From: Chrysoperla carnea
Lineage: Eukaryota > Arthropoda > Insecta > Neuroptera > Chrysopidae
Direction: 5' to 3'
Assembly (NCBI RefSeq): GCF_905475395.1
Contig: NC_058338.1
Coordinates: 90,939,435-91,003,434, forward strand
Length of the DNA stretch: 64,000 bases
Shown one piece after another: positions 1 to 64,000 of the stretch. The notes under the pieces were generated by a model that was not told the DNA's origin, ran no database searches, and saw only the letters and a program-made list of their open reading frames with translations. The position numbers were made by a program, and so were the translations under genes. The first letter of the stretch is position 1, and each line of letters begins with the position of its first letter.

Positions 1-883
1 TGTTTTTTACTCATTTTATTGAATATTAAATCATTATTTAATTTCACTTGTCCAATGACTTTTTAGAGAGCTATCAATTTTGTATTTAAAAAAAAAATAC
101 AAGTTGCCGCAAAAATATTTTTGGCAACAAAAAATTTTATATGTTTGCTAATATAGGAGTTCTAAGATACCGCTACCCTACAGGTCTGCATTTTTGTATT
201 AGGATATTATGGGAGAGGTATCTGATGAATTTTCAGAATACCTCAAACATTTACCCAAAAATGTCTTATAACTCTCCTACCATTTTTACTAAACCATTGT
301 TTACAAACATGTGAAATTTACAAAATTTAAAAAACCCCCGATAAATTTTTCGAGTTTGGAATTCTAAACTCGCACTTGAAACGTCTAAAAACAGTCTTCA
401 TTAAATTAATCTTTTGTTTAGAGCCTTCTCCAAACTGAACCGATTTTGAGTATCAACGTCTATTTTTTAGTTGTTCCGGATACGAAACTGAACCCTAAAC
501 TCACACTTGAAACATAGCTAAAAACACTTCCCGTTAAATTACCTTTCAAACGAAACAAAAAAATCCAAATCGTTTCATCCGTTTAGGAGCTACGATACCA
601 CAGACAGGCAGACATAGTGGTCAAACTTATAACACCCCTTTTTTGGTTCGGGGGTTAAAAATAAAACACGATTAACATTCCTGTCGATTTTTTTCAATTA
701 GTGCATCCTGTACAATCGATGTCAAGAATGATCAGCCGAATGTTAGTATTTAAATATCATTTAAAAAGTTTTCCACATGTAGTCAGCTTAAGTACACATC
801 CTGTATAATATGATATCTCAGCGGATGATTTTGATAATTTTAAATTATTCTAAAAGTAATTGATTCTATTTTTTTTACTTCAG
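1..883 (+). other. Intron of the FLVCR-like gene, no exon seen
   Basis: No coding exon is recognised here. The stretch ends in a T-rich tract and a CAG acceptor at 881-883 that opens the exon at 884. It holds a dispersed repeat of family A at about 303-665. The upstream exons of the transporter must lie outside the window. Confidence 0.6.
303..665 (+). repeat. Dispersed repeat family A, copy 1
   Basis: This copy opens near GTGAAATTTACAAAATT, contains a segment reading like 'CATCCGTTTAGGAGCTACGA' and a CAGACAGGCAGAC stretch, and ends with AACACCCCTTTTTTGGTTCG. Seven further copies occur in the window on both strands: about 1420-1705, 3768-3957, 11489-11815, 15989-16215, 22855-23060, 47555-47880 and 53935-54110. 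No coding capacity was seen. The class (SINE, retroelement 3' end or other) is not resolved. Confidence 0.75.
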
Positions 884-1187
884 GTTATTTATAACAACAT
901 TTATAAGTGTGGCATACGAATATGCTGTTGAATTAACATATCCCGAACCAGAAGCAAATACTGCTGGTTTAATGTCTGCATTTTCTACATTCACTGGTGT
1001 ATTGGGCATTGTTTTATTTGGTGATATTATTGAATATTATGGTGAATTTTTGTATCATGTCATGTTGTGTGCGTTTATGATGATTAGCGTGATTTTATCA
1101 TTTTTAGTTAGTAATAAATTAAAACGACAAGCTGTCATTATACTCGAAAAGAAACAATATCAATTATCAGCTGGTAGTGAAAAATGA
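884..1187 (+). CDS. FLVCR/SLC49-like MFS transporter, last exon (partial gene)
   Basis: This is the 3' terminal coding exon of a major facilitator superfamily transporter. It begins after the CAG at 881-883, with one base completing a split codon, and ends at the TGA at 1185-1187. The translation contains YEYAVELTYPEPEANTAGL, followed by two hydrophobic helices and a basic, cytosolic-looking end (SNKLKRQ). The motif [FY]E[FY]A.ELTYPE.E is, from knowledge of the family, a hallmark of FLVCR1/FLVCR2-type carriers (SLC49; haem and choline transport) just before the last two membrane helices. The substrate cannot be decided from this exon. The rest of the gene lies left of the window. A tail-to-tail neighbour, the Atg1 gene, ends at 2647 on the other strand. 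Confidence 0.75.
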
Positions 1188-1190
1188 TAA

Positions 1191-1216
1191 AATAAAAGAT
1201 TGAGTTCTCAAATAAA
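1191..1216 (+). terminator. Poly(A) signals of the FLVCR-like gene
   Basis: AATAAA occurs at 1191-1196 and again at 1211-1216, immediately after the stop codon. This implies a very short 3' UTR. Confidence 0.6.
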
Positions 1217-1419
1217 ACCATGTTTTTTATTTAATCTACCCATTCAGCCAAAAGCTGAGCATTCACATGCCTTCTAATGCTTAAAATTATATAAATCTTC
1301 AACAATAGACAATGATTTTGTAAAAATAAATTTTATATGGATGAAGCAAAAATAATTAGACATAAAAAATGATAAGTTAAACTAACTCCGTAAATATCTC
1401 AATTTGCAAAAAAATCCTT

Positions 1420-1705
1420 TTTAACCCCCGAACTAAAAAAAGGGGTGTTATAAGTTTGACCGCTATGTGTGTGTGTATCTGTCTGACACAGACAGACGTC
1501 TGTGGCATCGTAGAGCCTAAACGAATGAACCGATTTTGATTATTTTTAGTTTGGTTCGGAGTTTATGATCTTCAAAATCGGCTCAGCTTGGAAAAAGCTA
1601 TAAAGGAAAAGGTAATTTAATCGACAGTGTTCTTAGATATGTTTCAAGTGCGAGTTTAGAGTTCCGTATTTTAAAATTTATTTAAATTTTGTAAATTTCA
1701 TTTGT
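1420..1705 (-). repeat. Dispersed repeat family A, copy 2
   Basis: Reverse-oriented copy beginning TTAACCCCCGAACTAAAAAA, followed by GGGGTGTTATAAGTTTGACC and a GTGTGTGTGT run. It ends near a TTTGTAAATTTCA segment matching the start of copy 1. Confidence 0.75.
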
Positions 1706-1734
1706 AAGTAGATTTTTACCTCGAAGAAATTATC

Positions 1735-2390
1735 GTTTTAGATCGTGGGACACCACGGTTTTTTAAAATGATAAATAATACATACTTGAAACTTCGTAAG
1801 TGGCTTCCTTTTGACGAGTCTACCAAATTTTCCTCTACTATTTTTTTTGAAAAAGCTGTTTTTAAATGAGCATGATGACGTCATATTTGAGTTACTTTTC
1901 TGTAAAAACGCAGCAGGAAATTTGTCAAACACTAAGATCACTTGATAACATTAATAATGCCAACACTTTGGTGGCGCCATTGGTCGCCATATTGAATTTT
2001 CATTATTGCCATACATTCAGTGGCATTTGCACAGTTGGGATAAATCGATTGACGTAAGAATCACCAAAATCAGTCCACGCGTTTGGTCTCTAGTGCACCA
2101 CATGAATTTTAGTACCGTATCTCCAGTAGCACTCTCGAGGTTAAGACAAATCGATTGACGTCAGAATCATCAAAATCGGCCCACGCATTTGCACAACATG
2201 GCGTCTGGTGATCGCCATGTTGAATTTTCCTTGCTTCCATATCTTTAGTAGCACTTGCAAGATTAAGACAAATCGATTGAAGTCTGAATCATCAAAATCG
2301 GTCGATGCGTTTGGTATCTAGTGTGCCATATAGGAACATACATATATAGACTGATAAAATTATTACAACTTCTTTGCGTTGCTCCGTCGA
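1735..2390 (+). repeat. Repeat family D with three internal degenerate units
   Basis: The segment 1735-1960 closely matches 60690-60925 (shared GACACCACGGTTT/GACATCACGGTTT and GTGGCTTCCTTTTGACGAGTC). From about 2042 to 2340 there are three diverged units, each starting near AAATCGATTGA (about 2042, 2148 and 2270) and containing ATCA(A/C)CAAAATC(A/G)G-like text. Two short ORFs across this stretch are not protein-like. Confidence 0.65.
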
Positions 2391-2516
2391 GTAAAAAAAG
2401 CTGCCAACACAAAGATAAATAATTTTAAAGAAGAAAGGAATGATTAATAAACAGAAATAATAAACCATTTAGTATTAATTTGTAGCATTTTGTTTTTATA
2501 GACAATACGTTTTTGT

Positions 2517-2522
2517 TTTATT
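2517..2522 (-). terminator. Poly(A) signal of Atg1
   Basis: TTTATT on the plus strand reads AATAAA on the minus strand, about 125 bases past the Atg1 stop codon. Confidence 0.45.
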
Positions 2523-2646
2523 GCATTATATATTACATAACGATATTAATAAGAATATTATAATAATATTTGTTTTTAAATAATTATATAATTATCATCA
2601 ATTAATTCAATTAATTACATAATAAAAATAAAAGATTAGATGAATG

Positions 2647-5600
2647 CTATGTTTGATCATTAGCAATAATATTTAATTTAGCTTGTTCTTTTAACACATA
2701 AATACGTCGTTCAACTGCCTCTTTATACTTTTGTAACACGTTACGATCATTTTGATGTGTCACTTGACTCGATAAACTATGTAGAATGATTTGTGCTGTT
2801 TGATAACGATTAAAACATAATTCGGATGTTGTACCGAATAGTTCATCCATGGCGGCTTGTTGACACATTTTTATAGCATGATTGTATAAAAGTTTGTCAG
2901 CGGTGATGTTTGCTTGTTCAGCACGTTGTAATAAATTATTTCCATTCATTTTACGGCATTGTGATAATGTCGAGCGGAATTTTTTATTTAATGTGGTTAC
3001 CACTATAAAAAAAATTGTTCAATTTGTTTAGAAAATGGTGAACATAAAATAAATTTATTAGTATATTATCTAAAATATGAATAGAGCTTATAACTTTCTA
3101 ATAGACCTTTTCATTTTAAAAAGTGATTACTTTTGTTTCGGACGGTTTGTTAAAAAACTAACGTGATAAAATGAATACCAAATATCTTGTATCTTTGTCC
3201 AACTTATTATTGTCGGTCCGAAGTGAAATCGTAATTGAAATGAAAAGGTCTATGATAGCCAATTTTCCAGCATAATTTATCATACTTTTCCATAATGTTT
3301 TAGAAATTCATACAAATTATAGCCATAATAAACTTGACTTTTGTATTTTTCCTCCTAGAATTTTAGGCGATATTTTGAAAACAACAATATTATTTATACC
3401 CCGTTTTATAACATAGAAAATGGAGGGAAAAAATTGTTGCTTTGGATTTTCTAGAGTAAAAGATACCTAAACTTAGTTTATTTGACTAATAGACAAATAT
3501 TTTCTAAAAAATCGCTCTTCGTAAGGAGTTTTGGACGATATATCAGAATCTAGGCAATTAATCATCAAATGAATCCGATTTCCATAATTTTTATGATCAA
3601 AATTACCTTGTGTGCTGAGATTTATAGAAATCGGAGGTCATATTTTTTTCGATTTTTGGCAATTTTCTTTAGGCGTAAGAATATATCTCGAGAATCCTAT
3701 TTTTGAATGGATTTTAGAAACATCGTCTTCGTTTTGCGACTTTATTAAAGTGATTCTCCTTAGAAGCAAGTGAAATTTATAATATTTAAAAAATCTCCAA
3801 ACTGAACCGATTTTGAGGATCATTGCCTACTTTGAAACAAAAAAAAAAAATCAAAATAGGTTCATCCGTTTAGGCGCTACAATGCCCCAGACAGACACAC
3901 ATACACATAGCCCCTCAAAGTTATAACACCCTTTTTTGGTTCGAGGGTTAGAAATGTAAAAAATTGCGATTCCCGTAATTTTTGGGTCTAAATTACCTTA
4001 TGTGCTAAGTTTCATCGAAATAGGAAACAACATATTTTTTTTCGATTTTTGGGAATTTTAAAAATTACAGAGAAATTTTTGTTTTGGAATTTGATAAAAT
4101 CTGATTTATAGAGTAATTTTGACAAAAAAATACATAAATCGATTCATTTGACGATTGGTAGGAATCGGATTTTTATGATATCGCCCAAAATTCTATATAA
4201 AGCCCTAAATCAACATGGAAGAATACTGAAAGTAACAGCTATAACCTAGAGAAATACAAACTCTCAAGGTTACTACCATAATTGACAGATTATTTGGCCA
4301 CCTGGAATGTCAAGAAAGCGGTAAACGTTAACACAGCTTCCAGTGAAGTCAAACAAACTGAAAGATGGTACCAAGGGCTACAGGTCAATATTTTAGCTAT
4401 AAAAGACGCACACAAGTCGTAAGACAAACTTTTAAACTGAATCTTCATCAATCTACCAATGAAATGACTTGCTAAAACGGAAAACCTGTATTCTAATTTT
4501 AAACAGACATTGAATCTAAATCTTTGTATCAGCTAAACATTTTATCCCGAAAACTGACCCTTAAAAAAGCCCTTGTTTTAAATTGTTTTTTTATACATAC
4601 AGTGGAAGGAATTTCAAGGTTTGATTCACGAATACATATAATAAAGAATTGAACTTACCAAATTTTGCAGTTGCAGATGAACTAAGTTTACCTGACTTGA
4701 GACTTTCATTAGCAAGTGACAATCCTTGTCCAAGATATTGCATAGCTCGTACTAACAATACCATTTGTTCAAATCTTCGAACAGTATTTGTGTCAACACC
4801 AATTAATTCAGTCACTGAGGCTGTGTTATCTGTATCACTTTCCACAGCTCCAAATGGCGATGTTCGTAAATCAGCTAATGTTAAAACACATTCAGACAGC
4901 GCAAGTGTAAAATTTAACTTGGCTAATATTTCATTATGTTCCCTCTGAAAATTTGAACAGTATTTTAATAACTTTCAGACTGAAGAAACTCCTTTTGTGT
5001 ACTTACATCCAGGATAGTTTCTTCAGGTAGCTCTGGTGGTTGAAAGAAGTATTGTGGTTCAAGATTAGGAAATTCAGACATATCATACACATTATGGAAA
5101 CTTCCAGCTTCTGATATATCTGGAAGTGTCATGGCGCGAGTTGCAAATGGTATCATCGGAGAATGTCGTATATTATTGTTATCCAATAAAGTGTTATTAG
5201 TTGGACTGTTCATATGTTGGGCAAGTGCGGCTAAAGGTCCTGTTAAAATTGGCGATGTAGTACAACTACCCGATCGTCGTAACGGTGAACCAGTTGGAGT
5301 ATGTCGTGGTACTGTTACCGGGGACACTTGCCATAAATTTGGTGGCGGTGGTGTTTCAGATAAACTTCCAGAGGCCGATCGACGGCGTCCACCAGGTGGG
5401 GTGCCCAATGTAAACAGTACAGATGGCGGGGATAGTGAACTTATGTCTGGATGAGTATGTTGACGATCTAATCGTTTCATGTTGATTGGTTGCGATCGTG
5501 GAATTGAATTACTTACATTGGTTTGAGTCTAAAATATGAATAGATTTTATTTAAATTAAGTTTTAGAGATGGGCGACCAAAAAAAAATCAAAAGCTAATT

Positions 5601-8600
5601 TTAGTTCTATTAACAATCGAAATAAAGGGACTAATACAGATTATTTGAAACAGCATCGATTTTAATGAAACTTTTTGTAACGTGTTTATAGGACTCTAAG
5701 GAACATTCAGCCAACTTAACTTAATCAGATGGGGCATAGGGCCCCAGCGGTGGGCAAATGTGGCCCAAATTTTTTTTGAGATGCTCATTTGGGCTTGAAA
5801 TTGTCATATAGTAGGTATTTTTGGTCGCTGAATACGAATCCGATGTCAGATTACACGAATTATGTCACGTATTCCGAAAATCAAACCATTTTGGGCAAAG
5901 AATTTCACTTTTTTGGTACAAAAACGACAAACTTAGTATTTTTCATCCAATTTTGTCATTCAGCTATTTATGAATCTGATGTCTGCAGTTTTTGTGTCAA
6001 AAAAATGAAATTCTTGACCATAAATGGCACGATTTTTAGAAGATATGGCAGAATCCGTGTAATCGAAACACGAATTCGTAATCAGCGGCCAAAAATTCCT
6101 AATATAGCAAAGTTTGGACGGTAATTCCTAGTTTGCCGTTTTTATGCCAAAAAAGTTAAATTCTTGGCAAAAAAGGCACGTTTTCCGGAATACGTGACAA
6201 AATCCGTCAATTTGACATCTGATTCGTAGTCAGCGACCAAAAATACCTCCTAGAAAACAGTCGGACGATAAATACTTAGTTTTCCATTTTTGTGCCAAAA
6301 ATTGAAATTTCGGGTCAAAAATGGTCTGATTTTTGGAGTACATATTATTTTTACCTGCAGGCCATCACGTTTAGAATGTTAAGAGAAACCCCGGATAACA
6401 AGCTTCGGGTGGCAGGTTTTTCTCAAAGAGAACACAGAGAATCTCTTGGCCTAAGTGCTAGGGGTCCATTTCCGGTACCCCTCCTATGTATTATTATTAT
6501 TATTAACACTCCTAAAAAGCATTTGCTTGATTTATTGTGAATCATTTCACCTCAAAAGTACCGAGAACTTACTAATCATACAGAAGAAAAAATCTCACCA
6601 AATGGAAAAAAATGAAGTTCACAGATTATACAAAATAAACTTACTATATTCGTATCGATGGATGAAACTTCAGGCGCAGATTTTAAAGGCATTTGATCCG
6701 ATGAATATTCTTTACTTCGCATACGCGCATATGCTGCACGCATTGTAGGAACTGGTATTGGTTCAGACATGGGTAATGTACCAGGACGGGTAGCAGGCAC
6801 TGATACATTATTCGTAATTGGAATTGATTGTTGTGTTGCAACCGTGTTTGTGGATACACCAGTTGTTCGTTTTGTGGGACTTGGACATTGCATCGGTCTA
6901 TATCGAAATCTGTAAATAATATTCCAAATTTTTAAAAAATTGCAGGAGATGAGATAAATATGTAATTACTTACGTTTTATCATAGCTCATAGCACTCGAA
7001 GCAGAATGATCGGATGGTAAATTTGCAGGAACTAAAACAAAATCATCTGTCATTTCTGGGCTGGATCCACTACCGGTTTCTTTAATTGAATTAGGTGAGT
7101 CTGTATGAATTAATTATTGATTTATTAGTAATTAAAAATTTTAAGAGTATGCGGTTAATGGAAGAAATTTTTTTTTTTTTAACTATACACATACTGTCTA
7201 CTAAAAGAAAGTGGGAAAATTTAAAATTGAGAGATTTTCAATCGATACAGACTGTGTAAGGTAGTACCCTCTCCTACTTTCGATTGTAATACTAATGCTA
7301 TCTGATAGATTTTAAGTAATAATTTTGTGTAACCAATTGATTGGTTCCTACTCCGGTATTCTAGCGGGGGTAACGATCTTTTTTAGCGGGTTTATTTGAA
7401 AAAAAGGTCAGTTTTTAGGAAAAATAAGTTTTTTGCAAAGACTCGACCCTGTATCTTTATCCGTTCTCTATAGTCAAAAAATGATTTTTTTTTATTAACT
7501 TACCTGGCAGTAATTCCAGAATTAAAAATTTAATTAACTAAAAATGTAATTTTAATTAATTTTTTGAAAAATACCCAAAATGTTAATTCTGCAATTACTG
7601 CCCGGCAAGTTAATACCTACGGGGATTCATTTTGATCGCTAACCACCTCAAATGTCAGCGGCGGTCCATCAATTTTCAAAAACAAACAGGTAAGGCCCGT
7701 ATCTATTATTAATACAAATTCAAAAAAATATCATTGATAATTAAAAAAAAAAAAAAAAACTACTACCTTTTCATATTATTTTTCAGCTTGGTATCTCTTT
7801 TTATTTTTGAGTTATCGTGAGGACATATGAACAGACAGACGAACGGACAACCCGAAATGGGCTTATTTGGTGATTTTATGAATACAATATACCAAAATTT
7901 TTTTCGTAACATCAATATTTTTAAGCGTTACAAACTTGGGACTAAACTTAGTATACCTTGATATATATTTCATATTTCAGGGTATAAAAATGAAATAATG
8001 AAGTTTTTCTCTGTTAAAGCAGTCTCTGTTTTGAAAACATGCAATAGTACACCCAAAAAATGCAGAAGAAAAATATTAAGAAATACATAGAAATTTGTGA
8101 TGAAATCGAATAAATGATAAATCCCAAAAAGCACAACGAAATCAATATACCTGGATGTGATGGCGAAGATTTTCCTCCGCATGGTATTGGTGTAGCAGAT
8201 ATTCGTAGTGATAAATGATTTCCATCACCGGCTGGAGGACTTAGTTGTAAATTTGATATAGTGGTTGATAATTCTGAAATAAACATTTTACATTAAAAAT
8301 ATTTCTTCCAGAAAAAAAATTTTAAAAATACAAACCTGATAATGGAATATTTTGATGTTTTGTGGGCTCTGGTCTTTGTAAAAATGGGTGATTAAAAAAT
8401 GTATGAAAATGTATTCGATCACGTGCATTTCGTTTTAATAATCCACGTAATAAGTCTTCTAGTTCTGGACTTGTTTCAACTGGAATTCTAAAAATTAGCG
8501 AAACACAAAAATTAGAGAAAAAAAATTCAAAAAAAATATAATGAAAATTTGAAAAATTTACTTTGGTGTTAAAACAGCATTTTTCTCGTAAAATTGTTTT

Positions 8601-11600
8601 AAAGCTTGTGGTGTATTCGCTTGAAATGGTGCTTTTCCTGTTAAACATTGAAATACAATTGTACCTAAACTCCATAGATCGGCTTTGGCATCGTATTGAA
8701 TCGACATGATTACTTCAGGTGCCTACAAACAAAACGTAAATTAGTTTATTTGGCTTTGTGCCAAATTATAGGTCGAGTGTGAGCCTGGCTTGTAAAGAAA
8801 GGATTCGGAACGATAATTTAATCGATTTCAATGTTTTATAATAATCATTTTGGGAGGTGTTTTGAAAGAAATACTTAACACTAAAACTTTACATTTCCGA
8901 TCTACTCTTTGAAATGGACATAGTCGTTAATGTGGATACAGGTTTATAAAGTTATGGCATTTACTTTTTATCACGCCATAAAAAGTTGAATTGTTAGACA
9001 AATAAAGTTTAATTATTCTTGTTCTATTTTATCAAGTGCTGTAGTAAGGGATCATTAATTAGTTACACAAGAGTCAAAAAAAAGGGGGGAGGGGAATTAA
9101 CAAATCTCTACATGTTTTTATCTTGAGGGGGTGGGGTTAAACCTATTCTTATGTAATATTTGGTAAGTTCAAATTTAATATTAGAAATTTAGTTCCATTT
9201 TGGTTGTCGGAGGGTTTTCTCCATTCTATAATGTACACTTCGATTTACATCTTATTTTACTAAATATTTATTCTTTATTAAAATTTTAAAAATAAGTGAG
9301 TTTAAAAATAATAAACTGTTAGTTTTAGTGTAACTGATCCTTTTCTAACAGCATTTTAATTATTCTGAAAAACGAGATAGAATCTTACATAAGAAGAGAG
9401 GGAGGGCTCCGAGAAATCGAATGTATCCTTACATGGGGGTATGGCGCGCAAATAGCCAAAATCATCTTTACGTAATTAATAAATGGCCCCTAAGGCTCCA
9501 GGTCATTGGTCATAAACAAAATTAAAAAGCTACGGAACCCTTCAACTGGCACTTGTCCTAGTTAGTTTTAAGACTATAAAATAAATACAAACCATATACA
9601 TAGGTGATCCACACAAGGTCGCTGCCATAACACCATCTTGTAAGAAACGTGCAAATCCAAAATCCGCTAAAAATGGCAAATTTAAATAAGCAAAAAATTT
9701 ATTATTAAAATTCAAGCGGTAGAACTTACCGATTTTAAGTCTGATTTCCGATGGTTGAGGACATACTTTTGTACCATTATGCGATAATAGAATGTTTTGC
9801 GGTTTTAAGTCTCTGTGCACAATACCCTTAACATACAAAGCTTTCATTGCTCCGGCTAAAACCAAATAATTTTTCTATTAATAATTTCTTAAAATAGAAA
9901 ATGAGTTAACATTCTTCACATTAAGCGGGAATCGAACCCACAACTTCTGTGATTTTGGGACAGTGCCTTTGCTCATAAGTCGTTACTATGTGTATTTCTT
10001 AGACAACTATCTGAATTAGCCGTTCAGTTAACGGAATAGCCCGCAAAATCGTTATTTCTATAAAAATAATACAAATTTCGATTCTTACCCAACTGAACTA
10101 GAAACAAACGAATTGTGTCTTCACTTAACGTTCCTTTAACTGAAAATATAAACAAAAATTAACAAACCATCTTTCGAGGTACCATAAATGTATTGAGAAA
10201 AGAAAGATTTAGATTTAAAAGTTATTGAAATATTAAAATCTAACATAAAATGTATTTTCAAAAGCAAGCTCGAAAAATCTTTCCTATTCTCAATTTATTC
10301 AAGAAAAAGCTTTGAAATAATAGTAATAATTACCGTTTAAATAATCTGCTAAATCTCCGCCATTGCAATACTGAAATGAAAACAGAGAAATAATTAAAAT
10401 TTATCAATGGAGAGTGAGAATTTGAGCATAATGTGTGTGCTCTATGGTTAAGTCTATAAGGTGGGATGGTTGAAATTCGAAGGTTATGTGTTCAATTCTC
10501 GGCATCTCATTAGTTTATTAAAATTATAATTAACGTATCAGTAATATCAAAAAATTAAAAAATATATAATTAAGATAGCTTTAATAGTATCCGCCATGTT
10601 ATTACGTCACATGGCTGTGTACACTAAAAAGTTTAAATTGTAAACAATTATCATATAAAATATCAGCGCATTTGTTTACACAGCTAACTGACATCATTAT
10701 CACAGAGCAATATGGCGTCCACTGCGTCGAGCGTTTTCGTCCAAATTAAGCGCGAAAATTAAAATTATAAAATTTTAAATCTTTTTATGGCACTTATCGA
10801 TTGAATTAAAAATATTGTTGTTTATTTTAATGATTTATTTAGCATTTAATTTATAGCTATAGAATTTAATTGATACATTTTTCAAAAATTTAATATGGGT
10901 TTAATTGCCTATTGAATGCCTCTGTCTAGATATGATGGAGGAAGTAATATGCTTATGAATTTTTTCTGCAGAAATTTCATTTGTAGTAGTTGGTACCAAA
11001 AACCGGTTTCATTCGGCAATCCACCTTCTACAATCAAGATTGACAATCTAACTTCAATTACGAAAAAATTGAAAAGATCAAGAGTGTAAATGGCCTATAT
11101 CAAATCAAAGGCACAGACGTGTCTAATAAACGTAGATAAAATCCCTGTGTTATGATTTCATAATATTATCTATTTCCGGATTGTGATTCAATATTACCAG
11201 GAATTGAAAATTGAAAATATAAATTTTTACGAGCCATCTATCTAATCAATGAACATAGTTTTTATTTACATTTTAATTTTCTTAAAAACAGGCAGGGAAT
11301 TTATACTTATTTGTCAATTTCAAGGAACATAATTTGCGAGTTACAGGGTGTTCTAACGTTATTACTAGTATATTCTCTGCTGTTAAAGTTGTCAATGAAT
11401 TCTTTCATTTATTATAAAACTTATGAGTACAAATAACATACAAAAAAAGCAGCTTTACATAGCGTTTTATGATTTTAGTTGCTTTTTAACCCTCGAACCA
11501 AAAAAGGGGTGTTATAAGTTTGACAGCTATGTGTGTGTATTTGCCTGTTTGTCTGTGGCATCGTAGCGCCTAAACGGATGAACCGATTTTGATATTTTTT

Positions 11601-12379
11601 GTTTCGTTTGAAAGGTAATTTAATGGAGTGTTCTTAGTTTTACTTTCAAACGCGAGTTTAGGGTTCCATATCCAGAACAACTAAAAAATAGACAATGATC
11701 TTCAAAATCGTTTCAGTTTGGAAAAGGCTCCAAAGAAAAAGATAATTTAATGGATAATGTTCTTAGATATGTTTCAAGTGAGAGTTTAGGGTTCCGTAAC
11801 CGAAAACTTTATTGACTTGTTTGCGTTTTGGCCCATATGATGCGTTCTATTTATTAAAATTTGATGATTTTGGTGACGTTGGACTTGTCTGTGTTTTATC
11901 GTCAAGCCGGTTTATGTCAAAGTACCTACCTACGATTGATAGAAAAAAAATTATTCGTTTGTTGCAAACAGTTTTTATACCATGTATACATGTAATATAA
12001 ATCAAGGTATACTAAGTTTAGTCCCAAGTTTGTAACGCTTAAAAATATTGATGCTGCGAACAAAATTTTGGTACAGGTGTTCATATAATCACCTAATTAG
12101 TCCATTTTCGGTTGTCCGCCCGTCTGTCTGTCAACACGATAACTCAGAAAAGAAAAGAGATATCAAGCTGAAATTTTTATAACGTGCTCAAGACATAAAA
12201 AGTGAAGTCGAGTTCGTAAATGAGCAACATGGGTCAATTGTATCTTGGTTACGTAGGACCGTAGGTAAAACGTTTGAGATAGAATAAAAGTTTAAATGTA
12301 AAAAATATTTCTTATAAAAAATAAACAACTTTTGTCTGAAACATTTTTTTGTAAAAGCCGTTACAAAAAGCAAAAAAAT

Positions 12380-12437
<58 letters not shown>

Positions 12438-15400
12438 TTATTATTATTATTATTATTATTTATTTATTTGACTCTAAAACTTATCAATTTACAGCTTTTA
12501 ATTTAATCATACATTATATTTATAAAAAATAAAATAAAACAAATTGTTACTCTAACTTCTCCTTCCTTACGATTAATATTTTTTTAATAACTCTAGCTAT
12601 ATCCTTTTGCTTAAGTTCTTCTTTATTGTCCATCATATATATATATATATATATATATAGTTATTTATATATATGCCGTCATCTTGGAAAATACTTTTTT
12701 TGCTTTTTGTAACGGCTTTTACAAAAAAATGTTTCAGACAAAAGTTGTTTATTTTTTTATGAGGATGCAAGATCCAATGGACCTATGTCGCTTATTTACG
12801 AACTCTACTTCACTTTTTACCTCCTAGGCACGCTATAAAAATTTCAGCTTGATATCTTGCTGAAGAAGAAAATGCACTATTAAACAAGTGAAAACAAACA
12901 AATGAATGAGTTATTTGTTTAAATACCATGTATAGACAGTGTTGATTACTCTGTCACATTACACACACACACATATATATATATATACGCTCCAACGATT
13001 TTCATTAAAATCAGTATGCCGGGAATTTTGGGGCGATAAATCGATCTAGCTAAGTTTCATTTTTAGAAAACGTCGCTGTATCCATGTTTTAGGTACTGAA
13101 TAAAAAAATCTGGTGTCACAAACTTTTGGGTCAGTCCATAACTGTACTGGATTATGAGTTGGCTTTGAAAAATACTAACTGACAGACATGTTAGGAAATG
13201 CGAACTCAAGCTTGAATCTTTTTGAAATAATTATGCTCGTATTTCAAAAATTCAAAATCCTTATTCAAATTTTTCGTAAGTACATAATTAAACATACACT
13301 CATAAATTTTAATAAAAATTGTTCCATAAAAAACGGTACAAGAGAATATAGGCATTGCATACATATATATTATTATTTTTCTCTATTTATTTTAGCGAAG
13401 ATAACAAAATATTTAGATAAGATTATAAAATCAAGTAAGTTCTCCCATCATATCGTTTTAGAAATAATTATTATAATATTCGTTTTCTATATTCGTCAAA
13501 GATAATTGTTAAAAAGTGATCGCGGTCGCTATAGTAGTATTGTATTAACAATTTAATAATTTTATCATTTTAAATATTAAAAAAAATGATTATTTTAAAA
13601 TACATTGTATTGTTAATTTTTCTCAATCAAAAAGTTTATTGTACAGATGAAGGGTGAGTTTATTTTAAAAATATTTGATAAATAAATAATTGTTTAAAAT
13701 TGAAAACAATTTTTGAGTGGCGCCTTGATGTCGCGAAAAATCAATTGAAAAACAATTTTCATAGAATTTTTAAGAACCATACCTCATTAAGAATTTGTTA
13801 CGATCTGATGATTTTAAAATTATACGTTTTTGAATTTTGCAAACTAGTTTTGTTTTCTGGTCTTCGACTTCAAAAACTTTTTCATAAAGTTTGTGAGAGT
13901 CTAATAATACAGTGAATAAGCCGGAAAAAGTGTCGATAGTGGAAAAGTTGGGAAACAGCACCGATTTTAATGAAACTTTTTGTATCGTGTTTATAGGACC
14001 CCAAGGAGAACATTCAGCCAACTTAACCTAGTCATAGGGAGGAACAGGGTCTCAACGGGGGGCATATGAGTCCAAAAATTTTTTGAAACGCTTATTTTGA
14101 ATTAAATTTGTCATCTAGAAATATTTTTGGTCGCTGAATACGAATCCGATGTCAGATTACACGAATTCTGTCACGTATTCCGAAAATCGGCACAAAAAAC
14201 AAAATATTTTTGTTACAATCCAATATAATAAAATATTGACATTGGAAATAATAAATTTACATAATTATATCAAGGTATTGGTAGTTTTTGAGACAATATT
14301 CAGAAAAAAATTTTAATTTTTAATTACTGGCAAAAATGGCGCGGTTTTTAGTAGAAGTGACCAAATCCGTGCAATCTGACATCGGATTTGTAATCAGCGA
14401 CCAAAAATACCACAAAAATTCTTTAAGACTGAATACCGTAACATAAGAGAAGGTTAACATCAGGTCAAAGACCTCCTTAAATCCCTTGCGAAACGAACTC
14501 TGATATCGAAGTTATGTTGAAATCATCCTTTTAAAGGTAGAGGAATGGGAGTCAAAAAGGCAGGGGGTATATTATGTAATATTTGTTTATAATTCTTGCG
14601 AATAATAATTGTATTATTTATAAAGCATTGTCCAGCGAAGCGGGCGGTTATTGGCTAGTATTGAACATAAAAGAAATTTTTGTTATCTCCGGTGTTCACT
14701 TTTATACCCTGTATTACTATATATGTAATATATATTAAGGTATACTAAGTTTAATCCCAAGTTCGTAAGTGTCCATTTTCTCCAAAACTATAAAAGATAG
14801 ACTTGAAAATTTGCAGATAGCTTCAATTAGTGGTCTTGTGAAACGAAAGACCGCCATAATTGTGTTAGTTTTTTTAACTCTTCTAATTTATAAAATATTA
14901 ATGCAAGCTGTGACATTCAACACTTTCTATACAGGATATTTAAACAATTAACTCAGTTAATTATTTGTATTTAAACAATTTAGAAGATTTTATGTTAATA
15001 TCCGATTAAAAAGAATTTTGACACATGAAGAAAAGATATGAAATAAGTAAACATTATAAATTATTGAAACAGATTGTGACCCCATTTTCTATTTTCTTAT
15101 CACAAAAATATATTTCGCTAAAAGATGCATGTAATATTTGCATAAAACGTTCAGATATTTTTTAAACGACTTTATTGATTCATCGATAAACAATTTTCGT
15201 TCGTCAATTCACAATGAAGCAAAATTTCTATAATTTTCTTTGTACCTTTCTTTTTACCATTTAGAAAATTGATAAAGATAAGTTTGATAATAACGAAATA
15301 TGAAGTTTTAATCGTGGTTCGATTTTCGAATTAATGGAAATTGAATTTTTTATTTTCATGCTTAGAATTTCATGATAATTTTTTTTCTATCGTTTATGCT

Positions 15401-18400
15401 AAAAGAAAGTTATCGGAAAAATGTTAATATGTAGGAGCAAAGGGCAGAATATTTGCAACTGCCGAAGGGGTTAAAAATTGTATTATTCTATTTTTCAACC
15501 CTTTTGACCATTTTAAACATCTTTCCCTTTGTTCATACGTGACTTTATTTTAACATAAACGGCGGGTAAAAAAGTATAATGGAAAAACGAAAAAATAATT
15601 TCTATTAATAAAAAAAACTTCATTTTCATTTATAACCATAATTAAATTTCGCTTCATTATGAGCTCGCGGTCTATTAGGTATAATAATTAATTATAATTA
15701 TAAATTAAGTAATCATTATCAATGCGCAAATTTCATAAATTATCGATTTTCATAGTAGCATAGGTTTTTCCAGTAAACATATGTAAATTTCAATAGACTT
15801 TTCATAGATTAGAATTGACAATAAGTAAATAATTTAGTCATCGATAAAATTTTCTCTTGAAAAAAATAATGTCATAAAATAGTAAAATTTTTTTTTTAAT
15901 TTCCACTTAAACAAGTTTACTCATTTTCAAATAATTTAAGTAAAATAAAAATAAATTTATCTTAAAAAAATTGGTTTGAACGCCAGATAACAAGTGAAAT
16001 TTACAAAATTATAAAAATCCTCGATAAATGCAGATTTTTCCTTCTACCTCTCTCTAGGTTGAACTGATTTCCTTAAAACATAGCTAAAAACACTCTCCAT
16101 TAAATTACCTTTAAAAAAAATCTGTTCATCCGTTTAGGAGCTACAATGACACAGACAGACACACACACACATAGAGATCAAACTTATAACACCCCTCTTT
16201 TGCGCCGGAGGTTAAAAACCAAATTGAAAGTTTAATTCCAAACTTAGTTTTTGGTGAAATCATTAATAACGGAATGGGCCTATTTATAGCTCACAGAAGG
16301 AAGGAAGCTCAGAGAAGATTCTAAAAAATATTTTTTCTAAGAACCCCAAATTGAATCCGGGGAGAGGGGATAACAATTTTTTACAATTGAAAAATTGAGG
16401 CTTTAGAATCAAACAATCTGTAATTACTCTTCAGAACTTTATAAAAGATGTTCATAGATGATTTTAAAATTTTGAACTGCTTAAAAATTTAATTTATTTG
16501 CTTTAATTTACAGCTTTGAAAATAAACTTTCTGGGGTTTTTCCAAACATTAAATTATTAATAACTCCAAAACGGTGAGCTTTAGGAAAAAGTCACAAGGA
16601 GTCTTTTTAACGTTAACCCAAAAAACTATTGAAAAACTATTTGGTTCAAAAAATTGACATTTAAATGTTTCAGGGGAGAGGGAGGGATATACAAAAATTG
16701 GACTAAAAGGATTTCTGGCAACATCCGGATTATTAATCTATAAGCTAATTATTTTTTCCACCAGGAGAGTTGAGTGTGTAATATTACCCCCCTCCCCGAT
16801 TTGTAAAATTTCTTTCCTCAAATATTTTTTCCCACCAGGGTACATCTAGCGTCTGTTCTAAAATTCAAATTTGTTCTCAGAGATACCGCTGCGGATATAG
16901 CAGAGACACCAATAATACCATTAGTCGCAGCAGTTCAATCAACAGAAGTCCCATCACTGAGTCCTAGCAATACGACTTCAATATCGAACACAACCGGGAT
17001 AGTAAATTCAACAGAAACCGCTAATAATACAAGTACGACTTCTGAAAAAGATTTAGAAGTACGACTTCAATCAAATCTTACAATTACCTCAACAGAACCA
17101 TCTGTATTAAATGTAACATCATCTTCAGAAGTGCTACCAGCAGTTGTAGCCCCATTAAATTCCACAGAACGTATAATCCCACCAATAGCAACATGTCCAG
17201 CAGAATGTAAATGTGCGCCATCTTTGGTCGATGCAATTTGTACGGGACGTGGTTTACAAGATATACCACATGGTTTTTCAAGTCAAGTGAAAATGTTAAT
17301 ATTGACTAGTAATAATATCACGGAAATTGGTGAAAATTGTTTTAAAGAACGTAATTTATTTGAGTTGATGTCGTTGCTCATGAATCATAATCGAATTTCA
17401 ATTTTACATCCAAATGTAAGTATATCTATGAATGATTCAAAGAACTGAACCGGGGGATACCGAGTCATTCTGGAGCTTTGTGAAGCTCATACAAAATAAA
17501 ATTGCCCTTACTCTTGGCTATTTAATTTCATTATTACAACATCAGAAATGCAAAAGTAATCGGTGCTTTTGTTTAAGTTAACATATGCTTGAAACTTGAT
17601 AAATAAGTTTTATCGATAAAAATGCTTCAAGCAAAAAATGTTGGGTCTATAGGTGCACATCTTACGCAGGCATAAATTTGACCTAGGTTTTAGAGCTCAA
17701 TGAAAAGCTTTAAATTAGAAAGTTTTACTTTAAATTAGAAAGTTGTTGTCGTTTAAAAAAAAAAAAATTTTTCCGCGAAAAAGTTTAAAAATTAATGCAA
17801 GCACTGATATTCAACACTTTCTATACAGGATATTTCAAAAATTACCTCAGTCAATTGTTTATTTTCACTTGCTGTTTTTGTTTTTCAGGCATTTGTAGTT
17901 TTAAAGCATTTAGAAGTATTAGATTTAGGCGATAATCGATTAACAGTATTAAGTCCCGATTTATTTGTAAATAATATGGCTTTGACTATACTGCGCTTGG
18001 ATAATAACACACAATTACAAATCCCAGAAAGCGGGGCTTTAATAAATGCACCAGCATTACATGATTTAAACATATCTTCGTGTAATATATCATTTTTACC
18101 GAATGATATATTTTCTGGAACACCATTATTGGATACAATTGATTTAAGTGGAAATAATTTGAAAGTAAGTACGAAAATCTACTTTAATAGTTTAAAATCG
18201 GTGGAAATATCAATTACATCATTCTTTTACTTTCACTAAAGCCCAATCAAATGAAGATTTAAACTACTCATAGCCCAATTAAATGAAGATTTAAACTACT
18301 TTCAAAATGGAAGCCTACATTTTTGAATATAAGTTCGTTTTGACATAAATTTGAAGTATAAATAGTTAAAAATATTGAATTCTATTTAAGAGGTAGAAAA

Positions 18401-21400
18401 ACATTAAAAACTACCCCCAAAATCACTTTTTTGAACTATCTCGATTCTCAATTCATTAGTTCCAATTTAGACTACCAGATGGCACTGCTTGCACTTAAAT
18501 GTTCAAATTCTAATTCGCCAACTATCGATAATAATTCGTACTAATTAAAACAGAAAGAGGACCATTTTTCAGTATTTCCAATTTAAACTACCAGGTTACT
18601 TTCAATTTATCAATAAAAATAATTGTATTTTATTACAGGAATTAAATCCACTAGTTTTAAAAACATTACCCGATTTAATTGCAATCATATTACCAAAATC
18701 ATTCGAACCAAAAAGTCATGAAATATGTTTGGCACATGAAAAATTAGAGAAAATTGTTATATCAAATAAAGGTTACGAGGAAAATATTGAATGTGGTAAA
18801 TTATTATCAAATGCATCACTTCAAATATCAGAGATTATTGTACCGCCATTAATTACTGTGGATAATACAAAACTTCAAAATAATTACACTGGAGATGCTG
18901 TTGTTAATAGTACGGCGGAAAATATAATTAAAGTTGTTGCTAATTTATCGTCTGGCATATCGGAATCAAAAAAAGTAGTTAAATTGGATACGAACTCAAT
19001 ATTGTCTGATTCTGTAAGTCCACAAAATATTCAAAACGATAATGCACGTTCCAATCAATATTCCATGGCGGACTCACTCAACGAAAATGAAAGTAAGTAT
19101 GAGCAAAATTAAATTCGTTTTCAGAACAGCACAGTATTTTTCCCACATTATCATGCCTTTCTAAATAACGCACCATGGAATGTCAATGCACCCCCCCCCC
19201 CCCGCGCCATATCCATCTTGGATTTATCGTTTATTTGGATTTAAATGTCAGTCTAATTCGAATACCAAAATAATGTAAAACAAAATTTAAAGATTAAATA
19301 GCACCATGGAAACTTGTCCAACCATAGGCCAAACCCCGCCGTTTAAACGCTTCAACTTCATAGTACGTTCACCAAGCTACTGACATGAAATTTTTGTATA
19401 CTTGATAAAAACCAACTGGAAGATATTTTTCAAAATTTTTCGTACAGGTTTCAAATTTCGAAACATGTCGAAAAAAGTTATGAATTATTTCCTTTCTAGA
19501 TATGGATGACATAGAGCTTGAGGCAATTGAACCACCGACAACCAAATCTTACAAAAATTTTAAACAAAAGCCATTAACTAGCAAAGGATTAACCGGGACA
19601 CAAATTAACAATAAACTTATCGGAATATTAGTATCAATAATTTTAATCTCGTTAATTGCAATTATCATTAAATTTAACTCAGAGAAAATTAAACTATACC
19701 GTGAAAAGCGACGACAAGTTCGGCGGAGGCGTCCTCTTCCAGCTATCAATAGAGGGGAAACTACAGCGTTTAGAGCTGTCGTAGCAAATCAAATAAATTC
19801 TGATCAAGTATAAAATTTACAAATATTTCTGGAATAATCGATCTCCTTCTAAATTCGCTTTTTTTTCATATCATTAGCATCATTTTTTAACCGCCTTCAA
19901 AAAAAGGAGAAAGTTTTCAATTCGACTGTATTTTTTATGACTATTTTATAAAAAAAGTTTTTTTATTCAAAAAACAAAGTTAGTTTTTACGACGGTTGCA
20001 AAAGATTAACCTATGACTCTTGAAATTGCGAAAAGGTGCCTCAAATTTTAACCAATATGCTTGGATTTTTTCAAACATGGAAAGTATAAACATAAGAGAA
20101 AGAAGCATAAGAAAAGATACCAAAATGGTTTATTAAACATGTTTGCCGTTTCCGAGTTCATACCAGAAGCGTATGTAATAAAAGTCTACAAGTTTGGCCA
20201 AGTAACTTTTTCTTACTCTAATTAGGGTTTCTGCTCAATAATTCTCGAAAAATTTATCTTTAGTCGACGGGATCGAGAATACAATTCCGTATGCTAAGTA
20301 AATAAAAAAAATACCTGGATAATAGATTATATCCAAACTCAAGTTCTAATACAACCGAATTTTTCGACATCGGAAACCAAGATAATGAAGAGGATCTCAA
20401 ACTCAACAATGAATTATTTAACTTCAACTAAAAATGCCATTCAGGCAGCTGAAACTACTCCCACTCACATAATTAGAAATTTAATAAAAAAATAATTTCA
20501 GTGATTTGAGTATGTTGGGTAACGAACGTTTGAAAAAAATTACAAAGTTTTAGTGACTATGCAGCCAACATCGACGGAGAATGAACAAAATGTTTGTTTA
20601 GTTAACTAAGTTTTCATAGTACTAGTAATTTTGTTGATTTAATTTTACTAATTATTTTTTATTTAACTAAAGAATCATCTATCAGCCTACCTATTTCTAA
20701 TAAAGCAAAAGTTTGGAAAAAAACATATTGCTTTATTATAAATTTCAAAATTTATCGCGATACTCGAGAAATCCTGGTCGAGAAATAAGAAAGGTCGAAA
20801 AATCAAAAACTCTAATTCTAATTTAAGTTAAGACATTTAAAATCTTTATTGAAAAGCCTACTGTCGCAAGAGGGGTGGTTTTTAATGCCGAAAAAAATTT
20901 CAATTCTACTTTGATAGAAGGCATTCGATAGTTCATGCTGTGCATCGGCACGGCGAGACCATTAACCTTAAGTCTTTAACCCGTTTGAGCAGAATAATTT
21001 ATCTTTCGATTGAACATTGTGATTAAACCATATCTCCACAATTTTGGGAATCTCCTACGATTCCACTCATACAGCAAATTGGTGGAGACCTAGTGAAAGC
21101 CTATAGAAAATCGGTTCCATCTTGAGAGAAGACTGCTCCAGTAGAGAAGATTTGATTGTTTTTCGGCTCCAACTGTTTTTATATTTGAACGAACTCAAAC
21201 GTCTCTGAGGACTTGGGCACAATCAAGGAATTTGATTGCCGCACCCCTCCAATCTTTCAAAACTATTATTAGATATTTCAAATACTATTGAACTATCGAT
21301 TTATGTGATAAAAATTTCATAAATATTTAACTTTCTTTCTAGAAATGGAAGTACGTTTAGCCCCGACACAAAATCAAATTGAGACTAGTGAAAACAAAAT

Positions 21401-24400
21401 GGAATCTACAACAAGCCAAGGTTTATCCGGATCACAAATTGATAACATAATCATTGGAATATTATTAACAATAATTACAGTCACGGGCGCAGCAATAATT
21501 ATCAATTTAAATAAATCAAAAATTGATGCGTACTTTAAAAATCGACAACGGCGGCCTCCATCTCGACCGATCTCCAAAGTTAATGAATTTGAAATTGAAC
21601 CGCTTAAAAGTGTGGTTGCAAATGAATAAATTTTTTGTATACGCCGAAAAATTAGAAGAGGATTAAGAGGATACATACCTCCATAATTTCATGGCCATTT
21701 CATACTTATTTTGTGTATTTTTATTTTTAAAGAAAATTAGAAAAACCGTTTAATCTGTGATTATATATTTTTGATTTCAATAAAAAAAAATTAACAAATC
21801 AAAATAATTTTTTGTAAAGGTTGTGTAAAAGTTTCATTCCAGAGATAATCTTCATAAATTTAAAAATTTTAGAAAACTGCATATTTAATTAAAAATGAAT
21901 CAGGCAAGTTCAAAACTTTTATAAAAATTTAAGAACTTATAAAAGTTCGAATATATAGAAAATACAGGGTTGGGCAGGGAGGTATGAATGTTTTGAAAGT
22001 GGAAAGTGAAAACATTGATTACGTACGAAAAATAAAATCTGTTAAATGCTGTCCGTTTTGTCCACACACTTGATTATGAGTGACGAAGCCCATTTTCATT
22101 TGTCAGGAGTGGTAAACTAGCAGAACTTTAGGTATTGAGCTTCTTAAAATCCACGGCAACTCCATGAAAAATCTCTACACAGCAACAAATTGACTGTTTG
22201 GTGTATCATTAGTCGAAACTTCATTATTGGCCCTTACTTTTTCCAAGAAAACGATCGAATCGTCACTGTCGATACAGATCGTTACCTACCGATGCTGCGT
22301 GAGTTTTTTCTGCCACAATTGAGAAGACGAAGTATCAACCCCAACACAGTATGGTTTCAACAAGGTGGGGCGACATGCCATACATCAAGAGCTACTATGG
22401 AATTTTTGAGGCAGACCTTCCTTGGGCGCCACATTTCGTTGCGTGGAGATGTGGAGTGGTCTCCTCGGTCACAGGGCCTGTCATCTTGTGCCTCTTTTTT
22501 ATGGGGCTACCTAGAAGCACGTGTATACATAAACAAACCACGTACACTTGAAGCCCTAAGTGAAATAATAACACAAGAAATTCGAGCGGTACCACGTGCA
22601 ATGCTTCAAAGGAGTATGGACAACTTCTCACAACGTAGAGTATTTAACAGATGTTATTTTTCGTACGTAATCAATGTTTTAATTTTTTCCTCTTTAATTT
22701 TTAAAATGGCAACATCTAAAGTACACATTAAAAAAATAAATTTTGAGTATCGTTTAAAAATGAGTGTGTAACTGTTATTTCAAATCATCCATACCTCCCT
22801 GCCCAACCCTGTATATAAAGATTACCTCAGTTTAAATTTTCTCGGTTTAAACTATAAACAAGTGAAATTTACAAATATTAAAAAACCACCGACAAATTTA
22901 TCGGGTACGATACCCTAAGCTTGTACTTGAAACATAGCTAAGAACATTTTTCAATTACCTTTCAAACGAAATAAAAAAAGTCAAAATCTGTTAATTTGGG
23001 CGCTACGATGCCACAGGCAGGCACATAGGGGTCAAACTTATAACACTCCTTTTTTGATTCGGATATTGATTTGATTTGGATTGATTCGGAATAGAATTCA
23101 AAAACAAAAATAACAAAAAATTACATCCCGGTTCATATTACTTAAAAATTCCCCTTTTATCCTGTTTGTTTTGATTAATATAAGAAAAAATCTTAAAAAT
23201 AATACTTACTTCCATGACCAGAAATACATTATGGGATGATTCCTTACAATCCAAAAGTGCAACCACATTTTCATGATGTAATTCTGTTAGTTCCTACACA
23301 CACAAAAATTTGTTTAAATTTCATCCAAAATAAAAATTGCTTATAAAATGTGCTGCTTAATATTAAAGCTCTTGGAAAGTCTCAAAGACGAAATTTGCAA
23401 AATGGAAAATTTGAAATCCGCCGGATCCGCTATTTAATCTAAACAAAACGATCCGATCGAGCTAGTAGTTATATCGGATTTTTGTAGAAAATTTAGCGGA
23501 TCACAATTTTTTTTAAATCAATCCGTGTGATTATAGCTATTTAGCCAATTTATTGAAACTAGTATAGCTCAGTATAACAGACTTACATTAAATATAGACT
23601 GATTAAAATAACTTATAAACAAATCTCGTTCGCAAAAATGATGTCAAGTAAGCTACAGAAGATTATTTTAGGGTTGCTTTTAGATCCTCGAGTAGTTAGG
23701 AATTAATTTCGTTGGTTGAAATTATTTATCAAAATCCCTAAGAACTATTGTATTTTATCAGCTGTTATCAATATGATTAATCGTAGTGTCATTTTAATAA
23801 ATTTCGAGCTATTATATTATCGATCTATATTTATTTGATACACGTCTATCCGACAGATAGGTATGTACTTACTAATTGATAATAAGCAGCTTCTTAAAAA
23901 TTTAAAATAAATATTTATGTATCATTTTTTGAACATTTTAATTAACACACTTTTAATGAATTTGACAGTACTTAATAATCGTACATCCTTACAACGCCCT
24001 TATTCCCGCTTATATTAAGGTATTTTTTCTTGAATGTGGATAAAAACAACAATTTTTGAAGTTTTTAATTACAAAATTTCTGTAATTTTCATCGAATATT
24101 ATAAGTCTACTGTCATTTCCGGCCCAGTTCATTAAATAATTTATTTTTCTTCACACTTTTAAAAAAAATACTTTATACATAAATTTGTAAAACAAAACAT
24201 ACCTTTAATATTTTAATCTCCTTTCCCAATAAATTCTGTGACTTAGCTAAACTCTTCTTTGTAATACTTTTAATCGCAACAATTTCGTCTGGACTCTATA
24301 TAAACATGAAATAAAAACATCAATGTATTGTAATTTATGCATATTTACAAAAATAGAAATGCAAATAAAAACACATTTAAAAGATATAAATAATGTGCCT

Positions 24401-24493
24401 TACCTTACGATTGCGACCTTTAAAAACAACAGCAAAAGCACCATGCCCAATTAAATCTTTCGGATTATATTCATAATCACCGATAATTTCCAT
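2647..24493 (-). CDS. Atg1: Autophagy-initiating Ser/Thr kinase Atg1/ULK (unc-51-like), complete
   Basis: Atg1/ULK phosphorylates Atg13, Atg9 and other targets to start autophagosome formation. Fifteen coding exons join in frame: 24404-24493, 24203-24295, 23210-23293, 10334-10370, 10089-10139, 9730-9855, 9593-9666, 8562-8722, 8336-8487, 8151-8273, 6974-7100, 6645-6909, 5007-5528, 4659-4944, 2647-3002 (2547 nt, 848 aa). The protein begins [20 protein letters not shown]. Visible motifs are the glycine loop IGHGAFAVV (15-23), K39 in VAIK, HRD at 132-134, DFG at 162-164, activation-loop T177 and SPMYMAPE. A Ser/Pro-rich linker follows, with DDFVLVP at about 349-355 matching the ULK LC3-interacting motif. 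The C-terminal part ([11 protein letters not shown] to the end, with [10 protein letters not shown] and [12 protein letters not shown]) matches the ULK early-autophagy-targeting/Atg13-binding domain. Length is as expected for insects. Intron 3 (12.8 kb) carries a nested plus-strand gene. Confidence 0.95.
3101..3253. repeat. Short inverted-repeat element, family K, copy 1
   Basis: The ends read ATAGACCTTTTCATTT and, inverted, ATAGACCTTTTCATTTCAAT. An inner TTCGGACGG/CGGTCCGAA pair adds a second arm. It lies in the last intron of Atg1. A longer relative with the same end motif spans 62116-62540. It looks like a MITE. Confidence 0.6.
3768..3957 (+). repeat. Dispersed repeat family A, copy 3
   Basis: Truncated copy that includes the CATCCGTTTAGGCGCTACAA segment, CAGACAGACACACA and a terminal AACACCCTTTTTTGGTTCG. 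It lies within an Atg1 intron. Confidence 0.7.
5640..6330. repeat. Repeat family C, copy 1
   Basis: Shares long segments with 13950-14430, including GGTCGCTGAATACGAATCCG and ATCCGATGTCAGATTACACG. Within the copy the phrase 'CGCTGAATACGAATC' and its inverse 'GATTCGTAGTCAGCGACC' occur at opposite ends, so it is partly self-inverted. It lies in an Atg1 intron (5529-6644). Confidence 0.65.
7101..8150 (-). other. Atg1 intron, no exon seen
   Basis: AT-rich intron with no coding signal. A reverse-oriented 5' part of repeat B occupies about 7779-7989. Confidence 0.6.
7779..7989 (-). repeat. Repeat family B, 5' fragment
   Basis: The reverse complement matches the first ~200 bases of the copies at 11972, 26110 and 29860 (shared ACTAAGTTTAGTCCCAAGTT and a run of CCGTCCGTCTGT-like bases). 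Confidence 0.7.
8723..9592 (-). other. Atg1 intron, no exon seen
   Basis: No coding signal and no repeat recognised. It contains G-rich and C-poor patches at about 9088-9140. Confidence 0.5.
10586..10690 (+). repeat. Repeat family F, copy 1
   Basis: The block running from ATCCGCCATGTTATTACGTC through TGTGTACAC to ATATCAGCGCAT is present in inverted orientation at 25550-25650. Confidence 0.65.
11489..11815 (-). repeat. Dispersed repeat family A, copy 4
   Basis: Long reverse copy starting TAACCCTCGAACCAAAAAAG. It contains two internal blocks each resembling 'GTTCTTAG.T.T.TTTCAA', so the full family appears to contain an internal duplication. Confidence 0.75.
11972..12377 (+). repeat. Repeat family B, long copy interrupted by a microsatellite
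   Basis: Starts TTTTTATACCATGTATACAT, then ACTAAGTTTAGTCCCAAGTT, a CCGTCTGTCTGTC run and AACACGATAACTCAGAAAAG. It stops at the (TA)n tract at 12384. The last ~200 bases recur inverted at 12688-12870. Confidence 0.75.
12384..12462. repeat. (TA)n then (ATT)n microsatellite
   Basis: About 23 consecutive TA dinucleotides, then a short break, then nine ATT units. It sits at the axis of an inverted pair of repeat B pieces. Confidence 0.95.
12635..12659. repeat. (TA)n microsatellite
   Basis: About twelve TA units. A mixed (AC)n(AT)n tract follows at about 12960-12987. Confidence 0.9.
12688..12950 (-). repeat. Repeat family B, inverted 3' part
   Basis: The reverse complement matches the end of the 11972-12377 copy, then continues with the family's terminal motif (GTGAAAACAAACAAATGA, and ATACCATG at the far side). 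Confidence 0.7.
13586..21629 (+). CDS. Secreted-type leucine-rich-repeat single-pass membrane protein with two alternative last exons
   Basis: Exons are 13586-13653, 16881-17415, 17889-18164 and 18639-19092, then either 19500-19813 (548 aa) or 21343-21629 (539 aa). All junctions are GT-AG and keep frame. Residues 1-19 form a signal peptide ([13 protein letters not shown]...VYC). About 100 residues rich in Ser/Thr/Asn follow, then an LRRNT-like cysteine cluster CPAECKC...C (128-143), about six LRRs (roughly 155-345, e.g. [19 protein letters not shown] and [12 protein letters not shown]), a charged stalk and a membrane helix. The family cannot be named more closely than an extracellular LRR adhesion or receptor-like protein. 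No intracellular signalling domain (TIR or kinase) is seen. The whole gene lies inside Atg1 intron 3 on the opposite strand. The first exon rests on the signal peptide and frame match only. Confidence 0.8.
13950..14430. repeat. Repeat family C, copy 2
   Basis: Matches 5640-6330, including AACATTCAGCCAACTTAAC, GGTCGCTGAATACGAATCCG and, near the end, the inverted AATCAGCGACCAAAAATACC. Confidence 0.65.
15989..16215 (+). repeat. Dispersed repeat family A, copy 5
   Basis: Begins CAAGTGAAATTTACAAAAT and ends near AACACCCCTCTTTTGCGCC. It is internally shortened compared with copies 1 and 4. Confidence 0.7.
17575..17790 (+). repeat. Repeat family H, partial copy
   Basis: Matches the left part of the element at 58767-59302: ATATGCTTGAAACTTGA, then ATAAGTTTTATCGATAAAAA and TGCTTCAAGCAAAAAATG. 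It lies in intron 2 of the LRR gene. A piece of repeat B's 3' end follows at 17808-17876. Confidence 0.65.
18240..18302 (+). repeat. Tandem duplication of a ~32-bp unit
   Basis: The unit reads AGCCCAATCAAATGAAGATT then TAAACTACT, and is repeated once with a C to T change. It is in an intron of the LRR gene. Confidence 0.85.
18470..18610 (+). repeat. Repeat family E, copy 1
   Basis: Shares TAATTCGTACTAATTAAAAC and TTTCCAATTTAAACTACCAG with two units at 63430-63530 and 63585-63690. Confidence 0.65.
19500..19813 (+). CDS. Alternative last exon 5a of the LRR gene (tail a)
   Basis: Preceded by a TTCCTTTCTAG acceptor and in the phase left by exon 4 (one base carried over). It encodes an acidic juxtamembrane segment ([14 protein letters not shown]), a motif [11 protein letters not shown], a helix at about residues 484-503 ([18 protein letters not shown]), an Arg/Lys-rich stop-transfer ([12 protein letters not shown]) and an end [12 protein letters not shown]. 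It is homologous, segment for segment, to exon 5b at 21343. The nearest AATAAA is at 20177. Confidence 0.75.
19814..21342 (+). other. Between the two alternative last exons
   Basis: No coding exon was seen. AATAAA occurs at 20177-20182, 20301-20306, 20483-20488 and 20699-20704, any of which could end the short transcript form. A pyrimidine-rich acceptor CTTTCTTTCTAG lies at 21331-21342. Confidence 0.55.
20177..20182 (+). terminator. Candidate poly(A) signal for tail a
   Basis: First AATAAA downstream of the tail-a stop codon at 19811-19813. Confidence 0.35.
21343..21629 (+). CDS. Alternative last exon 5b of the LRR gene (tail b)
   Basis: Enters in the same phase as exon 5a (the carried base plus AA gives Lys, then ATGGAAGTACG). 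It encodes [11 protein letters not shown], the motif [10 protein letters not shown], a helix at about residues 480-499 ([21 protein letters not shown]), a basic stretch ([11 protein letters not shown]) and an end LKSVVANE. Aligned with tail a, it shares GL[ST]G[ST]QI[DN]N, the helix pattern, the basic border and the VVAN near the C terminus. It must be reached by skipping 5a, which has its own stop codon. Confidence 0.75.
21779..21784 (+). terminator. Poly(A) signal for tail b
   Basis: AATAAA about 150 bases after the stop codon of tail b. Confidence 0.55.
21965..22811 (+). mobile_element. Degenerate mariner/IS630-type DNA transposon with intact terminal repeats
   Basis: The terminal inverted repeats begin CAGGGTTGGGCAGGGAGGTA, extend about 35 bases and are flanked by TA on both sides (21963-21964 and 22812-22813). 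Inside are remains of a DDE transposase. [10 protein letters not shown]-like codons lie around 22077-22106, then a separate frame at 22190-22771 encodes [20 protein letters not shown] and [14 protein letters not shown]. In this family FQQDGA carries the second catalytic Asp. Here it is Gly, and the third-Asp region is also altered. With the N-terminal DNA-binding part missing, this is a dead internal-deletion copy. Confidence 0.85.
22190..22771 (+). pseudogene. Transposase remnant (DDE domain, C-terminal half)
   Basis: An open frame of 193 codons inside the element at 21965-22811. It keeps the family texture ([37 protein letters not shown]) but has lost catalytic residues, and its first codons join at a frameshift to the upstream [10 protein letters not shown] block. 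It is not expected to encode an active enzyme. Confidence 0.8.
22855..23060 (+). repeat. Dispersed repeat family A, copy 6
   Basis: Begins ACAAGTGAAATTTACAAAT and ends near AACACTCCTTTTTTGATTCG. It directly follows the mariner-type element. Confidence 0.7.
23294..24202 (-). other. Atg1 intron 2, no exon seen
   Basis: AT-rich, with no coding signal and no repeat family recognised. Confidence 0.5.
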
Positions 24494-25549
24494 TTTGGAA
24501 ATAATTTATTTAAACACTTAAAATATTGCACTAAATATTAACAAATAAAATAATTTAAATCAAAAACACATTTTAAAAAATAAGAAAAAAAAGGTATATT
24601 TTTAATGACTTAAAATCAATAATTCTTATTTTGTAAACATACTTTAAATGATAATTATAAATGTTTATTTACGAAAAGATATTTATTTACAGTTATTGTT
24701 TACTTTTATTGAGTATCACATTTTGAATTTATTTAAAAGAATTATTCTGATGACATTTGTTTCTTTTTAAAAAGAATATAAAAACACATTTGCAAATCAA
24801 TTTGACACCATTGTACTACTTTCAACCATTTTCATCGTGTAAAACGTAATTTAGGTTTAAATCCATAGACATACTAATGTTTATGTAATGATACTTTAGA
24901 ACTATTATAGAGCCATCTATTATTGACTTTTTTAAACTTCATAGCTCATATGTACAGCTGACATATTTGATATTTGATATTTCCCTCACATTATACGCTT
25001 ATTATTATCGGATGCTTTTTATTGGAAGGGGATTTTTGATTGTTCAAAGGGCGGAAAGGGGCTGAAAAGTATCTACCTACTATAAAATATATAAACAGAT
25101 CAGACATCTCCAAAGCCCATCGTGTTCTAGGAGTTATAACACAGATTTGTAACGCACCCCCAATTCTTCTCGTTGACTTTCAATATGGTTCATTAGTCTA
25201 TATTTTCAGGGAAATCATGACTGATAAATGACTAAATAGGAGTACCGTTGTTGAAGCTAATTATGAGCCATCTATTATCTATTTCTCATAAGTATTTTCA
25301 TATGCCTAGTTTAGTTAAAACTCCTACAAGACCTCTATATATATACCATACTACCAGATTAATACTACCTGCACCATAGAAATCGAGGCAGTGTTTTGAG
25401 CAAGATAATTGATATACTTCACTTTGAAAATCCTACCACCTCTTACACGAATCTCAACCAAAAGACTCACCGAGCAAACTTTAACATAACATAATAGAGT
25501 ATTACACCCATTTTTTGAAAATTATCTCAGTTAGATTCAATAGAGATGC

Positions 25550-25650
25550 GCTGATATTTTGTTTGATAATTGTTTATAATTTTAATTTTTTAGTTTACAC
25601 AGCCGTATGACGTAATAACATGGCGGCTACTATTTCATTGTGTTTAAAAA
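25550..25650 (-). repeat. Repeat family F, copy 2 (inverted)
   Basis: Reverse complement of 10586-10690, with shared GATGCGCTGATATTTTGTTT and GACGTAATAACATGGCGGCT. Confidence 0.65.
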
Positions 25651-25742
25651 CAGATTCAAAAACTGAAAACTTTTAATTGAACTTTAAAATTGATTTTGTT
25701 ATTTTATGAACTAAAAGTAGCATTTTCCGAATGCTTTTTGCC

Positions 25743-26025
25743 TAACCTATCTTATATATATTATTACTCTAGCAAGTTTTTTTCTGTCCTACCCTTATCT
25801 TCCTTATTCTCTTATCAACTTCCATGATTCACCCCTCATTTTCAATCTTATCATGTCTAGGTTTGACGAAAAATATACTCACGGTCTAAAAATTTACCGC
25901 TTAGGCAAAAACACGCTAAACAAATAATTTGAACCAAAAAATATAAGCATTTTAAATAATAAGTTTATTAGGCAAACATGTTAGTTTTTACATATGCTCT
26001 CCTAATACTCTAGACATATGATTAC
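25743..26025 (-). repeat. Repeat family G, copy 1
   Basis: Its reverse complement aligns through most of its length with 45065-45345, including AGGGTAGGACA, AAAATGAGGGGTGAATC and AAAACTAACATGTTTG. A shorter relative lies at about 50745-50885. Confidence 0.7.
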
Positions 26026-26109
26026 TATTTATAATACATGTTGTCCTACTATTAATTTAAGAACTTTTGATTTTTTTTCACCACTCATATAGAGTAAAAT
26101 ACCCTACTG

Positions 26110-26660
26110 TTTTTATACCATGTATATATGAAATATACATAGTATATTAAGTTTAGTCCCAAGTTTGTAACGCTTAAAAATAATGATGCTAGGAAAAAAA
26201 GGTGTTCATAAAATCACCTAATTAGTCCATTTCCGGTTGTCCGTCCGTCCGTCTGTGGACACGATAACTCAAAAACGAAAAAAGATATCGAACTGAAATT
26301 TTTACAGCGTACTCAGGACGTAAAAAGTGAGGTCAAGTTCGTAAATGAGCATCATAGGTCAATTGGGTCTTGGTTCCGTAGGACCCATCTTGTAAACCGT
26401 TATAGATAGAACAAAAGTTTAAATGTAAAAAATGCTCCTTATCAAAAATTAAACAACTTTTGTATGAAACATTTTTTCGCAAACATCACTGTTTACCCGT
26501 GAGGGCGCCAATTAGGCGGAAATTTTATTATATGTACTATACTTGATTATCAGTTATGTATGTACGTCACATGTTTGTATGTATAATGTGATAAAGAAAT
26601 CAACACTGACTATGCATGGTATTTCAACAATTAACTCAGTCAATTGTTTGTTTTCACTTG
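26110..26660 (+). repeat. Repeat family B, near full-length copy
   Basis: Starts TTTTATACCATGTATATATG and ends CAATTGTTTGTTTTCACTTG. It contains the family's CCGTCCGTCCGTCTGT run and a GTCTTGGTTCCGTAGGACCC segment. Confidence 0.8.
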
Positions 26661-28504
26661 TTATAATAGAAATTTTAGATCTTTGTATGCTTTCTACAAG
26701 AACCCAAGAGTAATAAGGTGTTATAAAAGCTTTCTATTTGTGTTTGAAAAAGATAATCATTGTATTATGAAAAATTTGATAATGAATTTTCTGCAACATC
26801 ATGATAAATTGATGGGAAAATTAATAAAAACAAAACAATTTTTTCATTCTTTATTTAATATTATTTATGTTAATAATTTTTATACAATACAAAATATAAT
26901 TTAATGTAAATACAAAAAAAAACAGCAAACGGTGGGATGTATTTTAATTAATTTAATGAAATCGAAATATAAAAGAAATTGGAATTATTATTTTAATCAC
27001 TCTATTTTTTTGCAATTTTTAATGATTATCTAAAAATATTAACAATTACTGGCTGTATGAATGTATCAAAAAATTATCTACACATGTAATTTGAACCACA
27101 ATTATCAGAGCGTTTATCAAATGTATTTTGGTGTATATCAGTTTTTCATTATTAAAAATAAATGGAAAGCTGGCTGAAAATGCAAGTCAAGCTTGCGAGG
27201 TCAAAGATTTTTTTCTTCCAAAACTCAAAAATAAAATCAAATTTGGAATACATGATATATGCTAATTACTTTCTTTCACAGGCAACTGCAAACCCACAAT
27301 CGGGTTCAATCAATATTCCATTATTCCAATTTTTTGTACAGAATACTAAAAATTTTAGTTTGTACTGATAACTACGTTTATCAATAACAAAATTGAAAAA
27401 TGTGTTCCGCAAATAATTGAAGTATAGACAATATAATGTCTCCCATACTTCATTGTGAGAACCGAAGCGATAAGTTTCAAATTAAAATCTTCGTTATTGA
27501 TCTTAGATAAGTGGTTATCTTTGTCTATTTCAAACAATTATCGCTTCTTACTATTATAAATAAATAACAGCTTTTAAATGTAATTTCCTTTATTGCACAA
27601 CATTTAGCTCACTTATTTTTTTTAAGATTAGAAATTTAAGGCAATTATTTCGTTAAAATAACGTGAATACAAAAATTGTGCGCAATAATATATAATTAGA
27701 AACGTTAACACACGGTCGATATTCCTAAAATTGATATTCGAACTTGAAAAAAGTAGAAAACATTTAAATTGACTCTCAAGTTTCCTCCTTTTTTGAAGTT
27801 GGGTAATAAGATCATAGAAGGAAAATCAACATATTCTACAAGTCTATGATAATAATGGTTGTCTTTACTACAGACATAAATATTTATAGATTTGTCTTAT
27901 CAAAGACTTAATATTTTATATAGACCAACAATCAGCATGACGTTGACATTCGTAGAGTTTACGACTCTGTCGGTATTGGTCATTTTTACGAAATGATTGC
28001 AATTTATTTCTAATAAAACGTGAATAAAGTCGGTAAATCTTCGTTAACGACGAATTTCCCGCAAATAAATTAAAAAAAACATAAATAAATAAATATTTTT
28101 TTACAATTGATACAAATTTAATAACATTAAAAATACTTACTTCTAGAAATTTCGTACGTTCTACAATATACTAAAAAAACATGTCGCTTGGACAACAATT
28201 GTCAAATTCGATTCTTAAAATTACTCGAACTATTCGATAAAATATCATAATAATCTCAAATTAGAGGATAAGCGGGTCAAAACTTAAGTATGTTTTTTCG
28301 AGTATTAACTAATTTGAAAAATAAGAGATACAACAACATGTATTGGCTAGTTAAGTTTATGTGTATTTACGAAAAATACCGTTGTCGGATAATTAATAAT
28401 AGACCGCAAGCCCACGCCTATAAAACTTACTGATTTTATCACTGTTGAGATTTTGTATATGAGTTCATTTTATGTCCTGTTGTACAGTTTCATAAGAGGT
28501 TACC

Positions 28505-28898
28505 TCATGATGACGCTTGACACGGGCTTTGAGCATTAAATTAGGGCTCCATCTATTTGAAAAAAATAGAAATATGTCCAGCGTCAAGCGTCAGCGTTAA
28601 ATTGTAAAAATAAGCGACAAAAAAAGTTTATCAATATCGAAAGTCGATATATCGAGATATTCATACAAAACGTAATCCTCAAACTTTATTTTTAATAAAA
28701 CACTTGGTAATGATAAAGAGTTGAATATCAATTTATGTCGCCAGTACTGCCAAAATCATTCCTGAGAATAAAGAGCTAAGCTATGTTTAGCTTTTGACGA
28801 TGTGACGCTGCGAAGTTTTTTTTCCAAATGACAGCACGGCCTAAGCTAACCACGTGACCAAATTTGACGCTCAAACTCAGGGTCAAGCGTCAGCATGA
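28505..28898. repeat. Inverted-repeat element, family L
   Basis: The left end CATGATGACGCTTGACACGG matches the inverted right end CATGCTGACGCTTGACCCTG, and both continue into TTTGAGC. An extra inner GTCAAGCGTCA sits at about 28583. It is MITE-like. No second copy was found in the window. Confidence 0.55.
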
Positions 28899-29393
28899 AA
28901 ATACACCTTTACTGAAGTCTATTCTCGGTATCGTAAATTGCGTTCATGGAGCTCGGAAAATTATTGATTACGATCGATCGACTAATTTGAATAAAAAAAA
29001 ACGAATACCCATCAATTTAAAGCTTGAGGCTGCAATCAAAAATTTTCTTGGAAAAAAAAATTTACCTAGAATTCTCTAATTCTTGTGAAATAGGGCATAA
29101 AAACAAATAAACAAAGTCCCAACGGTGATGTAATCAGTATGTTTTTAGGTATGGGCTTCCGTCCTACAAATTTGATCCTTTTAATTTATTTTCGTCCCTT
29201 TTTTATATTGAAAATGACCATCTAATTATACCCTCTTAAAAAAATTGGTTAACTTCCACCCTAATATTTCTGTACATACGTGAAAAACCAAGGTTAACGC
29301 CATTATAGGTAAATTCAGTTAAGCATTACGCCTCTGGTGCCCAAATAATATAATTAAAATGTCGTTTTGTAGCCAGAAGTATTATTTATCAAA

Positions 29394-29399
29394 TTTATT
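29394..29399 (-). terminator. Candidate poly(A) signal of the septin gene
   Basis: TTTATT on the plus strand reads AATAAA on the minus strand, about 175 bases past the septin stop codon. Confidence 0.4.
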
Positions 29400-29572
29400 A
29401 AAAAATATTTTATGAATTTTAAACGTGAATGAATTAAAAATAAACAAAGACTTAATCAATTAAGCTAATCTAATTTAAAATTGTATCACGTTTGAATAAT
29501 ACTGAAAGAAAACGACTTCTTTTAGTTTGTTTAAGGGCGCTGAGGCTGGAATCCACTAAAGTCGTTTTTTGC

Positions 29573-32500
29573 TTAAACATTTATTAAATTATCTTGTTTA
29601 TTATTTTCTTGTCCAGTCAATTTTAATTTTTGTTGCATTTGTGCTAGCATATCTTGCATTCGCCGAATCTGTAAAAACAAAAATATTATTAGCTTAATCA
29701 GATTAGTTCTTATAATAAGAATGCATTTTTATTGATTTAGAGATGAGACATTATTATTGAATTAAATATCAGGGCACTCAAAATAATAATAAATTTAACT
29801 ACTGATGATGATTGCAATTGAAATATGGATATTTTTCGAAATATAAGTCTGTTGTATGATTTTTATACCATGTATATGAAACATGCAAGGTATACTAAGT
29901 TTAGTCCCAAGTTTTTAATTCTTAAAAATATTGATGCTACGAACAAAATTTTAGTATAGGTGTTCATATAATCACCTAATTAGTCCATTTCCGGTCCGCC
30001 ATTTCTGTCCGTCTGTAAGTCTCTCTGTCAACACGATAACTCAAAAACGAAAAGAGATATCAAGATGATATATTTATAGCGTGTTCAGGATATAAAATGT
30101 GAGTTCGAGTTCGTAAATGAGCAACATAGGTCAATTGGGTCTTGGGTCCGTAGGACCCATTTTGTAAACCGTTAGAGATAAAACAAAAGTTTAAATGTAA
30201 AAAATGTATCTTATAAAAAATAAACAACTTTTGTTTGACACATTTTTTCGTTAGCATCACTGTTTACACGTGAGAGCTCAAATTATATAGTTTGTATTAT
30301 ATGGGAATATCAGTTAAGTGTGTATGTATTTATGTATTTTTGGCTACCTTTCTTTACTGATATGACGTAAAAAAACAAGCGATTGCGTAATCAACTCTGT
30401 CTTTACATGGTATTTCAACAATTAACTCAGTCAATTGTTTGTTTTCACTTGCTAATTATATTTTTTGAATAAAATTTTTAATATTCAATTTTATTTCTTT
30501 TATCGTATTTATTTCAATAACTATTATTTCTCAGTTAAGTCCTAAAAACTTGAGACTAAATTCTTTGCAGTTAGAAAATAGTTTTAGAATCACTTATCAA
30601 TTTAAATCGATCCTAAAAGGCGAAGAGTCTAAAATTTCTCCGCTTCTAGAAACAGAGCATTAAAAAAATTGATTGTTTATGAATTTGAAGTTGCCCACAG
30701 TTGAAACGTACTAAAAAAAGCCTCAATTCTTGTTAAAGTGTTCCGGAAAACTTAGCAAAGCTAAAATTTGATGGTATACTGTAAACTATGCAGGTTATGG
30801 ATGCCTGGATAAATTCAACGGAGAACTTAAGAATATTTACCTCTTCATCCTTTTGTAATAAAAGTCGATCAGTTTCATTTTCATTAAATGTTGGTCCTGA
30901 ATCTCTTTTCAATTTCCTGTAATCGAAAGAATAATTTGTTAGCTTGCGCAAGCAAAATTATTATTACAAAATTATTAAACTGAAACTTACCCTCTTTCAC
31001 GCAAAGCATGCTGAGATATTTGTGAAATACATTGAGCTCGGAAATTTTCATAATGGACATCTTGCGTTACATCTTTTAAATCTTGCATATGCGTTGATAT
31101 AAGCATTGTGCGTAATTTTACAAAATCGCTATGTTTAGGATTTTCAACTGAAAAAAAGATTTTCTTTAATTTATTCCCAGATACACTATGCTAAATTATT
31201 TGTGAAGATGCGATTAATTTCTTTCCAAAATGTAAAAAAATCTTTCCAAAATGTAGCGAATATTTTCCAAGGCTAGGTTAGGTTAGGTTAAAGGGGCTGC
31301 TCTGAAGTGGGACACACTTAGACCATAGGGTCCGTTGTGATACCGAAAAAGGGTTGGCTCATCCCCGGCAACTACTCCATGAACCATTTGGAGCTGTTTA
31401 AGAACAGCAGAAGAGCTTTGACGTAGTCGGACTTTAGGTCGGAGAGGTCGTCAAAGAGAGGCTGGCTCAAGTAAGCCCATCTCCTCATGACAAGAGCTGG
31501 GCAGTGACAGAGAAGATGAGACATTGTTTCCTCCTCCTTACCACTGTGAGAGCTCCTGCAGTAATCGTGATACACTGCCAGGCCCAGGCGTTCAGCATGC
31601 CTGCCGCCCAACCAGTGTCCTGTAATAGCCGCAACAATTTTGCGAACAGAGGTCCTTGGAAGTGATATAAGATCTTCGGAACGCCTGCGATTGTACTCAG
31701 ACCATATCTGTCTTGTAATACCACAAGTACGTTCCTCCCTCCATCTAAGTTTGGCCCTTTTAAGATACCCTCTTTGAGGAGCAACTTGCAGTTCGCAAAT
31801 GGAATTCCCGGATATTTATTGATGCTTGTGTCCGGCAGCATTTCCTGGAATGTCCCGGTACGGCAGTCCTGTGCTACCTTTGACGTTAGATAGACTGAGC
31901 TGAAGGATTTAAGAGCTGCTTGGCTGTCGGTGAAGATTGTAATGTCCCTGCACCTAAGGGTGTTCAGTCTTATACATTCCTCATGAATAGCCATCACTTC
32001 CACTTGATACACGCTTCAGTGATCTGGCAGCCGAAATATAATTTCCAAGATATTGCCTGAAATCGTGTACAAGAGCGATATTTCGGAAATATTTTAAGAG
32101 ATATCTCAAAACCTTTTAAGTTAGTTGTTAAAAAAATATAATTTTTGTTTTATTTGGTAAAATTTACCATTATAAACTGAGTTATCAATGTTTTTGTAAA
32201 AAGATTTCTTGCAATTTTACTTACCATCGACTACACCCCATGGATACTGACGACCTCGAACTTTTCTTCCAGATATTTCTAAAACAGTATTACTTCCCAC
32301 AACTGCAAACGGTACACTTGCTTTAAGCTCTCGATCTTGTTGTTTAAATTCGTCATCTTCATCACTATCACATTCGGGAAATTGATACATCTAAAACGAA
32401 ATTTTATTATGGAATCGAATTTGATAAATTTTTCACTGTTTTGTTCAAATATTAACCTGAATTTGATGCTCTTCTATGTCTGCAAGAATTCCCTCTTTTA

Positions 32501-35500
32501 ATTTTTTTACTTCAGTTGTTGTAAGAGTATCCGCTTTAGCAATAACTACAACAATATTCACCTTTCTATGTAATCGTTTCATTAATTCTAAATCCATTTG
32601 TCTTAAACTGTAAACAAAAATTTTTATTAGTCAGTAGTCGTGATTCATGTTCTTCTCCCAAATATATTATAATATTATATCGATTTTTATCATCTGAATG
32701 CCGCCGTTGTTGGAAATAAAAAATTTTATATGCAAATGTTTTTACAAGAAAGTAAAAACGGTTGTCTATACAATTGCAAGAGCATAATCCATTCCATTTC
32801 CATACTTTGCGATAAAGCATATCAACCCTCAGAAAATGTTTAAGGCGGAAATATGAATCACAAATGTGCACCTGGGTAAAGATATCCGACAATAAAGTTA
32901 CTAGAGTATACAAAATTTAAGGATGTATTTAATTTAAGGATGTAAGAGCACCAAGGCAATTTTAAATATAAAGTTGGGATGAGTCTAAATCAATTCTGAT
33001 AATTTTATGGAGGGGGGGGGGGTGTTGCCCGATTATTTAAATAAATAAATGACTTCAAAAGTAGGCATATTTAACATTGGTTTTATATGGTAAAACGGTA
33101 GATGGATGATATGTTTTCATAGATTTCTCTAAAACTAGTCGGAGGAAATTTAAAAAAAAAACTATTTAAATTAAGGCTTATTAAAAAAGACATGAGATTT
33201 GAATGCGGTTTTCTAAAAATAATGTGCATATTAAGCAGGGTTCGAAAATATCCGATATTTATTATAAATATTAAAATATCGAATATTTTTGATATATTTC
33301 CGATATATATCCGATATATGTATATCAAAATTTTGCTATTTAAAAAAAACTAAAATGTTTTAAAGGTTTTATTTACTTAGACACTTCAAATCAGACAAAT
33401 GAAACCAAAACATAAAATATTCTTCTAGATCAGGCAAAATCAATTAAAAATAATAAAATTTTTATAAATAAAAATCAACTTTAAAACAAAAAACAATTTT
33501 ATAAATTGTTATCAGTCATACCTACACTTAGGCAACAAAACAATAAACATTACAAATAATAACTCTAGAGTATAATCAATCTTTTAATTATAAATCAGTC
33601 ATCAGTCATTCGTAATAAACTGTTAATTATAAAAAAAAAATGTCGTTTCATAATTGTGCGAACTTTTTCTGACACGACACGATTTGAGCTTAGTATTAGT
33701 AGGTTTTAACTCTACTCCAATGCCATCAAAATTTGGGAAGTAGAAATACGGTAACAAACGCCAAAAATTACTAAATAATATTAAATTTTTAAAATTATTT
33801 TTGTATTGATTCAAGTGATATATATCGGATATATATCATGATATATATCCATTGATATATATCCTCGAACCCTGATTTTAAGTTAAAAATTGTTACCCGG
33901 GGTTTTTGGAGTCGCTGAGCACGAATATCAGATTGGTATCAGAATTGGTCCCCAAGGTACCTGATGCCCAGGGTGAACGGTATCTCCGTCGTCTCTAGCA
34001 GTTTTTGGGAAATTCGTTAGATAATCGATTCAAACTCGTTGCTGACTTATAGTTAGGACTGATTATATAGAATTTCCCGAAAACTTCAAAAGACGGCCTG
34101 ACGCGATAGTCTTTCTCATCGATCCCAAAAACTTCCGAGTACTAAGTTTGGAACCATTTTCATCACTATTAACCGAATTGTGAATTTAGTATATTTACGC
34201 GGTTAATTTAAAATGCATATTATTTATGCAAATTGCATATTTTTAATCTCTTATAAATCAATTTAGTTCACAAAATTTCCTGATGTTCTTACGAATCGAA
34301 TGCAGAAAACCGCATTCAAATCCGTTTTACTGTTAAAATTTTCAAACTTCGGTGTTTCGTTTCTGCGACTAGCATCCAAGCAATATCCCCATATAAATTA
34401 TGACTCACCTATGGCCCCATGGCGGAACGAAATATAAACAACAATGTACACGATTATCTTGTATATTACGTCTATTTAAACCACTTTCATCAGTAAAATA
34501 TTGACGGAATTGTTCATCAATATATGCTGTACAGACTCGCCAACTATCCTCACAATTAACTGCATCACCAAATCCGGGTGTGTCCACAACAGTTAATCGT
34601 AATTTTACTCCACGCTCTTCAATATCCATTGTTTTCTTTTCAATGCATGTTGTTTTTTTAATACGTTCACTCACATCAGGTATATGTCGATTTTTATATA
34701 AATCGCCTAAGAATAAACTGTAAACAGAATAGAAAATAAAATTTTATAGATCCGATAAAAATCGACTTAAATAATTTTAAATACCTATTTATTAGAGTTG
34801 ATTTACCAAGGCCGCTTTCACCAACAACCATTAATGTGAAATCAAAACCTCGTTTCACTGATTTTCGATGTACTTGTTCTGGCAGTGTAGCAAATCCAAT
34901 ATAGTCTCTTTCTCCCTTGTCTGTATAAAACAAAGTCAAGAATCATATCTGGTATCTAATTAAACAAAACAGTTGGGAACTTACGAATATGATTATTTAT
35001 CTGGGATAATAGTTCAGACTCTCAATATGGAAAACAACTTTTGGTTATAATTTTATCAAAAACAAAAATCCAAAAAAGTTGCACAAAAATTTGCCCCGGA
35101 ACGACCTTTTTTGAAAATTTTTGAAAAAAGCGGTTCTTTGGGAAAAATATTGATTTTCGCTGATAACATCAAATAGGAAAGTTGAAGATAATTCAAAAAT
35201 AGGTATTGTGAGACAAAAAAGATCATTCCTGGGCAAATGTGCAATATTTTTAGATTTTTGTTTTTGATAACATTACGAACCCATCCCCCATGGTCACGAA
35301 TTGTGTAAAAATTTCGAAAAACGACTTAGAGTGGGATAGGACTTTTTTTTACATCTAAGGGACTATAACTGAGGTTGTTTGTAGCCCCATATCTGTATAT
35401 AGCCCTTAATTGCGATATCATTTATAATTAAAATACGGTTTTTTGCACAAAACTTCTATAGATAGTTCCCATAAAATTTTATTTTTCATATTTGATGACG

Positions 35501-38403
35501 AGAGAAATTCCTGCTGCAGCTATATATATATTCTGTGTTAAAACTTCTAGATAGGAAGTTTTTCTTTTCGCTAGGATAGGCAAATCGTACGGACCATGTA
35601 TTCGTTCTCCATTCACTTTCATACATTTTTTCGATCATTTTTGAGCTAGTGTTGGGTTAAAGACGGTACTACCCGAATAATTGTAGTAATTGTGCTTAAA
35701 GGTTTTGTGCCACTTAAAGGTTTCTTTTCCATTATAAGCAAATAAATGTAATTAGTTATAATATAAAAAAATTTGCTATTCAAATTTGTTATGCGAATTG
35801 TAACTCTAATTATTGATAATAAAATTATTTATTTGACATACTATTGGAATTTAAATGTTGATAAACCGGTATCTGAAACATTGTTTTAATATGGAAAAGT
35901 ATTTCTATGATACCTAAACAAATTTTTATACATAAAAACAAAAAAAAAAGAAATTCCAAACAAAGTCAATTGTTAATATACTCTGTAATATCTGGATGCC
36001 TTAAAAAAATTTAGGTAAGATACAAGTTTAAATAAAATTGGTTAACTATTAATTAAATTAATTTTTAATATGACGGTGGGAATCGAGCCCGCTATCCTAG
36101 GCATATTGCGTACGGAGTAGTCTTGAAAAATTTGCAAGACCAAGACTGCAAGATCGAGACTATAATTTTGCTCATCACTATTTCTAAGATTGTATTTTTA
36201 TTCGATAAATAAAATTACCATTGGCCTAAAGAAAATTACTGAGAAGTTTTCACTACATTATGACGATTTTCTCTAAGAAAATTATATAATTACGTAATGT
36301 GTATTGCCTATATCGATTGATATATTAAAAATGAATTCATTGTTTATATGAATCGATATAGGCAATACACGTTACATAATTGTAAAGTTTTTGTAGAGAA
36401 AACACCTTTATATCTTCGACCATCCTCTCATTCAGATTTACTTCGATTTAACGGTTGGTTTTCGGATTCGTAAATCGATATAAACGAATACAAATAAACA
36501 TGAACACAAATTGTCAGATTTGGCTAGAAAAGATTTTTTGAAAGAATCCCAAGAATTGATGTGATTGCGTCAGGTTCAGACCCGGCCAATTTTTTGGGCT
36601 AAGGACCGGTCTTATAAAAGAATAATTTAGATATAGACACTTAGCCTGCGATGCATTCGTTAAAAGTAGGCGGAGGTAGGAAGAGACATATGTTTATGTA
36701 ATAACATATTATTATGATACATTTATTGTGACATTTATCATTATTAATTCAACTAATGAACCTTAACAAATACATCTCTGGTTTGGTCTAATTATTTTAT
36801 AGTTTAATAATTTATCTTATAATTTATCTATCTAGCAAGAACGTTCGTTAATTACCAAGCTTATTGCTTTTATATTTTATTAAATAATTCTGTGCCAAAT
36901 AAACTTTATATTTTATGACATCAGGGACCGAACGATTAGGTCTCCAGAGAAATTTAAACAAAATGAACAAAATACCTATGCTGCTATGCAGATACAGTGT
37001 GATTCAACAAAGAAGCAGCATTCATTATCTTTCTTGTCTTGCTGTTTATGATTCATGTTTACGATTTTGAGGAACTTTTCACAACTTAAGAACGTTCCCA
37101 AAAAATCACGTTTTCTTAGAATCGTCTTATAGGAACATGTAAATCCTATATTGAAGTGTTTTTAAAGGTATGTTTTATTATGTAACAAGAATAATTTTTC
37201 TAAGATTAATTTGGAAAACTAATATTCATTAGTTAAAAGAATGACAAATGTTTTCCTATAAAGAAAATTATAAAAAGTGGCACTCGTTTTCCCATAAAAT
37301 ACATTTAAAGTGATGGAATAAATGATATTTGTGTGTTATTTTTTTCCATAAGTGATTTTCGCATCTTTAGGCATTAATATACTTCAAAAACTATGGTATA
37401 TATTGAAAAATTTTATTCTCTATTTTCGTCTAATTTTCCCAAGTTCTAACAGAATCCACGCTCAAAGTTTGAAGCGTAAGTCTCAAATATTTGCATACAC
37501 TCATTTTTTTGGGAACGGTTTTTAATTGGTTTTTTAAATGGCATCTTAATTTCTATCGCAATTTGGAAGTAATGAAGGCGGAAAGTGGCAACTTTCGTTT
37601 TGCACAGTAGGCAGAAAGTTGACACTTTCTGCGCGGAAATGAGAAAATAATTTTACACATCATTTCGTGAGAATGCTTCCCGGAATTCCAGTGGTACTGG
37701 ATTCGATTCTCGCATGGTACAAGTGTTCAGGCCAAAGTGAACGCTAGTCACTTCCTTTTAGAATATTTTAGCCTTGTGTGCAACTTTATTAATAATGAAT
37801 GTGGAAAAATTTATAAAACATTTAAATGGATATGAAAACGATTTATTTTTATACCTATAACCAGCTATGAACTACCCGCTTCGCCGAGCAATTTCAATTT
37901 TAAATACAAAGATTACTCCTTTTGTTCACAATTTCGTTTAGCCTCTAAAATTATTAGTGTTTCTCTACTATATTATGCATGTATTATACATAAAAAACTT
38001 TCTCTTGAATCACTCTATCTATTAGAAACAGCCGTATCAAAATCCGTTGCGTAGTTTTAAAGATCAAAGCATACATAGGGACAGACAGTTGGAAGCGACT
38101 TTGTTGTATACTATGTATTGATATTGATAATAAAATAATAAACAAAACATAAAAATATTTGAAATACTCAAAAAGATATTTTTTCCCTTACTGTGATTTT
38201 CATTGAAAAACATTTTTAATATATTTTTATAAATTTTACCACCTGCTAAATTATTTTTCAGCAACCACCCTATATTTACACAAAAATAATACAGTATGTA
38301 AATAATTTTGAAAATCTATTATTATAAATACCTAACTAGCAATTTCCTTTTGTATTGTTTATTTATTAAACAAATACAAGAAACAATTATTCTTACCCGA
38401 CAT
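29573..38403 (-). CDS. Sep4: Septin, SEPT2 group (Sep4-like), complete
   Basis: Septins are GTP-binding filament proteins that assemble at the cell cortex and cytokinetic furrow. Eight exons join in frame: 38397-38403, 34785-34920, 34409-34717, 32457-32607, 32225-32390, 30991-31147, 30841-30916 and 29573-29668 (1098 nt, 365 aa). The start is [18 protein letters not shown]. The polybasic segment HRKSVKRGF precedes the GTPase motifs G1 GESGLGKS (36-43), G3 DTPGFGD (93-99) and G4 AKAD (174-177). The septin unique element ([21 protein letters not shown]) and a C-terminal coiled coil ([20 protein letters not shown]) follow. [20 protein letters not shown] and PPWGHSLRQMD fit the insect Sep4 type better than Sep1 as I remember them. 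Group membership is firm; the Sep4 name is less so. The start rests on the phase match of the tiny first exon. Confidence 0.93.
29860..30451 (+). repeat. Repeat family B, near full-length copy in a septin intron
   Basis: Runs from TTTTTATACCATGTATATGA to CAATTGTTTGTTTTCACTTG with the same internal landmarks as the copy at 26110. It lies in the last intron of the septin gene. Confidence 0.8.
31270..32030 (-). mobile_element. 5'-truncated non-LTR retrotransposon (RNase H end), copy 1
   Basis: Two overlapping minus-strand frames encode an RNase H-like segment ([14 protein letters not shown], then [16 protein letters not shown] with a catalytic-type Asp) and a downstream Cys/His segment ([20 protein letters not shown], then CHCPAL). 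These match the 3' end of non-LTR elements of the RNase H-carrying kind (I/R1/LOA-type). A frameshift separates the two halves. On its own strand the element ends in TAACCTAACCTAACCTAGCC. It is inserted in the intron between septin exons 5 and 6. Two further pieces are at 45940-46495 and 57324-57627. Confidence 0.8.
32906..33180 (+). repeat. Inverted-repeat element family M, partial copy
   Basis: Begins near TTAAGGATGTAAGAGCACCA followed by AGGCAATTTTAAAT. It continues with GAGTCTAAATCAATTCTGA, a run of ten G, and GGTAGATGGATGATATG. The reverse complement of 48476-49262 has the same order, apart from a mariner insertion. Confidence 0.7.
33236..33874. mobile_element. Non-autonomous hAT-like transposon
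   Basis: The ends are CAGGGTTCGA and, inverted, CAGGGTTCGA, each followed by subterminal GATATATATCC-type repeats. Flanking 8-mers ATATTAAG (33228-33235) and ATTTTAAG (33875-33882) look like a target duplication with one mismatch. No transposase is seen in 639 bp. An 8-bp duplication and CAGGG ends point to hAT. It is in the 1.8-kb intron between septin exons 3 and 4. Confidence 0.7.
35050..35265. repeat. Inverted repeat, ~65-bp arms
   Basis: The left arm TATCAAAAACAAAAATCCAA runs to CCGGAACGACCTTTTTTG. The right arm, inverted, reads TATCAAAAACAAAAATCTAA and continues to AGGAATGATCTTTTTTG. The spacer is about 85 bases. Confidence 0.75.
36265..36412. repeat. Short hairpin element
   Basis: The arms contain TGTATTGCCTATATCGATT and its inverse AATCGATATAGGCAATACAC. 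They extend outward through ATTA[CT]GTAA and TTTTCTCTA. The loop is about 35 bases. It looks like a small MITE. Confidence 0.75.
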
Positions 38404-41400
38404 TCTATATTAATCCGTTTTTAAATTCTGTATTCCAGAAAAAAAACAAACAAACAAACAAAACCACTTAAAAGATTCTGAAAATCACTTTTAAATTTCC
38501 ACAATATAAATTTTAATGAATTTCATCTTTATTGTTGATACAAAAACACTTTTAACAACTAATCAAACATTTAACTTATTTATCAGTCGTTCGATTTAAT
38601 AATACAAATTTAAAATAGACGATTAATTCAATAATTACACGTATGAATTGTATATTAACAAAAAACCACCAGTAATAATAGATTGTTTATATTTAGATAT
38701 TTTAATAAAATGTCTTTTATGGAATAAAAACTTATTAACTTATTTGTACCACTGTGAAAATACTACACACAAAAAAACAGTGACGCCCGCGCAATATTGT
38801 ACTTGCATGTATTATTGTGAGAGTGAGTTTGTAGTATGTTCTCGGTATCAAAACAAATCAATAATCTCTCTAACATAATAATTTCCCCTTTTTGCACACA
38901 AATGCTTATTAAATAAAAACTTCTATATCTAATTTCTCCATACGTGTTATTTAGGCACTGTAATACATACATGTAAGTACTAGAACTATGTGCTTTGATA
39001 TTAGTAGGAGTGACTCGAATTTATTGTTATTGTATATGGGTTGCATTTTTCAAAAATATTATTAAATAATTCAATGTTATTAAAGCATTGTTTGAAATGA
39101 ATTCATTATAAGACATTTTAAGACTTTTCGAATATCCAATTTCAAACATCCTTGGTAAACTGAATAATTTATTATGTTCCTGTTATCAAATATCCTTAAA
39201 ATAACAGAATCTGAAGTAAAGGTCCTCGCACGATTAGATGGAAAAATGGATTTCTTTAAAATTTCTTCAAACCGCCCCCAAAATGTTCAATTCTCACCAA
39301 CACAAAATTTATTAACGAGTAGTTTTCGAGCTACAGTCAATCAAAGCTAATCATATATTATAGTTATAAGTACATGACTACCGTCTTAATACCTATAATA
39401 CATCATACAACACAGTATCAATACAACTAGTACATGATTTAGCGTCAAACGATTTAAAGTGTGTCAACATTTGAGGTAATTGCTTGGGTCAAATCCATCA
39501 CGGCGGCGTGGAAATATCAAGTGTTGTTGTCATACTTGTCATAGTAGATTCGTAAGAGAAAATATAAAGTGATACGTGATAACTATCTTTTAAGTCAAAA
39601 GCGAAAAAGTTCAGTGAAATCACGATGTTTTATGTAAAACATTTTGTGATATGAAAATTTGGCATTCAATGTATGTTTTTTTGATAAATTTCCCTACATT
39701 TAATTTATATTTTTTTGATAAAAGTCCCTATATTCTTTTAATAAATGTATTTTTTTTTAATAAATGTCCCTAACTGACCCTTAAGTAATTACCTCAAATG
39801 TTGGCACATCTCTCATTGTATGAAAAGATAGACGATGCTCAGTCTATGTACTTAATGGTCTAAGTCTAAGGTAGTCATATACTATAACTATATATGTAGC
39901 TTTGATCACCCGTAGCTCGAAAACTAAGCGATAAAAAATTTTGTGGCCATCAGAGCTTTTGATCAGAACGATGCGAAGAACATTTTGGGGGTGGTTTGAA
40001 AAAGTTTCACAGAAAGCTTTTCTTATCCAATCGCGTGGGATTCTTTAAGAATGGTTATAGAGTTTCTTTGCAAATATTGGGAGTTTCGCAGGAGAAAAAA
40101 CATAGGTAAAATAGATCAAATAATCTAGTATACATAATTGAGCAGATTTCTGGCTTTCTCCAGTCTGGGGAAATATATCCGGAACAATGCGGTTCTCATT
40201 TTTTCTTATTTTCTGGAGTCTCCTATTGGGAGATGTGCTCTTCTAATTTACTGAAAGGTTTTGGAATGAAATAGCGGTTAAAGAAGGGTATAAAAATCCA
40301 AAGGTATAAGCAAACAAAAAAACCATAAACCATAAAATCTTTTTTATATCATTCAGAGTTGTAGTTCGTAAGTCAATTAGAAGAAATTTCCCTTTTACAA
40401 CTCCAGTTAAAACGACTCGCTTTAATTTGGTAATTTGAAGTAAAATACCTCATAAGTTTTTTTGAAAAAAAAAAAAGAAATAAATTGAAAGCAATTATCG
40501 TTAGAAAAATATAAAGTTATATCTTTGAAAGCAGCTGACTTTTCACTAATCAGCTATCACGTTACACAACGATTTTAGAAATCGATATTTTTACTTAGAG
40601 ATTAAAAACTAATGGTCGTACAGACGCGTGGATCGTTACTAAATAAATTCAAAGTAAATAATTTGATTGAAATATTCAAATTTTATTTATAACATAGTTT
40701 TAATGTTAGGTATTCGACTGCGCGTTGTGTATTTTTCAATCTACCAATTATAAATGCATTCAAGTTTCACGCTTACATTAATTCGCCAGGTCTGGTCTCA
40801 CGATAGCGATTAATAATGTATTGGACAAATTGACTTTGTTCTAGCTTCATCCATCATTGCCAAATCAATTGGAATTATATAATTTAAATTTGAAATACCA
40901 CGGTTAGTATAAGTAAATGGAAATTTACTTATAAACAAAATTATAGAAAATAAACCAATTTAACCCATGTAATGATATCTTTTTTGTTTTTGAGTTGCAA
41001 AACAAACAGACAGACGGACTGACATACGGAAATGGGCTAATTAAGTAGTTTTATGTTATAGGTGTTCATTTTCCGGAGGGTTGCGATGTGGGTAATGCAA
41101 TTTTTGGAACTATTCTGTTAATTTGACTTTATTTCTAGTCGTTAGGAAAAATTCGAATTTACGAGGAGGGGTGTGGTTTTCGAATGATCACAGTTCACTG
41201 TACACACTAGCACTACTCTATTGTACATATTTTGTCCATCAGAAAATAAGTAAGGTCGGGAGGTCCTGGGATCTTGGACCATGAAGGTATGTCGAAATAT
41301 ACTATTTTTATTGTCAATGATCTGGATTTTTGCATTTTTCGAGTAAAAAGTACTCTATAAATAATATGTATCCAAATCGGAGCCGAATAAAATTTTCATT

Positions 41401-43867
41401 TCCTTTTCTCCTTAGAAAAAAGTTGAAAATCTCAAAATATCTTTGAGTAAATAATATTGACTTCACTTACTATTTTGCAAGAGGAATGATCAATTGCTCC
41501 AAGTGCCTCTCACTGGATGGATTCACGCCTAACAATTAACGTGAAAATAATTTTTATGATTATATCTATTCCGCTAACGTGTGATTACATTTAATTCCAC
41601 TTGCTTATTTCGTTAGTACAGAAATTTTTCTATATTTACCATTTTAATTAATCTATTTATACGCATAATTTTGGTTAACTAAAAATTGTCGATCACGTTT
41701 TTAACTAAATTATAGCTACTTGAAAAATTAAAAATATCTAAACAGTTTCCAATACATAAAATTTATCAAAGCATTCTAAAAATAAGTATCTAAATACATG
41801 CCTATCAAGTACCTATATTAGAAAAGTATGATTTAGAACTTTATTAAAAATCAACTAAATAAAATAAAACATTGACTCCTTAATAATTTTATGCAAAAGT
41901 GTATTAGGAACTTAAAATTGTCCAAGAAATTCGTTTATAAAACTTTTGCAATAAGTCTCAGGACATCCTGTATATTATATGTCGAATATAAATGTAGATA
42001 ATTAGTAAATTAAAATATCATAATTAATATAATTGAACGGATAAAATTTCATATAACTAAGTATAAAAATATAATTTTTTATTCAAATTCTAAATTTTAA
42101 TAAAATAATACCCACTTTCAATAAAAATTGAAATATTATAGGAAGTTCCTTTTATTAATGGCCTAATTTATTAACTCTAAGTAGTTTAACTAGATGTACC
42201 CCGCAGGTGTGCCCCCAATTTATAAATATATGCTCTAAATATTGTCTTCTATTATTAGAGTAGTACATACAAATATTAATACATATTTGTATAACTAATT
42301 GCCTATACTTTAGAAAAGCTCTTCTATAGAAAAAAATTCCTTTTTCATTTTTTTATTATTGAACTAGCTCTCGCAATTTTCATTAAGTAGGTATGAATTA
42401 AAATCTTATTGTAATATTCATAAACGAAATTATTCAGAATTTAATTTTTTCGACAAGTTGAATTAAGGTCTAGATTTCAATTAAATATATCTCCAATTTA
42501 TTTCACGTCAGAGTTTTCTCAAAAAATTAAAATACATTCACTATTGACTAAGAACATATTAAAAACTCAAATTTCGTTCTATAAATTGATTCAGAGGACG
42601 TTTAATCGGTTTAGAGATTGAAATATTTTACAAAGAATCGCTAAGTTTTCTTTCCTCGTCCCATTTTAAAAAACAAAATAATTTTCCTAAACTTAGAAAA
42701 AAAATCTCTCAATGCTTATGCGCGAGTTTATCTCACATACTTCGGGCGGTTTTTTGTAATTAATTTGGAATTCATTATTACACGATTGTTAAGCACGCAT
42801 TTTATTTTCTTTGTTACAAAAAGATGCGTGTTGATGATATATAAGCTAGTATCATTACCCGATTATGGACATTATCATAAAAAATTGCTCAGAACTAGTA
42901 TTTTTCTGTTTTGAATATTCAGAACAAAAATAGCGCTATCCAATCATTAACTTTTAGAATTCTCAAGAGTATAACAGTAAATTTGTGTACAATTGAATCT
43001 GATTTGAAAATTGAATAATGGATGCGAATACGAGAAGTAAGAATTAAAGTCATTTTAAAACATATTCCGCCATATTTCATTATTTATTACTATTTTGAGC
43101 ATTTATTCTAGTAGTACAAAAATCGGGTTTTGGTGCTAACACAAGTAACATAAAAAATCTTAAAAATTCATTATTATGGCCTAGTTTACAGAATCTAAAT
43201 AAATTAACATACTATTAATTAACTTAACAAAGAGTTATTAAAACGATTTATTCACGTGGATTTCTTTAAGATAAATAAATTTTCTATTTATATTTTTATT
43301 TGAGCTAAATTAAAATTGTTTGAGATTATTTTGAACTTGTTTCAAGGGTCTCATTAAAAAGTTTCCATACAACAACATTTGAAGGACATGTCATTTCATG
43401 ACTTAAGAAGCTTCTTAATTACGTAGGTTGAATCTGAACCACGTCACATACCCACCTAATCAAGAAAAACTGAAACATATAATTACAAAAACAAGTTTTA
43501 TAGGATAGAGATATATAAATGAAAGTTCAATAAACAGAGTATTTTTATCAAATTGAAAGATAAATGCATTATTTTCGTCTAAAGTTTCCAACCTACCTTC
43601 CTGAAAAATAAGTTGGATTTACCGTGTATGACATAATTCAAATGCTGAGTAATAACAATTACAATTCAATCGACTTAAAACTTAAGTAACTACGCTGTTA
43701 AAGAAGGGTAAGAATTATATTTGAAGAAAACATTCAGTTTAATTATTTTTTCGCATTTTTTTATATACTCAAAGTCCAAAGAATCAATCAGACTAAGTAC
43801 CCTGCTGCATAAAAATTTCTATCTTGTTCAAAAAGATTATTATATAAACTTTTTATTAACAACCAAT
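38404..43867. other. Divergent intergenic region between septin and atlastin
   Basis: Both flanking genes start here and read outward, so their promoters and 5' UTR exons should lie inside. No core promoter motif stands out. It holds a foldback element (39218-40056), a repeat B fragment (about 40970-41068, minus) and an (AAAC)n tract at 38445-38463. No protein-like ORF was found. Confidence 0.6.
39218..40056. mobile_element. Long foldback element, family J
   Basis: Arms of about 270 bases face each other. The left arm has ACCGCCCCCAAAATGTTC, AGTTTTCGAGCTAC and TTTGAGGTAATT. The right arm, inverted, has ACCACCCCCAAAATGTTC, AGTTTTCGAGCTAC and TTTGAGGTAATT in the same order. The ~280-base loop has three degenerate TTTTTTGATAAA...TCCCTA units. 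There is no coding capacity. A fragment of the outer end recurs near 46740-46800. Confidence 0.75.
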
Positions 43868-46800
43868 ATGTCTGACAGTCAACAACGTAAACACATAGGT
43901 GAAATTGAAACAATAAAAGAAGGTAAGAGTTTCAAATGAAATAATTCCAAGAAAATTCAGTTAACGATTGTGTGAAGTATTATCTAAAAATATGTATCGA
44001 AAAAATTGTGTTTTAAAATGAAATTATTTGGAAAAAAATCAAAATAAAAAAAAATTTATGTGACAATTTTAAAGTGCCAAATCATTGTATTTTTAAAAAT
44101 AATGATGGGGATTTTACAGTTATGGTTTTTATTTAATTAATTGTTCAATTTGGTACGAATTTCATTCAAATAAAGTGTTTTATTGTAGATTTTTCTTTAA
44201 AATTGTTCATAAAATTCTTAGTATTGTTAAGATGAAATATAAGGTTAGGAACAAACTTCATATTTGTCAAGGACCTTTTCTAAATTTATAAATATTGTAA
44301 AAAAAATTGTACATAAATTGGAAATATTCCAAATAAATTTTTATAAAAATTTTTTTTAGGGCAAAGCCCCGTAAGATTTACGGAAAATACAATTAAAATG
44401 ATATCGGGACATGCAATACCTGTTGTACTTTCGACGGAAGATCATGCTTTTAAGTTAGATGAAGATGCATTATCAAATATTTTATTAAGAAAAGAAATAC
44501 GTGATCGAAATGTTGTCGTTGTGTCGGTGGCTGGTGCGTTTCGAAAAGGAAAATCATTTCTTCTGGACTTTTTTCTACGGTATATGTATGCTAAGGTACA
44601 TTTTCGAATATTTACTTGAAAGTTTGTGATTGTGAATTTTGGTTTGATTATTTTGTAGTATGTAACCTCAGAAGGGAGTAAAGAATGGCTTGGTGGTGAC
44701 GATGAACCATTAGAAGGATTTTCATGGCGTGGTGGATCAGAACGAGATACAACTGGAATTTTAATGTGGTCAGAACCATTTTTAACTGAATTACCTTCAG
44801 GTGAAAAGGTATTGTAAAGTTTTATTATATTAAATGCACGATTTTTTAATCACGATTTTCTAAACATGATTTAAACATAACCATAAAAGTATTGCCTCAT
44901 AAAAAGTAGCTAGACCCGCGAGAAATTCCGCTGTGCTACCGGTACCCGTGAATACACTGTACCCATGCTAAAAAACAACAACTTAATTGTTTAAATTAGT
45001 ATTAGGAGAACAGGTCTAAAAAATATTTTATATAAAAATAGCTTAAAATGTCTATTGTTCCGGGTTAATGATATCCTCTGTATTAGGAAGAACATCTATA
45101 AAAACTAACATGTTTGTCTAATAAACTTATTATTTAAATTTATGATATATTTTCGTTCAAATTATTTATCAAGCGTGCTTTTTCCTAAGCTGTACATTTT
45201 TAGACCGCGAGTATATTTTCGTCAAACTTAGAGATAATAAGCTTGAAAATGAGGGGTGAATCTTGGAATTTGATAAAGGAATAAGGAAGATAAGGGTAGG
45301 ACAAAAATAAACTTGCTAAAGTATTAATATATAAGATGTAATCTTTGGTTTAGAATTGTCTATTTTCCAGCGATGATAGATTAAATTTCTTTTAATAACT
45401 TTGCGATGTTTTTACGCGATGACAAATTTAAATATAATGACGAAACTAAATATCTTGCCAAAATTGAATGAAATTTTATGTATACTATTTTAATACATTT
45501 TTCAATGATTACAAAATAAAACGAATGAGATTTTAACTACTGAATGGTCAGGGGTCAAACCGGAAAAGTCTTACTTAATTATTAGGGAATATGATTGGCC
45601 GTGAATTATTATGGAAACCAGGATATATCAATAAAACTTGGAAACTATCCAATAATAAAATTAATTTTTCATGTTTTTTGAATTTAGAGAATAATATAAT
45701 AAAATGTGGGACAGAGAAGTGAGCGATTTTAAAACGGTTGTTAAAAGAAATTCCATCTATTTTTTCAAATCTTAATATACACAAGTCATAATAAACGCAA
45801 AAGTTGAATAATTCTAAGTGATATTACTATAACAGTACATGTAATTCACATATAATTTTATAGATATAACAGTTAGAATGGTAAAACACGTGTATTTTTT
45901 GTGACAGAGTATGCATAAAAAAGCATTTAAGAAAATTAAATACTGGGGAAAATACTATTCTTCTTCTCTCCGGACTGAAAGTGTCAAATTTCGTCCTGTG
46001 GCACCAAGCAGAAAAATAGTATACACACTACGGGAGAAAGTAAAGACTATCTCAGATCTCTGGCTATTGTCCCCCGAGGCGATTCCGATGGTGACAATCA
46101 TCGGGTCGGATGACAAACCGACGAGCTTGCTAGAAATGGCATAAGACTGTCGGACACAAGGGTTAATAGACACTCGGAAGTTTCGTTTGCAAACTGCAAG
46201 TTGCTCCTCAAAGAGAGTATCTTCTTAAAAAAGGTCAATCTTAGAAAGAGGGAAGAACCCATTTGTGGAAGTACAATACATATATGATCTGAATACAATC
46301 GTAGTCGTTCCGAAGCCTTTCTTTGACGATCTTTCCGACCTGAAGTCTGTTGACGTCAAAATACTCCTGCTGTTCTTAAACAACTCCAAATGGTTCATGG
46401 AGTAATGGTCGGGTATGGACCAACTCTTTGTATCACAACGGGTTCCATGGTCTATGTGCGTCCCACCCCAGGACATCTACTCTAACCTAGCCTACTAAAT
46501 TAACTGAATTTATTTAAAAACGCGATAAAATTTGCTTAAAAACTAAATTAATTTTTTTCAGGAGTACTTGATTTTCTTAATAGGCTATTGATTATATCTT
46601 AAAAACAGGGTAGTAAGGAACTAAGGTGTTCATGGAATTTTATTAAATAAAAATAAACATCTTCAATTTCCACCCCCGAATTTAAAAGCACTCCGCGCTT
46701 TTTCTTCTTGAATAACCTAACCTAATTGAATGATTACTGCAATAAAAAGTTTCACAGAAAGTCATTTTCCTATCTAACCGTGCGAGGTCCTTTATAAAAT

Positions 46801-49800
46801 TTCTTTTAACAGTTATTTCAAAATATTACACTTTCCTGTCCCACCTTGAATAAAATTGAATATTAACCTTGAATTTGAATATTCACAAGAATTATTAATT
46901 TTTTTAGGTAGCTATTATTTTATTAGACACACAAGGTACATTTGACAGCGAGAGTACTGTACGAGATTGCGCTACTGTATTTGCACTTAGCACAATGGTG
47001 AGCTCAGTTCAAGTTTACAATATATCTGCAAATATTCAAGAAGATGATCTACAACATTTGCAGGTAAATTCTTATTATATTCAACCAGACCCAGCCTTAT
47101 TTAATTAGGGCGTCTTATTCTTCAGCGCGTTTCTTTGTTTTAGTAACAAATTACTTCATTTTGTGTTATATTTTTAGCTATTTACGGAATATGGTCGATT
47201 AGCGTTAGCCGATACAGGAAAAGCACCATTTCAACGTCTACAATTTTTGGTAAGAGATTGGAGTTTTCCATATGAAGCTGAATATGGTGCAGTTGGTGGT
47301 AAAAAAATTTTAGATCGACGTTTAAGAATTAACGATAAACAACATCCAGAATTACAGGCATTACGTAAACATATTACATCATGTTTTACAGAAATTGCAT
47401 GTTTCTTATTACCACATCCAGGTTTAAAAGTTGCCACCAATCAAAATTTTGATGGTAGATTAGTTGGTAAGTTTGTAATAAGTATGTGTATATTTCTTTC
47501 ATCCAAGTATCATATTTGCTTTTACCTGACTATCTCAATGAGTTTTTGGCTTCAATTTTTAATTCCCGTACGAAAAAAAGGGGCGTTATAAGTTTGACCG
47601 CTATGTGTGTGTTCCTGTCGGTCTGTGGCATCGCAGTGCCTAAATGGATGAACCGTTTTTGATTTTTTTGTTTCATTCGAAAGGTAATTTAATAGTGTTA
47701 TCAGCTATGTTTCAAGTCTGAATTTAGGGCTCCGTACACGAGACAATTAAAAAATAGGCGATGATCTTCAAAATCGTTTCAGTTTGGAAAAGGCTCTAAG
47801 GAAAAAGATAATTAAATGTAGAGGGTTCTTAGACATATATCAAGTGCGAGTTTAGGATTCCGTAACCCAAAAATTTGTCGATTTTTTTTTTAAATTCTAT
47901 GCTTTTCGTGCTCTTGAAATTGCTAACTATGAAGCTCAAACATTCGGCATACATATCACACTCAAAATTTCATTCGAGATTCCCAAACAATTTTTTCTCT
48001 GGTAAAAAATCTTTACAAAATCCATTGGCATTTTTTAAAATGACGAATGAGTTTGGACTTAGGCAGTTGCAAAAAAATCCACAGATACGACTTATCTCAT
48101 CGCATTAAGGTAGTACGAGCACCAAGGCAATTTTAGATTTAAAATTGAAATTATTTGTACCTAATTTTCAACTTTGATGATGAATTTTATTATAACTTAA
48201 TGAATATGTACGAAAAATAAGAATACAATTTTTCGGTATCTGCCTTGGTTTTCAAAATATCGAAAGATAAATAATTTAAAAAAAAATTTATTTTCCATAA
48301 TTTGAAAATTATTTCAAAAATTTTTATTCTTACTTTTCGTCTTATATTGTCAAGTTATAACATAGTTCACCATCAAAATTGAAAAATTTTATTTTTTTTA
48401 AATTGTGTCCCCAGTACCGTGCTCAAACATCCTTAATTAATCGGGCACGGATTTTTTGATTTCAATAATTTATTAAGGTTTTAACTTTAATATAGTTTTT
48501 TTAAATTTCCGCCGACTAGTATTGGAAAAATTAATGAAAATATATCATCCATCTACCGTTTTACTTTTTTATAAAACCAATGTCAAATATGCTCACTTTT
48601 AAAGTCAGTTATTTGTTTAAATAATTGGGCAACCCCCCTCCCTCCCTAAAATTTTCAGAATTGATTTAGACTTAGTCCAACTCTAACAGGTTGGCTGATA
48701 AGTCCCCGGTCTGACACATAAATGGCGTCGCTAGTATTAAATGCATATTATTTTTATATAGTACCAACCTTCAAATGATTCGTGTCAAAATTTGACGTCT
48801 GTAAGTCAATTAGTTTGTGAGATAGAGCGTCTTTTGTGAAGCAACTTTTGTTATTGTGAAAAAAATGGAAAAAAAGGAATTTCGTGTTTTGATAAAATAC
48901 TGTTTTCTGAAGGGAAAAAATACAGTGGAAGCAAAAACTTGGCTTGATAATGAGTTTCCGGACTCTGTATTTTTTCCCTTCAGAAAACAGTATTTTATCA
49001 AAACACGAAATTCCATTTTTTCCATTTTTTTCACAATAACAAAAGTTGCTTCACAAAAGACGCTCTATCTCACAAACTAATTGACTTACAGACGTCAAAT
49101 TTTGACACGAATCATTTGAAGGTTGGTACTATATAAAAATAATATGCATTTAATACTAGCGACGCCATTTATGTGTCAGACCGGGGACTTATCAGCCAAC
49201 CTATTATATAAAAAAAAAATCAAGCCTTTTATTTAAAATTGTCTTGGTGCTCGTACATCCTTAATTAATGTAATTGCCCTCAGATACAAGACGTACTTCA
49301 TATCTTCCTGATTGCAGTAAGAAAAGAAATATCCCTAAAATGAACTTTCGAAAACGTTTGCCAGCTCTCATACCATAAGTAATAATAAATATTGAATTAA
49401 TTTTATTTTCGGTTTTTTAGATATTGAATCAGAATTTAAGAAATATTTGTTAATATTAGTTCCAATGTTGTTAGCACCAGAAAATTTAGTATTAAAAGAA
49501 ATAAACGGACAACGTGTTAAAGCACGAGATCTTGTACAATATTTTAAATCATATATGGCAATATATAGTGGTAACGAATTACCCGAACCAAAATCAATGC
49601 TTGTTGTAAGTATTGCACTCCTCCCTCTCTGTCACCACTGGAATAGTAAATTTAAAAATCTATTGATGATAATTTGAATTTTAATAGGCTACAGCAGAAG
49701 CAAATAATTTAACAGCTGTTGCAGAAGCAAAAGAAATATATCAACAATTAATGGAAGAAATATGTGGCGGTACAAAACCGTATTTAAGTGCAGGTCATCT

Positions 49801-52800
49801 AGAATCAGAACATTTACGAATTATGGATAAAGCATTACATCAATTTGATACAAAACGTAAAATGGGTGGAAAAGAATTTAGTAAAAATTATAGAGCAAAA
49901 TTAGAAAAAGTAAGTCTTATATCACCCGTTTTCTTTTTATAGCCCAAGAGTTGGTGACACATTTAGAGCACTGATTTGACCCATCTAGTTATATAGCTTA
50001 AAAGTATAGTCTATGATACTTGTGTCTATTCGGTAAATAGCTCGTTTTGTAGTTAGCCAATCAAAATATAACTTTAAAAAAAGTTTGATGGGGAACATCA
50101 TGTTCTGAAATCAGATTGGATTTAGTTCTCCAGGTTGTTTTGTTTGCAGGAACATCACTTTTTGGCATCAGATTGGACCTAGTTCTCCGTGTTGCTTTAA
50201 TATTCAATATAGATCCTAAAAGGTAAGAGATAGAAGAATAACAGTCTAAATTAGAAAGCTCATCCCCATACATTTTTTATTTAAAACATTTTTTCGAAAA
50301 ACGTTAGCTTTCGTTAGGTAAGAGATAGAAGAATAACAGTCTAAATTAGAAAGCTCATCCTCATACATTTTTTATTTAAAACATTTTTTCGAAAAACGTT
50401 AGCTTTCGGAGAAAGTGCAATTTAAAAATATGTCATTATTGCATTTAATCAGAAGAAAACACGACGCTTACTTTAGAAAAATTTTTTTGACAAAAATCAT
50501 CAAGGAATAAAGATCGCCTGTAACTTAGTGTTATTTTATCTATCTTATCTTATAGGATCTAAATTGACTATTAAAGCAACCCGAAGAACCAGGTCTGATC
50601 TGATATCTAAACATGATGCACAACAGATAATGCGGCCCCCTCCCCACCAAATTCTGCAACTTTTGTTTAAGTTATTTTTTGATTGGCTACCTACAAAACG
50701 AGCTATTACCTTAATAGATTAAAATGATCCTACCTGTATAACTAGACTACTCTACCCGTGCGGAATTCCGCAGTGTGCACCAAAGCGGTTCATTTTTAGA
50801 CCGTGGGTCGGTTTTTCGTTAGTCGTCACGATAAGCTTTAAAATGAGGGGTAAATTATGCAATTTGATAAACAAATAAGGGATTCCTTATTTTGAAGATT
50901 TTTTTTCTCTGGTACCGACAAAAAAACAGGTTAGAGAAATAATATATTAGATAAAATCCGTGCTCTAAATATGTCACCAGCTCTTGGGCTACAAAATTTA
51001 TAATATATATCGTCGCTATTTTGTTTGTTGTCCCACGGACAGATGAGCTAAAATTAAAAGAAATTTGAATAACATGGTTTTTTTTGCAGGATATGAATGA
51101 AACGTACGATCAATTTTGTGCTCACAATGAAAGTAAAAATATATTTAAAGCAGCACGCACTCCAGCTGTTTTTTGTGCATTATCTGTGATGTTTTATATT
51201 TTGAGTGGTGTCTTTGGTTTATTTGGTGTATATTCTTTAGCTAATACATGTAATTTAGCAATGGGCGTTGCCTTACTTACATTAATTTTATGGGCATATA
51301 TTAGGTAAGTTATCACAGACTATTATTAAGTTTAACTTTTTTTCATCAAAAGTATTTTAAGACCATTCGAAAGTTCGTTTATTTTTCTTGAAAAATAGCT
51401 AGATAAAATTCCCGTAATAGCTTTTGACATTTTTGAATTAAAATTCCTATGATTCGAAAACTTAAACTGTCTTGTTTTAAGCCCTTGTATATAGTTTTGT
51501 AAAAAAATTTAATCACTTTCCTACTTATCGTTCTTTTTAAATGCCAAAAAACATAATTTATCTATATCTAACGGTTCCAAATTCGATGAATTTTCGCAGA
51601 TATACAGCCCTTTTGTAAAAATATAAAATTTTTCAATTTTATGTTTTTAAAGGTTTCGTTAATACTTTTGATGAGTATACAGGATGTCTCGTAACTCGAA
51701 GGCTACAGTTTAAGAGCGTATTCTATTGACAATTTTAAGTCGATGAGTACCTTATATACTTTTGTCCAAAACCGAATAGTTAAGGAATTATGTACACTAT
51801 TAACATGGGGGTAAATGAAAAATGTAGTATATTCAAACAAACCATAATTCAAAATATTATGCCTATAGTTTGCATCCATACGAGGTAAACCCAGATACTC
51901 TTCAAAGAGCTAAATCTTAAATTATTAGTAAAGCAATGATGTGTTGTGAGAGCATATTGAACCAAAACTTTCTTTGTGTTAACAATACAAAAAATTTATT
52001 AAACTACTTTTTTCAACAATGTCTTTACTTTATTGGTTAAAAATAGTGCAACTCCTTAACGATTGGGTTTTGGACAAAAGTACATATAGTCGCATCAATG
52101 AATGTTTTTACTCGGGAGTCTTCTATAGCAGCTCCGATTTTGATAATTTTTTTTTTCAAAATGATATTTGTATATTATTTAAAATCAGAAACATTTCAGT
52201 GGAGGAAAATAATCGGGAGGGAGAAAAGGCAATGTCCTGACTAATATATCGACGTCCGGCCTAAGTCGCTAATGTTAGAAATTTGAAATTTCGAGAGGAT
52301 ATTGATTTTATACTGTAGGTGTCATTTAAGAAAGGATTTTTTAATATTCATCCCCTAAAGGGGTGAAATAAGGGATGAAAATATATACGGTTTCACTTTT
52401 TAATGGATTTTTACCTTTGGTGCGGAACTTTTTTTGATAATATAATACAGCCCATGTTATTTGCTGATAATGTAGCACTATATCGGTGAAAGAATTTTTA
52501 AAATCGGTTAAATAGAGAACTAAAAAATAATTTCTAAATATTTTCATACAAATTTTCATCCCCTATTTCACTCTTTTAGAGTGATATATTTCAAAATATC
52601 TTTTGTTAAATGACACCTATGGTATAAAATCAATATCATCTCGAAATTTCAAACTTCTATCATTAGCGATTTAGTCTGGGCGTTAATAAACCTACCAGTC
52701 GGGACATTACATTTACCCCCTCCAGATAATTTCCCTCCTCTGAAAGATTTCTGATTTTAAACAATATATAAAAAGAAACATTTCAAAAAATTCATCAAAA

Positions 52801-54712
52801 TCGGAGCTGCTATTCAGGATTCCCTTAGAATGGTTATTTTATGTATTTCGTTATGTGACTAATAAGACACTTTCGATTTAAAATTATCCCAAGAATACGC
52901 TCTTAAACTATGGCTATTGAACTACGGGACACTCTATGTATTAGTCCGTGAATTGGATGTTATTGATAAAACTTTGTCTTTTATTAGACGAAGAGCACGC
53001 GTCTTAAAATCTAATAATTTTCAACAAAGTTAGTAAATTAATTATTATTTACATTTTAATTATGGAAATAAATAGTAAGACAAAACAGAGCTAGTGCTTT
53101 TGTTTAACGTAATATATATTTCAACCTGACTGACCAGCTTTTTTGTCGCCTGCTTCGTATTATAAAATAATAAAAATTAATGCAATCTCTCGAAAAAATT
53201 TTACAGTTTAGGTATTAAGTCGAAAATGATTGCATGAAACCTGTGTTTTATGCAGTTAGTATCATTAAAAAAAATAAAAGATTAATTAATTATTTTTCTT
53301 TTTCTTTAGGTATAGTGGTGAATTACGGGAAATTGGTGCACAAATAGATGACCTAGCCAATTTAATATGGGATCAAGTAAGTACTGAATACATATTTTTG
53401 ACTGCGCCTTAACACCAGAAAATTTTTTTAAATTAAGCCCAGCATTTTTTTGTTTAACTATTTAAATATCCGCACATTCTGAACAATTAGTACATAATTA
53501 GCACAAAATTTCACGTGTCAGCTTTCAGCTAAAATAATTAAGTTTAAGGAGACCAAACAAAAAAATTTTAGTTAATATAGGAAGGTATTTGTCACACGGA
53601 TTCAAGCTCGGTAAATATCGATGTTTAATGGAAGTCATTTGTCATGTATTACAAACATTATAATAGGTGTGAGGCCAAGAGTAGTTTTAGTGAGCCAAAA
53701 CCGTGCTGTCAATCGTAAGCCTATTACGCGTTTTCGAAACGGTGAGCTTTGGCCCCGATAGAGTACCAAAGATATAGCTTTTATTTCCAGTTTGTACTGA
53801 TTCCAGAAGAGTAGAACCAGTTTTAATCGAGGAAACTGATTTCAGAATGGCTGAATATCTGCTCACATAAAGAATTAAGTCTAAAAATCACAAAAACCAT
53901 ATCGTCCACTATTTAAGAGAAAGATTAACTACGCCTAACCGATTTTGATTTTTTGTTTTTCGTTTGAAAGGTAATTTAATGAAGAGTGTTCTTAGCTATG
54001 TTTCAAGTGCGAGTTTAGGGTTCCGTATGCGGAACAACTACAAAATAATCTATGATCGTCAAAATCGGCTAAGTTCGGAGAACGCTCTAAGGAATATCTG
54101 TAGATTAATACCGGTTCTATCCTTTCTGGAACCTGTTAAAACTTGAGACAGAAGCTACATCTTTGGCTCTCTCTTGGGGCCAAAGACCCCCGCTTTAAGA
54201 AGGCTATATCTTGACCTAAGAAATTCTCAGCCTTTTTGAAATGACTCACTTAAATTATATTTAGTCGTAAATTCAAACGTTTCATATTTGTCAAATTGTG
54301 TTCTTTATTGGTTGTATCTTCTGCCAGAACGCATTTATGCTGGAGTTACGAATATCAAAGAAAAAAATTCATTACTTCTATTTGATGAGCAATCTAGACA
54401 TGTTTCGATCATCTTTGAACTTACACTTGTGTTTTTTATACAACTGATTCATCATATTGAACTAATGTAAGAAAATCGCGAAACGGCACTGAAAATTATA
54501 AATTAAACGTGTGAATATTTTTCACCTAAAATTCGATCGATAAACGGAAAATAATAAAGGTGTTTTTCCCGTAGGGAATGAAACCAATATATCAAGGCGT
54601 AATGGAACGAAGTATACAACATGTAACAGCAAATGCCGTCGATTATGTGGTATCTGGTTCAAATTCAACGTCTTCCATTTCAACACCAAATGGCAAATTA
54701 CATCGATCGTGA
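43868..54712 (+). CDS. atl: Atlastin, ER-membrane dynamin-like GTPase, complete
   Basis: Atlastin drives homotypic fusion of ER tubules. Ten exons join in frame: 43868-43922, 44360-44595, 44659-44808, 46908-47063, 47178-47466, 49421-49605, 49688-49909, 51090-51304, 53310-53376 and 54575-54712 (1713 nt, 570 aa). The start ATG gives [19 protein letters not shown]. The open frame runs further upstream, but those residues are not atlastin-like. Visible features are the P-loop GAFRKGKS (77-84), switch motif [13 protein letters not shown], the RD G4 motif in FLVRDW (225-226), the three-helix middle domain, and a membrane hairpin at about 456-501 ([15 protein letters not shown] and [18 protein letters not shown]). 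The C-terminal amphipathic tail ([20 protein letters not shown]) is followed by a Ser/Thr-rich end. Length is slightly above the Drosophila protein. Introns carry several transposons. Confidence 0.95.
45065..45345 (+). repeat. Repeat family G, copy 2
   Basis: Contains AAAACTAACATGTTTGTC, AGACCGCGAGTATATTTTCG, AAAATGAGGGGTGAATC and AGGGTAGGACAAAAATAAAC. It matches 25743-26025 in inverse orientation and partly 50745-50885. Confidence 0.7.
45940..46495 (+). mobile_element. Non-LTR retrotransposon 3' fragment, copy 2
   Basis: Frameshifted codons preserve the RNase H tail (reading like DELARNG near 46120), then the [12 protein letters not shown] block that is also seen in copy 1. The end encodes [11 protein letters not shown] and finishes near CTACTCTAACCTAGCC. 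An internal deletion removes the Cys/His block. It lies within an atlastin intron. Confidence 0.7.
47555..47880 (-). repeat. Dispersed repeat family A, copy 7
   Basis: Long reverse copy with GGGGCGTTATAAGTTTGACC, CAGTGCCTAAATGGATGAAC and two internal 'TTCTTAG.CATAT.TCAAG'-like blocks, like copy 4. Confidence 0.75.
48104..49266. mobile_element. Inverted-repeat element family M, with a mariner inserted
   Basis: The left end ATTAAGGTAGTACGAGCACC matches the inverted right end TTAAGGATGTACGAGCACCA, and both continue AAG[GA]CAATTTTA. An internal partial inversion (TGTTTGAGCAC near 48415) is also present. Without the 519-bp mariner and one TA, it is about 640 bases long. A partial copy without the mariner is at 32906-33180. 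Confidence 0.7.
48686..49204. mobile_element. Palindromic mariner derivative of the Himar1/irritans type
   Basis: Both ends carry AGGTTGGCTGATAAGTCCCC followed by GGTCTGACACAT, which I recognise as an irritans-subfamily mariner terminal repeat. TA duplicates flank it (48684-48685 and 49205-49206). Each ~240-base arm runs from the terminal repeat through the 5' UTR into the first transposase codons ([20 protein letters not shown]). The arms are nearly identical, with one difference noted. The ~38-base loop continues the left-hand coding frame (WLDNEFPDS) before the sequence turns back. No catalytic domain is present, so it cannot move by itself. Confidence 0.9.
50221..50408 (+). repeat. Tandem duplication of a 95-bp unit
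   Basis: The unit begins AGGTAAGAGATAGAAGAATA and ends GTTAGCTTTCG. The second copy starts at 50316 and differs by about one base. Each copy starts with a splice-donor-like AGGTAAGA. It lies in atlastin intron 7, well away from exons. Confidence 0.9.
50745..50885 (+). repeat. Repeat family G, partial copy 3
   Basis: Shares GCGGAATTCCGC-type text, TTTTTAGACCG and AAAATGAGGGGTAAAT with copy 2 around 44920-45270. Confidence 0.55.
51305..53309 (+). other. Atlastin intron 8, mostly a foldback element
   Basis: The foldback element at 51679-52939 takes up two thirds of the intron. No exon was seen elsewhere in it. Confidence 0.65.
51679..52939. mobile_element. Long foldback element, family N (~1.26 kb)
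   Basis: The ends ACAGGATGTCTCGTA and, inverted, ACATAGAGTGTCCCGTA lead into a shared CAGTTTAAGAGCGTATTC / TAGTTTAAGAGCGTATTC. Inner arms also pair: AGCAGCTCCGATTTTGAT with its inverse near 52795, and GTCATTTAAGAAAGGATT through ATTTCGAGA with 52600-52660. Arm similarity is patchy, so it is old. No ORF was seen. Confidence 0.75.
53377..54574 (+). other. Atlastin intron 9
   Basis: No exon was seen. It contains a shortened reverse copy of repeat A (53935-54110). Confidence 0.55.
53935..54110 (-). repeat. Dispersed repeat family A, partial copy 8
   Basis: Contains AACCGATTTTGATTTTTTGT, AAAGGTAATTTAATG and TTTCAAGTGCGAGTTTAGGG. The terminal CCCCGAACC block is missing. Confidence 0.65.
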
Positions 54713-55200
54713 TTCTCCTTGTATTCAATGTAGTTCTATAGACACAAACAAACAAAAAAAAAACCAACATTCTAAAAAAATAACTATCTTAATTAAAAAT
54801 TGAATGTTTTTAATAATTCATTTCTACATCGTACGGTATTGAAAATTTACTAAAATACTCTAAAAAACAAAAAACATTAAAAAAACAGCTAAAAAAATAC
54901 CGTACCGCTCTCTACGAATCTTTATATTAAATACCAGATTTAAAACAAAAACCGTTTTTAAAAAAAAAAACAATATATACTGAGTATCCCCAACTAAACT
55001 AGGTATTTGTGAATTTGTTTTATTATTATTATTATTAATTAAAAAATAATTTAATTAATTAATTAATTAATGTTTATCTCCTTGTACTGTTTATTTAGTT
55101 TTCATTTTATCAATTATTATATTATTTGCACCTGTTTACTACATTTGTGGATACAAGTTATTTATATTATGATTTGTTTTCTTTTTTTTAATGACTGTTA

Positions 55201-55206
55201 AATAAA
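55201..55206 (+). terminator. Poly(A) signal of atlastin
   Basis: AATAAA about 490 bases after the stop codon, at the end of an AT-rich, low-complexity 3' UTR that includes (ATTA)n at about 55050. Confidence 0.5.
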
Positions 55207-55277
55207 TGCATTCATATATTGTTTTCTCTTTTTTTTTAAATTTTTTTTTTATGTGCGCAGATGTCTATACTAATATA

Positions 55278-55540
55278 CAGTAAACTGCGGTAATCCGACA
55301 CCCCTTGCAATCCGACATAACTATAACGATAATTACAATGCAGATTTATTATAAATCTGCATTTATAATATATATCTCAAATCTTATCACTTTGATATGT
55401 AATTTGTCGGATTACAAAGTATTCTTTTCAAAAAGTTCCGGACTACAGGGGGTTTGAGACAGTACTCCATTATAGTCCGACAAATTCGATAATTCGACAC
55501 CACCTTGCAAAATCTTGCTCAGATTACCGCGGGTCCACTG
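55278..55540. mobile_element. Tigger/pogo-like MITE
   Basis: The ends CAGTAAACTGCGGTAATCCG and, inverted, CAGTGGACCCGCGGTAATCT are flanked by TA. Inside, CCTTGCAATCCGACATAA and related phrases repeat with CCGACA/CGACAAATT motifs. CAGT..ACC..CGGTAATCCGACA ends are typical of the pogo/Tigger lineage. At 263 bp there is no transposase. Confidence 0.8.
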
Positions 55541-55672
55541 TATTTTTAAAAGTGTACAAGTCTAAAAGTGTATTAACTAGAATTAGAAAGTTTCCATAAA
55601 TTTAAAATTAATTCAGTCTGACTAAACATGAAAAGAGCGTGAACGCTGCAAGTAATCAGGTTTTTTTTTATA

Positions 55673-55745
55673 CAGTGTGTCACATTTAAGATGAAGACAC
55701 CCTTATATTTTCGTTATTTCTAGGGATAGCGATACGAAATTTTGC
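55673..55745 (+). repeat. Repeat family I, copy 1
   Basis: ACAGTGTGTCACATTTAAGA, then TGAAGACACCCTTATATTTT and CGTTATTTCTAGG. It recurs at 56154-56212 as ACAGTGTGTGGCATTTAAGA. Confidence 0.7.
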
Positions 55746-56153
55746 ACAGTCATACAGGGTGATGGTTCACATTTTTTAAGATAATAACGGAGATCTGAAC
55801 TTAAAACTCAGCCTACTACAAATTAACAAATAGGGACGATTCTTAATATTTTTCCTAGCGTCAGCGATGGTTAGAGATATCGAAACAAATTATTATACGA
55901 CCCTTTAATTTTAATTTTTATAACTTTCGAACCCAAAATAGATTTCAAATCGCTAAATTCTTAACTACTGTATCATTAGTCCGAAGAGTCAATTCTATGA
56001 CAAATTTATGATTTTTTTTTATTAAAAATTGATTATAAAATAAATGCAGTCAGGCTTATTCACTTCGAGCAGTCGCTAGCAATTAATATCGTAAGATTCA
56101 TATACCATCAGAGTGGCTAATATCTACAGATGAAAGCTATTATACCGTATCTA

Positions 56154-56212
56154 CAGTGTGTGGCATTTAAGATGAATATACCATCATATTTTCGTTATTT
56201 ATAGGAATAATT
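56154..56212 (+). repeat. Repeat family I, copy 2
   Basis: Direct repeat of 55673-55745, about 480 bases downstream. Confidence 0.7.
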
Positions 56213-57323
56213 TGTAAACAGTATCACACAGAGCTGAGCACCCTTTCTGTGGAAACGATTTGTCAGGCTTTACTTTTTAGTTTGTTTATAAAGTTAAATT
56301 ATCGTCCGCCATGGGGCTCTATATGTTAAACATATGTTGGCGATCTAACTGTAGTATAGACATCCGTGATTATGTGTATGTGTACCTAAGTTTTTATTAA
56401 TTTATTTTCATATTTCTTTTTGTTGTAACTACATGTAAGTGCACGTCTTTCTTTTGTTAGTTTATTTAAAAAATATTTAGCATGATTATATAATTATTAG
56501 GAGCACTCACGCATTAGGCAGCCTAGTTGCTCAATAGTCAGATCGCGCACAACTTCAGCGAATTCAAATTGTAACAAACATGGAAATTTTCAAAGCAGAC
56601 GAAACTCCATGGTAAGTTGTCGGTCTATTTCGATCGATTGAACGCAAACGATAATAATTGGTCATCGGTCGGTGGCTAAAGATTTCAGCTGTTGTAACTT
56701 GGCTGCCTAATTCGCGAGAGCTCTTTATACACCTAATGTAATGTATCGAGCACCAATTTTTCTTAGAATGTAATTTCTCTTTCATTAACAAAACTTCCTC
56801 ACCTCATCATTAATCCGCCAAAAATTCGAAAATTGTATTCCTCTACTAGGCTGGGAGTCCAAAGCGTGAAAGATGCCGTTCTATGGAATAAAGAAATATT
56901 TGTTTCGCTTGATTGTTACCTAGAATAGAAGGAAATAATGGCGCTTTGAAGTCATCCTTGCTGATGGAAACAGCTATTTTTTTTATCAAATTTTACGGAA
57001 AGAGAAATATACTCTCAGAAAAGTTCTAAAATATCTTTTTTAAACGAGAGTATCTATCATATCCTCTCGGAAGGAAAGGCTTGTAAAATTTCGACAAACT
57101 TTGACCATTCATAGCATTCTTATTTTTTTGAATTATAACTTAGGTAAAACCGTTAACCATAAAAGTCGTTCAATGATATCCTAGTCGTTCATTGATATCC
57201 TTTAAAATGCTAATGATTTTGGCATAAATTAAACCAAAGGTATCCAATAATAGTTTATGTACCCAAATAAATTTAATTTCGATATTGAATTATTTTATTG
57301 AGAACTAAGTTTTGTTAGACTAG

Positions 57324-57627
57324 GCGGCAAGCACGATTGGGCCTGGCAGTGTATCATGACTACTGCAGTAGCTGTCACAGTGGGGAGGAGGAAGAAACGA
57401 TGTCTCATCTTCTGTCTCTGCCCAGCTCTTGCCACGAAGAGGCTGACGTTCGTTGATGCCAAAGCACAATTCTACTGTCCTTTAACAGCTGCAAATGATT
57501 CATAAAGTATTGGCCGGGGATGGGCCAAATCTTTTTCGGTATCACAACGGACTCTATGATCTAAGTATGTATCCATGTATCCAGTATCCATGACAACCAC
57601 GATAACCTAACCTTAACCTAAGTAGTG
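57324..57627 (+). mobile_element. Non-LTR retrotransposon 3' fragment, copy 3
   Basis: Reads like copy 1 from the [15 protein letters not shown] segment onward (here with small indels), through an EEETMSHL-like block, and ends ACCTAACCTTAACCTAAG. Everything upstream is missing. Confidence 0.75.
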
Positions 57628-58766
57628 TTCATTTCTAACCTTTATTGATTGAATTTTTTTAGTAGCTATAAATTGATTGATGTTTCGATATTTTCGAGAT
57701 TTACAAGCTTTTGATAGCATGCAGACATTAGAAAATATTTCAACGTTTTAATTAAAAATTCATTTTGCTTTGTTTATTTCAGAAAAAGTATCAAGTCTCA
57801 TCGTAATGTATTGCATCAGCTTTTTTTGCGAATTTAATAATTTTTTGTGCGTATATCAAGAGTGAGAAGCTGATTTTTAGCTGTGTGCGTAAGTATGAGA
57901 GACATAGGAATGGATTTAACGACAGGATAAATTCAATGATTAAGTTTAATCCCGAATAAATGATAGAGTGAAGTAAAAAAAAGGTAGATAGATGTTTAGA
58001 TATTCTAAACGAATGGATTGATTTTGGTAAATGATGTGAAAATGTATTTGTTTTGATTTTATAAATGCCATTGTTACTCGAAGTTAGCAAAACATGGCAA
58101 TACGGATATTAAAATTGGTTCTACGAAAATTTGTGGCTCGAAATTTCTTCACTGATAAATTCTAAGATCTCTAAAAGCTTCTTGAAACTTTAAGGAGAGC
58201 ATAGTGAATCAATAAACTGGCTTATGATTAATTTCCATCATAAATTCCACGAGCAGTGACGAATTAGGCAACTGCTTAGAGGCTCCGCGGTGACTGGGCC
58301 TCTAAGCTAAAAAAAAAGACACACCGCATTGATTTGGATTATGCGTGGTACTGATATCGAGTATCGAGGAAATAAAGTATTTAGGATGAATCTAAATCAA
58401 TTCTGCTGCCTTGTCGATCTGCAAATGTTAAATGAGGTTAAATTAAAGAAGGAGCCTTACTGGGTTGAAGCAATAATTATAAGTGATCCATTTTTCCGGG
58501 AACAATTAAAATGAAATGTGTAAACGATTATTTTAAAATGTACTTTTGTCTAATTTTGTTTTTATGGTTTCTTTTTTGGTTTAATTTCTTTGAGCATGTT
58601 AACCTCGATATGTTATTTAATAAACAATAAAAACAACGATGTTTACTAATAGATCTTACAAAAAAAATAGTAACTTACCTTATTGGTAATTCTGGATCCT
58701 TACAAAGTTTTAGAAATTCAATAATGAGCCTCCCATTTATGTTAAATGTTAGTTTTGTCTGTATAC

Positions 58767-59302
58767 AGGGTTTTTTTTTTAAGTTGAGATATGCTTGAAA
58801 CTCGAAAGTCGAAAAATAAGTTTTATCAATAAAAATGCTTTAAGCAAAAAAGATTGGGTGTATAGTCACATGGTAATAGATAGCTGAACATTTTAAATTA
58901 GAAAGTTGTTATTAATTAAAAAGGTAACATTTTTTGTTCGAAACATTTTCCCGCAAACCGTACAGCTTAGGCAAAAACGGGCTGCAAAGTTTTACCCAAA
59001 ATTGTTCTTTCGTATAATTGTTTCTGTGAAATCTAGATACTCTTCGAAGTTAATTTTCCTATAAAAGTGGTTTGTTTTTCTATGAAGACCACATTTTCGT
59101 TCAAATTGAATGAAGAAACCCGCAAAAAACGAAATTTTTGCTACCAACTACTGTGTTAAGTATTCGATTTAAAAAAAAAAATGCTTCATACTATAAGATG
59201 TGCGCCTTTAAAACTAACATTTTACGCTTGAAGCATTTTGCTCGATTAAACTTATTTTTCGAGTTTCACATATATGTCAAGTTAAAATAAAACAACCTAT
59301 AT
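58767..59302. mobile_element. Inverted-repeat element, family H
   Basis: The left end has AAGTTGAGATATGCTTGAAA, CTCGAAA, AAATAAGTTTTATCAATAAA and TGCTTTAAGC. The inverted right end has TTAACTTGACATATATGTGA, AACTCGAAAAATAAGTTTAA and TGCTTCAAGC in the same order. A partial relative is at 17575-17790. No ORF was seen. Confidence 0.7.
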
Positions 59303-59557
59303 ATAAATAATATAGAAACAAAGCTTTTTAGCTCAAATTTTTTAGGGACTTCAATCTTTATATTTAAAAATTTTCGTCCTGTAAATATAGGATTATGTCT
59401 GTTAAGTCTTATCGGGGCAGGTCACGAACCCATATAACAAGGGCGTAAAACTCCTATGCCGAGGTTTAAGCATCTGTGGACGGGGTCTAATTGAACCAGA
59501 GAGAAAGCGATGTTTACACAATTGAAATTGTTTTCTATCTATGCGAGGTCTATTCAT

Positions 59558-59735
59558 CGGTCGTTGCGTACTTTGCACTGCGCATCAGGCTGGCTTTCTC
59601 TCGAACGAGAGAGAAAGAGATGTTTACACTGTTTCAATTGTGTTCAATCACTTCAAAATTGTTTTCAATCACTTTCAATTGATTCAAAACAAAACATAGA
59701 CAGCCTGATGCGTAGTGCAAATTACGCAACGACTG
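59558..59735. repeat. Inverted repeat with 36-bp arms
   Basis: The left arm CGGTCGTTGCGTACTTTGCA then CTGCGCATCAGGCTG, and the right arm inverted CAGTCGTTGCGTAATTTGCA then CTACGCATCAGGCTG. A nearby direct pair GAGAGAAAG[CA]GATGTTTACAC lies at 59500 and 59609. Confidence 0.8.
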
Positions 59736-60689
59736 AGGACTGGGTCTCGCCCAGATAGGCTTCTTTTTTCTTGCTACCCTCTCCACTCGAGTTTCACGTC
59801 CTTTTTATATAGTGGGGCAGGTTTTCCATATAGAATTATGCAATTAACTTTTGCTAAAAATGTACCTGAAGAACCATTATTTTCTACATTTTCTTTTAAA
59901 ATAAAAAATAAATAAATAAAACTCGTTCAGTGTGCCAATTTAGAACTTCAATTACATTTGATTAAAAACGAAATGATAAAAGTAGTTCAAAGTATTGTAA
60001 TGTGTCATTATTTTATAAAAATTGAATTCATTTCAAATGCCTATAATTTCACTGCCACTTTTATTCTAATAATATTGGCATATCAAAATTTCGTTTGAAT
60101 TTGTTCACAATGACATAGGGAGGCTCAAATATTTTTTACGAACTTTCAACATTTATTAAAAATTGGCAAACGTTAAACGATTTTCATCAAATAGTACGCC
60201 AAGCAAGAAATATAAGTCGAAATTAAAGTAACGAAAAATAATCATCGCTTATCCAAAAGCTGTTGAATTTTCGTTTATAAAAAATTATTTTGATATTTCT
60301 TATACAGTGAATGAGAACATGATTGAAAGATGCTTGATGCTTGATGATTAAAAGAAATCAACGGAGATATCCTGATTATAATCTAGTTTTTCCCGGGTGA
60401 TGTTGATGCAAAATTCAATCGTTTTCTCATACACGCTATATAAAACTACTGGCTTCTGATAATGACCAAAATAACATTAAAAATGAAAAAGTAAACAAAA
60501 CCAGACCGGATATATTAACATAAACATATTATATGCATTTAGAATTTCGCTTGTTTTAAGTAATAACAAAAACTAACCAGTCAAAATTAACATCGGAATT
60601 TTTTCGATGGAATTTTAAGTTTACTTAGGGGTTGGTATTTATTACAATGTGCATGAAAGGTAAATTATGCTACAAACTTTAAAATCGGT

Positions 60690-60925
60690 GTAAAGTTTTA
60701 GACCTTGGGACATCACGGTTTAAAAAAAATGATAAATACATACTTGAAACTTTGTAGGTGGCTTCCTTTTGACGAGTCGACCAAACTTTTTTCTACGATT
60801 TTTTTCGAACGTGCAGCGTTTTTAAATGAGCATAATGATGTCATATTTGACTTATCGTTCTGAAAATACGCAGCAGGGAATTTGGCAGATACCATGAACA
60901 CTTGATAACATTAATAATTATTTAA
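60690..60925 (+). repeat. Repeat family D, copy 2
   Basis: Matches 1735-1960 (GTGGCTTCCTTTTGACGAGT, AAATGAGCATAATGATGTC, ACTTGATAACATTAATAAT) but lacks the degenerate units that follow copy 1. Confidence 0.75.
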
Positions 60926-62115
60926 AAAAATATTTTTTTCGCCAATAATGCTGCACCGATCCGATGAGCATGTCTACCAACTCGAACATGTCATACTTAC
61001 AGGGAAATAGCATTTTGTTCGAGTTATAAAGTCTAAATAATTCGGGATACCGCGTATTTAGGGGTTCTTTGGAAGGGAATGACATTTTTTTCAACTTTAC
61101 TGAGGATTCCACTGTATTAAAAATGATTGAACGATTTGAAAAGGTTTTTCTTAACCAGGGTTGGTAGGCAATATACCACAAAATTGACTTTTGTTTGAAA
61201 ACCAAAAAAACATAAACCTCGAATCTCTATGCGGGCCCACGAAAGGTTACAGTTTTAAATATTGTTCCCATGAGTTGAATTTCTCACTCTCGCAGGAAAT
61301 AATGTACGAAGTTGCTCAGCGTTTATGTCAGTGGTTCCGCCATCCTACGTTACTGTGCAATACTTACGTTTAAGGGCCAGTAATCGAAATAATTCCGAGA
61401 TTTTAATTTTTGAACTGGTCTATAATTTTAATAAAATGAAAATATCGTTATTTTATACCGCAGTGCCTAATCTTTCATTTATTTTGAAAGGAAATACGTG
61501 TCAAAAAGAAAAGTTTAACTAAAAAAATAGTTCATCAAAAAATTTATATTTTTTGGATTTTATAAAAATATATGCTTGGTGTATTTCTATATAATATTTT
61601 ATTGGCACCGATTAAAAATTATTAATTCATTTTTAATTTTATTTAAAGTTGATAAAGAAGTTTATTTAAAAAAAAATTAATAATGTTAAAAAATCGTAAT
61701 ACATTACCAAAAAATTTTACCAATTAGTGGTTTTAATTTATTATTAGAAGAGATATTTATTAAAGCAGGACTACCAGTCTTACCATTTAGATTGCAAATT
61801 TTCATATTGTAAACACTAAATTATTTAGTCCTGCATGTACTTATATTGTAAATTTTGCATGTGAATATGGTTGAAAAATTGTAAATAAAAATAAAAAATT
61901 TAATGTAAAATAATATCGTGAAAATTAACTTTTTATATGTAAATACATTTTTTTAAAGAATTTTATTGAGTTTTTATTTTGCTAACACACTTTTTCTCAC
62001 AGTTCAGATGGGTTCCTTCACAAAAATATATCTGTTCGAATGTCTCAAAAGCGATCGCATCTCCCCGAACGATGTTATCATAATGTAGGTACACCTATTT
62101 AAGAATACAAGTAGA

Positions 62116-62540
62116 ATAGACCTTTTTCAAATTAAATGTCTTGATAAATGGACTAATTTTTTTCTCCGATTTTTTTGAAGCCATATGACCGAGAAAACAA
62201 TGAAAATCATTAAAAATTGGCGAAAACGATCCGGAAGCACACGATGTTACACGAAGGTTGGTTTGACGTCATTTAAAGTTGATAATAGTGATATATTAAT
62301 ACAACTGTTGACACTGTTTTATTGTCATTGCTTGTCGGATTGACATCACAGATCACGTGTGCGGTGGAACCAAAAAAAAATCGTTTTAAAATATTTCAAA
62401 TATTGTGACTTTTTTACAATTTTTTCCATAGTGTTTTTATTGTTAAAAATGCGTAATTTTTGAGTTACAGACTCTACTCGACCTATATTTTCATAAAAAA
62501 TTATCAAAAAGCATTTCTGTTTTTCATGAAAAAGGTCTAT
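62116..62540. repeat. Inverted-repeat element, family K, copy 2
   Basis: The ends ATAGACCTTTTTCAAATTAA and, inverted, ATAGACCTTTTTCATGAAAA match the 153-bp element at 3101-3253 at their tips only. The interior is 425 bases with no ORF. Confidence 0.55.
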
Positions 62541-63429
62541 TAATTTTGATGAACGAAATTTCCATCGTCAATTTCCTTATGAACCTATCTCTCAAATATC
62601 AGCGGTTGCTTACTCGTTACGCATTGACTAGATTATGAACGAGGCGTTAGCAGAAATTTTCAGCAAGTCGTATAATGATTTTTTGTGTGTTGGCCTGAAA
62701 AGTTCAACCAAGAAGATATCTAAATAGCGTGCTGTAGTTTCCTCAGTTGGCTATTAAATATTTTTTTAAATGTTTCAGCACCTGTTAACTTGCAGTTTTG
62801 GTGGCTACTCCTTTTCAATAAACATGGCAACATTTCGACAACCAAATACCGACACTTCAAATCAGAATTTACACCAAATACGGCAAGTACGAGCCTTGTT
62901 TTATTAATAACAATATTTTACTTCTTCATAATTGCTTTCTTTATGGATGACTCTTTCACTTATTGTTAGAGAAAATTATAACGGTATGCCTTACATATCT
63001 AAAAGCATATTTCCTCTTGAAAATGAATGTTGATTCGATAACGAATGATTATTGTCAGTCAACCGAGATGACAATCTCGGTTACCGTTCATTACCTGGCA
63101 AAATAGATATTTTCTATTTAATTAGTTTCGCGTGCTAACGTAATTAGCTCCACTTTAATCCAAATTTGTGGATCAATTTATTCCTCTTTCCTATTGGAAA
63201 GGAAAATATTCGACACTTCAATTAGCTTTTCATTTCACTTGCCAGAAGGTATGGATAACCTGAATGATTGGTCAGCGGTGTTGGTGCTTGCTTAGAAACC
63301 TGAATCATATTGTGCTGTCTTTTGAAGTATTTCCAGCTTTCAGCAATTCTTATTATTGTTCCCATGCCTATTTCGTCCTAGGTCATTTAGAAAATCTAGC
63401 CTCAATAGTTAAGAACTATTGATGACTGG

Positions 63430-63690
63430 TAGTTACAACTCGCCAACTGGCGATTATAATTCGTACTAATTAAAACATTAAGTGGGTCCGATTTCAGTAC
63501 TTCCAATTTAAACTACCAGATAGCAACAAATGTACTTACCATTTTTAAAGGCCAATCAAAATATTCAAATTCAAATCAGATAAATTCCGCCAACTGGCGA
63601 TACAAATTCGTACTAATTAAGCAGGAAGTGGGTTTCTTTTTAAGTAGTTCCAATTTAGACTACCAGGTTATTTAGGTACCTTTTATCAAT
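63430..63690 (+). repeat. Repeat family E, two units
   Basis: Two units about 150 bases apart, each with CGCCAACTGGCGAT, TTCGTACTAATTAA and TTCCAATTTA[AG]ACTACCAG. They match 18470-18610. Confidence 0.7.
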
Positions 63691-64000
63691 ACCAAATGGA
63701 TTGGCAGTAAAGTTTCATAATAAAATTTGCACGTAATTTCCTAGACTAAAACGAAATTTTGACTTGACGTCAATCTTTCTTTACCTGAAAATCTCATAGT
63801 AGGCTTAGCTTAGTTAGCAACTCTGTCAAAATCTTTGGGGTGAATTTTAAATATATATAAAAAATATAAAAAAGACGAATAAAATTAAAAAATGATTATT
63901 AAATAATTTTTATATCTGAGTGATTTTCTTTAAAAAATCAATATGAGTAAAGTCTGTAAATGTAAATGTTTACCGATCAGAAACCTTAGCGAAACTCAAC

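What the first reader, a model, noticed from the sequence alone, without database searches (positions are those of the whole stretch)
19500..21629. Duplicated, same-phase alternative last exons give one LRR receptor-like ectodomain two membrane tails
Exon 4 ends with a one-base carry at 19092. Two separate exons, 19500-19813 and 21343-21629, both have strong acceptors, both enter in the correct phase, both encode a linker, a helix, an Arg/Lys-rich border and a tail, and both end with a stop. They share GL[ST]G[ST]QI[DN]N before the helix and VVAN near the end, so they arose by duplication, but the juxtamembrane and cytosolic parts have diverged. The duplicate being kept with open frame and phase suggests that both tails are used, perhaps for different localisation or partners.
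Basis: partly seen in the sequence, partly recalled or inferred. Interest (0 to 1): 0.75.

Follow-up and report, generated by a model that had tools for sequence, protein, structure and literature searches.

The report
Insect LRR receptor, duplicated membrane-tail exons
In what looks like the green lacewing genome, a cell-surface protein gene carries two diverged copies of its last exon, each able to give the same outer domain its own membrane anchor and inner tail; this is a good new example of a known kind of exon duplication, and whether both copies are used is not yet shown.

Summary
At 19500-19813 (A) and 21343-21629 (B) lie two exons that follow exon 4 (last base 19092) in the same phase, behind equally pyrimidine-rich acceptors. 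Each encodes a stalk, a strongly hydrophobic helix, a basic border, a short tail and a stop. A and B are homologous: 41.6% identity over 77 residues, E 4.7e-13; their flanks are not alike beyond the acceptor tract. Pairwise omega is 0.40 and omega = 1 is disfavoured (2dlnL 6.48); neutral simulation rarely keeps either frame open. A tandem last-exon duplication with lasting coding constraint is well supported. Use of either isoform was not testable. The gene encodes a 548- or 539-residue LRR protein and lies antisense inside a 12.8 kb Atg1/ULK intron. The genome matches Chrysoperla carnea in scaffold number and nearly in size. Most likely mechanism: alternative last-exon choice, perhaps by poly(A)-site bypass. 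New member of a known kind (compare neuroglian tails, Dscam1 exon 17, Capping protein beta); modest interest.

The parts
13586..13653 (+). exon 1 (inferred): signal peptide [22 protein letters not shown], donor gtgagt
   Evidence: of 5 signal-like ATG frames in 9000-16999 the only one with a listed donor of the phase that exon 2 needs; sequence printed. No transcript evidence; 5' untranslated exons not sought.
16881..17415 (+). exon 2: Ser/Thr-rich stretch with N-glycosylation sequons, LRRNT-like cap and first repeats (an alternative acceptor gives start 16839, same phase)
17889..18164 (+). exon 3: LRRs
18639..19092 (+). exon 4: last LRR and stalk, donor at 19093, carries one base
19500..19813 (+). 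tail exon A: stalk, hydrophobic helix, basic border, cytosolic tail, stop
19859..20071 (+). cluster of five T runs of 6-8 after tail A (candidate U-rich regulatory stretch; post hoc, speculative)
20218..20827 (.). dispersed repeat in the spacer between A and B
   Evidence: query positions about 405-1014
21343..21629 (+). tail exon B: stalk, hydrophobic helix, basic border, cytosolic tail, stop
21779..21784 (+). AATAAA 150 nt after tail B stop, candidate poly(A) signal

Best explanation
A last exon encoding stalk, helix and cytosolic tail was duplicated in tandem (shown by sequence). Both copies stayed under coding constraint while synonymous sites diverged by about 0.9 (supported by a pairwise estimate). 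Each copy has its own acceptor and stop, and no GTRAG donor lies between A and B, so a transcript would take its last coding exon from either A or B. One LRR ectodomain would thus get two alternative membrane anchors and tails (inferred). The choice would be made by whether A is spliced and polyadenylated before transcription reaches B (inferred, by analogy with neuroglian and erect wing).
For: Phase, acceptors and open frames. Homology confined to exons and acceptor tract. Omega 0.40, 2dlnL 6.48 against omega = 1; NG86 dN 0.505, dS 0.919 over 77 codons. Neutral branches of 0.46 leave A open in 2 of 1000 and B in 10 of 1000 simulations. Whole-genome search with tail A finds A and B (2 of 2 matches); with tail B it finds B, A and one match at E 2.94. 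Among the listed ectodomain matches the best outside this gene is 28% identical, so B does not look like the last exon of a second recognisable gene copy. No GTRAG donor at 19760-21342.
Against: No transcript evidence for either junction. Omega rests on 77 codons, averages both copies, and dS near 0.9 is imprecise. At a short neutral branch (0.2) 48 (A) and 69 (B) of 1000 frames stay open, so a recent loss of one tail is possible. No AATAAA is clearly placed behind A: the nearest are 19792, before the stop, and 20177, 364 nt past it; such hexamers are frequent in this AT-rich DNA, so B's signal is weak evidence too. Three weaker GTRNG sites follow A.
Confidence: 0.72

Rival explanations
1. Only one tail is used now; the other is a lapsed duplicate that has not yet collected stops.
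For: Frames can survive a short neutral time: 48 and 69 of 1000 stay open at branch 0.2. No RNA evidence exists here.
Against: Open frame, hydrophobic helix, acceptor and phase are intact in both copies; omega below 1 over a long divergence.
Confidence: 0.2
2. Exon B is the remains of a tandem duplication of more of the gene, or belongs to a transcript from another promoter, and is not spliced to exon 4.
For: PMC3228551 (passages) warns that homologous exon candidates can reflect tandem gene arrays.
Against: In the listed matches (153 found, not all listed; 125 of 240 candidates scored) none lies near B except exons 2-4 themselves, and the next best is 28% identical and 18.7 Mb away. B fits the carry of exon 4 exactly.
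Confidence: 0.05
3. A soluble ectodomain made by reading on past the exon 4 donor (SKYEQN, then stop) is the alternative that matters, and the two tails are redundant.
For: The read-through frame stops after six codons and an ATTAAA hexamer lies at 19108.
Against: Intron read-through stops soon in AT-rich DNA anyway, and such a hexamer is common by chance.
Confidence: 0.03

Closest known systems
Drosophila neuroglian (Nrg167/Nrg180) and other ELAV-controlled alternative last exons
   Same: One ectodomain with different cytosolic ends (PMC2346466, passages); last-exon choice through bypass of the proximal poly(A) site (PMC8055025, passages).
   Different: In Nrg the ectodomain and transmembrane segment are identical; here the helix is swapped too and the two exons are homologous copies. 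ELAV dependence not tested.
Dscam1 exon 17 alternatives
   Same: Two alternative exons encode the transmembrane region (PMC5465998, passages).
   Different: Mutually exclusive exons inside the gene; here they are terminal and carry stops.
Homologous 3'-terminal exons such as those of human Capping protein beta
   Same: Homologous last exons used as multiple poly(A) sites (PMC3228551, passages).
   Different: Cytosolic protein without a membrane anchor (recalled).
LRR ectodomains (IGFALS, LGR4, LRRC15)
   Same: Among the top sequence matches in solved structures, of 251 sequences at E up to 0.001 with 60 shown; Pfam LRR_8 E 2e-22.
   Different: Orthology not assigned; LRRNT below its cut-off and LRRCT not listed by Pfam.

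Membership tests
Tandem-duplicated alternative last exons | two homologous terminal exons in the same phase | tested here: met
Tandem-duplicated alternative last exons | both end in a stop and have their own acceptor | tested here: met
Tandem-duplicated alternative last exons | each has its own working poly(A) site | tested here: inconclusive
   hexamers listed; none is decisive
Tandem-duplicated alternative last exons | both found in transcripts | not testable with these tools
   no RNA data
Single-pass LRR surface proteins | signal peptide, LRRs, transmembrane helix, cytosolic tail | tested here: met
   signal peptide and helix judged by hydropathy only, and further helices were not sought systematically
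ELAV-type poly(A)-bypass targets | U-rich sites by the proximal poly(A) site | tested here: inconclusive
   five T runs in the 400 nt after A; 20 of 3180 sampled stretches reach five; chosen after the fact, and A's poly(A) site is unknown
ELAV-type poly(A)-bypass targets | dependence on ELAV proteins | not testable with these tools
   needs an experiment

The most novel reading that the evidence does not exclude
A tissue-switched receptor in which ELAV-type bypass of tail A changes stalk, transmembrane helix and cytosolic tail together while the ectodomain stays the same, with a possible third, soluble form from intron 4.
Probability: 0.15. Interest if true: 0.45.

Novelty: new member of a known kind. 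Interest (0 to 1): 0.3.

Why it matters
If both tails are used, this gene is a compact natural experiment: the same ectodomain on two anchors that diverged from one exon. It allows a direct test of how swapping helix and tail changes sorting or signalling. The kind of event is already known, so the gain is a good case and not a new principle.

Tried and rejected
Pfam on the tails gave nothing above its cut-off: DUF2106 E 0.099 for A; Podoplanin E 0.0016 and Usp38-like_N E 0.14 for B. I read these as likeness of a hydrophobic helix.

A splice from A on to B was considered: no GTRAG donor at 19760-21342, though three weaker GTRNG sites exist.

Further tail copies were looked for by taking every AG at 19110-24599 with at least 60 open codons in phase. 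Besides A, B and AGs inside their frames, this gave one 65-codon frame at 20299 with no hydrophobic segment, and frames inside the transposase-like stretch at 22248-22587.

Literature: the listings (15 of 36 papers; 2 of 2; 1 of 1; 5 of 5; 3 of 3; 10 of 866; 2 of 2) show no title about this gene; the gene has no name to search by, so this is weak evidence of absence. The only hit was unrelated (passages). The lacewing venom paper PMC12758981 (12 of 15 passages) mentions LRR proteins in venom and alternative splicing in C. carnea; nothing seen there links it to this gene.

Relatives: no insect collection was on hand apart from the window's own genome; the viral, phage, plasmid and prokaryote collections were not searched. 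No structure was predicted.

Full report
Setting. The window is G000:C2:90939435-91003434 of a genome of 559,487,470 bases in 337 contigs. The Chrysoperla carnea assembly inChrCarn1.1 has 337 scaffolds, 560,248,701 bases, six chromosome-level scaffolds and a longest one of 140 Mb (PMC10116181, passages). I take the species to be C. carnea from this match of numbers; the 0.14% size difference is unexplained and no marker gene was compared.

The gene. On the plus strand: exon 1 13586-13653 (signal peptide; inferred), exon 2 16881-17415 (or from 16839, same phase), exon 3 17889-18164, exon 4 18639-19092, then A 19500-19813 or B 21343-21629. The joined frames are 548 and 539 residues. Residues 24-125 are 32% Ser/Thr and 16 N-glycosylation sequons lie before the helix. 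LRRs follow (Pfam LRR_8 E 2e-22; LRRNT below its cut-off). Top sequence matches among solved structures include IGFALS, LGR4 and LRRC15. Orthology to a fly gene was not tested.

Host intron. The minus strand carries Atg1: a peptide joined from four of its exons matches ULK2 at E 1.4e-39 and ULK1 at 2.2e-37. One Atg1 exon ends at 23210 and the next begins at 10370, by their splice sites, so the whole LRR gene lies antisense in an intron of 12,839 bases.

The two tails. A and B align without gaps over 77 residues: 32 identical (41.6%), 50 positive, E 4.7e-13 with composition adjustment. Identity is 9 of 18 in the outer juxtamembrane part, 10 of 19 in the helix and 13 of 40 in the cytosolic part. 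The cytosolic ends differ in charge: A has 13 K/R and 4 D/E in 47 residues, B 9 and 5 in 41. A ends in DQV, which resembles a class III PDZ ligand, and B in ANE, which does not (motif recalled, not tested). Outside the exons the DNA is not alike beyond the acceptor tract: 25 of 60 bases match before and 23 of 80 after. Apart from their own overlap, the only strong blastn match between the two regions is 67 bases inside the exons (E 2e-10; the next is E 0.03).

More than chance. Of 5697 AGs in the first 63,000 bases of each strand, 84 are followed by at least 93 open codons in this phase and 2 of these also have a strong acceptor; they are A and B. Over all three phases 5 sites pass, 4 of them in this gene.

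Constraint. NG86 gives dN 0.505 and dS 0.919; a codon model gives omega 0.40, with 2dlnL 6.48 against omega = 1. Simulated neutral branches leave A and B open in 48 and 69 of 1000 (length 0.2), 2 and 10 (0.46), and 0 and 2 (0.92); base changes only, starting from today's frames. This argues that both served as coding sequence for most of their history. It cannot show that both serve today.

Copies. Tail A finds A and B in the genome and nothing else at E up to 10. Tail B finds B, A and one match at E 2.94, taken as chance. The ectodomain query returned 153 matches at E up to 1, not all listed; three are its own exons and the best other is 28% identical, as expected for a large LRR family. The tool scored 125 of 240 candidates there and calls such counts lower bounds.

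3' ends. B has AATAAA at 21779, 150 nt past its stop, and another overlapping the stop at 21625. From the end of A to B the AATAAA sites are 19792 (before A's stop), 20177, 20301, 20483 and 20699, with variant hexamers between. Such hexamers are common at about 69% A+T, so none is strong evidence. A repeat with many genome copies fills about 20218-20827, so about 400 bases after A are unmatched by it. Those hold five T runs of six or more; 20 of 3180 sampled 400-base stretches of the window reach five. Three places in the window hold such T clusters, and three hold such A clusters. In ewg and nrg, Elav blocks the proximal poly(A) site and so favours the distal last exon (PMC8055025, passages). 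The T cluster makes that a lead for this gene, but it was picked after the fact.

Verdict. The structure is a tandem-duplicated alternative last exon with evidence of lasting constraint, of a kind already described (PMC3228551, passages). Use of both tails is likely but unproven. In checking this report I lowered one rival (soluble form) from 0.05 to 0.03 so that the odds add up, and corrected its read-through length to six codons.

Noticed in passing
21963-22813: A transposon-like element with exact 24-base inverted ends (at 21963 and 22790) and a 207-codon frame that looks mariner-like by recall (no Pfam match at E 0.001) lies just downstream of tail B.
   Followed up: partly
10371-23209: The LRR gene is nested antisense in an Atg1/ULK intron; whether other insects share this nesting is unknown.
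   Followed up: partly
20218-20827: Member of a dispersed repeat family with dozens of matches elsewhere in the genome.
   Followed up: partly
47178-47591: Exon of a GBP-domain GTPase gene (Pfam GBP E 4.1e-29), atlastin-like by recall.
   Followed up: no
34405-34942, minus strand: Septin-like GTPase exons, by recalled motifs only (frames).
   Followed up: no
31372-32015, minus strand: Frames that look like a non-LTR retrotransposon remnant by recall; no Pfam match for 31372-31812.
   Followed up: no
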